From Apostichopus japonicus (Eukaryota; Echinodermata; Holothuroidea; Aspidochirotida; Stichopodidae): a DNA stretch of 64,000 bases. The notes under the pieces are model-generated. The model was given only the letters and a program-made list of their open reading frames with translations, did no database searches and was not told the DNA's origin. A program made the position numbers and the translations under genes. How positions within the stretch are numbered: position 1 is the first letter of the stretch; every line of letters begins with the position of its first letter. Shown one piece after another: positions 1 to 64,000 of this stretch. The DNA lies in contig NC_092583.1 in NCBI RefSeq assembly GCF_037975245.1, forward strand, positions 6,771,264 to 6,835,263. The letters are read 5' to 3'.

Positions 1-1398
1 AAGAACTGTTTGGATGAAAGCAACAGGCTTAATATACTTACTGTAGCTTCTGTTTGTTATTTCGTCTGCTGCGGACACCGGAGGGGAGTTCACCGGTGCG
101 GTAGGAGGAGGGGGTGTAGTATGGGGAGATGGTTGTTCCACCGGTTGGGTAGCAGCATGGTGAGGATTTCTTACACCGTTGCTGGTATAATCATGACGGT
201 GCACTATACATGAAATATGAAGATAAATGTATTGTTTGAAATAAGTATAGTTATAATTATAATTTCTTACATCAGGTCTGTCTGAAAACAAATTTAGTAC
301 CAAACAGAAACAGTTTCTTTCTTACCATATTTGATATTAAAAACGACCGTGAAATTTCTTACATTGGAAGTCAAATAAAAACAATTGGATATAACTCTTG
401 ATGTGTTGATGTTGTTGTTCATTATGTCGTGATTTTGTTGCATGTATTTTGTTTTATGGTTGCTATTTCTTTAATCTAATGTGGATGTCTTGTTGTTATT
501 GATACATGTTATTTTAAGCTGTTTTCAGTGATATATACAATATCAAAACAATACTTTTAGTAAATATGCTGACAGTATTGCTATACTGCTGTGTGTGATG
601 ACATCATTACAACGCATCCGGGGTCTCCTGTCAAGCACCTGATGACATTTCATACCGTAAACAGGATATTTGATTAAGAGAGGACAGCTTTAATTAGATG
701 CAATGTCCAGGCTCCTAAAATATCGTATCTGTATATATATATACCGAGGCTTACCGTCATCACAAAATCAAAACAGTCACATTCAAACTCAAAACGTTAC
801 AAGGAAAGAAAACTCAAATCCCTCAGGATTTACATTACCTTGTCCGGTTTCTTGGAATGTAAACATTGAAGTCATGGCGTAATCACACAACATAACAAGA
901 TATTGCTGATCGAAGGCAAATTAGAGGGAAAGCCCCGGATGTTGTAGCATGTTATGATTTTTCTTGCGCTCTCGTTAGCAATTTTTAGCCACTTAAAATG
1001 TCTTTAACAACTTAAATGAATGGGGTAAGTGAATGGGGTAAGAAACCTCAGTCTTAACTACTTGGGGGACACTTTAAGAATCAAGAGAATTTAACACGAG
1101 GATACATATAGGTCTGTCTTACTATTCTACTTTAGCTGCTTGATGAGTACATTCGTAAGTTCATATCCACGATAAAACTGGAAAACGAATCACGGTCCTT
1201 TTAAGACTGTATGTCATCTCGGATGATGACGTGAGACCATGTACTGCATCCCTACTCTTCACTGTAGAGGTGAATGTAGTATGTTCTATGCTCGTTGCAA
1301 TAAAAACATGTTGCACTCAGTTCTTTGTGTCTCGGATAAGTTGTTCGTTGCAATGTATAAATGTACTTAACAAACACGAACTATACTGTATATTATAG
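1..1398. other. no gene recognised
   Basis: AT-rich DNA with no convincing exon, RNA gene or repeat boundary. Confidence 0.4.
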
Positions 1399-1406
1399 GC
1401 AACATC

Positions 1407-3494
1407 CAGTGGCGTAGCTAGGATTTTTTGAGAGGGGGGGCCATGGGGGCCTGTTCTTTCTAGTGGGGGGGCCGGAGGTTACTATCTAAGGGGAGCGCCA
1501 CCATGGTTGGCGCGGAGCGTACAGAGAAAATTTGAGATTTCAGCACCCCCCAGATCGCAGGAGATGGCACCTGTGAGGCAAAATAGCAACCAAAAAGATG
1601 TGCAACTTTGGTAACAGAAATGCAAAAAAAGTTTTTTCTCTTTCATGCTGACTGGCCTTGCCAACTCAACCAGACTTTTAACTTGAGGGAAGTTGGCATC
1701 ATTTGCAGGAATTTCAGAATTCCCAATATTTTATATCTCTACCAGTAGTGGAAAATCCTGTTTCGACAGTTTCGTGGCCATAAAAAAGTTGTTTTGTGGA
1801 ATATTCAATGACATATATTCATTTGACTCGAGGCAATATATGAATACCTGCAGGGGCGGCGATCTGTTTCAAATATTGGGGTTGGGGGGACATCTGCTTG
1901 GATGCAGGCGAATTACTGTCAAAGCGGAGCGCCACCATTGGTTGGCGCGCAGCGTACAAGAAAATTTCTGGTTTTGATAGCCCCCCAGATGACCGGAAAT
2001 GGCACTTCTCGGGCTTGAAAATGACCAACCAGATGTACACTTTTGCCTGAGAACCAAGTTTTCCTAATAGTTTTTTTTTCATTCATAACCTTTTGTCAAG
2101 ATTGTCACCAGTCACACATCATGTTCGACCTCATTGCATTTGTAGGTAATTCTACGTAACGCCCCACAATACCCGTCAGCCCCACTTTTCAAGGTTTTAA
2201 GCCCATTATTTGTTCAGAATTTGAATAATAAATTCACTTCAAAACATACCCATAATGTTGCACTAAATTTCATCTATGGACAACCAATATAGAAAACCCC
2301 CCTCAACCACTAACAGACCGGTCAAAATTGTACGAGTGTAGAGGGAAGTATACTATGATGAAGAATGTTGGTCAAGGGATTTTCGAAATTTCAGACACAG
2401 TTAAATTATTGGTGTACAAATATTAAAACCTCTTATAACGGCTACTATAAAACTTCGATATCATAGAAAATACCAAAAATATATGCTCGAGGGGGAGGGC
2501 GGTCTCCACCCCTTCACCCCCCCCCCTCCCTTGGCTACGCACCTGCGGTTAGAAATCTTGTAGGAAACAGGCCAAATGGAAACCCAGTGAACCCATATCG
2601 ATGTGGATCCTATGTATGATTGTACGTACTTACACTCATACACAAGATGCAAACCAAATTTCATTACGGATGCGGTCCGTCTAGCTATTCATTTCGAGAA
2701 AAAAAGTAAAAACTACTTTCGGTCATATATAGTAACAAATTGTGACACGTTTAGACAGGCGCTTTGCGAGGAATTTGCCAAGGGAGGGGCAAAGCTTGTA
2801 CCCAGACTTTCTAAGCGTAGCGCCACCATAAGTTGGCGCGAAGCGCAAAAGAAAATTTTGGCCGAAAATGCCTCCCAGATCGCTGGAAATGGCACTTCCC
2901 AGGCCTTGTAAGTTGCATCTAAGCATTTTCTATTTTGAAATTACTAGCGATATCATAAAAAAATACAAAACATATGCTTAAAAAAAAACTATGCCACCAA
3001 ATATTGGGGGGATATAAGATACTATATCCCCCACCTAAAATATTGGGGGGACATGTCCCCCCGTCCCCCCCCCCCCCATGATCGCCGCCCATGAATACCT
3101 GATACCTCGGCTCAGAACAAACGGAGCCAATCTTTTGATAGATTGTTGCGCTAGGTGGAAGCACTGAACATATTTTCAGCAGATATCGCTATCACGCAGC
3201 ACAACAAGGTTCGTGGTGTATGGTCGCAATCGTCGCATCGACCATTGCCATGCCATGCTGTGTGACCATTCTCATGATTACTACAGATATTGTATTATTC
3301 TTATTCTGCCAGATGCAGACGAGAAAATTGTGTAACTCTATTTCCCAAATTATTGAACAAAAAATATTAGCGAATCGCACTGATGAGTGTTTTTTTTTAC
3401 CCCATTCCCAGTGGGGGGGCCAGTGGGGGGGGGGCCAGCCGATTTCATGGGGGGCCTCGGCCCCCCAGGCCCCCCCCCCGTAGCTACGCCACTG
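1407..3494. mobile_element. hAT-like non-autonomous element, 2.09 kb, with nested insertion
   Basis: Ends are perfect 14-bp inverted repeats CAGTGGCGTAGCTA (1407-1420 and, complemented, 3481-3494), flanked by the exact 8-bp direct repeat GCAACATC (1399-1406 and 3495-3502). An 8-bp duplication with CAGNGG termini is typical of hAT elements. Just inside each end lies a G/C homopolymer-rich tract. No transposase frame is seen. A second complete element (1851-3093) sits inside, and one copy of the 95-base core module lies at about 1481-1580. Confidence 0.88.
1851..3093. mobile_element. hAT-like element nested in the 1407-3494 element
   Basis: Ends are CAGGGGCGGCGATC and, complemented, CATGGGCGGCGATC, flanked by the exact 8-bp repeat AATACCTG (1843-1850 and 3094-3101). 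It carries two copies of the core module (about 1911-2015 and 2803-2905) and internal sequence shared, inverted, with 57.0-58.4 kb. The piece ending CTTGGCTACGCACCTG near 2544 looks like the end of an older insertion. Confidence 0.82.
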
Positions 3495-3502
3495 GCAACA
3501 TC

Positions 3503-4439
3503 GTAGTATCACCCCCTCAATTTACATTTCTTTGTGATAATTCTTCAGAACTCTCATTCAATAAAAGAATTCTAACCGCAAAATCGACCCCGTTTTACTG
3601 ATGACGTAATAATCTGATTCATAGTGCCAGTCATACTCATGTGGTCACGGTCCCAACGTAAGTTTACCGTGAGACTGGGAGTGTATTAATTCGTACTCAG
3701 GGTCCTGTCTTATTAACTTTACTTGATAAGGCCATAACGCCATTATATAACCCAAGTACAGAATCACACGTGATCCTAGTCGAGAATCTATTTCTTTTAT
3801 GAGACTATTTTGTAACTTCTAAGCAGCTATGAGGTGTTCACATTCTAAGATACGGCAATCTATTTTTGTTATCTCAACAAACCAAACTATATTTTCAGTG
3901 ACTGATTGCTCAGGAAACTACTCATTACTTCAAAGCTAATCAGCTGTTTCGAGTTTTTATCCCTCCCGGCGTGTAGTTTGTGACATAGTTTCGTCGAGAC
4001 ACCGTCTAGCTTAGTCAAATTTATCATTAACCAGATCTTGACCATTACAACGCGAAACCTGTCAAATAGGAACTTTTTAATTATATACCGCCCACTTAGT
4101 TTGCTTTTAAAAGCAGTTTGTTGGTAAATTTATCGGATGTTGTTTGAAGGTAAAATCCTGTACCAATATATTTCATAAGCTTCAGAACTCAAGCTTCACT
4201 TGAAATACCGGAGTTATAGTCGAACGTTGAAGTTATCAAATATGTTTTTTAATATGATTAATACTAGTATGAGGGGTGTCTGTGTGACGAAATCCATGAA
4301 AAATCAGATCTAGACGAGAGAATTGCTGATTTCTCAGTATTCTCTACATAATTCGAAAATAATATTCCAAAAATGGTTCAACTGTCACCCTTTGGTCTTT
4401 GGTGTACCTTTACCATTAACATATTAAGTAATAAACTTT
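3503..4439. other. no gene recognised
   Basis: Unique-looking AT-rich sequence between a hAT-like element and the 0.4-kb direct repeat. Confidence 0.4.
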
Positions 4440-4865
4440 AACACTTTATTCATCGGACTAACTGTACTCCATTTAATCGATAGTCATATCTATTAGATTT
4501 ATAAGCATGAGCTTTATTAACTTCTGTCCGTTTACCCTTAGTCTACGCCTATCATTTGATCAATCAATAATTATCTTGAGTTTAAGTGACTTGCACAAAC
4601 CAGAAGTCTAATTGTTCTTAAGAGATACGAGCCTGATACTTATATCCATTGCTGCTTTGTCTGCAAATATGATAGAAAACAACATTTCGATGTACCTTGT
4701 AACCTTTGGTAAACTTCACAATCAAATTTCGTTCATTATTATTATCTATTTATTAATCAAGTTATCGCTGAATGTTTACATTTCTACACATTTACTGCTT
4801 CATATGTATACAAGCGGATATTCAACTTCCTGTCTACAATCATTGTTCTCTGTTTTTATTTTGGT
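4440..4865 (+). repeat. direct repeat, copy A (partner at 8226-8655)
   Basis: About 90% alike by eye to 8226-8655. Shared landmarks are GAGCTTTATTAACTTCTGTC, CTTGCACAAACCAGAAGTC and TTCATATGT.TACAAGCGG. Copy A lacks about 20 bases present in copy B near 8600. No terminal repeats seen. Unclassified. Confidence 0.85.
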
Positions 4866-5169
4866 TTCTACTGAAAATCCGTTTCATATTTTGTTCATGC
4901 GTTTGCCTCAAATTTCTATATTTGGTTGCACAATCCTGAGTAGTGTATATACTTACACGCAATCTCGCTTTCCAGACGATCACCATTAGGGACAGTGTAA
5001 CCATGCGCACGTGAGTCCAACACAGGCAATTCGTCATCTCCTGCCCCGTTCATACTGATCTTGTCGTGTCGAGTTCTATGGAAATATAATATGGTTATAC
5101 AATCAAAATGCTGTTATGAATAGTGCAATATCGCAAATTAAATATGCGACATAGATTGGTTTGACAGAG

Positions 5170-5570
5170 ATCACGTCATGTAAAGGATCGGATATGACGT
5201 ATGATAGAGGATCGGATATGACGTAGTTTGATGATAGAGAATTGTTTGTGACGTTGTTTGATGATAGAGGATCGGATGTGACGCAGTTTGATGATAGAGG
5301 ATCGGGGGTAACGTTGTTTTGATGATAGAGGATCGGATGTGACGTAGTTTGATGATAGAGAATCGTTTGTGAGGTTGTTTGATGATAGAGGATCGGATGT
5401 GACGCAGTTTGATGATATAGGATCGTATGTGACGTAGTTTGATGATAGAGGATCGGATGTGACGTTGTTTGATGATAGAGGATCGGATGTGGCGTAGTTT
5501 GATGATATAGGATCACATGTGACGTAGTTTGATAATAGATGATCGGATGTGACGTAGTTTGATGATAGTT
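5170..5570 (+). repeat. minisatellite, about 30-bp unit, about 13 copies
   Basis: Imperfect tandem units built from GACGTAGTTTGATGATAGAG followed by GATCGGATGT, with alternates GACGTTG, GACGCAG and AATCGTTTGT. The unit length is divisible by three, which explains the open minus-strand frame of repeated YHQTTSHPIL-type residues; that frame is not a gene. Confidence 0.9.
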
Positions 5571-5597
5571 TTAATAAAACTTCGAAACTCTAGAAAT

Positions 5598-5660
5598 AAT
5601 AAACCTCCCTGCGGGATCGAAACGTCCAGCCCTCTAACTGCAATATGCTAACTATACATT
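5598..5660 (-). repeat. weak tRNA-like relic
   Basis: The minus strand shows a B-box-like GTTTCGATCCC preceded by TTAGCATATTGCAGTTAGAG, as in degraded tRNA-derived repeats. No clean cloverleaf. Confidence 0.25.
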
Positions 5661-5736
5661 TGAATACGATATCTTGAATGTTCATTTTATTTGTTAACAT
5701 CAATATGTATGAATAGGATGAAAAACTACTGCCAGT

Positions 5737-6820
5737 CAGTGGCGGCGGAACCGGGGGGGCTTGGGGGGGCTCAGCCCCCCCAATGAAAAAGTTGAGGGGG
5801 CAAATGCATGATAAGCCCCCCCAATATTTACCAAGAGTCCGAAACGTGCATCTGCCAATTTTTCAATGCATACTTGTCGATCTGTCCGATGCACACGTAT
5901 ACTATATAGGTGTAATAATTTTAGTAATTGCTGGGGGACCCTCGGCCCGTCCCCTGGCTATAGACCACATTGTCACCCCAACCGCGTCTTCACGCCCCGT
6001 GAAAAGTGGAAGCAGTGAGTGTGAGTACCGGTAAGCGTAACACAACTTCGTCTTAGGCCAATGACTGCCTCATTTCAGCCAGTTCTCCAACATCCCCTTA
6101 CTTAGTGGCGGAGCGTCCATATATACAGTCAGGGGGCGGATGCCCCCCCCCCCCCTGACGGACTCAAATGGACTGCTGGCGCCCTTTTCAGCTTTTCACT
6201 ACTTTTTACTTATTTGCGATTATTGACTATTTTATTGCGCTCTCATATACTTATTGACATTTGTCATATTCTGTTGGTGTAATTTTCCGACAAAATGGCG
6301 ACGACACCTTTTTATTCTCCGTTTATCTGCAAATTAGCAAGGCCCGGAAAGGGTCATTTCCTGCAATCTAGGGAGTATCTTTACTCAAAAATTTTCTGTA
6401 CGCTCCGCGCCAACCTGTGGTGGCGCTCCGCTTAGATAGTGTCGAAAGCGCCCCTACAGACCATTCTTGCCCCCCCTGACCAATACCCCTAGCCCCGCCA
6501 CTGCCCTTACCACACTCAAAAACGTCTTTGCGAGTACACTACGAGTAATAGCTACTCTCTTAAAACACCATCGAATATACAAATTACAATGATTTTACAG
6601 ACTTTTACGTGCAATCTGAGAAATTGCAGGCTTGAGACCCATATGTTAGGGCTAGGTATTCGCAGCATAAAACACTCGGGAAGGGCCGTTTCCGGCCATC
6701 TGGGGGTTTGAAAAAACCCAAAATTTTCTTGTACGCTCCGCGCCAACCGATGCTGGCGCTCCGCTTAGATAGTCTCCACACATTAGCCCCCCCAATAATT
6801 TTTCCGTTCCGCCGCGCCTG
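5737..6820. mobile_element. hAT-like element, 1.08 kb, with nested insertion
   Basis: Starts CAGTGGCGGCGGAACCGG and ends in a diverged complement (TTCCGCCGCGCCTG). Flanks are the exact 8-bp repeat CTGCCAGT (5729-5736 and 6821-6828). Inside are a complete smaller element (6103-6503) and one core module copy on the minus strand (about 6675-6772). No coding frame of its own. Confidence 0.82.
6103..6503. mobile_element. hAT-like MITE nested in the 5737-6820 element
   Basis: A 401-bp element with ends TAGTGGCGG and CCGCCACTG, flanked by CCCTTACT (6095-6102) and CCCTTACC (6504-6511), a 7-of-8 duplication. G/C homopolymer tracts lie near the ends and a core module copy on the minus strand (about 6345-6440). 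Confidence 0.7.
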
Positions 6821-6828
6821 CTGCCAGT

Positions 6829-6900
6829 CTCCACCGGATTTGAATCCGAGCACCCCGCTATATACGCGGACACCCTTACCAACTAGGCTATGGACGCTGA
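6829..6900 (-). repeat. tRNA-like relic
   Basis: The minus strand has an A box TAGCCTAGTTGG, a 5-bp anticodon-like stem (TCCGC/GCGGG) with loop GTATATA, and a B-box-like GATTCAAATCC. The acceptor and T stems do not pair well, so this is a tRNA or SINE head relic rather than a working tRNA. It abuts the target duplication of the 5737-6820 element. Confidence 0.4.
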
Positions 6901-6929
6901 TTGAATGTCCCGAGGTTCGAAACCGGTAA

Positions 6930-8225
6930 GGAAGGTCGTGATTCCATTGTAGGCATTTGCCATCTGTATCGAACAATACTATTTCTGTTTTGGTGACATA
7001 TTTTGTCTTATACTCTAGAGATCAATCATGATGCTAAACAACTCGAAATCATTTGCAATTCCAAAAGCCGGATCTCGAAAGGAATACTTTGAACAGACAC
7101 TGTTAAATGAAATAGAAATAAACGACAAAGACAAATTAATATATATATTTACTTGAAATTAAAGTTCACAAGTCACTGTAGTTTAAAACCCAAAACCCAA
7201 AATACTTTATATCAGAAACAGAAGAATTCAGACAGAGAAATTATTTTTTGAATATTTATTCCCCCTTCTTGTCTTTCATGAATCCACAAAAGCGTTTACT
7301 CTTGGAAGGGAGAGGTGCAAAGTCGAGACAAAAAAAGCACGCCATCACCTTTCAACCTTTCAACAGCGACAACAAGGTCAAGTTTTATTACCAAATAGTT
7401 TACTTGTAGCTTTATAACCACTTGTTCCATTATTAAAACAAGAGTCAACATATCCCATCATTTCAGTCTATGCAAAGTTTATAACAAGAGAGTTTCCATC
7501 GAATTTATTGTAAGGATAAGATGAACTGATCATACGGTCATTTGATTAGAAAAGTGTTTACGCCTGTCACAACTAAAACGTTTGTCATAAGAGAGAAGGA
7601 ATATGGCTCCCTTAATTGAAGATGTATTGGTGAAACCCTCAGATACAAATCAAACATTAACTTGAAGACATCGAAGGTTTATTGAATTGAATTTAAGACA
7701 GCCTAATCCCGACAGCTGGCCTATACTGTTCCTTGATCTGACATTATATATAATGAATACTGGTTACATATCTTCGTACGAATTCAACGTATCGCAGAAT
7801 AAACTTTGATAACATGTTTATTCTCTAAATATTTACGGCAAGAGAGATAAACCACACTGTTTTTGAGATGGGTTTGTGTTCGTGTAGGCTTGGTTTCCCA
7901 GGAGATCGTTTACTCTTAACGACCGTCCATATTGACTCCACATCTTTGATTCACCGTGGTTTGGTATTCAAAATTATTTCTCTGGAATAACTAGCACTTC
8001 ATATTATTGCTAGACTTTCAGTGGCAGGACAGTAGATGCCTGAGCATTCGAAACGAACTTCACATGGGCTGACAACCAAAGAAAAAACCGTAATTGAATG
8101 ATATACCCGTGTTCAAATGTTCACACAATCCGTATTAAAGAAAAGCATGTTTACGGTCTATTTTCATTCCAAAGATCAAGTAATAAAATTAAAACAAGTT
8201 AAATACTTCAGCAAAATGATTGTTA
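6930..8225. other. no gene recognised
   Basis: AT-rich; nothing identifiable on either strand. Confidence 0.4.
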
Positions 8226-8655
8226 TACTCAATTTAATAGATAGTAATATCTAATAGATTTATAATCGTGAGCTTTATTAACTTCTGTCCGTTTATCCTT
8301 AGTCTGCGCCTTTCATTTGATCAAATCTAATGATTAATCTAATAATTATCTTGAGTTTAAATGACTTGCACAAACCAGAAGTCTAATTGTTCTAAAGAGA
8401 TTCGAGACTGATAATTATATCCATTGCTGTTTTGTCTGCAAATATCATAGAACACAACATTTCAATGTACCTTGTAACCTTTTGGTAAACTTCACAATCA
8501 AATTTCGTTCATTATTATTATGTATTTATTTCTCAAGTTATCGTCGAGTGTTTACATTCCTACACATTTACTGCTTCATATGTTTACAAGCGGCTATTCA
8601 AGCAAAAAGACACGCTGACTTCCTGTCCACAATCATTGTTCCATTTTTATTACAA
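8226..8655 (+). repeat. direct repeat, copy B (partner at 4440-4865)
   Basis: Second copy of the 0.4-kb repeat, 3.8 kb downstream in the same orientation. It keeps the CAAGCAAAAAGACACGCTGA stretch absent from copy A. The two hAT-like elements at 5.7-6.8 kb and the 5.17-kb minisatellite lie between the copies. Confidence 0.85.
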
Positions 8656-10578
8656 CCACTACTACTACTACAGCAAACAAAATAGGCTGGTATCACGTTT
8701 AACCTGTACTTCACATTTGTTATGATCGTTTCCAAGTTTGCAGAAGGAGGTTGTCCACTGCGCGGATATATGTCAGCTTTAGAGGAATTTGCCAGGGATA
8801 TGTGTCCACGCAAAATGCACAGCAAAAATCACTGCATGGAAGCATGGAACTTTACAACGTATTCGAAGGAAAATCATTTTCACCTTTGTAAGTTGAAACA
8901 TGGCCTAAGTAGAAGAAGAACCCGCACTGATAACCTAGCCAGAGTTGATGTGGGGGGGGGGGAGGCGTGAATGGTACCAGTCTTTGTAGTAATAACAAAC
9001 CTTGTGAATCCCTGTAAACGAATATTGTTCGTCAGCAATTAAGGTGAGAAGGGGTGAAGGGTGAAGGAGCATGACACATATGATAAGGGTATGTGTAGAG
9101 TGCAACTGCCCTGGTACGGTAGGAAAATAATTACTGATTCTCTTCTTATAGCCAATTATAGATTTCAACTTCAAATCTCAACTCACAACCATGCATATAT
9201 ATCGTGCTGCACAATATATTTACGTTCAAGAGTTCACGTTATTCTCAGTGAAAATTTATCGTATAAGCAGCACAGCAGGTTACAATAAGGGCAATAGGTG
9301 TCCTTAATTATAACAAATTTAAGCAGTTTCTATTTAAAGAATGCGTTTCTCTCCGGTACGGTTTGAATGGGTGATATATAGGCTCCGCCAGCATTGATTA
9401 GTAATTGTTGGTAACATAGTTCACTGGTCACAGGATGTTCTTAATTAGGATTATTATTCAGCATCACGTTCAGTAACTGCTGACCATATTGTCATACATC
9501 TTCTGTCTCCGCTGATTGCATAGAGCGTCCTCGTCTGATTAAAGATTTTGTTGACACATTCCTCATTCTTAAAGGTCCATCTGAATGCCATAAGATGGTT
9601 GCATATTGCAGTTGGTGTGAGCAAGGGTGTAGGAGGGACCAGTGGCGTGCACATGACTTTAAAGGTGTGTTTTGAGAGATATTAAATCCCCAGACTGAGT
9701 TAGGTAGGGGCCAAACCTGTATGCCGGAAGAACCAGTGGCGATAAAGATGGGAGTGGCCGTTTATAGGTCGTTAACGCCGACCTTGATGTAGGGCGGTCT
9801 GCGGGTCCACCCCAAGAAAAACAATATCGTCAAATGGAGGATTTTGATGCTGATTTAGACAATACATTAGATCTACAATTAGCTCTAGATGCAAGCTGTC
9901 TGAATGTAAAAAATATCTCCAGTGAACAATCTCCCCGGCTTACAATGGAAAGTTGGGGCATTCCACTACTTCCTCCCATGCGCACGCCACTTGAAGGCAC
10001 AAGTGTAATAAATTGTTCCAAGGTAATAACATTTGAAAGTACAAGTATTTAGATTTGATGACATTTAAGACACTTGATTACACATTAGCCTTCTACAAGA
10101 GACGTCGTCAAATTTAATTCAATCTCTCTGAGGAAGAGAGCATAAACGCAAACATCTAACTGCGCCGTAGTTTCGTGCACGTGTAAAAACCGTGTATCGG
10201 TGTGCCATGACTAGCCTAATGAGAAATACTTTTATTTCATAATCAACATACTCACCCTTCTTGAACACAAGAACAGAATTTTTGTTTGCGATTACGTGTC
10301 CATATATGTACAATATATGATCCTTGTCACGTTCAATGAAATATACACGATACACTCGCATGTGCACCAACTATATCCGGCAAATATTTGTGTTAATACT
10401 TCGACTATCATTCGACTCCCCTCCCCCTTCCCGCCTCCTCCTCCTCCTCACACACCCCTCGACCCTTTCTTCGTGCAGAATAATTTCGTCTTGAATGGTT
10501 ATATCCAACATTAAATGGAAACAACCCATTATATTTGCCCCTTTTCGACTTTGAACTGTATGAGATCCCTTTTATTAC
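8656..10578. other. gene-free stretch with one possible MITE
   Basis: Contains the tentative element at 9640-9993. Short open frames have no family resemblance. No exon supported. Confidence 0.35.
9640..9993. mobile_element. possible hAT-like MITE
   Basis: CAGTGGCGTGCACATG at 9640 and CATGCGCACGCCACTTG ending at 9993 look like degenerate inverted ends of the same class. The flanking octamers match only weakly, so the boundaries are tentative. Confidence 0.4.
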
Positions 10579-10875
10579 TGGTGCTTTGGCCGAGTGAATA
10601 CAGGCGGTGGTATTTGGAGCAATGAGGCAATCGGGATGTTCCGGGTTCGATACCCGGCCAGGTCATAGTAAGGTGGGTTTTACATCCAAGAGCAATCTAC
10701 TGTTTTCCCATCTGATATGATTTTCTAAATTGTAAAGGATTCCAAATTTGAGTTAAAATGTTGAATTAGAAGCCACCCGACGTGTGAGTTGTAATCCATA
10801 AGCCTTTGCGGGCTTCTCCTACATATGTTGTCGCTTAAGCGTCGTTAAACTAACTGCTGATTATTTTTATTATTT
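10579..10875 (+). mobile_element. tRNA-derived SINE
   Basis: Starts with a tRNA-like head of the long-variable-arm class (Leu/Ser type). There is a Pol III A box TGGCCGAGTGAATACAGGC at 10587, and a T-arm at 10641-10657 (CCGGG TTCGATA CCCGG) with a perfect 5-bp stem containing the B box. About 200 bases of non-tRNA body follow, ending GTCGTTAAACTAACTGC and a T-rich tail. This is the standard SINE plan. No flanking duplication was confidently seen. Confidence 0.75.
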
Positions 10876-11104
10876 TTTTTTATTGATTTAGAAATCTATT
10901 TAAGACTATAAAAGTGTCAGGCCCACCTCTAATGACATGCGTAATGAGGTAACATCATAGGACAAGACCTTATCTGTATTTAACACGAGAAGAAATAGAC
11001 TGGAGAAGACATGAAAATGAAACTCAAGAAAATATACTTGATTGTTTGCCATGCATGAGAGGAATTATCTTTATAATCGTTGGTACATTTTCAAGCTTAA
11101 ACAT

Positions 11105-11195
11105 AATCGATCCCTAGCAACGAACACGATCCCAGCAACGAACACGATCCCCAAACGACGAACACGATCCCCAGAAACGATCACGATCCCGAGCG
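11105..11195 (+). repeat. short minisatellite, 17-18-bp unit
   Basis: About five imperfect units of AACGAACACGATCCCCAG. Confidence 0.8.
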
Positions 11196-11763
11196 ACCAA
11201 CACTCAGTGATGCTTCTATTTTTAATTGAAACCTTCTTTTTGAACGAAATTGTCTCAAATTCGCGAACGTCATAGAATTCCCGAGTTAATCTGACTTCTA
11301 GGACAAAGTTAGAATCTTTCTAGTAAGCCTATACACCTCCACCGGTCTTTGCTTCCACCCATGCACCCCCAGTTCCACTCCATGACTACAGTAACTCCAA
11401 CTGAATTCCAACCCAACCGAAAGGCCCATCCGCCCACACAACACTTCTTCCGTCAACTTTCTCGATCGTATACGAACGATTTTTAGTATTTAAAATGGGT
11501 TGTGCGCAAGCCCATATACAGCTAGTAGATTTACGTATTTTAACACTATCACTCGTAAAAGGTAAGAGATACCATAAAGAAGAATGGATTTCGTACTACA
11601 GTAAAGACTCTCTCAGGCTTAATGATAGGAAATAAATGATACTTGAAACAGGAACTTAACCATTTCAATTTAACGGGTGTGTAATAAAATAATTAAATGG
11701 ATTGCTTCATTGTATACAGCTGTTAGTAACGGATACGTGAATGACGCATATCAAGGAACGTAT

Positions 11764-11850
11764 ATTACCTATATACTACTAAATATACTACTAAATACTA
11801 CCATATACTACTATATACTACTTATACTACTAAATACTACCTACTACCCC
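11764..11850 (+). repeat. TACTACTA-type simple repeat with C run
   Basis: Imperfect repeats of ATACTACTA and AATACTACC, ending in a 14-base C run. Confidence 0.8.
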
Positions 11851-14800
11851 CCCCCCCCCCCATCAAACTGGGCTCCTACGCCTATGGTGACTACTACATT
11901 GTTGGTCAGAACAGGTGAATTGTTACACAGACCAACTAAAACGCAGCTTTCGTGTTACAATTATAACAGTAATTTCTGGTAACTATTGTACTAGCAATCC
12001 TCTCGCTACATTGTTGCACGCTATTACAAAATCGTTAAGATTTACAAACAAACTTAAAAATCCAGTCCTTGCAATTCTCCGCTACATCAAAAATATTGTC
12101 AATTCGGTGCACGTACAGGTTTTGTATAGCATATTGTGCTGGAAGTTTTCCACGTATTTTGTTGTGTTTCCCTATCCACTTCCCCGTCCACCACATACAA
12201 TCAAACGCCACGTCACGTGACCGCATAGCTGTTCGACATTAATTTTGTCTACACGTATACCACTGGAGTACAATTCGTTGATAAAAAGGTTTATATTGTA
12301 CGTTTCAATTGTTTTGTTACGGTGATGGGATGTTCCTTACAATCAATAAGTGACACCTTGACCCTAGTTTCCTCCACTATCCCATTTTGATATTACTATG
12401 ATAACATTATAGTGAAAATGTTTTCAAAAGTTATAAAAAACTCCGCCTATTAATATTTAATCACGACATAAGCTAGTTAACATCATCTTGATCGTGAGGA
12501 GAGAAATGTATCTTCCACTTTTGAGACCAGTGCAGAACCTAGTACCTTGACAAGTACCATAATAGGTTATAGTACTACCCAGTGGGATTACGTCAGATTT
12601 CGTTCCTTGAAAGATGCATTCCGTGTGTGGCAAACGGCTATTATCACACAAGAATTCTCTCATTGTGTTCCGTCAAATATTGTCAAACAAAATATAAACA
12701 TAATGTTACCTATGTATGTGTTCTGTCAAATATACGTAGATATAAATGGACTTCCAGGGTGGAAGAGACCAATAATGCATTTAACTACATGTCGCTTATA
12801 TAGTCATTTATTTGCATTTTGACTCATATTTCATAAGTCCAAAACGTTAATACAATGATAGAGAGATAGGGAGATTTAAACAAACATCGCAATGGGAAGT
12901 AAAATGTCGAAACCATTCATACTGTGATAGCAAATAGGTAGATAAAGGTAACCTATAATAACAAAACAAACTAATTAAAGTTCCAGAGTACGGTCTCCTG
13001 TTCGGTGTTACTTTGGTTGCGATCTTAGTTTTTTGTTTTTTAAGATATCAAATCATTGCTACTCACCAAAAGTCCCGCCGTAGATTCATCCAAACGATCT
13101 TCGCCTTTACCCAACCTACCAGAAAGCAAGTATGCGCGAGAAGAACTTACTTCCACAGTTACCCTGGCTTAAAAATAGATGTTGGTAATGATGTCTTCCT
13201 TTGAGAATAAGTGTTAGATTAGAAACCACCAATCAACGAAAGGAATGATATATTAACCACGAGTGGGCGAGTCAAACTTTGGCGTTGCCTCCCTAAAATC
13301 CATATCTCGTAGGACTATATATAGCCTACATTCATACATGCAATGCGGTTCAGTTTATGCGCTATGACCATGCACTTCAGCTGCTCGGTGCGTGCTCAGA
13401 GTCACGACTAGCCAATCAAACTGTCGTGACTTTGTTATGTAGTACCGATTTAAATAACCTGTGCGGGAAACAGAAGGCTGGTAATTAACAAAACTTCCTT
13501 CAAGTTATACTTATGAAGTTATGAACGGAAGGAACGGAACTTCAGCCTACACCTTATTCTGTCACCGTGTGGGCTAAGTGTTCAAAAATGTAAAGTTATA
13601 GGCCTTAGTATAAATGAGCCAGTGCCTTTTTATGCCTATTCATACGGATATAAACATGAGATGTATGAGAGTAATACACGGAGATAAAGAGCCTAGAGGA
13701 GGTTCTAGAACAGTTTGATTCATGTATACTTTTCGGATGAACTGCAAATTATATAGGGCCTATATGATTTGTTTAACAACAGGGAAATAACACATTGGCC
13801 ATAACACTTATATACTAGCGCATTTTAACTAGTTTCTAGCTGTTGTGCCTTAATAAAGTCATTGAAATCTAAACGATGGTACGATTTATATGATCATATT
13901 TCAACGGACGGCTATTATTGTTACATTGCAGTAGTAAAAAGTAAGTATTGAAAGTATTGATATTTTGGTGTTATTATCTTGATATAAGAAGAAAAGCCTC
14001 GTATTTGATGCAATTGGTAACCTTTCCTCTGTAATATTAAAATAAATTTGCAAAAAGATAAGCTAACGTTGGCTATTTCTTTCTCATGTCCAAGTTAAGA
14101 ATTCTTCGTTCGCTTAACAACCAAATTGTCTGACTTTCTGATGACGTCATTTACGATAATTTCAAATCTTGTTGATTTTTGAACTCGACCGGACTGAATG
14201 AGTGCAATATGTATATACTGCCTAGTTCACAAGTACCATTAAGCCAGAACTGATTGGGCTTGGACAACGTAGTCATGTAGCTGTGTCATCCACAGTGTGT
14301 TAGCCCCGTCCTAATGCAATGAGAACGCTGATGACCAGTACGCTAGTTATGCTCTACTGATGACGTCACGTTCATCCTTAAAATGGTTTGTAAAACAGTT
14401 TGGAAACATAACTGTGGAGGATTACCCAGTATTCACATTGAACCAGTATTTACCTCTCTCGCACCCGTCCATTAAAAACGTTAGAAAGGTTTCAACTTAA
14501 TTGTCTAATCAAAATTTATCAATTATAGAATAATATACAGAGGATTATACAAAGTTGCATTTAGTGAGTTTTCTTCAATGCATCGTTGTTTTTTTTTTTG
14601 TTTTTTTTGGGGGAGGGGGGGGGGGTTCCGTTTAAGGTTGCAACCTTTTCTAATAAATATTTTCATGCCATATGTGCGTTAAGTACTTTAAATATATTAT
14701 CACAAAAGCTTTTTACATCGACATAGTTAGACCTTTTATGCTCTTAGTTATATTAAACAATCATCAGCAGTTTCGTTTAAAAAGTACAACAATGCCTTCA

Positions 14801-16088
14801 ATTAAGTATTGTTTTGTTCTTGGTCATATTGTTGCATGGTTTATAATAGTCAATTAACGGTATAATGTTTACACTCTTCACTTTGTGTAAATACGTTAAA
14901 AAAAAACACTTGTAAATCCATTTTTGGAAGATGTACAAGTTTCATTTGTAAAATTGGCCAATTTTAACTTTACTTCGTACATCTAAAACTGACGACTTGT
15001 TCCCGATGTTTTTCTTTCAAGAAACAATCACTTCCATCCGTCAGTTATGTGATTGGTTTTATAGTCATACTCTTACTCGAGTTATTTTATTTTTCGTACT
15101 CGTAGTTATGTGTACTCGTAAAAAAAGAAGATATTTAAGTGTACTCGTGACTATGTACCTGTACTCGTACTGGGGACATTGAGCGGACACAACGAAGTCA
15201 AGATGTTGCAACTCTATTTCCAGACACCCAGACACGAATCAGTACTATGTCTGCCCATTTTCCAATTTTATTATATTTATCAAGGACTCCGCATTTCAGA
15301 CAATATTGTTGACTTACTCTGTTGTAACTATATCGTCATAAACACCTCTCATGACTTTAAGCTTTAACATTCTCGGTAGGGTCTGCTCACAGACACTAAC
15401 TGAGATGACCTTATCCTTCTCGTCTCGTATGGTGTCGTAGGGTTTACTTAGCTGAACCCCAATCCTACAAATAACAGGCGAATCGTTGCGTTAAAAAAGG
15501 GGGGGGGGGGAGAGAGAGAGCTTTACCTTTGTAAATGTACTAAACCACACACTTACGTATATATGTTTACACAAAATGTTGTCCAAGTTGGAATATAGCT
15601 AGGTAGGTCAGAAGGGAGAATTTATATTGATTTATATTTTACTGCCAGTATACGAAAGTTCATAAAATTAACACTGTAAAGTTTACTGACTATTTCATCT
15701 GTTTACTTAATTAATTTCGCAAGCATCCAAATGAGGTTCCTATGTCTTCTTTGCAGACTATATAGATAACATTCTCCGAAAACACTTGAGATATTCAAGC
15801 TTAGCTTAGCTTAGTTAACCTCGTGAAACTGCAGAATGTATTCATACGTTCTTGTTATATTCGCAATAATTTATATGTTCACACAAGAGCGAACCATTCA
15901 GATATGTCTCTGTAACTTTCCCGTTTGTATTAGTGAATTAACTAGGACTCTTTCCAAACTCAAATCAATATTGATAATTGATTCAGTTATTTTATTATAT
16001 TTGTCCAACGTAAAAGATTAATCTCACGCAGAATAATTTTCAACTTTCTAATCCTTTTCAAATTTACAGGAATGCAAAAGTAGTTATT

Positions 16089-16089
16089 A

Positions 16090-16182
<93 letters not shown>
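16089..16182 (+). repeat. TA dinucleotide microsatellite
   Basis: Nearly pure TA repeat ending at the left boundary of the MITE at 16183; the repeat resumes after 16740, so the MITE split it. Confidence 0.95.
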
Positions 16183-16740
16183 CAAGGGCGGCGGAAGCAC
16201 TTTTAATCTGGGGGGGGGGGGCACCGACATCAAAGGGCACTTTGCAGAAATTCGATTGGAAGACAGGAAAATATGCATACTAGCACTGCAATATCCAATG
16301 TGCAAATTGGGAAACAAGGAACAAGTTTTCTTTTGAGACAAAATGAGTCGAAATCATGCTAGTTGCTAATGTAGGAATCTTCCGAATTAGATTTTATTTC
16401 TTGTTAATAATCAATTTTTTCCATTCGAAATAGCTTTGAGTTTGACCCACAGAAATTCATTAAAAGTCAGGGGCGTAGCCAGGATTTGCAAAGTTGTATA
16501 TGCGCGACTATCTGAGCGGAGCGCCACCATCGGTTGGCGCGGAGCGTACAAGAAAATTTTTGGTTTTACAAACCCCTCAGATGGCCGGAAACGGCCCTTC
16601 CCGAGTGTTCATTCTGGTTCCCTGGCCTCTTGCTAACTTGAGACACTCAATTTTTATGTAGAAAAAGGGCACATTTTTAACCTGAGAAAAAGTGGGGGGC
16701 ACGTGCCCCCTGTGCCCCCCCCCCGGTTCCGCCGCCCTTG
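16183..16740. mobile_element. hAT-like MITE (CAAGGGCGGCGGAA family)
   Basis: Perfect 14-bp inverted ends CAAGGGCGGCGGAA at 16183 and 16727-16740. It inserted in a TA repeat, so flanks read TATATATA on both sides and the duplication is not informative alone. It has long G and C runs inside the ends and one core module (about 16488-16605, + strand). It is an inverted relative of 53071-53714. Confidence 0.8.
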
Positions 16741-17369
16741 TATATATATATATATGTGATTGAAACCACTGCAAGCGATTAATTGCGCAATGCACTCTTC
16801 CCTATAAAATGAATCAATGTCAATATTTAATTTCATATCTCAAAAAAGCTAAAACAAAACAGCTGCGAAACTGAACTTTGCACCAACGTGTTTCCATTTA
16901 CGAGCCCTATATTATATGCTGAGAAGATAGTTAGTTCAGCTAACATAGAACCCGGGCACCAACGCGATACCCCTTCATTCCAAGCCCCTTGCATCGGGTA
17001 TCTGTCCATGTGATATGAAGATTGTTTGCCAAGTGCAATATCACAATTCTTATGAAAGAATACATACTGTTTAAGAAATGTCACCCAAGATATAGCCTGG
17101 TCATGAAACCGAACCATCTTCATACACTATTAACACCTGTCCCTTTACATTGGTACTGTGACGATCATGAAGAAGCTAAGTCAATTGAATATTTTTACAT
17201 TACTTCTGTTAATATTCAAAAAAAGCAATCTATGGTTGTACTTGATAAAGACGATAAACAAATCTAAGAGAAGATGGGTGGAAGTTTAAAAAATAATCCG
17301 AGGGTAAACATCTGGACTTCAATGCTGGATTAGCCATACTTTAGTCTGGATATGCATGTGCAAATATTC
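16741..17369. other. no gene recognised
   Basis: Resumption of the TA repeat split by the 16183 MITE, then AT-rich sequence up to the minisatellite. Confidence 0.35.
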
Positions 17370-18000
17370 CCGGCGAGGTGTATGTGTTTTAATATTCTCT
17401 GAGAAGTGTATGTATTTTATGTTTAATAGTCTATGAGAGGTGTATGTGTTTATCTTTAATATTCTCTGAGAGGTGTAAGTGTTTTAATTTTCTCTGAAAG
17501 GTATATGTGTTTTATGTTTAATATTCTATGAGAGGTGTATGTGTTTTATGTTTTAATATTCTATGAGAGGTGTATGTGTTTTATGTTTTAATATTCTCTG
17601 AGAGGTGTATGTGTTTTATGTTTAACATTCTCTGAGAGGTGTGTGCGTGTTTTATGTTTAACATTCTCTGAGAGGTGTATGTGTTTTATGCTTAACATTC
17701 TCTGAGAGGTGTATCTGTTTTATGTTTAATATTCTCTGAGAGGTGTATGTGTTTTATGTTTATATTCTCTGAGAGGTGTATGTGTTTTATGTTCATTATT
17801 CTCTGAGAGGTGTATGTGTTTTATGTTTAATATTCTTTGAGAGGTGTATGTGTTTATCTTTAATATTCTATGAGAGGTGTATGTGTTTTATGTTTTAATA
17901 TTCTCTGAGAGGTGTATGTGTTTTATGTTTAATATTCTCTGAGAGGTGTATGTGTTTTATGTTTTATACTGTTTGTGAGGTGTATGTGTTTTATGTTTAG
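17370..18000 (+). repeat. minisatellite, about 32-bp unit, about 20 copies
   Basis: Tandem units of ATTCTCTGAGAGGTGTATGT followed by GTTTTATGTTTA, with small indels and substitutions between copies. Flanking DNA is unrelated. No coding frame. Confidence 0.92.
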
Positions 18001-18876
18001 GTCTCTATCTCGTCTCTTGCAATAAACTCTTTGAACAATGTTTATTACACGCGTGACAAGTATCCAACTATTGAATAGATAACAATGATAGCCACGTGAC
18101 TATGTTATCGTACCGATGACTTCATCATCCAGAATACTAAATATTAATTACAATAAAGGGATTTGCAACACAATTCGATAAAACAACATTACAAACAAGA
18201 ATGTATTGTACGAAGAAAGACATTGCTTGCAGAGATATACAGGATACGTTGATATTGAACCTCAAAGGATATATACCAAAGAAACGAAAGAATATGAAAT
18301 AAAAGGAAATGCGTTCGTGGAAAGTTATGTTTCATTTCCTTCTTTGTTTTCACGTTACAATTTGCAGGAACCGTAGTGACTTGCTAAAATATTCAATCGA
18401 AAGAAAAGGGGGAGATAGGTTCGAGAACCATTCTTTTCGACCATTCACCTAAGTCGCACCCCCCCCCCCTTCCATTCTCCCACACCCACCACTTCCGGTC
18501 TGTCTATTATTAGGTATTCACGTGAACGAGAAGATGTCACGATTACTTCAATATCTCAGCAAGACGGGTTTACATAGATAGGAAAAGATGATGTCGTAAT
18601 ATAGGTATACTGCATGCAAGTAGGTGGTTATGCGGTAATGGGGTAATGCAGTAATGCGGTATTGGATTGGGAGAAGTTACCGATGTCTCTTTCCTTCTTG
18701 TTTCAGTATCTTCTTTTATATGAAGAAATGTCATGAACTTGTGACAACATTCCATGGCGATTGTGGGTAACAGAGGGTCATGGACAGTGTTTGCCTTGTC
18801 AAAAAGACTTGAAACGTCCGATTGGAAAAATTAAAACCACACCTTGAACTGTTTCAATCCTTTCAATATCAACACA
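18001..18876. other. no gene recognised
   Basis: Between the 32-bp minisatellite and the CAT tract; includes a GTAATG-rich short repeat near 18625-18665. No gene. Confidence 0.35.
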
Positions 18877-19207
<331 letters not shown>

Positions 19208-21829
19208 AAATGAAAGGGGTTGCGAAGTGTTCAAAACATCAATGAACTGTTGTATATTCCTATAATTCAACTGCCCATAGTGTTGCATTAAAGATTTGGA
19301 TATAAAATTGAAATAAATACAACACGTTTATTCACCATTGTTCATCCCTGTTGTCACGCTTGTTTACTTCAAGAACTATTCCTTGGACCATTTCTTTCTT
19401 ATTTGTTGTATCCATTTTTTCTTTACCTGTTATATTTTTTATTAGTTTATACCTGTCATAATTTTCTTCTTAGGTTCTGCAATGTATAGAGGGCGAGTTT
19501 ATGTGCATAATGTCCCTCTACGCTTTCTTTTAATAGAATATAAAAATCACCTGCCTAATTTGCATTATCGCATTTAATACCCTTTCGTAATGAAATAAAA
19601 ATAAAATCACATGAATATAAGTAAACACATTTCGCCGCTGGTATTGAGTTATTGGAAGAAACATAAAGGGGACGTAAATATACAAACGACAGTCACCATG
19701 TTTTCCAACGTTGAAATATATACGTATCGCCTATATTACATATGTAGCCCAGTCATCCACGGCTACATGGGACCGACAAAATGTCTGCACGTATTCTCGG
19801 TCGAGATCTGAATTTGTAATCTTTCGAGGCAGAACAGAGCCCTAAATTTGAACATCCGTTAGGGTCGTCATGTGGCATATGACGGAGCAAGCCTTCATAC
19901 GAACCGAGCTGTTTGTAAATTACAGCGGTAATATGACCAATTAGAGAAAGGTCTATGACATCATCTTATAGTTTATGAACACCTCTACTGCGACAAACGT
20001 CAACTTGAACAGTTCAACGTACTAACTCTTTACTGGAACTTGATATGAACTATATATGAAGCAGGCAATTGCTAAAATGACTACAATGTTGCAAAATCTG
20101 CAACACCCTACTTATTAAGCATTGTTTTGCACAGCTTTAGAAATCTGTTTACATGGTCCTCATAACGTGGGAACAATGTTTGTATGAACAAGTTTATATA
20201 AGTGAGCATTTGACTTGCCATAGTCGATTGTTAACATGCTCTTTTAGAACTTCGAACTTTTAGAAAATTGTAAATTTGTAAAAAATATATATATATGAAA
20301 TTTGTCCCATTTTATGAATTAGAAATGTCCCTTTTTGTTAAAGTAACCTCTTTTCCATTTTAAGAGCAAAAGTGCCCTTATTTATTTTAAAACTAAACTG
20401 TAATTAGAAAATGCCCTTTTTGTTCAAAATTTAAACAAATAATTAAAATGCGTCCTTTAAGAAGGGCCCTTTTGTTTAGAAGTATGTAAAACTATAATTA
20501 GGCAGTGCCCTTCGTTGCAAAAAACAAGTAATAAAAAAAAAGTCGGTTTGCTGTAGAAAAATTAATATACTGGAAATTTGTGGTACAGAAAGCAAAATGG
20601 GTCATCTTCCGGGACGTTTTGTGGTGATTTTTATTGCAAAATACTCACTCATATTTATTTATTTATATATATATATATATATAGCCTATATGTATAGCCT
20701 ATATATACATTTTGTTTACATTTTATCTCTTCAAGAAATAAAGAGAATGAAAGCCTCTGTATAAACTTGTTCCCTTATTGTTTTGACAATTCACTTTCAG
20801 TTCAGCTCAGCCACTTGTGGACTTGATTAATCAATGGAAACTTGATGGCGTGATTGGTTGGTGTCTTTGCAATGAATGAATATTCAATATTCAATATTTA
20901 ATCTAATTATAGGAAAGACACATTAATATGTGGGTAATGGCTTTTAATTTTAACTTTGGTTACAAGTAATAAATAAAGGCAATCTTAGCAATTACGAGTA
21001 TATGATGACAGTTTTTGGGAAGATATTGCTAGCCTATAATAGGTCAGACATTTTGACAACTGCTAACTGTTGACCTCACTGGAAGTAAATAATTAAGCTG
21101 TTTTGAAACCATGGTAACAGGCTTGAAATTACAAAATTAGAAACTTCATAAGAATCATGAGGTTCCTGTGCTTAGAGTAAATTTTTTCAACGTGTTGGTC
21201 TACAGAATACTGAATTCATTGGAAAAACACGTCCCTGAATTCAAGGTAGAATAGAGTATCAAAGTTGTCCGTGACGTCATTGCGCTATTAACGTCATCCT
21301 TTCGAGGAGACTATACATGAATAAGCGTTCTTTTACTAATGTCCTACCTTGACTTATATCGTTTCCTCTTTAATTATTTCTTTATTTCTTTTAACTGCTA
21401 AGTATGCCAAGAGACTATGAATAACAGCAATCGCAACTACACACAGAGAATACCTTAGTGAATACCTTAGCCCCGCTGAAAGGTTGAATCCACCCATAAC
21501 TCCCCTCCTCATCTCTAAGTTGAAACGTTGTGATAAGGTTTCGAATTTGAACTGAATTGTGTTCTCCTGCGAGTGTCACCACACACTGAACATTCAGACG
21601 AAGCCTCCCACCCCCCCCCCCCCCGACAGATTGATTCGATCTGGTAAAGGCAGAACTTAAAGACTTTCCGCTGAAAATGTAAATCATATATATTCATAGC
21701 CTAGTTTCATAAATTGAGCATTGAAGTCAAATTTCAAACGTTTGCAAAAGTTTTATGAAATATATTTTTTCCACCTCTGGTTACATTTAGGCTAAATGTA
21801 ATTGTTACAAAATGAAGCACCATAAAATC
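19208..21829. other. no gene recognised
   Basis: AT-rich, with a TGCCCTTTT-like loosely repeated stretch at about 20300-20540 and short TA repeats at 20290 and 20660. No exon supported. Confidence 0.35.
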
Positions 21830-23010
21830 TGCTTTAATATAAAGTCCGCGAGAATCAATCATATTAACCAATGCAGCACCACGTATCCAAGTGACTTTAT
21901 CGTAGACTGCGCCGTGCCATTATGTGCCACTGTTGTAATTTTAGTATTCTAACAATAGTTAAAGGGGAGGGGGTGGATGGAAAAGGGTGACAGTACCGAA
22001 CAAAGGTGTAGCATTTTGTTCCTCTAAATACACCGGATGGAGAAACCATGATGTGCGTCTAAATTGATTAAACCCAAACCATATTATTAATATCAACAGG
22101 AAATATCATTGTATGTAGATTAGAGCTTCCTGATCTTTGAATAAATCAATGATTGAAAACTATCGAGTTTTTATTAGTAAAGTAAAAAGACAAGAAATAT
22201 CGATGGCTGTAAATGTTCTGTTTTTACCGCTATCGCTATAGCTCGATACTTGATTAGGTCAACTGACATTAGAAGATTCGTTATAACAGAGACATACGAA
22301 CATGTTAATATGCATACACAGACATGCAGGTACTATAGGCTATGTTTCAGCCAGACACGAGAGAGTTGAACAGACAGACAGACAGATACACCAAAATCAA
22401 TGGAATCAACCGACAGATCTACAGAAGAACAAACAGTGTACAGACAACCGACTATGAGACTCACGAATCGAGACACAATGACGGACTTACGAAATGACAC
22501 AAGATACAAACATATACTAAACAATACGACGTGTGGTTGTAATAGAAAAAACAAATCTATATAGGAGGAATTTGGACAACATTCATCCATTCATTTACTT
22601 TAATTTTGATTTTGTGCATTACTGTAACCAAAAATACCATCTGGTTTGGGGTTTTAGAGATGATTTTCAATTCGAAGTTTAACGAAGCAATCATTGACAA
22701 ATTCAGGAACCGAGCAAGCAACAATTTCTCTTTAATACAATACAACTTTATAGTATTGGTTGATTTTTTTCTGTTGGATATATGGTTTAAATAGGGCATG
22801 TCGACGTTATACTGTACGTTCATCACACAATTCAAGTCACGGTGTTTTGTAGAAACGTTCACAAGTTTAGAGGTGTTTCATACACTGAATAATATCGGAG
22901 AACGATTTTGGAATACTCCCGTCGCTACATAGAATAATATTGGTCACCCTTTCCTTCCATTTACCCTCTTGGAACCCCCTCTACCCCCCTCACTCTTTAA
23001 CGAAAACTTT

Positions 23011-24929
23011 CTAAGACAAGCGTGGCAAGTTACCACGCCTGTCTGGGACTTCAGATCTGATGCTGAAATCGATCCCATCACTGGCAATACGTTTGAACTT
23101 AAGGCGGCGGCTACGATAGTTTTGAGAGCGCGGTTGTGCGGGAGGGCGTGGCATTGGTCCATTTACAGGCGGCAGAATATTGTTACTTGTGTTGTCTTTA
23201 TTTGCTTGAATTGAAACTGGAGGCAAAACGTCCATCTGATTTGGTGTACTGATGATAGATCTTCGCACACTGGTTCTAGTGGGTGCTACTGGTATGCGTG
23301 GACGATAAGTGTGGCTTAAATTATCCACTGGATTTGTGTTGCCAGTTGATGAAATAAATATCACGTGACTTGTTTCGATTGGTTGGTCACGATATGACGG
23401 CATCGGAGGCGGTCGTGAGGGAAGGAAAGGTAACTTATTCCTTCGCATGGCCTTCAGTGCTTTCCCATTGGTACTGCAGCTGGTGTCGTGTGTAGCAGTT
23501 GATAACTGTAAAAGAGATTTAAAAAAATAACTATGTGATATAACACTTCAGCAATCACAAGGGGGTGTGCATATGACCTGCAAGTCTCTAGTCTTTATAG
23601 TCGGCTTGAACAATATAGGTAACCAATCACGTAATATTCGTCGTATTTCTCCTGTCTAAGAAGACAGATTCTATTATAAATATAATAATAATTATCGAAC
23701 TAGCGCCTCCTGTTAGCATCTTCATAGTAAATCGATAGAGGCTAAATAAAGCTAAACATTAAAAGAAAACATTTAAAGGTTGACTTTAAGCAGAATTTTG
23801 ATCCTGATACTTCATAGTACAAGAACAAAGTAACATTTGAGTGCTAGTAATATTTCCACAGCTGTTTCATTTTTTTCCCTAAATTATTCAGCTCTAAAAT
23901 CTGGCACATGTCTAGACTACTCCTTATGCAAAAAAAAATCATGACGTTGGCCCCTCTGGGCAGTCCTAAATGTTAATTTAATCAATTGTTTTATAAATAA
24001 CAATAACTTCACCAATACATGTTATTTTAACTTCATGTGAACAACAGATCACACTTAGATGACATTCAATACTATATTTGTCCTTAAATTTATAATGTAA
24101 TTGTAAAGGCATGTCATTTGAGGTCATACAACTGTCATATTTCTGAAACATATTTCGTGTGGGGTCTGAGGAACTGATCTAATGGTTCAGTTTGTGTTAG
24201 ATTCAGTGGTCCAGCCACATTAACTGATGATCCTCAGATGTTAGATTGGATATTTCTAAAAACTTGAAATGTGGTGTATGAAGTAGGACCTGTACTGATA
24301 GAGTATTTGTTTTTGATGGCCATAAATATATAAAAATTAATTTTGTGCCTAACGTTGCCATTTAATTCAGTATAGGCGTTAAACTGGATCCGAATATTAA
24401 CATTAGTTTTTGGATATTTTCTAATTTGTCAGTTCGGTAGATCTATATTCACTGATGGCATGAGGTAAAGAAAGGATGGAACATTAAACTACAAGAAGTG
24501 AGATGGTATTCCAAAATGTTTGACGCAACTTACTATTGGCCGTCCACGTGAGTTGTAAGGTCTGCGTCCACAGACACTATTGGTTATTTCTCTGTCCAAT
24601 CTTAGAGGAGAAATGTTCAGCAGGGGTGATTCTACTTCCTGTATGTCTTCTTCAACTACTTCCGGGGCGTGGTCTAAGTCATCGCCCTCCCTGTTGAGCA
24701 AAGACACCACCACTCTGGTTGATGCATGATGCAACCTTGATGCCGTCTACAGGTGAAGGCAGGAGTACAGGTAATGAAAGCCGTGCTGTGATTGGTCTGG
24801 CCTTGTGAGATTGGTCAAGATGATTGGACATCTCATAAATACGTTCCTGACTAATGAGGACTGGAAATCCAGAAAAGCGGTTTCTTGGTTCCATTGGCAG
24901 CTGAATCAATCGATTAGACATTCTCAAGT
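23011..24929 (-). pseudogene. unrecognised Pro/Arg/Ser-rich protein gene, left copy
   Basis: Two coding exons on the minus strand: 24929-24534 (ATG at 24921, start MSNRLIQLPMEPRNRFSGF) and 23515-23011 (stop TAG). They are joined by a GTAAGT/TACAG intron of about 1.0 kb. A noncoding first exon probably ends at the GGTAAGTATTTG donor near 25406. The second exon encodes a basic, proline-rich region (FLPSRPPPMPSYRDQP, then repeated Arg/Ser/Pro/Asn) with no domain I recognise. The first exon hits TGA at 24679-24681 because two single bases present in the right copy are missing. With a net two bases restored the splice phase works, so the gene was intact until recently, or the assembly has errors. 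Confidence 0.6.
23939..24440 (+). repeat. dispersed repeat family 3, copy in left-arm intron
   Basis: Aligns by eye with 31436-31910 and 60926-61330. Each has a TGACGT block, a CATGACATTCAA-like or GATGACATTCAA block, TCATTTGAG/TCATCTGGGG, GAGGAACTG or GAAGAACTG, and GTCCAG/GTCGAGTCAC. It sits in the intron of the left gene copy and is absent from the right copy. Confidence 0.65.
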
Positions 24930-25406
24930 CTGAGAGTTAGAGGAAAAATATGGCAGTGTGAAAAGGAAACGATGTATTAAGTAATAGAAATATTAAAATT
25001 CCTTTCCCAAAATCGAAATTCATTGATTTATATATATATGAGTACACATATTCCTATTAAAACCATGTTGTTTGTGTTGTCGGGTCTGCAAGCAAAAATA
25101 ACGGTACTACGTGTCTTCTTGTAGTGAATAAGATATATTGCACATGAAGAAAAGATATGAGCGGTCAATTCAGATTAGATACTTAATACATTTCACTTCA
25201 GATTAGATACTTAATACATTTCATTTCAGATATTAGAACATAAGTGAAGAAATACTTTATACAGTATTTTCAACTACTCGTAGATTATTAAGAATACTTT
25301 AAGAAAATAAAAAAACTCAACTTTGGTACACCAACAAGTAAACTTATAAAGGAACACCACAGTATACGTGTCAGAGAATAATGCGAAACATTGGCAAATA
25401 CTTACC

Positions 25407-26880
25407 GGTGATTTTTAGTAACTTTTCTGGCAAGTAAGTAAACCTCTAGTCGGCAGTAAACGTTCGCTGTTGCTTGTATGTGTAACAACGTCTCAAAGTG
25501 TACCAGTGCATGATAGTTCTTTGTGACGACATTTTATCGAAAGCGTGCATGCCACGCACATAAGTCGCGTTGATGTAGTTGGCTTTAACCTAACGAGGTG
25601 GGCTTGACGTGTGAAACAGGAATGAGACGCAAAGTATTAACTGCGCGCGTAGTGCACTGAGTGTGCTTGGTTACCGAACATACTCAGTGATATGACAACC
25701 TGGAGTATTAGGTCCATAAATTAATTATAACTGCACTAGACTAGTTAAACATTATGATTATAACGACACTGGGCTAACTAATTAATGTTTATTAGTCATG
25801 GCATTATGTACACCAACAATCTGCCAAAAGGGCATTTGCGTCCATGCGCTAAGGCACTCAGCATGTATACAGCCAGTCCTATATTCGATCGAATTTCACT
25901 TTAATGATCACTTTGAGATTATTGGTTACTAAAATGTCGCTCATTATATTTAAGTTAATGGGGTGAAAGAATGCTGATATATCGCTTGAATTAGGTTCAC
26001 TAACACTTCGCTTTGTGGCGGTTATATATTGCGGTCGACAAAGCGTTATGGTGACTCGAAGTCAGTCGCAAAGGCAATTAATTGGGATGTTCCGGTATGG
26101 TTCTCCATCCATTCTTTCCTAGATCCATATATTTGTTAACAACACTAATTTCCTGCCATTAATTCCAAATTAACATAACAATACTCCTTGTTTTATCCCA
26201 CTGTTCGGTTCCTTACATTATCTGTTCTTCTAAAAACAAACTTTCGGTTGCCACCATATAGAAATACGACAAGGGCAGTTTCACGAAATAAATAGCCAAG
26301 TCAAACGAATACCCACGCATATACGCGCAAGTTGGCTTCTGTATTAAGGATATACGAACACGCTGCAAGCAATCATATTGCCAAAACCGTGCGTGTCGGA
26401 CGCGCGTATTTTGGCTTTATGTGTTTGAGTATAGGTAGTATAGAAGTCATCACTTAAGCGTCTTAGTAAGTAGTAGTAAGTTGAGTCTCGTCTATCCGAC
26501 ATGCTCAGTGATTAAACTCCGCCACGTATCACGATCTTGCGTCTTCGTTGCTATAAACAATCTTTGCTTTGATACACACCTTTCTGTATAGGTCTATTCA
26601 ATGTTGCCATTCCACTGGGTACTTTCTGAAGACGAAAACACGCTTAGTGCATTAAGCGCGCGTTCGCGATTCCTATTTCAATTATCGAACGTTATAGAAA
26701 GGCCCACTGCATCGACGCAACTTATCCGCGCGATGGGCATTCACGCTTCCGATAAAATCGTCACAGATAACTATGTTATACATTGGTGCAGTGAGACCTT
26801 ACTGCACAAACATACGACAGTGTATACTTCTAGTATAACAAGAAGTTGAATAACTTGCAAGAACTTCGTTTAGAAATTTC
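25407..26880. promoter_or_regulatory. putative divergent promoter region between the inverted gene copies
   Basis: The two gene copies point away from each other from this interval. Each outer edge has a GGTAAGTATTTG splice donor (near 25406 on -, 26881 on +), suggesting noncoding first exons starting inside. The innermost 0.9 kb is not obviously symmetrical. No TATA box at a defensible start was chosen. Confidence 0.35.
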
Positions 26881-27337
26881 GGTAAGTATTTGACAATGTA
26901 TCCTATCAATCAGTTGTATGGATAGTATTACAAATAAAATTGGATTTGTTATAGACTAAAACGTGTTTCTCTCTCTCTCCTTAGTTGTTTATGTTAAATT
27001 ATACGGGATGATGTAGGAGACTTTTGAATATATTAAACTGCAACGAGTGTTTCGGTCGTTCATGTCCTAATATCTGTAGTGAAATTACTCACAATATCTA
27101 ATCTGAAGTCACCGCCCATATCTTTATTATTTACAATATATCATATTGACTACCACCTCCATGCAGTCAGACAGTGCGTTATGTTTACTGTTAGATCTGA
27201 CTAAATACCTAGCATGGTTATAATTATAATAATATGTATAGGCCAACACCATTGCTCTATATGGATTGCGATTTTTGAAATGGAATATCTACTTGTTTCT
27301 TTTTTTACATTACCATTATATTTCTTCTAACCGTCAG

Positions 27338-28648
27338 ACTTGAGAATGTCTAATCGATTGATTCAGCTGCCAATGGAACCAAGAAACTGTTTCTCTGGAT
27401 TTCCAGTCCTCATAAGTAAGGACCGTGTTTATGAGATGTCCAATCATCTTGACCAATCACACAAGGCCAGACCAAACACAGCACGGTTTCATTACCTGCA
27501 CTCCTGCCTTCACCTGTAGACGGCATCAGGGTTGCATCATGCATCAACCAGAGTGGTAGTGTCTTCAGCTCAACAGGGAGGGGCGATGACTTAGACCACG
27601 CCCCGGAAGTAGTTGAAGAAGACATACAGGAAGCAGAATCACCCCTGCTGAACATTTCTCCTCTAAGATTAGACAGAGAAATAACTAATAGTGTCTGTGG
27701 ACGCAGACCTTACAACTCACGTGGACGGCCAATAGTAAGTTGCGTCAAATTTTTTGAAAAGCTACTTTTTTACCTAGTGTTCCATCTACTTTTAACCTCG
27801 TTCCTTGTTCGAATTAATACCCCCCTCCCCCACCCTACCCAGTTAACCTAACACGGCATTATTTACATGTGTAATCGCTAAAGTGCAATGTTTAATCTGC
27901 GTTGTTGCAGCTTCTGTGTCAAATTACTATGAATATGATAGGGGAAGCATCGAGCATTATATTTACTATTAGATAGGCTTCTTTGAGAAAAATGTCTTCT
28001 TAATCAGGATACATCAGGATATATCACAATATTAATCACAAAGTACGTGATTGCTTACCTGTATTGTTCAAGCCGATTATAAAGACTAAAGACTTGTAGG
28101 TCATATGAACACCCCTCGTGATTCCTGAAGTGTTATATCACATAGTTATTTTATCTCTTTTACAGTTATCAACTGCTACGCACGACATCAGCTGCAGTAC
28201 CAATGGGAAAGCACCGAAGGCCATGCGAAGGGATAAGTTACCTTTCCTTCCCTCACGACCGCCTCCGATGCCGTCATATCGTGACCAACCAATCGAAACA
28301 AGTCACGTGATATTTATTTCATCAACTGGCAATACAAATCCAGTGGATAATTTAAGCCACACTTATCGTCCACGCATACCAGTAGCACCCACTAGAACCA
28401 GTGTGCGAAGATCTATCATCAGTACACCAAATCAGATGGACGTTTTGCCTGCAACTTCAATTCAAGCAAATAAAGACAATACAAGTAACAATATTCTGCC
28501 GCCTGTAAATGGACCAATGCCACGCCCTCCCGCACAACCGCGCTCTCAAAACTACGTAGCCGCCGTCTTAAGTTCAAACGTATTGCCAGTGATGGGATCG
28601 AGTTCAGTCCCAGACAGGCGTGGTAACATGCCACGCTTGTCTTATTAA
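27338..28648 (+). pseudogene. unrecognised Pro/Arg/Ser-rich protein gene, right copy
   Basis: This is the inverted paralogue of the gene at 23.0-24.9 kb. Exons are 27338-27734 (ATG 27346, MSNRLIQLPMEPRNCFSGF) and 28166-28648 (stop TAA), with a 431-base intron (GTAAGT/TACAG). A noncoding exon ending at the GGTAAGTATTTG near 26881 probably precedes it. The first exon has one base fewer than the left copy near 27485 (CACGGTTTC against CACGGCTTTC) and meets TAG at 27517. Beyond that the original frame resumes: DDLDHAPEVVEEDIQEAESP and RREITNS-like residues to RPYNSRGRPI at the donor. Exon 2 ends PDRRGNMPRLSY. Its C-terminal third is frame-shifted relative to the left copy for about 20 residues. 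Function unknown. Confidence 0.6.
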
Positions 28649-29392
28649 GTTTTCGTTAAAGAGTGAGGGGGGGGGGTAGAGGGGGTTCCAAGAGGGTAAA
28701 TGGAAGGAAAGGGTGACCAATATTATTCTATGTAGCGACGAGAGTATTACAAAATCGTTCCCGATATTAGTCAGTGTATGTAACACCTCTAAACTTGTGA
28801 ACGTTTCTACAAAACACCGTGACTTGAATTGTGTGATGAACGTACAGTCTAACGTCGACATGCCCTATTTAAACCATATAACCAACAGAAAAAAATCAAC
28901 CAATACTATAAGGTTGTATTGTATTAAAGAGAAATTGTTGCTTGCTCGGTTCCTGAATTTGTCAATGATTGCTTCGTTAAACTTCGAATTGAAAATCATC
29001 TCTTAAACCCCAAACCAGATGGTATGGTAAAAACAGACCATTTACAGCCATCGATATTTTTGTCTTAAATTTACCAATAAAAACTCGATAGTTTTCAATC
29101 ATTGATACATTTAAGATCAGGAAGCTCTAATCACATACAATAATATTTCCTGATGATATTAATAATATGGTTTGGGTTTAATCAACTTAGACGTACATCA
29201 TGGTTTCTTCATCCGGTGTAATAAGAGGAACAAAATGCTACACTTTTTTTCGGTGCTGTCACCCTTTTCCATCCATGGATCACCCCTCCGCTCTAACTAT
29301 ACAGTTAGAATACTACAATTAAAACAGTGGCACATCGTGGCACGGCGCAGTCTACGATATAGTCACTGGGATACGAAGTGCATGGTTGCATT

Positions 29393-29394
<2 letters not shown>

Positions 29395-29456
<62 letters not shown>
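29395..29456 (+). repeat. TA microsatellite inside the right arm of the inverted duplication
   Basis: About 31 TA units, absent at the matching place in the left arm (near 21880), so it expanded after the duplication or was lost from the left arm. Confidence 0.95.
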
Positions 29457-29459
<3 letters not shown>

Positions 29460-29490
29460 TGATTCTCGCGGACTTTATATTATAACACAA

Positions 29491-30993
29491 TTATGGTGTT
29501 ATCTTTTGTAATAAATAATTTAAATATAATTAGAGGTAAAATAAATGCATTCAATAAACCTTGAGAAGTTTAAAACTTGATTGGTTTATTAAAGTGAATT
29601 TATGTCGTGTCATTGTGTTTGTTAAATGTTTGTTTGACTTAAAGCACATCTTTTGGTTTAGCTATTGAGTTTCGTGGAATAGGCGTGCGGGAGGGTTAAG
29701 TGCTAGAATGGAAAACACATGCGAAAGAAAATGTTGGCAAAACATTCTAGTATTCACAAGGGCAAGAAAAGTTTGCGAATGATTAAGAACATTTTGAAAT
29801 GCTCAAATTAAAGTACACCATCACCTACATGACTTGTGGAAGGTGTTAACTAGTCGACCATGCAGACGGAATATAACATTAACCAGATCACACCCGTCAA
29901 CAAGTCTGACTAAAGTGCCTAGCTGGGAATTGAAGAAAGTGAATCGGGAAGACTTTGAAGCCGCTCGAGGTTCTGAGTGATATTCGAAATACTCACTTCT
30001 GTGCTAACCGCCGGATGAGAGGGGGATGATTTTTTTAATAGTTATTTGTTGTTGTTGCTGTTTTTATATGCGATTCGCGTTAAAATGAAAGTTATTATGG
30101 CAGATGTTTATATAGGGGACAGTGGGTGTGGCGAATGGGGGAAATCAGTGTGTGGTCACGAGCAGGAGACTATTTGGTAACTCTTTAGTAATCACGTTCG
30201 AATCCGTATAGAAATGTTTCAAAGTGTTTTAAGTCTCTCGATGCTTCCATCTCTTCAGTTCAGTAAAGGGCGAATAGGATCGCATCTTATACACATTTGG
30301 CCAAACACCGGGATGAATACGAGGTCTGGAGTCATATCCACAGACAAACATCTACGGAGCAACTTGCCATTCCTTTCGAATATTTACATGTCAGAAGTTA
30401 TGGTAGACCATATGCCCTTTTCTGAATACCACAAAGTATTTCTTTGCAAATTACATTTCATTTTTGAAATTGCAACCCACATACGTTTGCAAAAATCATT
30501 AAAGGATACACGGTAACTCTTAGCTACCCTTACCAGGGAGGGGGCGAAAGAGGACATGGACAGTGCATTGACATAGTATACCAAAGTGAGCTCAATCATG
30601 GTACAAGCATATCTATTTTAAAAACATCGCTATTTGGAAAATGATTTATCAAAGTTGTTAATATTGGTTACAGAGAATATACATTACATTAAGCAGATCA
30701 CTGTGTGTGTAAATTATTTGGCAATAGGTTAACATTAGTTTCCGCCAACATATGTCTGCCTTCGCCCCTGCTAGCGTAGTTTATTTGTCCTTTTATGTAT
30801 CTTTTTCGTCAGTCATTTCCTTGGACAACTGGTCCATGACAAGTAACACAGATACTGAGGCAACGATAACAAAAATTGACAAGTGCGAGCATAAAAAACA
30901 GGTTCACGCACGATAGAGGCTGTGCACAAATTCTAAACGACTGTTATACCATGGAGCTGCTACTCTAGCAGCTCCCTGGTTATACCCTCAACC
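29491..30993. other. no gene recognised
   Basis: Between the inverted duplication and the repeat at 30994. A 100-residue open frame at 30214-30516 has no recognisable motif. Confidence 0.35.
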
Positions 30994-31395
30994 CAGGAGC
31001 GGACTGGCAACACGGGCATTAAGGGCATTGCCCGGTGGCCCGGTGGGCCGGTGGGCTGGAGAGCCTGGTAGAAATTACAGTCCATTTTCACAGTAGTTAA
31101 TAGAATACAGACGGGCTGTGTAGAAATGTATTTTTAACTGTGGGAATCAGCTCATGAAATCACAATGTTAGTTAGTATGTTAGTTCGTAACAAAGGAAAG
31201 TGCTATTAGCAACCCGTCCGTGCTAATGGATTGTATTTAGGATTTTTCAATTTTTTTCAATCATGTTGTCACAAAATGCTTGAAAAACTAATAAAATCCA
31301 GTCTAAAACATATATTTTTTGTTTACGTTTTTATCTTTCCTCAGTTTAATCAAGTGTTGCTTCTGGAAAATTATTTTTGGGTCATTTTTAAAGAT
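30994..31395 (+). repeat. dispersed repeat copy with CAGGAGCGGACTGG end
   Basis: Begins CAGGAGCGGACTGG, followed by GGCC-rich sequence, then about 320 bases shared with 42280-42625 (landmarks TTAATAGAATACAGACGGGC and CACAAAATGCTTGAAAAACT). The partner has the opposite end, so together they outline one hAT-like family with CAGG(G/A)(A/G)CGGACTGG termini. Neither copy is complete. Confidence 0.65.
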
Positions 31396-31435
31396 ATGTT
31401 TCGTTAAAGATACTTATTTCTGGAATATTCGTTTA

Positions 31436-31910
31436 GGCTAACTTGATGGTGACGTCGGCTCCTCATTGCAGTTCTTATAGTTAATGTTAATCCGTTATTT
31501 TTTAGGTCAACCAGAATATGTTCGTTAAACTTCATATTAGCAACAGAGCACCCCTGGATGGCATTCAACATCATTTGTCCTTAACATATTTGTAATAAAC
31601 TATAAACATGTCATTTGAGACCATATAATCTTATTTTTTCCCCATTGAGTTTTGTAGTGCAACTGAGGAACTAGTCCGATGGGCTGTGTACTAAACTAAA
31701 AGGTCCAGTCACTTTAACTAGTGAACCTCAACTGTTTAAAGGGTCATGCCAAAAACAAACAAATATAAGTAATTGTGTTATAGGAATGCAACCCTAGCTA
31801 GAATGAGAGCAGTGGTTTTTAACAGTCCACGGCATATCAAAGTTAATTTTTTGTTCCTGAAGTTATCAAAACAAAGTACGGGGTATTTTTTGGTGAATCT
31901 CAAACAAATT
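31436..31910 (+). repeat. dispersed repeat family 3, second copy
   Basis: Same orientation and landmarks as 23939-24440; begins near GGTGACGTCGGCTCCTCA. It immediately follows the 30994-31395 repeat. Diverged; no coding frame. Confidence 0.6.
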
Positions 31911-33151
31911 TCTTAAGAATCACTGTTTCCGAAACTACCTACTATCCAGTATGAGAATTTGCTACAACACTGTGGCTTAGAATGGGACCATATTGACACT
32001 TTTGTTTTCTTGCAAAAGTGATATATATATTGAATTCTATGTATATGAACTTTTTATCTCACGGTCTTGCTGGCTTGCATGTCCCTGGCATTGCAACGAA
32101 TATAATGCTTGTTTTGGTGTAGGTAGTGTAAATCTTTGCCAACGCATTTATGTCAAACAATGAGTTTAATAAAGTTCCTGCAAACCCTTGTGAACCGCAC
32201 GACTGTTTGAATGTGTTGCTTGGCTTACCACAAATAACCCATTACAATAAAATTCATTCCACCTTCAGAGTGACTAGAAAAAAAAACGGCTTTTAAGGAA
32301 TTCGATGGCGCTAGTTTTGTTTTTTAATATAAAATAATTATATGGCTCCTAAAAGCATCCGTAGATTCACTTTTAGGAGAATAGCGCCTCATCAGGGTGG
32401 CTGCAAACATGCCGGTCGCAGAGATGTCCCCACCTCTGGCCAAAGGCAAGGATTCACGCACGCCACCTAGTACGCTTCTGGTCGATTTGACCGACCCTCT
32501 GCGCATCCTCCCGGGTTCTTTTGCGACAACAAGGGAGACATGGTACGGGATCCTAGGCCACAAAAAAGCACCATGCCACAGCCAGAGGTATTATCGCCAG
32601 AGGCCTGTCTTGAATCCTAGCCACGATTTACACGACCGACGAGGAATGAGTCTTTCGTCACCCTCTATAACATCGGCCATCACATCAGCTAGTAAATTAT
32701 ATGGTTGAATTAATATATCAAGACTTCAGCGTGGACTGCGGAAAGAGAAAAAGAATTTTTAAACATGTGTAATCATTGTTGGAGTCGAACTCAGTTCATC
32801 AGGTTACCAGTCCACTGCTCTACCATCTGAGCCATTTGACGAGTTAACTTCCTACGAGCTTAAATTAGTATTGTTGGTTGGATACAATCTATTGGTAACA
32901 GTGAACGACACTGCCTTCAACGAAATCTCTATTCATCCTGTTTTACTCTCATTAGAACAACGGATCTGAATATATTTATTAACAAGAAGCTCACGCTTGT
33001 CTTTGTTTACATTGCAGCAAGCAGTAAGAATGTCGCTTCCTTCCAAGACGTAAATGTACAATAGGCTAATGCCCCGATATATCGATGACTTTGAAGCAAG
33101 CAGTAAAAGAAAAACGGATTCCGTGAAATCTTCTTATTCACAAAAGGTTGC
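31911..33151. other. no gene; contains a tRNA-like relic
   Basis: Overlapping open frames on both strands at 32.32-32.71 kb have no recognisable family. The tRNA-like relic lies at 32765-32842. Confidence 0.35.
32765..32842 (-). repeat. tRNA-like relic (Thr-like anticodon loop)
   Basis: The minus strand has intact A box TGGCTCAGATGG and B box AGTTCGACTCC at tRNA spacing, with loop CTGGTAA that would give anticodon GGT (Thr). T stem (CTGAG/CCAAC) and acceptor stem fail to pair, so it is a pseudogene or SINE head. Confidence 0.45.
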
Positions 33152-33716
33152 TTAAAGGTCAAGCGACACGTAAACTTGACTTTGCATAATATTATACTTA
33201 ACAATTCTTACATTAACAAAAACCCAACACCGCGATTTTTTTCCGTCTCCAAAGGGGTAGAAATCGGTAAAAAGTACTATTACGTAATAGATTCAGTGAC
33301 GTCACGGGGGGAGCGCAGAAGAGTGAAAACTGTATATGTTCTGCGCAGTGCATTGGGTATGGAGAAATCTCAAACTTCTCGAAAATATTACCTTTTTCAG
33401 CAGTCTGTTACAAGAAAGTTAAGATTTGGATTAAGATGAAAAATCACAAATTGATACATAAGACATCGAACAAAACATCCATTGACTTCTTTTTTCATAA
33501 ATTCCTTGCATTTTCTTCCTATCAAGCAACAAAAAACTCCGCAAAAATCGGCTAGATTGACTCGTTCAGGGAAAGCCGAAAACAAATGACGTCATTTGTT
33601 TACCAAGTCGAAAGTGAATGATATCGTCGCATACGATATTGCTACCACATAGTTTCTATACACGCACTGTAGTACGCATATATACACAGCACAGCATAGC
33701 TTATACATATCGCGAA

Positions 33717-35527
33717 ATGGCTGCCGGTGGCATTGACACACAGTATTTAGATAGCAACGGCGAAGAAGTAAGGGAAATGGAGGACATGGTGGACGATCGT
33801 GGGGAAGATTTTCCCTATATGTTCGAACCGGAGACCAGCGAAGAGGAAGCGGGATCGGACAGCGATGTCGAAATTGATCGTCTTGACGGAATATAACGGT
33901 AACGTTACGCCAAGTGTACTATACTTTATATAGGATAGTTGTGTCACTAGTTAGGCCTAGAACCGATAAATGTTTCATAACTTTGCTCATACACTTAGCT
34001 AGCCAATTTGTTGATGGGGCAGCAAAATTAACATGAATGTGCGGTCGAGTAAAGTTAAGGAAGTTACTATTTTCCTTAAAAGTTGTGGCAGCACATGCCT
34101 CAGGAACATGTCACACAGACATGTTTCATTTGGTTAGTAGATTGAAGGAGCCAATTGGAAGAGTGCACAACAAATTCAGAGGTGGCCTATTATTAATTTC
34201 CTAGCAGTTGTAGGCCTAGTGGCAAATTAGTGAAGTTACCACAAATCAGGGAAAGGGTGGGGGGGGGGGGAGGGAGAAGGTGGCACCTCACACCAGCTTT
34301 TTGTCATTTCCGCTTGAGCTAATTTCATAACCAGATTTTCTCAATCTAGGGAATGGATTCAGAAGTGGGAAAGAGTTGGAAACGAGGCAATATCGGCCTG
34401 TTTTATTTTCCTTTGCAGCATTGTCCCAACAGAGGCAAGACTTCTAAGAAGAGGCTACCCCTTCCTTACTAGTGATGTTACTTGTAAGGAGCTTCAACAG
34501 TAGATTGCCCTTCAGAGGTGCCCCTTTTCTATTTTGACATGTTAGTACAGTATGCCCCAATAATTGAGGTTGGTATGAAGTCATTGAATTGGCTCTTTAT
34601 TATTTGAACTGGTTTGTATTGTTTACAGGTGTCATTGTGGCCAATGTGCTGTGATGCCTACAGCAAGGGAGTGTAGATGCTGCAGCGAAATAGATAAGGA
34701 CTGTGATGGATGAAGAAGGTGCTGCATGCATCACCTTACACCCAGGTTTTGAAGCTATGTGCCTGAACCCATTGTTTCTTCAGACAGCCTACTACATGTA
34801 CCGTCAACAGTATGGTGGACGTGCACAGGAAAACAGGATCCAAGAGTAAGTATAGAATACATTATCTTTGTTGTATACCTTTATTCATTGCTCTGACCTG
34901 CTGTTGAAAGATGTAACAATACAGAGGGTGTATTCATAGTTAAGTTTTGTTTCGTTGTGAAAGGAATAACATTAAGATATAGATTTGATCAAGAAAATTT
35001 GTGCACCATGTTCAAAACCTGCTTCTGATTAGGTCATTTTGACCAAAAACTGGTGTAATGCCCTTGAGGTTAACCCTTATCATGCTGACTGACATAGTAA
35101 TCATTAACACTGAGCCATGGAACCAAATGCCACAAAAAAATGTCCACCATGCTTGTGCACGATCCATTTACAAGTTTTAGTCCCCGAGATGATGACAATG
35201 ATCAGTTTGTATAAATGGCATAGCTAGGCTTACTTTAGGGGAGGCAGATTTAGGGGCCATGCAAATTCTGGAAATCATATAGAAATTTATTTTAAAATTG
35301 ACGTCCCCAGATGGCTACCAAGCTTTTGTGTGTCTTCATCTTTTATAGCTGGTTTTCATATGATTATTTTACAGGAAATACAGACACAGAGCATACAGAC
35401 AACTTGCACGGATGAGCTAGCAATTTTTAGGGAAGGATATTGTGTTGTTCTCCCATCCTATTCAGTAAGGAGGATTAGAGAAGCTTTACCATCTGAACAG
35501 CATGAAGGATTTAAATTAAGACTGTGA
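33717..35527 (+). pseudogene. P2X7 C-terminal (ballast-domain)-like gene, decayed
   Basis: Three exons are recognisable. Exon 1 starts at ATG 33717: an acidic leader with PYMFEPE and a Glu/Asp/Ser tail, in-frame TAA at 33894-33896. Exon 2 (34629-34845) has the cysteine signature CHCGQC, then MPTAREC and RCC, followed in another frame by DEEGAACITLHPGFE, MCLNPLFLQTAYYMYRQQYG and ENRIQE. Exon 3 (35375-35527) continues KYRHRAYRQLAR and, after a break, VVLPSYSVRRIREALPSE and a TGA. These blocks are those of the zinc-coordinating cysteine domain at the P2X7 receptor C-terminus, which also occurs as standalone proteins in many invertebrates. No P2X channel segment is present. Damage: frameshift before the TGA at 34711, TAG at 35418, another shift near 35435. 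Exon 2-3 splicing is in phase. AATAAA motifs lie about 200 bases past the end. Confidence 0.8.
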
Positions 35528-37275
35528 GAATGTGGACTGTTTATGCCAAGTCATAGTATCATTTCTGCAAAGTTTTATAGAAACAGGGTTCAGTCCTGTC
35601 TGTTTTGTGGCTGAATGGTGAACATTTTGGAATTCCAGCTTATATTTTTCTGGTTCATGGTATTAACTACAATCTTGGATGAAATTTTACATTTTCAAGT
35701 TTGGAAAGTACATAACAGTAATAAATAATAAAAACTCAAGTTAATTTTTTGTATGTATTCTCTCTTGTAAGCAAAGCTGTCACTTCTAGTAGCCTGCCAA
35801 CAAAATCTGGATGGTTGAAACCTCAAATATACTAGGTTAAAATAGAAGAATAGTTTGAATAAAGTACCCTAAACCACTATGTCAATGGGATCTGGAGAGC
35901 TTAGGCTTTCATTTTAATAAAAGTGTAATGAGAATCAATCTGAAATTGTTCATTAATCCATGGAATATCAAGGTTACTTGATCATAAATGGGATAAAAAA
36001 AAATCACATTTTATCCCATGCGGGGAACAGCAAATTTCTGTTAATTCTTTTTGAGAAAAACAAAAAATTGGCAATATGTTTGAAACACCAAAGTTGCATA
36101 CAAATAGTAAGTCAGCATGAAATTTATATTTATGAAGTCTAAGCTCTCTAGAGAGGAATACTTGTCATTGGAACTTTTTTTAAAATATAATGTTATCATT
36201 TAGTTAGTTAGAATGGAAACCAGATGTAACTAAAACTTTAATGTAAACTTTTAGCAACTTCCCTAAAGGCTGGTAGCGACCTGTTAATTAACACTGCTCT
36301 GCAGCTGTGCCAAAACATGTGAACAGACGATTCACAGAGTCGATTGCTCCCCACTACAATGAAACAAAATTAGAAATTGGGAGGCCATCAACTACAGTAC
36401 TTCAGCAAAGCTTTTGAAATCTGCTTCTGTGTTTTTTTATGGCATCCTGTTCGGATGAATATAGGAGCTTGCAAGTGGTGGGGGCTCTTTTCTGACAGGA
36501 ATAGGACACTCCTCTCCCATGGTTCCACTTCTGCAGAAGTTGTTGCAAGCAGTCAAGAAGTTCCCATACATAATCTGTAGAATAGTAAAGATATGAAGAA
36601 TAATATAATAATAGTTCATAAAAACATACCATTTAGATAGAGGCATTCCAATCACTCCATTTCGGTCAATAGGCATGGCACAGTTGTCAGTCAAGTCTTT
36701 GGATGCCCAACTAAGGCGACAGCTGAGTACACCTCAATTGGTGTGGATACATGGGTCAGGTTTAACCTGACAACTTGTGCCTGAACAATTCCAATATATT
36801 TTTTACTGATTACAACAAAAACCCTTCACCTGTTTGTGCACCTAATATTATGGATTATGTAATCTTCAGCAGGATGTGTGGTCATTGTCTCAGTAGCTTA
36901 ACCACTGATTATGTAGTAAAGTAAACATGTGGACAGAGTAACATCCTGTCCCATCCCCTTGTAATCCATGGTAAAAGAGTGTATAAGATGCTACTTTCAC
37001 CATTTGTATTCAGTAGCAGATATCCAGCCAAGTGAAAATATAATATACTCTGTTAAATCCAACTACTTGTTTGTGCCTTTATTTCTTGTTCACACACAGC
37101 TGTGACAACTCTACCAGATACAGTATGTATATGCTAATTGAAGTAAAGACTGATGGCCTCACCACACATTCCAGACTACCCCACTGTGTTGGTGTCAAAA
37201 TTAATAATGATCCTCTTTCCAGAAAGTTATGGCACCAATTAATTTTCCAGACTAGTCTACTATCAATCTTGAAAA

Positions 37276-37509
37276 TTACCTTGAAGCGTCATCTTTGTCA
37301 TGTTCAGATGAGTTAACTGATGGAGTGTAGTCCGGACTACCTGGCGGTTTTTCGGTGTATCCGGATGTGGATGCCACAGCAGCAGACGGACCATCATCGC
37401 CACTGTGAGATGGCCCTGGTTGCTTTGATGGTGTTCTTGTCTCTGTTGGTCCAGTCAGCAACTTCAATGGTGGTAGGGGGACCAGTGAACACTGGACTTC
37501 TACATACAT
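37276..37509 (-). pseudogene. possible transposase linker exon
   Basis: A 77-residue minus-strand open frame rich in Pro, Ser, Gly and Asp, ending SSEHDKDDASR, with a GTAATT donor directly after. It contains SPDYTPSVNSSEHDKD, similar in style to the D-x-[ST]-Y-x-P-S acidic linkers that follow THAP domains in transposases. It lies downstream (minus direction) of the THAP-like exon inside the same element. No catalytic region was recognised. Composition-based and tentative. Confidence 0.25.
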
Positions 37510-38802
37510 GTGTTACATTCACTGAAAATTAGAACAAACGCTTATTATACCACACACATACAGTAGGCTGCTCTTGGACAGGGGTCAGCTGCCTAGATGG
37601 TTCACTTATTTTTTCTGAAGGAGAGCATATCCTCCTGCTTTATGTGGCTGCAAAAATATGGGCCACTCACACCATGAGCATTGCAGATGACTTCAGCTTG
37701 GTTTCATATAGTATAACTACAATGTAATCTCCCTTCTCTCAGTAACTATAGATGTAGCCTTTATATTTTCCTGTGAAGCCATCAGGTATAGCCTCCTCAA
37801 CCACTCTCGTCAGGCAGGCGGATATGATGGATAAAATACAATGTATATTATCCCCTAGTCAGCCTGCCCAATGTGCAGTTTTAATTGCTATTTTGCTTTC
37901 AACGAGTACTGTTTCTAAAATTTTGGCCCCTGTACTCACTTCTGCTATAGAATACTCTATAGATGTATGAAAGTTTTCCATTCTTCCTTGTATTACCCTA
38001 GCTTACACTTCTGTACCACATTTTCTCCCCCCCCCCTCCCCATTCATCACTCTACTAAAACCTATTTATGGGGACCTTTCGGCCGTAATACTGCTGCCTC
38101 CTTTTTGTCTGGTAGCTTGCCCCCCATATACATACCTCGATGTTTTACTGCTGGAGATTCCTTTTATCCCGTTCAAAACTGACTACTTAAATCTTTAATG
38201 CCTGTCACCACCCTCCCCTCCCCCATTTCCCAACTGTTTTTCGGTAATATCAAGCACATGTCTATAAGATCATGCCACCTTTAGATGGAGATGTACATTC
38301 TGCAGAATCCTGCCTTTATTTTCACTGCAGTTGGTTGGGGAACAGCTTCTAGGTTAATCTAAGTATTGAAAATTGGGAAAGAAAATAAGAAGGAAGTTAT
38401 GAAAGTTCATTTAAGAAAGCAGTTTGATATGTTTGAAAGTACCTGTCACAAGCGTTTTCTCTTGTAACAAAAATTGCAGCCCTACCAACAAAAATGGCAA
38501 AATATAAGGATGTCATTTACTGTGAAACATATGAGCTATGACTCTGAGTATATAGATAGGTGGGAGCACATTATAATATTGGGCAAAATGACATGTAAAC
38601 ATCTTATGCTTGTTATTCTGGATTTTTCATGATGTACCACAGATAAAAGTTAATATAGCCCTAGCCTACACCTAACTTTATCGTCGCCGTACCTAATTTA
38701 GGGCCTAACTAACTGAACGAAATTATAAGAATTAGCCTACTGTAAGTTAGTAATAATACCAAGTTAGTCCTTGTTGTAGTAGGCCTAGGCCAGAAAATAC
38801 AC

Positions 38803-38947
38803 TTACTCTTTTCCGATCCAGCTTCGCAACTACTGGTCTACTTGTTTCTATATCTCCTGGAGATTTGAAGATACTTTCTCCAAATAGAGAAGGAACGGCA
38901 TTGTCTTGTAGACGGCGATTCGCTCGAAGGTCCAAGCCAATCTGTAC
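38803..38947 (-). pseudogene. THAP-domain-like exon fragment
   Basis: The minus strand encodes LRANRRLQDNAVPSLFGE, resembling the conserved end of THAP zinc-finger domains (basic residues, then A-V-P-[ST]-[IL]-F). The frame runs on to KLDRK and reaches a GTAAGT donor at about 38802. The zinc-binding Cys/His part of THAP was not found upstream, so this is a fragment or a split domain whose first exon I missed. It lies inside the TTAA-bounded element and antisense to the P2X7-tail-like gene, which suits a transposase exon. Identification rests on one short motif. Confidence 0.4.
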
Positions 38948-39314
38948 TTAGGCAGCTACAGTAGGCTGGCTGAGTGCACTGGTACTAAGCTATCGCTGTA
39001 TACAGTGTTTGACGAGCACGAAACTTTCTTGTACTGTTGTGCACCCATTCTCATCTGATATTTTGTTTACTGTCCGTGACGTATTGTTTACGGCTTTGAT
39101 CTCGGTTAGCATATTAGGCATATCTAGCTTTGGTAACATTGGCGGTTCCCCCCGTGACGTCATTATCTTACGGAATTAGCTTGGTTATTAACTTAATTAA
39201 AACAGCAAAGAAACAATTGTGGAACTCCAAATTTGGAATATAGGGTTTTGATATGTAGCTTTTCAATTTGTGTAAGTTTGAAGGAAATCTGTTACGTGTC
39301 ACTTGACCTTTAAG

Positions 39315-40512
39315 ATTATGCTCGCAAGAGAGGTCTTGCTGTAAGTTGTGTTCTTTTACAACTATATTCTATGCAGACGATCATGAACTGGAGTAAGCCT
39401 GAAATTTCAACAAACAATTCCTATTCACATTTCAGTACCGTTTTGAACGAGGAAGGAACAATGCTTATTAAGTCAAACACGTTAACTTCATGTGACTAAT
39501 CTTATTTAGGGATCTGAATGGCTGGAATTAGCACGGTTATTCGAAACCCGAAACAGGATTCATAGGGCTTTGAGTTTATGCAAGTATAGACTTGGGAAAC
39601 ACGGGGATCGGGAATTCGCCAACTACAAGACTTTGTTTAGTCCGCGGTGACTTGATGTGCTTATTGATCCTCTGAAACTGCGGTAGCTTGCGTGGATAGG
39701 CCCCCCCCCCCGCCCCAAATGACTGTGTTCCACACATATACAGAAGTGTGTATTTAGCTTAATACAAAATATTAGAATCATCTTTATAAATATCAATTTT
39801 GATCTATTAGCAGCCAACTTGATCACGTCGTTTACAATTGTTGCATTTTGAAAGACTGAATGGTAATGAGGAAGGGACGGTGACGAGGACGGGGTTTGGA
39901 TGTTTTTATAGCTTTTATATGTTCAATACAAGTCAACACTATGACATGGTCGACTCCATCAACAGCTATAATCACTCATATAAAACATAAGTTATAGGAG
40001 GCAATAGCATCCCTTTCATGGTCATGGCTACCCTCCCTTCACCGCCGCCCCTCCTTCCCATACCATTTGCCGGTACGTTACTGAACCATGAACTATAGAT
40101 CTCTATGACAATGAAATATAATTTGCATAAGTTTCCGATGACCAGAATAAACACAAAGTTTCCTCCTTCTTCTGCTGATTCGAAAAGAGGTATTTGCATC
40201 GACTCTCATATAGACTATGGGTTTGAAAATTAATCCAAAACGCATCCAGAACTCTGCTTTACTTTCACTTCATCACCTGACCAAAGTTATTCATGCAACT
40301 TATTTAATCTTGAAAAAACATCATGTTACAAAGTATTCTTTGAGCTGTTGTAAGTCTGAATCAAAAAGAAGGAATAAACCAAGGAGAACATGTGAACTAT
40401 AGAAACATTCTTTGCATTTCCTTTCAAGTCATTGTAAGATTAGAGATTACGTTGATCCAAGAATTATACTCCATGAAATGGGAGGAATGCTAAAAGGGAA
40501 ATCGTTCTTGTA
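39315..40512. other. no gene recognised
   Basis: AT-rich flank of the TTAA-bounded element up to the MITE at 40521; one C run near 39702. Confidence 0.35.
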
Positions 40513-40520
40513 AGAAATTC

Positions 40521-40894
40521 CAAGGGCGTAGGAACCGGGGGGGGGGGGCTGGGGGGCGCCAGCCCCCCAGTGAAAAATATGGGGGCGGAAGTATCGTTCC
40601 GCCCCCCCGCTCCGCAAGTCAGAAAACCCCTTTTTCATTTCCAAATGAGAAAAAAATCTCATTTGAAGCACCAAATTGCATCTAAGGCCAGGTGAAAATG
40701 CAAAATTCTTTACAAAATGGAGTGGGTGTTGAAGTGTGCTATATTGCACCAAATTGCATCTGAGGCCACCTGGAAATGCAAAAAAAAATCCAAAGGGGGA
40801 GGGGGACACCCCCTCCCCTTAGACCCCTCCCCCAGGCCGGCCATCAGTCTTCAGCCCCCCCCCCCCCACTCAAAAGTACCTTCCTACGCCACTG
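40521..40894. mobile_element. hAT-like MITE, 374 bp
   Basis: Ends CAAGGGCGTAGGAACC and, complemented, CAGTGGCGTAGGAAGG, flanked by the exact 8-bp repeat AGAAATTC (40513-40520 and 40895-40902). G and C runs inside both ends. It lacks the 95-base core found in the other elements and instead has a GCATCT...GGCCACCTGG-type internal repeat present twice (about 40677 and 40755). Confidence 0.85.
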
Positions 40895-41010
40895 AGAAAT
40901 TCCAACTGAAAATAAACACTCTATATTCTTTCTATGGATTTAAAATTAACGACATTAGATCGAAAGAAATTGTATAATACAACCGTGGCCCACCTCTTTT
41001 AAATCTTTCA

Positions 41011-41650
41011 ATCGGAGGGACAAACTAAAACGAATGACAGCGAATGACCGAATGACAATTGACTTTGTACAGGGTTAATTATCACTTGCGAATGACAGCG
41101 AATGACAGCGAATGACAGCGAATGACAACGAATGACAACGAAGGACAGTGTTGAGTGGAGATAGAATGATTAACGGAGTGGAGTTATTAGTTTTCTGCGC
41201 AAAAATGATTTGCGGAAAATCGCATGTTGCGTGGTTGTAGGGTTTTGGTGTAATTTACGGATAGAAACCACAGGGAAAGTTTTTGTGTGAGAATGCGCTT
41301 GAGTGCTGTGCTTTTTACCCCTGTAGATTTATATAAGAAAGATAACTGAAGCCGTTTCAAGATTATAGTATTGTTAGTTTCTAACAATTAATATCGAAAA
41401 AATGACGTTAAATTTACTTTTTAAAATCAGACTTACAATTTCGCTTGCTGTAAGGTGCGTTTTTATCTTGTCCGTACTATACTAGATCTAGATACCCACG
41501 AAGTCTGAACTGTGATATCCAGTTGAAGCAAATGTCTGTGCTGTCATTACTGTCATTCGTTTTAGTTAACGCAATTTTTTAGTGTGTACAACATATTGTC
41601 ATTCGTTACGTGTAACGCAATTGTCATTCGTTTTAGTAACACCCCAATCG
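41011..41650. mobile_element. inverted-repeat element rich in GAATGAC units
   Basis: Left part carries ACTAAAACGAATGACAG and then iterated CGAATGACAG units (about 41025-41150). The right part carries the complements CTGTCATTCGTTTTAGT and TGTCATTCGTTTTAGTAAC (about 41550-41642). Opposed, iterated termini suggest a foldback-type or small TIR element of about 0.6 kb. Exact ends and target duplication not resolved. Confidence 0.5.
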
Positions 41651-42264
41651 CATGAACTACGATTGGCAGAGGCTAACTAGTAGTAGGGGATTCTCGCTAG
41701 CAGGGATTCTCCCATTGTGCGAATGAGTGTAGGGTAAACTAACGTACGTAACCATGGTATTAAAAACTGGTTAGCAGACGTTCTCTGATATCTTCTCTCC
41801 CCCATACACACCCTCCCCTCCCCGTCTCTTCTCTCTCTCTCTCTCTGTACAACTATTCATGTCAGTAGGCAAAAAGTATGTCCTAAATGTGAACTAACGG
41901 AAATATGATTGTTGTTGGTTTGTTGCTTACTCTGAGATATAATGACAGCTTGTATCATTCTTGGCCCTTTTTTCTGCTCAGAAAATTGCTCGTTTCCGAA
42001 ATCAAACATGGATACAGGTACTTAGTACCACCCTAGGGAACCGGTCATGACTTGGATACTTTCGCCGAGTTGATAAAAAAAACACCAAATTGTATATCAG
42101 CAGCATATAATCAGTCCCTACGTACTAATGTCAACATGTTTATATATAGGACGTATCATCGTTGTGTTAACACAACTGACGAAAGCGTAGGCAGTAACTC
42201 CTGCCCATCATATTTCCATACGATAGTAATATACTATGGAATTGCGGAGTAAATTTCAGCACGG
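41651..42264. other. no gene recognised
   Basis: Contains a pyrimidine CT repeat near 41827-41847. No exon supported. Confidence 0.35.
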
Positions 42265-42801
42265 GTTACACATGGGGTCAAAAATTACAGCCCATTTTCA
42301 CAGTAGTTAATAGAATACAGACGGGCTGTGTAGAAATATATTTTTAACTGCGGGAAGTAGCTCATGAAATCACCATGTTAGTTAGTCTGATAGTTCGTAA
42401 CAAAAGAACGTGCTATTAGCAACGCGTCCGTGCTATAGATTGTATTTAGGTTTTTTTTTCAATTTTTTTTTTCAAGCATGTTGTCACAAAATGCTTGAAA
42501 AACTAAATGAAATCCAGTCTAAAACATATAGTTTTGTCTATTTTTGTTAACGTTTATATCTTTCCTCAGTTTAATCAATTGTTGCTTCTGGAAAATTATT
42601 TTTGTGTCATTTTTAAAGGATTATTGTAACCTACAGAATTGAGAAATATAGCACCATTTTGCATCTTAACTTCAAAAACTTTCAGCGGGGAGGGACCCCT
42701 TCCCCAGAACGGCGATCACTATGTAAGTAGCATATCAATGAATAATGGGCCGGTCTAGATGGAAAATGCCCGGGCCGGTTTTACGACCCAGTCCGTCCCT
42801 G
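42265..42801 (+). repeat. dispersed repeat copy ending CAGTCCGTCCCTG
   Basis: Shares about 340 bases with 31070-31390 and then continues through GGGCCGG-rich sequence to CCCAGTCCGTCCCTG at 42801, the complement of the start seen at 30994. The left end is missing. Confidence 0.65.
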
Positions 42802-43969
42802 CCTAAACGCTTCTGATCCCTTTTGATCATCACGATGTTGCGTCAAAGTAGCACAAAGCTACAGTGCACTTGACGCATCATGTTGACATTTGTTTCATCT
42901 CTGTGCTACCGCGTTGTTTTTCGCTCTCATAACTATTGTTCAACACATTTTCCGTGATCTGATGAAAAAAACGGCACAGAAAGGAAACTGGTTCGATCTT
43001 TCAGTTACCCTAAAACCTACTTGCTGTGAAACGACTTCAACCTCATTTAATTTCTGTGGACGTAAACTTGGTAAATTAGTATAAACATGGCCATATTTTG
43101 TTTTCTATATTTTGATTTGAAAACTTCACTAATATACTATATATTTTATATTGGTACCATTTTTGCGAAACTTACTCAAATATTAAGCCGAAGGCTACCG
43201 TACAGTACTTGTGCGGTCATATTATATATATTTAATAAAAAGATAACATTGTATAAAGTAAAATTTTGGGGTTTTCCACCTCACTTCTGCAATAATATAG
43301 GATAAATGAATGTAATTGTCGCTGCTGAACAATGGCATCTAGGCCTAAGCAATTTCTGCAACATCTTCATATTCCTATTGCAGGTACAAACCTGATTATA
43401 TAAAAATCAACCATATAAAGCTAAGTGTTTCTGCAATACAGGTGTACTAAGATGAAGCTGATCATTTACCTACATTATACATATTCCCAATCAAACAGTA
43501 TCCAAGCCAAACAATATCATCAAGATGCAACCTGTGCATTGAGTGAGAATCAGAAAGTTCTTAGAGCTCATAATCATGTATTGCCACTATTGGTATACAT
43601 TTTTCAAAACTCAATTTGGCAAAAACCATGGCAGTCAATTCACCTTTCAACTATTTCACAGGAATGGGTGGCATCGTTACCTTCTTACCAGGTTGCCTCG
43701 TCATTTTGGCAATACTCATCTAAACTGAGAAGGTTTGAGCCAAATTGATCCATGAACACCTCAACTCAGTGTCCATATATCTATATTGTATTCTTTGTAA
43801 TCTCTGCACCATTTACAACAAAGCGTGACCTTTTGCTCTAGACATTTGGTATTTTAATATATTAAATATTTAATATTTAGCTTCAGTAATCAGTATCCAT
43901 AACAATGTTTGGAATCATGATTGAGTCATCCACAATTAGAATATAATTTTTATTTTTTATTTTGAACAG
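42802..43969 (+). other. upstream side of CWC25; first exon not found
   Basis: Should be intron or promoter of CWC25. No frame with the family's N-terminal block was found; several short open frames have no family resemblance. Confidence 0.35.
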
Positions 43970-46900
43970 TACATTGAAAACGATGGATTGGATGTACAAG
44001 GCTAACGATAAAGGTGTCAACTCAGAGGACTACCTTTTAGGCAAGGAGGTAGATTCAGCCATCTTAGATGCACAGAAAGAAGAGCAACTTGAAGAACAGG
44101 TTGGTTCAAGCACATGCAAAAAAGAGATTTATTGTTGTTTTCTCATGCGAGCCATTAAACTTGAATCGAACATGAAAAAGTACTTAAGAATCTTTCAACT
44201 TTCAAATAATTATATGTTCTGTATGACATTGAATTGTTTAGTTGTACCAAGGTTATTTTGTATGAGGATTATAGTTTAGTTTAGAGACCCAAGGATCAGG
44301 AAGCCTTACAGTAGCTTATCTGAGACCCTATCCGTGTTAGATCAAGGATGAACACCGGCTTATTTCAAGCCTTCTCTTTTCGATAAGTGTTCAGAGGATC
44401 ACGAGGCAGGGGTGTGAATTCGCTCCCATTCCTGCTCCCGGGACTGCCATTTAACGTCCCAATCCGGTGGACGAGAGTGTATACCCCAGCATCTGACCAC
44501 TTTCTCAAATACTGAGGTAGGCAAAGGCCCCCCATTCGACATCACTGCAGTGCAGCCATGACGAACAAAATTGTTTCGAAACCAAGTGAAGAACAGAAAC
44601 AAACCCCTTTTCCCAAGTATAGTACTACTGTCAATTGTACAGATAGCAGCTGCTGAAGCTATTGTACATGATCTTTCACGTATACTGTGGTTTCTTTAAC
44701 ATTGCTTCACCATTGTCACAGCCCATAACACCACCAATATCCACCTGCAAGTCACTTATTTTGCAATGCTGTAACACTGCATGGTTTGAGCTTTGAGTCA
44801 GTTGACAATCCAGGTAAAAAGTTATAATGATTTTTGATTTGTTCTTTACCTGTTTGGAAGAATATTCCATATGAGAACAAAAAGTGAATCGCTCCTTAAG
44901 CAACAAGTAAAATATCAAATAACAGCTTAAAACAGAACCAGATATGCTCACTTAAAGCTGCATTGATGTGTTTTCTTTGACAGGGTTCCTCTGCTACAGT
45001 AGACATGGCCAACAAGATTAGAGAAGATCCTTTGTTTGCAATTAAGTGAGTATATATTTTTTTTCTGTTCCTCTTTCTCCTTGAAAGAACAGGACACATA
45101 TGGTTAGCATTGTGTTTGGTATCATTATTATTATTTTCTGTACAAGTGAGAAGTACAGTGTAGAGGTGGTGTTGGTAAACATCCAAAAGTCAAAAGTAAT
45201 CACAGAGCAGCTGTTTGTTACACTTTTTGGTTTAAGAAATTTGTAACTTCTTAACACATTTCCTGCATTACTTTTCTTGCATTAAAAGAGAACCTCCTTT
45301 TCACAATTTTTCATCCTCTCTCCGTGGTCCATATTTTTTTGTCTGGCACTTCTCAGTCTCCTTTCTGCCAAACCATTCGAACAATCTAACATTTGTCACA
45401 TACGTAGTTAAAAGGTTACTTACCTGTGATCCCTAGTTGATCACTAGAGGTATATATACAATTTTGTTTGTAGTTATAAGATCTTGAAACATTTTCCCAA
45501 CTAGCACATAGAGTTTGATACACAATGTCATTGTACCATTGATCATGTAAACAGTGTAGATCCAAGCATGAAGACCCACTGGAGAAGTCATTATCAATTC
45601 AACCAAAGTGAGCAAACCTTATTAGAACTTTTGCAGTTTTTCTTGAGGAAACCTAGGCCTTTGTACTTGGTTATCTAAAGAGCAAACTATCTTGTGCATA
45701 GGGTTGTACATGAAGTGGTTGTGCCACATGGAAGCTCATGGTACTTCCATGCACCCAAATAAAGATTAAACATATTGAACTATTATCTCTCTGTTTGTTA
45801 TCATTTTCACAGGCAAAAGGAAGCCAACAAGAGGAAAGCTCTGCTTGAGAATCCAATCCGACTAAAACAATTGCAACATATGGTGAGACTGATGTTTTGT
45901 TTTGTCGAAATACTGCTGGGTGTTAATCAATAGAACTGTCCGTAGAGCACTTTGAAATTATGTGATTATTGTTATTGTCATCAAAAAATCACTTTTCAGT
46001 TGTCATTGTTAAACTTTTGGTATTTTCCAATGGCCGACACTACTGTTTGATGCCATATTGGTGTGCTTACTAGCGTCTTCTGTGTATTGGCTTTTAGATA
46101 CACATATTTAGGTAGAAGACATAGGAAACACAAAAATCAAATAAATGATTAAATATTAACCGTTTATCTGTGGATTTATTTGTTGAAATGATTGACAGAA
46201 TAGTTTAGAATAGTCCTGTAACTCATCTCCATACATCAGCTCATTCTCCTTCATAAAAGTAATTACTGTACTAATCCTTTCAGTATGTTGGCGCTGATGT
46301 TATGCGGTTGTTATGTGATTCTTAATATAATATTAATTAATAACAAGCTTAATGTACATCATTAATATAGAGCTTCAGTTGCCCTCAGTATGGGAACTTT
46401 TCACAAAACATTGATTATTCTTTTAGTATTTGTCATTAATTTGTCATTTGTTATTTGTCATTAACAAGTTATTAGCGGTCTGGCAACATACAGTATTTTG
46501 TCGATTAGAATGTGACTTGTAATGTGTTTGTAATGCTACTTGTTTATACGAGTTAATACTCTTTCCTGCTCTTGTATGTAAGGCTTTGCTGTGCAAACCA
46601 ATGGATGCTATATTTAATTCATCAAATCAGCTGGCTTAAAACTCAAATTACAAGACAGATTGACTTCTGCATGCAGGTTGACTAGTCTATTGTTGTCACA
46701 ATTCCAGATATAATTTTTTCCAACAGGTTGTAATAACCATAAAATACCTGTTATAGAAATGACAAATTTTCCGCCATTGTACATAGGCAAAGTAAATCAA
46801 GCCAAGCGTTTATAAGTTATGAAATTATTGCTAATCATTTCACTTGTTTGAAATGTACCAAACTTATGTAAAACTAAATTCTATAACAATTTATATTTAA

Positions 46901-47027
46901 ATATCTGAGTATTTGGGTAGCACAGCAGTTTTGTCTTGTACTATGTTTACTGTTTTTTGCCTGTCGCACTGTTTGTGTCACTGCGCCAAGAGCATCTTTT
47001 TTGACCGATACCGGCGCATTATAAATG

Positions 47028-47074
<47 letters not shown>

Positions 47075-50000
47075 GTAGTGTAATCTTTGAAATATTTGGC
47101 AAAATGAAATTATCAAGAAACTGAAAGAAAGATTGTTTTTTTTTTTACAGCTTCAGTCTCAGGTAGGTGCAAAATCAAAGAAATCAAAGAAAAAAGAAAA
47201 GAAAAGTAAAAGAGAGAAGAAGAGACATAAGAAGTCCAGACACGAATCGAGTGACAGCAGCGAAGATTCAGACGATGACCTTGATGCTAAACTGATGGAA
47301 AAACTCAAAAGTCAAGCTCTCAAGGGTCGAGAATCGGAAGTTCAAGCTGCCTTGAAGGATTCACGATATGGATTGATCGTGAGTCTCATGCCCTTGTGTG
47401 TAGTTAGTTTTTGTACAATTACCTGGCATTATATGTGCAGTTTTGTCTTTGTTTCTTTCCTTAAGTTTGTTGTTCGTTGCTCAAATGAAACGGGGATGTA
47501 ATCGTTGGTTAGAACATGGTATGCACAGTAACGTGGCTTCTGGCTGGCACCCTGCCAAGAAAAGGTTTATAGAGGGATTAGTATTAACAAGTGTGTGGTC
47601 TAGTGTACTCTGTGAGTGTACCTAGTCCATTCCCCCAAAATTATTTAAGCCAACACAGTTCAAACATCCTTGTAGTTGATTCTACGTCATTTATCAATAA
47701 TATTTGATGATCTAATCAAAACATAATTCATTAGCTTTACTAGCCAAGTTTCATATGAAAGTTATGAATTTAAAATAAAAAAGATTGAAATTATTTAATT
47801 TCCTTTTTTATATGATTAAAGAAATGCTGATTTGAAAGAGTTTCAAGCTGACAAATTGTGCAAATTAAATCAATTTTAATTACTTCATTAGTAATTGCCT
47901 AGCAGTTACAAGCACTGGTGACATGCTTCCATTTAGAAGCAAGTATGGTAAATATTTCGCGACAACCCCACAAGCTTCCTTAAAGGCTAAGCTTGCCCTT
48001 TGTAATTATTGGTCCAATATTTATATCTTCTTTAGGCGGGAAAATCTAAAGCAAAGTCAGATTCTAGAAGACGAGGTGGAAGCGATGATGAGAGAAATGA
48101 GGACACTCCCTTCCAGAGGACTGGACAAGGTGAAGACAGAGATAGACAGAGGCAGGAGTCACATACGGACAGACAAAGAGATGACCACAGGAAAAGAAGG
48201 TACATTGATGAAGACCGGAGCGGTAGGAGGAATGATGATGGTGAGCGACGAAGAGAAAGAGGAGAGGACAGGAGTAGGGGAGAGGACAGGAGTAGGGACA
48301 GAGGAGACGACAGGAGAGGGGACAGAGGAGAGGAGAGGAGTAGCAAAAGGGGAAAGGATAGGAGATATCAGAGGCAGTCTGAGAGGTCAAGAAGCAGGTC
48401 ACCAGCGAGAAAAGAAAAGAAAAAAGCAAGGTACAAACACAAAAACACAATTTTTTCATCAATCTTTAAGCTACAGTTTGGGTTGAATATTTCTCAACTT
48501 GGTACTTTAAGCCCTCCATCATTAGAAGAAAATTATAGGCAAACATAATAGTCTAAACTGCCAGCGCAAATGATAAAACAAGACATATTTCTTCATAGGT
48601 TGGTATCAGATGTACTTTATGGAACACAAAAGTTTCTGTTGTTTATTGAAATGTAAAAACAATTAACTGTTATTAACTTGGCAAGGAGGTGTCATATAGT
48701 GGCAACCACACAGATTTCTCTGTTACTGTGAGAGGTCCCCAAGTATATATGTGTCAATATTTCATGGCTTATCCTGAATTCTACAAATTACAACCAAGTA
48801 CAAGTTGCACCTCTTTAGAAAAGAACATCAAGCAAAGTACATGTGGAAAGATTCAGTCAAAATCAAATGTAAATTGCTCGTGGTTGAAGAGGAAAAACTT
48901 GACATAATTTCTTCTTTTTTTTTCTTCAGAAGAGGAGAATGTAACTTTGTAATTAATAAAGATGAGAGACTGATAAAACAAAATGCAAATCAAATATATT
49001 AAATAGTTATTTTCTTCTGGTAATTTGAGCAATGAATGACCTTCCCCTTTGTCATTACATTCAAAGTGTTCCGTGCATCACTTATTTTAGCTATTACTTC
49101 TCTGTGTAGGTTTGGAAGTATTTACTCCAAATGTTTTGACTTGCACTGCTCAAAATTTTTTACTGAGTTAATATCAGAACCATTTTCTGTTTTCAATTTT
49201 GTTTACTACAATGTTGTTTTTTCTTTTCTGTTCACTCTGATATTGAAATGACAATGGATTAAGTTTTTTTCTTTGTCTTTAGCCAATTGAGTGAAGCCGA
49301 ATTGGAACAAAGAAGAAAGGAAATGATGAACAATGCTGTATGGCGAGATGAACAAAGGAAATCCAGAGTTGAACAGTATAAGGTAATCCTGCCATTCTTT
49401 CTTTCGTAGAGACAAAATACGACTGTATGAAAACGTCTTGATGTTCTTAAATGGCAGAGGTTCAAACAGTAACAATACATTTGAAAAAATGTCTTTGAAA
49501 GTGGCATTTCTTGGTACTTTTTTTTGGCATGGTACAGTATCGAACAAACATATACTCTAGAGGAAATACAGTAAATTCCCTGATATACATTTAGAGTCAT
49601 ATTCATAGAATATGAGAGTGATAATGTTTGAAAGTTACCATGGCACGAAATCATAGATATCACTTACCAATCTCTTTGTCAGTTTTCCTATTAAGATAAA
49701 TAGTATAGTATAACATATAGTAAAGTGTAGTTTAGTATGTAGTATAGTATATTTAGTATTGTAAATAGTATAGAATATAGTATAATATTTAGTATAGTAT
49801 GTAGTATAGTATATAGTATAATAATTTGTACATAGTATTGTTTATAGTATCATATATAGTATAGTGTAGTCTATGGTAGAGTATAAGCTTGCGTTTACAT
49901 CCTGGACCCGAACTACATCTAGAACACTCACCCGTTTAGTGTTAACGGAAAAAAAGGCTTTTTCACGATTGGTATTTTTTGAAAATCTCAATTGCATTCC

Positions 50001-51211
50001 ATGTTTGTGCCTCAGTTATTTTAGGCATGTTTTAAAGGGAATAATAAATTAGCCAGAACTGAATACTTATTTCAAAGAAAAACAAGCAGTTTGACAATTG
50101 TAATAAATCTCTCTTAATATGTCCTATGTAGATTGAAGCTGCCAAGGAAGATGAAATGGAGAGGAAAAAATCCAGAAAAGCTGACTTTTTTAAGTAAGTA
50201 AACCCTCTGCACTGGGAGGAACACATTTACATTTATTATGGTCAGAAAATTCACATTAATAGTTGTGTAAAAAAGGCTTGATATTTCAATACAAAGTGTG
50301 CTCTCTATTGAAATTGTATCAATGTTTGATTCCATAATTTAAAGATTTATAGATAACATATGTGACACATACCTGAATGTTTCAAATTTGCACTAAGGAG
50401 AAACTCATTAGTTGTTAGGGAATCATCAAAGTTTTATATTTTTGGCTTCACAACTTCCATGATCACATTAAAGGCAACAATGTGCAGGAAGACAGTAAAA
50501 CATTATCATCTTCATTTTCTAGATTTTGACCGAACCCTATGGAAAAAACCACATCAATGTTTATATACATATAATCCTGTCAAGTTTGCTGTTCATTTCA
50601 TTCTTGAGGAAAGTTTTGTTTGTGATACTGTAATACCAAACAGGTTGTGGTTAAATATAAGTGTTAATAACTTTCATATCTGTAGGAATGTTGGTGGTTG
50701 GAAAAAATATCTTTTACCATAAAAATTGTATTTCTATTTGAGGAGGTATACATGCCAAGCCATTCTTTTAAATCATACCATGTTTTAAATTTGGTGGGAT
50801 TTTGCTCAAAATTATCTGTTTACTAGAAGTGGCAGATTTTCATATAAGCTGTGAAGATCTTGTGAAGCGGTTTTTACTGGAGTAAAAAAGAAAGGGAGAA
50901 AAATGTTATTTGAACTCATTTTATTTATTTTATACTGATAAGGAAAATATGTAAGAATTTTGAAAGACAGGAGAGCAAAGAACTGGCTTTGTTGTTTGAA
51001 ACTTTATTGATAGTTTCCCTGTCATTTATATGTTGTTATATTGCTGATGCATAATTAATAACTGATAGTTTTAATATATTTTATCTCTTCCGCCAATTTC
51101 AGCCCTCTGAAAGTTTCGAGCCAGAGTACCGTAGAAGATAGAATCAAGCGTAACATCCATAACATTCAGAGGACCAAAGCAGATCTGGACAAAAATTTCG
51201 CAAAGAGATGA
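43970..51211 (+). CDS. CWC25: CWC25-like spliceosome-associated protein (5'-partial, 8 exons)
   Basis: CWC25 is a nuclear factor that joins the activated spliceosome and promotes the first step of splicing. Eight coding exons keep one frame: 43970-44099, 44984-45045, 45813-45882, 47151-47378, 48036-48430, 49283-49382, 50132-50193 and 51103-51211 (stop TGA), about 384 residues. All introns are GT/AG. Family landmarks in order: a DWMY block and YLLGK in the first exon; MANKIREDPLFAI; an ENPIRLKQL segment; a lysine-rich stretch followed by acidic SSDSSEDSDDD; a long Arg/Glu/Asp/Ser-rich RS-like exon; the LSEAELEQRRKEMM block; and the C-terminus DRIKRNIHNIQRT followed by LDKNFAKR. These blocks and their order match animal CWC25. 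The exon at 43970 starts in phase 2, so upstream coding exon(s) must exist. The N-terminal block with the family's KKSWHP and KVWKAEQ motifs was not found upstream. The donor at 44100 (GTTGGT) is weak. Confidence 0.93.
44395..44600. repeat. interspersed-repeat-like block in CWC25 intron
   Basis: Lies in the first visible intron of CWC25. It contains TTTAACGTCCCAATCCGGTGG followed by GAC, with a GTCC...GGAC dyad, then a stretch ending CCACTTTCTCAAA. I recognise the motif style from dispersed invertebrate repeats but cannot name the family. Confidence 0.3.
47029..47073 (+). repeat. ATT microsatellite in a CWC25 intron
   Basis: About 15 ATT units shortly upstream of the exon at 47151. Confidence 0.95.
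49688..49885 (+). repeat. TAGTATAG-type simple repeat in a CWC25 intron
   Basis: About 200 bases of imperfect AGTATAGTAT units between the exons at 49382 and 50132. Confidence 0.8.
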
Positions 51212-52020
51212 GTTTACCATCACAGAGAAAACTGAAGAGAATAGAGGTAATCAAGAGGAGACCAAACATAGAAACCAAAGTTAACCAGGGATGTATTGGG
51301 AGGAAGTGGTTTGAACCTTGTAATGCAGTCATGGTGCTCTTGGGCAGGAATGATAGAAAGGGGAAAAAACGTGAAACATTGTGGAAGATTTGGTGCAGAT
51401 GATTGCTGTCTATTTCACGAAAATCATATCCATATGTGACTAATCTTTCATGGTTGAAGGCACAGATATCATTCATATAAAGTAATCATGAAGAAAGAAC
51501 ATAAATATAATGTCAAAAGCGTTGCTTTTCCCCATTTAGCAAAGTATGAACATGTGTGTTTCCTTACAAGGGAGCAATTAAATAACACACACACATTGAC
51601 TCCTGATTATTCCTATTGATGCCTACAGTGTCAAAATAATGAAAATGTAAAGAGCGCCACCATCACAGATAAGCAGTGAAATTCTGGGATTCTTCACACA
51701 TAGACTAATAACAGACATGCATATTTTAAAAGGGGAATAGTCTTTGCAATATTTTGCATTGTCCAGAGCAGTGAAGCTTTAAGAGTGCAGACATGTTTTT
51801 ATATCCAGTTCTTTAATTTTATCCAATAATCTCTGTTTCTTCCTGTGATGCACAAATATGGACAAATTAGTTAATGTAAAATGTGGGAAATTGTTTAACT
51901 TAAGAGTTTGATCAGTTACTTATGTACAGTAGGCCTATTCGTTTTTAACTTATTCTTATTTTTCTAAAAATGTGTCTCTTTTTTGCCTATGTCAGGAATA
52001 AAGAGTATTTTATACTTGAA
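51212..52020 (+). terminator. CWC25: CWC25 3' UTR and polyadenylation signal
   Basis: After the CWC25 stop codon there is no further open exon. An AATAAA hexamer lies at about 51998-52003, roughly 790 bases past the stop, and is the best poly(A) signal candidate for the gene. The AT-rich stretch between has no repeats that I recognise. Cleavage position is inferred, not seen. Confidence 0.5.
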
Positions 52021-52667
52021 GCATTTTAGCAAGAGAAACGGAAACATTACAATAACATTTCTACTTCAACACTGCCTGTTTTGTTTTGTTTTTTTGTCTG
52101 TGGGTTTGCTTCAGTTAGTGATGTAACTTACAGTATGCATAATAGACTGAACTTGATTTAAGTTTATAACAGCAAAACCTTCCTTAGGTGTTAATATTTT
52201 GATCTAAAATGATACAGTGGGTAGGTTGTCTAAATACACAGAATGAAATCCATAACACTTTAATTTTATTTATTTTCCCACAACGGTAGACATGTACACA
52301 TATAACTTGACTAAGATTAATGTACATCATTTAGGTGTGAAATGAAGTAATCTAGGAAGCTTCAGGGCTGAATACAAAAAAAACATGCAGGAAAGGAAGA
52401 TAGAACAAAGAAGCAAGAAAAAGAAACAAACCAAACACTGTGTACATCTGTAGACATACTTAACATACAAAGGAATGAATACAATGATATGGTAAGACGA
52501 GAAATGGATAAATTAACTGGAATTAGTATACTATTAGGGAGAGATTTGCTGACATTTATAGCACAGTTTTGGTAAGTTTAAAGAAACCTTAGTTTTGTAT
52601 CTAGGGTTGCCAACTCAGATAATTATGTGACATGACAACCTTAACGACAATGGTACTGTCACGTGAT
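52021..52667. other. spacer between CWC25 and a nested transposon
   Basis: AT-rich intergenic sequence with no coding exon or RNA gene that I recognise. It ends at the CACGTGAT target duplication of the element starting at 52668. Confidence 0.4.
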
Positions 52668-52714
52668 CATAGGCGTACGAGGCGGGGGGGCAGGGGGGCA
52701 GACTGCCCCCCCAA

Positions 52715-52856
52715 ATTTCCAGAGATCAAGAAATTCGGGCAAAAGTCCTGAAAAATTCGGGCAGCCTAGTAGGAGAAAAAATATATATATATTTTTTTTC
52801 TCCTCTTAGGCTGCCCGAATTTTTCAGGACTTTTGCCCGAATTTCTTGTCCTCTGG

Positions 52857-52860
<4 letters not shown>
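52715..52860. repeat. 70-bp-arm near-perfect palindrome
   Basis: From ATTTCCAGAG to CTCTGGAAAT, with arms containing AAGAAATTCGGGCAAAAGTC and AATTCGGGCAGCCTA on the left and their complements on the right. A short TA-rich centre lies near 52787. Only a handful of mismatches. Confidence 0.9.
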
Positions 52861-52891
<31 letters not shown>

Positions 52892-53070
52892 TGCAGTAGT
52901 TTGCCCGAATCTTTTTCAAATTTTTGCCCGACAATTCCATGATTTTCTTTATTTTGCGGCATGATGCCCGAATATTTCCGTGTAACACCACCGTAAGCGC
53001 AGTTCATCTGGGCTACCACGCTTTTTGCACGATCAATTTTTTTTCTAACTAGTCAATTGTATACCTGGAC

Positions 53071-53714
53071 CAAGGGCGGCGGAACCGGGGGGGGGGCACA
53101 GGGGGCACGTGCCCCCACTTTTCCTCAGGTTAAAAATGTGCTTTTTTTCTACATAAAAATTGAGGTGCCTCAAGTTAGCAAGAGGCTAGGGAACCAGAAT
53201 GTTCACTCGGGAATGGCCGTTTCCGGCCATCTGAGGGGTTTGTAAAACCAAAAATTTTCTAGTACGCTCCGCGCCAACCGATGGTGGCACTCCGCTCAGA
53301 TAGTCGTGCATACAACTTTGCAAATCCTGGCTAAGCCCGTGACTTTTAATGAATTTCTGTGGGTCAAACTCAATGCTATTTCGAATGGAAAAAATTTGTT
53401 AAGATATTAACAAGAAAAAAACACATTAATCGGAAGATTCCTACATTAGCAACTAGCATGATTTCACCTAATTTTGTCTCAAAAGAAAACTTGTTCCTTG
53501 TTTCCCAATTTGCGCATTGGATATTGCAGTGCTAGTATGCATATTTTCCTTTAGGGGGGGGGGGGGGCGTTGATGGAGTGATGTGTATACACAAATAAGA
53601 TATTACAATAAAGGGTATAAATGTAAGGCTGTATCATTCCAATCGAATTTCTGCAAAGTGCCCTTTGATGTCGGTGCCCAGCCCCCAAGATTAAAAGTGC
53701 TTCCGCCGCCCTTG
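53071..53714. mobile_element. hAT-like MITE nested in the 52668-54279 element
   Basis: Perfect inverted ends CAAGGGCGGCGGAA, flanked by the exact 8-bp repeat ACCTGGAC (53063-53070 and 53715-53722). Same family as 16183-16740 in opposite orientation, with about 90 extra bases near 53570-53640. One core module on the minus strand (about 53208-53303). Confidence 0.88.
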
Positions 53715-54287
53715 ACCTGGACATACCCGATAATGAGTGTATATAAGAAACATTTTCTTTTTCATGGATGGTGGGGGGGGGGTGCCTACAAGCCTAGAAG
53801 TACAGGTTTATCATATTCTTTGTTATATTTTATACTTTTTTTGTGAGACAAATTGCAGTCTCACCCGACACAGCGACATTATCCCGCCTACGTGTCGTTG
53901 AACAATGTATGTTTTTCTGGAGGTAGCTGAGTACTGTGTTAAAATAATAAATAAGGTAACTAAATAGGAGCTTAAAAAATATACTGTCCCATTTTTCCCC
54001 TTCAAAGTGATGTTACCATTTTTTCTTCTTCTTATTTACCCAATTTTTGGGGAAGTGTAAATTTCTAAAACGTGAGATTATAAAATAAAGAATGTTTAGA
54101 TGCAACTTGCAAGGCCTCAGAAGTGCCGTTTCCGGCAATCTGAGAGGCATTGTGTGCCAAAAATTTTCTTGTACGCTACGCGCCAACCGATGGTGGCGCT
54201 CCGCTTAGATAGTGTCACAGGAACTTTCGGGCACAAAAAGTTCTGCCCCCCCAAACTGAAATGGTCCCGTACGCCTATGCACGTGAT

Positions 54288-55533
54288 ATAATTATAATGT
54301 CTAGTAGCATAATTTTGTTATGTCCTTATTGCCATACAATAACTCTGAAAACATATGGTAAGTTAATATTTGAAGCTTGAATGCTAAATACGCAATATTT
54401 ACATGAATGAGGTCCTTTATTTTTCAGAGATAAAGATAGTGAAATAAGTTGTTGGATTGATCACATAGGGCAGCTTTGGCAATATTTGGACCAGCTCTCT
54501 TTTTCTTTGTAGTAAAAACAACAGGTTGGTGGTGGAACGGTAACCGGAGGTAAGGTGTCCAGTAAATACCATGCACATATGCTAGAGCTACGTACGTTAA
54601 CAAACCCTCGATCACGATTGGCAGAATGTTTAGTGAAGGTGATCAGCGAAAATGAAGAGCGCCCCTATTTCTTAAAAGTAGTAACACTAACCTAATTTGG
54701 CGGTTTCGTGGTCAGTGCGGTTGCGTGGTCAGTGTGTTGCTGCTAACTACAATCGTTTCAAACTACGTCCTTACCAGGTCCGATTGATCCGTTATTGCTT
54801 TTACATAGTTTTTGCTCTTACATAGTTTTTGCTTTACAAAACACCTCTTAAAATTCATACTAGATCGATATTCATCTTGCGAATTATAAACTCAAACTTA
54901 GGCTTCGTTGTAACTTGAAATTATGCCGCTTTCTCTTCTTCAGATCGGGTTGTTATCCGTAGTAGTTACCGCCGGTCAAATAAGGCTGTTTTCAATTCAA
55001 GCTGAACCATCATGGCTTCAAATTGCGCCCTCTATTGTTATTTCACATCACAGTCGTACATCTTTTTTAAACGCATCGTTGTTACTGCAAACTAAACAGT
55101 TATTCAAATGGGATATCTTTCATTTCAAAATGCATCGTTGTTACTGCAATCTAGGCAGTTATTCAGATCAGGTAGCTTTGATTTTATATTGAGCCATGTT
55201 ACTTCAAATTAATCGCTATCAGTTTCAATGTAACAACTTTGATCTGACTTTCACCAAGTTCGAAGTCGTACGTTGTTATCAGCATTTTCTCTTTTCGCGT
55301 TCCTTTCAACTACAGACAGGCTCGGTATTGACCAATCTACTTCTTTTTTTGAGTTGCACAACAGTTTTCGATTGTTTCGGCTGTTCATTGATGCTACCAT
55401 ATCGATTTACTTGTCAAAAATGATTTTCTTGGTTTAATTTAATATAGTGATTTAAGATGTACAATTTGAAACATATTTAACCTGAAAAGGTTCATTAATG
55501 TGAAAAGCAATTTCAAAATACAGATATGCTATG
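54288..55533. other. no gene; short tandem repeat
   Basis: A roughly 59-bp unit containing GCATCGTTGTTACTGCAA occurs twice (about 55072 and 55131). Otherwise nothing recognised. Confidence 0.4.
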
Positions 55534-55584
55534 CAAAATGTGGAACGCTTCACGATTGTGCGTGTCATCCTTTCGCAGGGGGCC

Positions 55585-55616
<32 letters not shown>

Positions 55617-55641
55617 TTATGTGTGCCGCCGAAGCCAGCAC
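55534..55641 (-). ncRNA. U6: U6 spliceosomal snRNA-like gene (variant)
   Basis: The minus strand follows U6 snRNA from end to end. It has the 5' stem-loop region with GGCTTCGGC, then AAAATTGGAACGATACAG, the invariant ACAGAGA box and GATTAGCATGG (AGC triad included), GGATGACACGC, CGTGAAGCGTTCC, and a final TTTT run that could terminate Pol III. Relative to the highly conserved animal U6 it carries changes in the 5' stem, one extra C in the GGCCCC run of the internal stem-loop, CGAAAGG in place of CGCAAGG, and a changed AAATTC. Real U6 genes rarely vary there, so this is either a variant gene or a decaying copy. Its upstream TATA box argues against a simple processed copy. Confidence 0.85.
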
Positions 55642-55664
55642 ATATGTAATGGCAATGTTGCGGT

Positions 55665-55672
55665 ATTTTATA
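55665..55672 (-). promoter_or_regulatory. TATA box of the U6-like gene
   Basis: On the minus strand TATAAAAT sits at about -31 to -24 relative to the U6-like start near 55641, the usual position of the TATA box in type 3 Pol III promoters. A proximal sequence element further upstream could not be assigned by eye because PSE sequences are lineage-specific. Confidence 0.55.
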
Positions 55673-56989
55673 AGCATAACTCTGTACAATAAGACATATG
55701 TTGTAGTGTAATTTTCACTAATGAAAACATTTGTCAGAATTCTCATAACTGAAAGACGCAATATACACTTAACTTGCAATTTTTGGAACATATTTGCGAA
55801 ATTATTTATATAAATAACAAATATGAAATATAGCATCTTAAATACTTAGCATACAACACGATAATGCTTGGTCGAGTGGTCCAAGACTATAAAGCCAGGC
55901 TGATGACGTCACTCGTGGATTGTAGATGCAAATTCGGACTCCTTTAACGTATTCTGTGGAAGAAATCAAACAAGAAATGTGAATTATTCTGTCAACGAAA
56001 GCCAATATGTTGCTTATGACATTTTTTTATATGTTGTATAACGATTAAGGAAGTAATTGTATTAAAATTATCCACATGAATATTAAATTTTATTCATAGG
56101 GCAGAGAGCGTGGTTTGTACGATTAGAGGGCGCTGTGTAAGAATCAGTGATGGTGGTTATTTAAGCCGTTGATCTAGTCGTTCACTAGTGATTTGTTTCT
56201 CAAGAACGCACTTCACAATAAAATAAACTGTAATTTACAAGATCTTTCTCACCTATGCAGGTAATTTAAAGTATACTTCAAAAGCCTTTAATCTTCAACA
56301 GATGGCTTTCACGTAATGCAGAACCCAATAAACTGGGATCCGATTCCATGCAAGCAACCTAAGGCGAACTGTAAGCCTTAATGTGCAAACAGTACTGAAT
56401 ATGTTTATTACAACTTCTATTCACGGTATTCAAATCAAATTACCTAAAAAAAGAAAGCGGAACGGACAAGAGATTGTCGGACAAGAAAGCAAGGTAGCAT
56501 ATCAAAAGCAGTGTCCAAAGTATCCTACAGTTATCAGGCGCGTATCCAGGGGGGCGTTGGGGGCGCGCCCCCCCCCCCCGGGTAAGAAAAAGAGGAGAGA
56601 AAAAAAGAGAAGAAAAGGGGAAAAAAGAGGGGAAAGAGGAAGAGGAGAGGAAGGAAGGGTAAAGAAAAAAGAAGAGAGAAAACGGAGAAAAGGAGGGAGT
56701 AAAAGAAAACTGCCAAGACACCGGGAAGAGAAAGAGGAACAGTGACATCATTACAGCGCTGATACCTATTATATACACATGGCCGGGTAGCCAGTGACGG
56801 ATCGAGGACTTCGGAAGGGGCGTGCTCCTCACCCTACCCCTTACACCGACAACTCCATTGTTGACGTTTCCATTTTTCCTATCTAACTAATGTATCTATA
56901 TAAATACTATATATGGTATATCATAACGCGTGTGTGTGCTATGAAACCAACTGTGGCTGGTTTCGAACTAGACTGAGTCGTCGGGGAAC
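55673..56989. other. repeat-rich, no gene
   Basis: A hAT-like left terminus (CAGGCGCGTATCCAGG at 56535) without a found partner, a purine-rich AAGAGGAGAG tract at 56580-56740, and a CAGTGACGG-type terminus at 56792. Open frames through the purine tract are low-complexity artefacts. Confidence 0.4.
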
Positions 56990-58395
56990 ATGACGCATTT
57001 CGGGAAGGGGGCGACTGCCCCCCCCCCCACCAAACATGTTTTTTTTTATGATATCGCTAGTAATTTCAAAATAGAAAATGCTTAGATGCAACTTACAAGG
57101 CATGGGAAGTGTCATTTCCAGCGATCTGGGAGGCACTTTCGGCCAAAATTTTCTTGTACGCCTCGCGCCAACTCTTGGTGGAGCTACGCTTAGATAGTTT
57201 GCCTACAGGCTTCGCCCATCCCTTGGCAAATTATTCGCTGCGCACCTGTTCGAATTTGTAAAGCAAACAGCAGATATCACATCATATATCAGTGAGCATG
57301 AAAATGGAGGTTACAGGATGAACAGCCTCAAAACTGTCGATGTGTGTAGTCATAGGAACCCAATTTGATTTGGGGGGGCTGTAACTTGCCCGATAAATGC
57401 GACCTAAATTTTTCGCGCGCTCCGCGCGCGTTCAACAAGTTAGTGTCAATATCATATAAGCAAGCATCGGTTATTACATCGCATACCATCGTGTACCGTA
57501 CAGTCCGTGGAAATTGCGCAGTATAAAGCGGGATGCTAATGTAAACAACGAAATGTCTTATGTAGATGGAGAAAAAGCATGGAGGTCCAATTATGTCAAA
57601 TTCTCTTTTACATTAGTAATGGCGAATTAGTCGACCAAGCTTAGAACTTTTTTTAATTATCAAGGAGATATATTTTCATTTCCTTTAGCTATACATTATT
57701 GCAATTTATTTTTCTTTCAGTAGGAACCCCCCCCCCCCTCCGCCTCCTATGCCTATGTGTGTAGTGTTCGGTTTCGGAAATATCTGGTATTATTTCATTC
57801 CTTCGACCAAGTTTTATAATAGCCGTTATAAGAGGGTTTAATATTTGTACACCAATAAAGTAACTGTCTGAATTTTCGAAAATTTCCTTACCAACATTCT
57901 TCATCATACTTCCCTCGACTCGTGTAATTTTGACCGGTCTGTTAGGGGTTGAAGGAGGTTTTTCTATATTGGTTGTCCATAGGTGACATTTTTTGCAACA
58001 TTACGGGTATGTTTTGAAGTGAATTTTCAAATTCTGAACAAATAATGGGCTGAAAACCTTGAAAGTGGGGCTGTCGGGTATTGTGGGCCGCGACCTAGAA
58101 TCACCTACAAAAGCAATGATCCACAGGACATGCGATCAGGTCGAACATGATTTGTGACTGAAGAAAATCTTCAAAAAGTTTATGGATGGGAAAAAAAACT
58201 ATTGGGAAATACTTGGTTCTCAGGCAAAAGTGTACATCTGGTTGGTCATTTTCGAACCCGAGAAGTGCCATTTCCGGTGATCTGGGGGGTATAAAAGCCA
58301 GAATTTTTCTTGTACGCTGCGCGCCAACCGATGGTGGCGCTCCGCTTAGATAGTAATTCGCGCCCCCGGGTTAGAACATCCTGGATACGCCCCTG
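56990..58395 (-). mobile_element. inverted relative of the 1851-3093 element
   Basis: Reverse complement of this stretch aligns by eye with 1851-3060. It has the same CAGGGGCG-type start (at 58395), the same middle block including GAAGAATGTTGG and TTGTCCATAG-type landmarks, and two core modules (about 58262-58353 and 57104-57200). The far end near 57.0 kb could not be fixed, and no matching 8-bp duplication was found, so this copy may be truncated. The 57351-57757 MITE inserted into it. Confidence 0.65.
57351..57757. mobile_element. hAT-like MITE, 407 bp (CATAGG ends)
   Basis: Starts CATAGGAACC and ends in the complement of CATAGGCATAGGAGG, flanked by the exact 8-bp repeat TGTGTAGT (57343-57350 and 57758-57765). 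It interrupts an older repeat that continues on both sides. C-run near its right end, G-run near its left end. Confidence 0.78.
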
Positions 58396-58971
58396 TAGTC
58401 AGCTCATAAACTTGATGACTTGCCCACCCCCTCCCCAGTCAACTGAGGTGAAACGAAACTGAAATACTCTCCCTGACGTATTCATTCCCCAAATTAGGCT
58501 ATATTAAATATTAGGCTAACATATATAAGTGCTACACCTTCCGGGGGCCTAGCCCCCTGGCCCACCCTCAGGACTAACAAATTCTTTCCTATGAAATTGA
58601 ATTCTTCTCCGACATGTATTTCTGTCATTAAGTTAAAATAACTAGCATTGCAGAGTTTAACAATGTCTCTTATTGCGAATTATGTCTGTCCCTACAATGT
58701 CCTATCCCGAATTGACAGTAATATTCTGCGTATATTTTACTCCCCATTGGCTGTTCCCACTCCTCAGTTGCCGTCCGACGCTAATTTGCATGGTGTCATT
58801 TACAGAGGGAGTAAGCAATACGTTAAAGAACAGCGAAAAGTTCACAGTGTGGGAAATACGCGAAGGAATCTGAATTCACATAACATTCTCGACAAAGTCT
58901 ACAGCAGGACCACCGCCACGGCTATAACTTCTCTTCATCTGACATGTATTAGTGCTTTAAACTCGCTACGA

Positions 58972-59725
58972 GGGTACAAGAAATATATGAAAACGCATGA
59001 GCTTACGAAGGCCTCACCCCTGGGACGCCCATGCACCAGGGCCTTGAGATACATTCCAGAGAGAAAATGCAATGGTTAAAGTTGTCACATTTTTAATCTC
59101 ATGCAAAATGAAAATATATGTGTGTGTAAGGGGGAGGGGGTGAGTACCAATAGCCCCCAACACTATAGCCGTGAATTGCTTTCCCAACTTCCCAACTGTT
59201 TGTTCGCCTCCATTTGTCCCCCTACTCTGGAAAATCGGGTACCGCCACTGGCCATGCAGTCAAACTTATAGGGATATGAACATGCTCGTCGGATGATTCC
59301 TGATAATAGAGCACGAGGCGGGGTTGGGGGGGGGGGGACCATGGACTGGGTACAAGAAATATATGAAAACGCATGAGCTTACGAAGGCCTCACCCCTGGG
59401 ACGCCCATGCACCAGGGCCTTGAGATACATTCCAGAGAGAAAATGCAATGGTTAAAGTTGTCACATTTTTAATCTCATGCAAAATGAAAATATATGTGTG
59501 TGTAAGGGGGAGGGGGTGAGTACCAATAGCCCCCAACACTATAGCCGTGAATTGCTTTCCCAACTTCCCAACTGTTTGTTCGCCTCCATTTGTCCCCCTA
59601 CTCTGGAAAATCGGGTACCGCCACTGGCCATGCAGTCAAACTTATAGGGATATGAACATGCTCGTCGGATGATTCCTGATAATAGAGCACGAGGCGGGGT
59701 TGGGGGGGGGGGGGGACCATGGACT
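58972..59725 (+). repeat. 376-bp tandem duplication
   Basis: Copy 1 is 58972-59347 and copy 2 is 59348 to about 59725. Both run from GGGTACAAGAAATATATG to CACGAGGCGGGG, a G run and ACCATGGACTGGG. They look identical apart from the G-run length (longer in copy 2), so the event is recent or is an assembly artefact. The unit contains a CCGCCACTGG hAT-like terminus near 59250. Confidence 0.9.
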
Positions 59726-60925
59726 GGGTGTAGTTTCCTTCCAAAGGATACGAGTACCTTCCCACTAATGTGCACTTTGCTACTTTCTGGCGTTTTCTCG
59801 CGTTTAGTAGTCATTCATTAATTGTATTTAGCGAAAGGTAACTCGGTAATTGAGTATCGCTAATGTGCTTACTTTCTATACTCATTGAATCGAAGAAACA
59901 ACTGATTGCGTGTAAATTTGGTACCACGGTATGAGAGGCATAACTTTCGTTCTCATTGATGAATGAAACTATTCGGGCTGACATTATCGCGCGTTGCTGG
60001 GGTGGCGGTATATATGTGAAATCATTATCAGATCGTAAAGTGATGCAAACAATGGAAATGTTATCGATCGCATTTATTTCATGCTACTTCAGGCTTTTCT
60101 GACAAATGCGTCAAGAGCAAGTTCGTGCCTCGGGGACAATTATTTCACGAACTACTATTTGAACACTCCCCATGTGTATTTATATGCTAATTATGAACCA
60201 GATATTTTCCGAGCCTCTTCCAAATTCTCCGAGGACCCTTAATTTAATTGACCTCGGGTCTCAGGGGCTGTAGCTCCCTCATGCACCCTCGCCATCCCTA
60301 TGTATGGACACCAGAATGCAAATGATTTCTAGTAGCCTTATTCCAGCTAAACCTGTCACAGAGATTTATCCCAGCTTTCTCATTATATTTCAAGAAAGTA
60401 ACCGCGTAAAAATCTTTAAGTAAGCCATATTAGAACGTCAAGCTGTATATCGATACCCAATTGGTCAAGTTATAACTGACGCTTTCAATTCATATTTTGG
60501 TTGATGGGAAATAAAGTACTATATCGATCTTTACTCTCGGTGGTATCGAAACGTAAAACTGAGTCAATCCTCTGAAGACACAGCGTATGTCGGTCGAGGT
60601 TATGTCTCTAATTAACACGGTCTTAGTGTACTTACAGAAATGAGAACGTTTTGAGAAAGTGGAAAATTTTATTAATCTAAATATGATCTGGTGTCATCCA
60701 ATGGTCGTCATGACCTTAATCCTTATTGAGTTATATATTCAGTCCAGTGCGATATTCGGATGCCACTTCTTCAAAGGTGATTTTAGGCAGAAATTTAGTC
60801 GTAATCTGTTATATACTACAAGGACAAAAGGAAAATTGAATGTTAGTAAAATTTCTACAGCTTCCGGCTTTCAAATATTCACCGTTAGAATATGCTTAAT
60901 CTTATATGAATGCTACTTTAAGTTT
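59726..60925. other. no gene recognised
   Basis: Unique-looking AT-rich sequence with no supported exon. Confidence 0.35.
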
Positions 60926-61330
60926 TAATTGATGATGACGTCAGCTCCTCAGTGCAGACCTAAATGTGTTCATTCATTGTTTTCATAAATTCTACAACTT
61001 AACCAGTACATGATGTTCTTTGATGAACTCCATAGAGCTTCATTTGATCATGACATTCAACAGCATTTTCTCTTGACAAATTTGTAATACATTGTAAATT
61101 GTCATCTGGGGCCATGGAAGTTCCATGTTTTCCCACTGAATTTTGTGTCGCATTTGAAGAACTGACTTAATAATCTGTGTATTAGACTCAATAGTCGAGT
61201 CACTTTAATTGATGAACTATGCTGTTAGAGGGTAAATTTGGTAAAGGTTTACAATAGATATAACCTGCATTGACTGAAGTGTTTTTAATGTTCAATAACA
61301 TATCAAAAATAAATTTTATGTCTAAAGTTA
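60926..61330 (+). repeat. dispersed repeat family 3, third copy
   Basis: Begins GATGATGACGTCAGCTCCTC and keeps the common landmarks of the family to about 61330. Copies are similar enough to align but clearly old. Confidence 0.65.
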
Positions 61331-62959
61331 TTCACTAACGTGGAGAGAGGGCAAATATCCTGTTATATCAACCTGTTAATTTAGTCTAGAATTTATAAGC
61401 TGGGGTCAACTTAAAACTAATCAAGGGACCCCGAAATTTCACCATGTACGTTATTTCCTCACTAATAGATCTAGCCTATATGCATAGCAACCGGAACTCT
61501 TTTTGTCTACATGTGTGCATTGTGGGGGAGAGGAAAGAGGGTTGGTAACATCTGTACGTGCATGATGCTGGGGTGGGGAGGGGGGGGGGGTATGTGTTAG
61601 TATGATTCATGGTACTATGTGTTATGTTGTACATGGGCATTAGAGAGAAACATTGTTCTGATGAGATTCACAGACGCACGCGAGCTTCATTGCTCAATTT
61701 TGGGGGAAATTTTTAGTATTACATAAGGGCCCATGCAGCCACAATAATGCCTGTAATAAATTTGAGCCTGTTTTATGAAACCTTGTATCATAAGCGTACT
61801 TCTTGAATAACTGAATTAATTCCTCCTGTTTTCCCGCAGTCGGTGGGCCCTTTTCAAAGTGGTCGTCGTATCTATAATAGTCACTTTTTCTACTATCCAG
61901 CCCCGCATTCGTACATCCGCCCAACTCGGAATCTACTTCAGAAAGCTGCACGGTTCCTTATTTGGTTAAATATCTAGATATTCTTGTCACTTTAGTTTCC
62001 CCTACAGTGGTAACCTCTCGAGGCATCCGGATATGCTTGATTAAATCCAGTGTTATACCCGTTAATTACCAATCACAAAATATCAAAATATTTTTGAACA
62101 AAATGAATTCACACTTCTTGAGCAGTATATATTTTGACGAAGCTGTCAGGAAGCTATTATTACAGCAACCATTTTCTTGTTCGAATGAAATGCACTATTT
62201 CGAGAGATGTTCTGATAAAGTTGGGCACGTTGCCGCATTTCAGCGGTATAACCCAATTACAGTCACACTGTATATTGGATGTCGTGTTGAGCTTTGGTCT
62301 GATGGTATAGTATCCTCCATGTAATTGCCCCATTGACTTACACACTAAATCTTCAAAGTAATATGGTCATCAAGTCCTCGTAGAAGTTAAACCTAAGCTA
62401 AACCCTATCTATCATTGGATAGCTGACAAGTTGGCAATTCATGTCACCATCAAGTTTCGCATCATGACCGTGAAGATTTTTCGGCTGTGAGAGCCTGAAG
62501 TTTTTGTCTCTTGTAAACAAACCCTCTTTACTCAGCAGTAAACAATTTTCGTACGCTGCTCCTGGGAGGCCTAGGGTGGTCTAAAATTGCCTCAATTGAC
62601 ACTAAATTTGTGCACCTTTATTACTTCCATATCCATATTATGTACTCTGACATTCATGCCACCAAAAAAAAGCAACCAGATTTTGTTTGATAACATATCA
62701 AAAGAGGTGTTCTCCCGATGCGGTTTGGCACTTTTACTAAGATAGGGAACACTCGGTCGGATTGACATATACACTTTATGGAGATGCCACCTGAAGCTAG
62801 CTGAAACACACAACTAGGTTATGGTAACATATTTTGCGTGGCTTGGTTGCATTTTATCTGGAACATTTTAGTTCAAGATTTCAGATGATCAAGTTCGGAT
62901 GTTCGGACCTGAAAAGATCGGATTATTACTGGATATAATGTTTTGCAAAGGAAGACAAA
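61331..62959. other. no gene firmly supported
   Basis: Holds an 85-residue minus-strand open frame (61694-61951) with protein-like composition but no usable splice acceptor, preceded by an in-frame stop. G run near 61580. Confidence 0.35.
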
Positions 62960-63106
62960 ATGAATAGGAGTGGAAGTGGGAGAATTGTTCGTTTCGCCGA
63001 TGATCTTAATTCCAGGTGGGACAACAGACTAGGTAGTTTCGGGGAGTCATCTGCACAGGATTACTCAGATTCCTCCAGCGAAGATGAAAGTGGTGTAAAA
63101 ACTACG
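62960..63106 (+). CDS. possible first coding exon of an unrecognised gene
   Basis: ATG at 62960 opens 49 codons ending at a good donor (ACG then GTAAGA at 63107). The peptide starts MNRSGSGRIVRFADDL and ends with an acidic serine cluster (YSDSSSEDESG). RIVRF fits the RVxF-type docking motif of protein phosphatase 1 partners, but such short motifs arise by chance. Continuation exons would lie in the last kilobase or beyond the window; none was recognised. Composition and the splice donor are the only support. Confidence 0.4.
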
Positions 63107-64000
63107 GTAAGACCTTGTTATACTTATAGCTTTAGTCAAATTTGAAAGTTAGGTCCAAATAGAAATCATGCAATATCGTTGCCTTTCATTGCACTTTCCC
63201 CTCTGACCTTATTTTCTGAAAGAAATGAGTGGTAAATTTCTGCGTCATAAAATTTTGACATTACACAGGTGGACCTGTAACTAAGTGTAACGTTAGTTGA
63301 CGGAGGTAGCAACGTGCTTCTACAAAACTTCACAATTCGTAGGTTAGGGAATACGGATAAAAGTACAGTATAGGCTTGACATACGCCCCAAAGGATTTGT
63401 CTTTAGTATTATGTAGGCCTAAAGTGTGTTGCGTCATGGTTTGCGACATGGAGAATGCAGTCGCGTAATTGGCCGAAACTAGGCTAGGGCTAGTAGTGTA
63501 ATTGGCCGAAACTAGCCTAGGCCTAGTAGTAGTAGCATGGTGGGCTCATAATTGACGCACTTAAGGATTTGATCAACGATATCTATCAAGGAAATATCCA
63601 AATCACTCGACTGTATGTGTTTTTCATATGTGTAGTTCCTCAGAAATGTTATGATCTCAAAATATTTAAAGAGGTTATGAAATGGAAAAAAAATTCTTTC
63701 TCATCGTATTCTGTATACTCTCGTAGCTTTCCAATGATATCCAATTTGTGTCAAACTAAGCTTGCATCCTTGAGGAATAAACGATCAAAAATTCGAGGGT
63801 AATAAAAACTTTCGAAAAATTGTTGTATTAACGGTAATGCGGCGTGACATCAGTCGAGGAACTCAGCTCACTCCGAGACGCTATGTTTACATTCTTACAC
63901 ACAACATTACACTGTTGCAGCGCTCCGTAGTAATTAAGATTTGGAGTTTTGTTTTTACGTAAATTTATCTCGTTACTGTTAAATATGCTGAGCCGATATG
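63107..64000. other. possible intron; short tandem repeat
   Basis: Follows the donor of the possible exon at 62960. A unit of about 38 bp containing GTAATTGGCCGAAACTAG occurs twice near 63465-63535. No further exon recognised. Confidence 0.35.

Follow-up and report, generated by a model that had tools for sequence, protein, structure and literature searches.

What kind of sequence carries a gene for a domain resembling the C-terminal tail of the ion channel P2X7 in the genome of Apostichopus japonicus, and does the gene belong to the repeat-bounded segment in which it lies? We consider this question for a stretch of 64,000 nucleotides of contig NC_092583.1, referred to below as the window. 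The most probable answer, to which we assign a probability of roughly 80%, is that positions 33156-39309 are a decayed, non-self-sufficient DNA transposon of the Kol0 type carrying a KolX gene, and this identification rests on one copy. Kol0 is a lineage within the Kolobok superfamily, which reportedly goes back to Kapitonov and Jurka in 2007.

Ends of the element

The boundaries are formed by the following features, listed with coordinates and strand.

33152..33155, no strand: TTAA, left target-site duplication, read in the sequence
33156..33173, plus: left 18-bp terminal inverted repeat (TIR), starting with AG; sequence comparison, window scan and simulation
33297..33312, plus: left arm of the subterminal inverted repeat, including the TGACGTCA palindrome
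39147..39162, minus: right arm of the subterminal inverted repeat
39292..39309, minus: right 18-bp TIR; sequence comparison, window scan and simulation
39310..39313, no strand: TTAA, right target-site duplication, read in the sequence

Without the TTAA copies, the element is 6,154 bp (6.15 kb) long. The sequence-only reading had placed TTAA on both sides and inverted 18-bp termini at 33152-39313, and this held: the two TIRs are identical at 17 of 18 positions, with a single-base difference. When up to three mismatches were allowed, the end motif AGGTCAAGYGACACGTAA had two matches in the window, exactly the two TIRs, while the chance level was 0.11 per window on average and none of 100 shuffles had two matches. 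A search for TTAA-bounded inverted 18-mers (at most 12 kb apart, at most one mismatch) yielded six pairs in the window. Five of these belong to an unrelated palindrome (22-29 kb); the sixth is the pair of element ends. No such pair occurred in 60 windows simulated with a first-order Markov model. The combination of TTAA and near-perfect TIRs is beyond chance.

The inner inverted pair proposed earlier is also real, although one arm as originally written was mismatched at its first base; the perfect pair, TGACGTCACGGGGGGA, is 16 bp long (33297-33312 and 39147-39162). With up to three mismatches allowed, its motif occurs twice in the window, compared to 0.09 expected, and one of 100 shuffles also reached two matches within this limit. 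Beyond the TIRs and the subterminal blocks, an alignment of the left and right ends revealed no clear likeness.

The ends can be compared with those of known elements. Kolobok transposons have TTAA duplications and 5'-RR ends (Kojima and Bao, 2022; PMC9587614, in the sections drawn on here, as for all its statements below). The segment has the 4-bp TTAA duplication, and its ends, AG...CT, agree with the 5'-RR...YY-3' rule of Kolobok. In Xenopus, the ten full-length Kolobok copies tabulated in PMC6004289 all have AG ends, and intact TTAA adjoins every end except one side of one copy. The Xenopus elements share with the present one the AG ends adjoining TTAA; their tabulated lengths are 6.8-13.9 kb, as opposed to 6.15 kb here. 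We also considered KolobokP, whose termini carry long direct repeats (about 450 or 660 bp), and rejected it because the element ends lack long direct repeats: a blastn self-comparison found no repeat pair inside the element.

No second copy of the element was found in the window (blastn, E 1e-4), there were no tandem repeats in 32000-40500, and the end pattern had no matches in viral contigs.

The window contains other repeats as well. Positions 21793-29522 form a large imperfect inverted repeat, with matching arms at 22634-23633 and 28044-29025 (94.5% identity), 21876-22228 and 29026-29381 (88.6%), and 24509-24970 and 27295-27759 (93.1%). Each arm carries an ORF of 178-179 amino acids (23014-23547, minus strand; 28109-28645, plus strand) with no Pfam match at E up to 0.1. 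Another repeat, whose core measures about 100 bp, is dispersed over ten sites in both orientations, as seen in blastn self-comparison: 1481-1570, 1915-2008, 2806-2936, 6321-6443, 6671-6774, 16507-16609, 53204-53305, 54082-54213, 57037-57238, and 58254-58356. Self-match ladders mark tandem arrays at 17363-17999 and 5201-5568.

Genes inside the element

The interior has exon-like stretches on both strands.

33717..33898, plus: probable KolX exon 1, an acidic leader that starts at the ATG at 33717 and contains PYMFEP
34629..34845, plus: KolX exon 2, a cysteine-rich block followed by ACIT...YYMYRQQYGG, with AG/GT borders
35375..35527, plus: KolX exon 3, AYRQLAR...VVLPSYSVRRIREALPS, with an AG border and a TGA end
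37280..37499, minus: linker-like sequence of Ser/Pro/acidic character that ends like a splice donor and begins, with some uncertainty, at 37491 or 37499; it may be exon 2 of what is left of a transposase gene
38807..38941, minus: exon-like stretch with AG/GT borders that probably encodes the end of a THAP domain (RRLQDNAVPSLF, with AVPSLF at 38899)

On the plus strand, the ballast-domain gene is fragmentary and broken as sequenced. Exon 1 has an in-frame stop at 33894-33896, directly before the donor-like site, exon 2 has one internal frameshift, and exon 3 has both an internal in-frame stop and a frameshift. Some of these breaks could be assembly errors. The exon borders resemble splice sites, and by coordinate arithmetic both junctions are in phase, provided exon 1 ends at 33898.

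The three exons, joined with X at the breaks, match the Pfam family P2RX7_C over profile positions 74-186 of 192 with 27.8 bits (cut-off 23.5) and E 2.8e-6, an optimistic value, as the frames were hand-picked with P2X7 motifs as a guide. Exons 2 and 3 joined score 24.4 bits (E 3.2e-5), so that exon 1 adds the remainder; exon 3 alone yields 18.7 bits, which is under the cut-off, and neither exon 1 nor exon 2 alone has a Pfam match. None of six control versions of exons 2 and 3 (one reversed, five shuffled) matched P2RX7_C. A chance origin of the match in these hand-joined exons seems unlikely, because the score grows with each added exon and the blocks come in order. The initial description of three exons with the blocks of the ballast domain is borne out by the joint match, except that exon 1 is an acidic leader with no cysteines. 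That description mentioned neither the breaks in the gene nor the THAP-like box on the opposite strand.

Other searches did not recover the domain. The six frames of the element, with X at stops, matched no Pfam family at E up to 1, and none of eight single translated pieces matched Pfam. A PDB sequence search with exons 2 and 3 returned no P2X7 chain, only two chance matches to short neurotoxin chains (E 0.74 and 1.3). Therefore, the similarity is reached here by the profile only. In viral contigs, two stretches fitted the peptide pattern, and neither was confirmed as a relative of the joined exons.

On the minus strand, the evidence concerns a possible transposase. The usual motifs of Kolobok transposases include a THAP domain with an AVPTIF box at its end; among the Xenopus elements the exact box is present in 17 of 38 and in 12 of 24, and most of the others have similar residues (PMC6004289, in the part consulted). 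Kolobok transposases are of the DDD/E type, and an H2CH zinc-finger motif is also usual in them. Across all six frames of the window, the pattern A[VI]P[ST][VIL]F matches only once, inside the element. The expectation is 0.07 per 64 kb, or about 0.007 per element, figures that flatter the match, as the box was known before the pattern was composed. The THAP-like exon and the linker-like stretch have no Pfam match, and the zinc-binding first half of a THAP domain was not seen by eye on this strand. The Pfam search of the six X-filled frames (E up to 1) found no DDE catalytic domain, although a decayed core would escape such a search. Judging from these motifs, the minus-strand stretches may be left over from the portion of a transposase gene that encoded the N-terminus.

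Outside the element, the window contains an exon at 43947-44276 similar to the splicing factor CWC25 (E 5.3e-7; 30.9 bits, slightly below the Pfam cut-off of 31.4). Lysine/serine-rich and arginine/serine-rich ORFs downstream of it, in the region 43947-48545, may be part of the same gene. A U6 spliceosomal RNA lies on the minus strand at 55534-55641 (100.6 bits, whole model covered). A tRNA scan of the window found no tRNA genes.

Probable assignment to Kol0 and the competing explanations

KolX is the second protein of Kolobok elements of the Kol0 lineage; it adopts the ballast fold and is clearly similar to P2X7 residues 476-595 (Kojima and Bao, 2022; PMC9587614). The hand-joined exons, with their P2RX7_C match, correspond to this second protein. 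The element thus shares with Kol0 the TTAA duplication, the 5'-RR ends, and a second gene of the P2X7 ballast type; it differs in that the catalytic core of the transposase was not found and KolX is broken. The Xenopus copies, whose AVPTIF-like box in the THAP domain of the transposase resembles the box seen here, retain long transposase reading frames, unlike the present element (PMC6004289). KolX is not mentioned in that paper. Stand-alone ZCD and Nanor-like proteins and the C-terminus of P2X7 have the P2RX7_C domain in common with the element; the ZCD and Nanor-like genes, however, have been read as host genes in the portion of that work cited here (Rump et al., 2020; PMC7016195), whereas here a broken gene lies inside a transposon.

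We infer for this element a former transposase, membership in the Kol0 lineage, and past movement. An intact relative would encode two proteins, a transposase and the ballast-fold KolX, probably in a convergent layout, with KolX on the plus strand from the left end and the transposase on the minus strand from the right end. The transposase of such a relative would have recognized the inverted ends, and perhaps the subterminal repeats too, and insertion at TTAA would have left TTAA on either side. KolX would have been carried along as an accessory gene. Both genes would then have decayed, the transposase core being lost or worn past recognition. A self-sufficient active copy was considered and rejected, given the broken KolX frames and the lack of a match to a transposase core.

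An alternative is that a non-autonomous TTAA transposon happened to pick up a ballast-domain gene from its host as cargo. The failure to find a transposase core in the X-filled frames would fit this, as would the presence of ballast-domain genes across Metazoa, some of them with linkage conserved from sponges to sea urchin (Rump et al., 2020; PMC7016195, as far as consulted). However, KolX is already native to Kol0 elements (PMC9587614) and a THAP-end-like box lies on the opposite strand, and therefore no capture event is needed; we regard chance capture as improbable. The proposal that the domain gene was cargo or part of a Kolobok-like transposon accordingly survives in its second form: TTAA, the AG...CT ends, the P2RX7_C match, and the THAP-end-like box point to a part, and accidental cargo need not apply.

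Affiliation with piggyBac is much less probable still. TTAA at both flanks would suit it, and piggyBac relatives of KolX have been described, but 5'-RR ends separate Kolobok from piggyBac and the element starts with AG; moreover, piggyBac proteins reportedly lack most of the seven conserved cysteines (PMC9587614), while a cysteine-rich block is present here, and the X-filled frames gave no Pfam match to a piggyBac transposase. Equally hard to credit is a coincidence in which an unrelated ballast pseudogene later entered the interior of an old TTAA element: with a single copy examined it can be entertained, yet the exons lie in order inside the element, with splice-like borders and compatible phases, and fit the known gene content of Kol0 (PMC9587614).

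Implications for the P2X7 tail

The sequence-only reading had further suggested that such transposons offered the route by which P2X7 gained its tail. It was right in outline, as P2X7 is reported to descend from a P2X4-like gene that became fused to KolX, and the same study regards Nanor as a probable domesticated form of KolX (Kojima and Bao, 2022; PMC9587614). Given this agreement, there is no need to regard the gene as accidental cargo, nor is the idea itself new: a transposon origin of the P2X7 tail has been in print since 2022, and the element is a plausible new member of the group. A search of the open-access literature for P2RX7_C paired with a transposon returned no paper.

Whether the domain passed from host to transposon or the other way is arguable, since stand-alone ballast genes are linked to two markers across invertebrates and, in the sections of the study cited here, show no large expansions (Rump et al., 2020; PMC7016195). 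In the reverse scenario, an ancient animal ballast gene would have entered a Kolobok ancestor and become KolX, with elements like this one as descendants. We consider this rather unlikely, if less so than any of the alternatives above, and one broken copy cannot settle the direction. If it were true, the tail of P2X7 could come from either source, the host gene or KolX.

An immune ion channel with a transposon-derived cytoplasmic tail is an important case, yet a published one (PMC9587614). What the locus contributes is a case, read from raw sequence, that agrees with the published view of the P2X7 tail domain as a transposon protein, and the element may add one genome to the known range of Kol0 elements.
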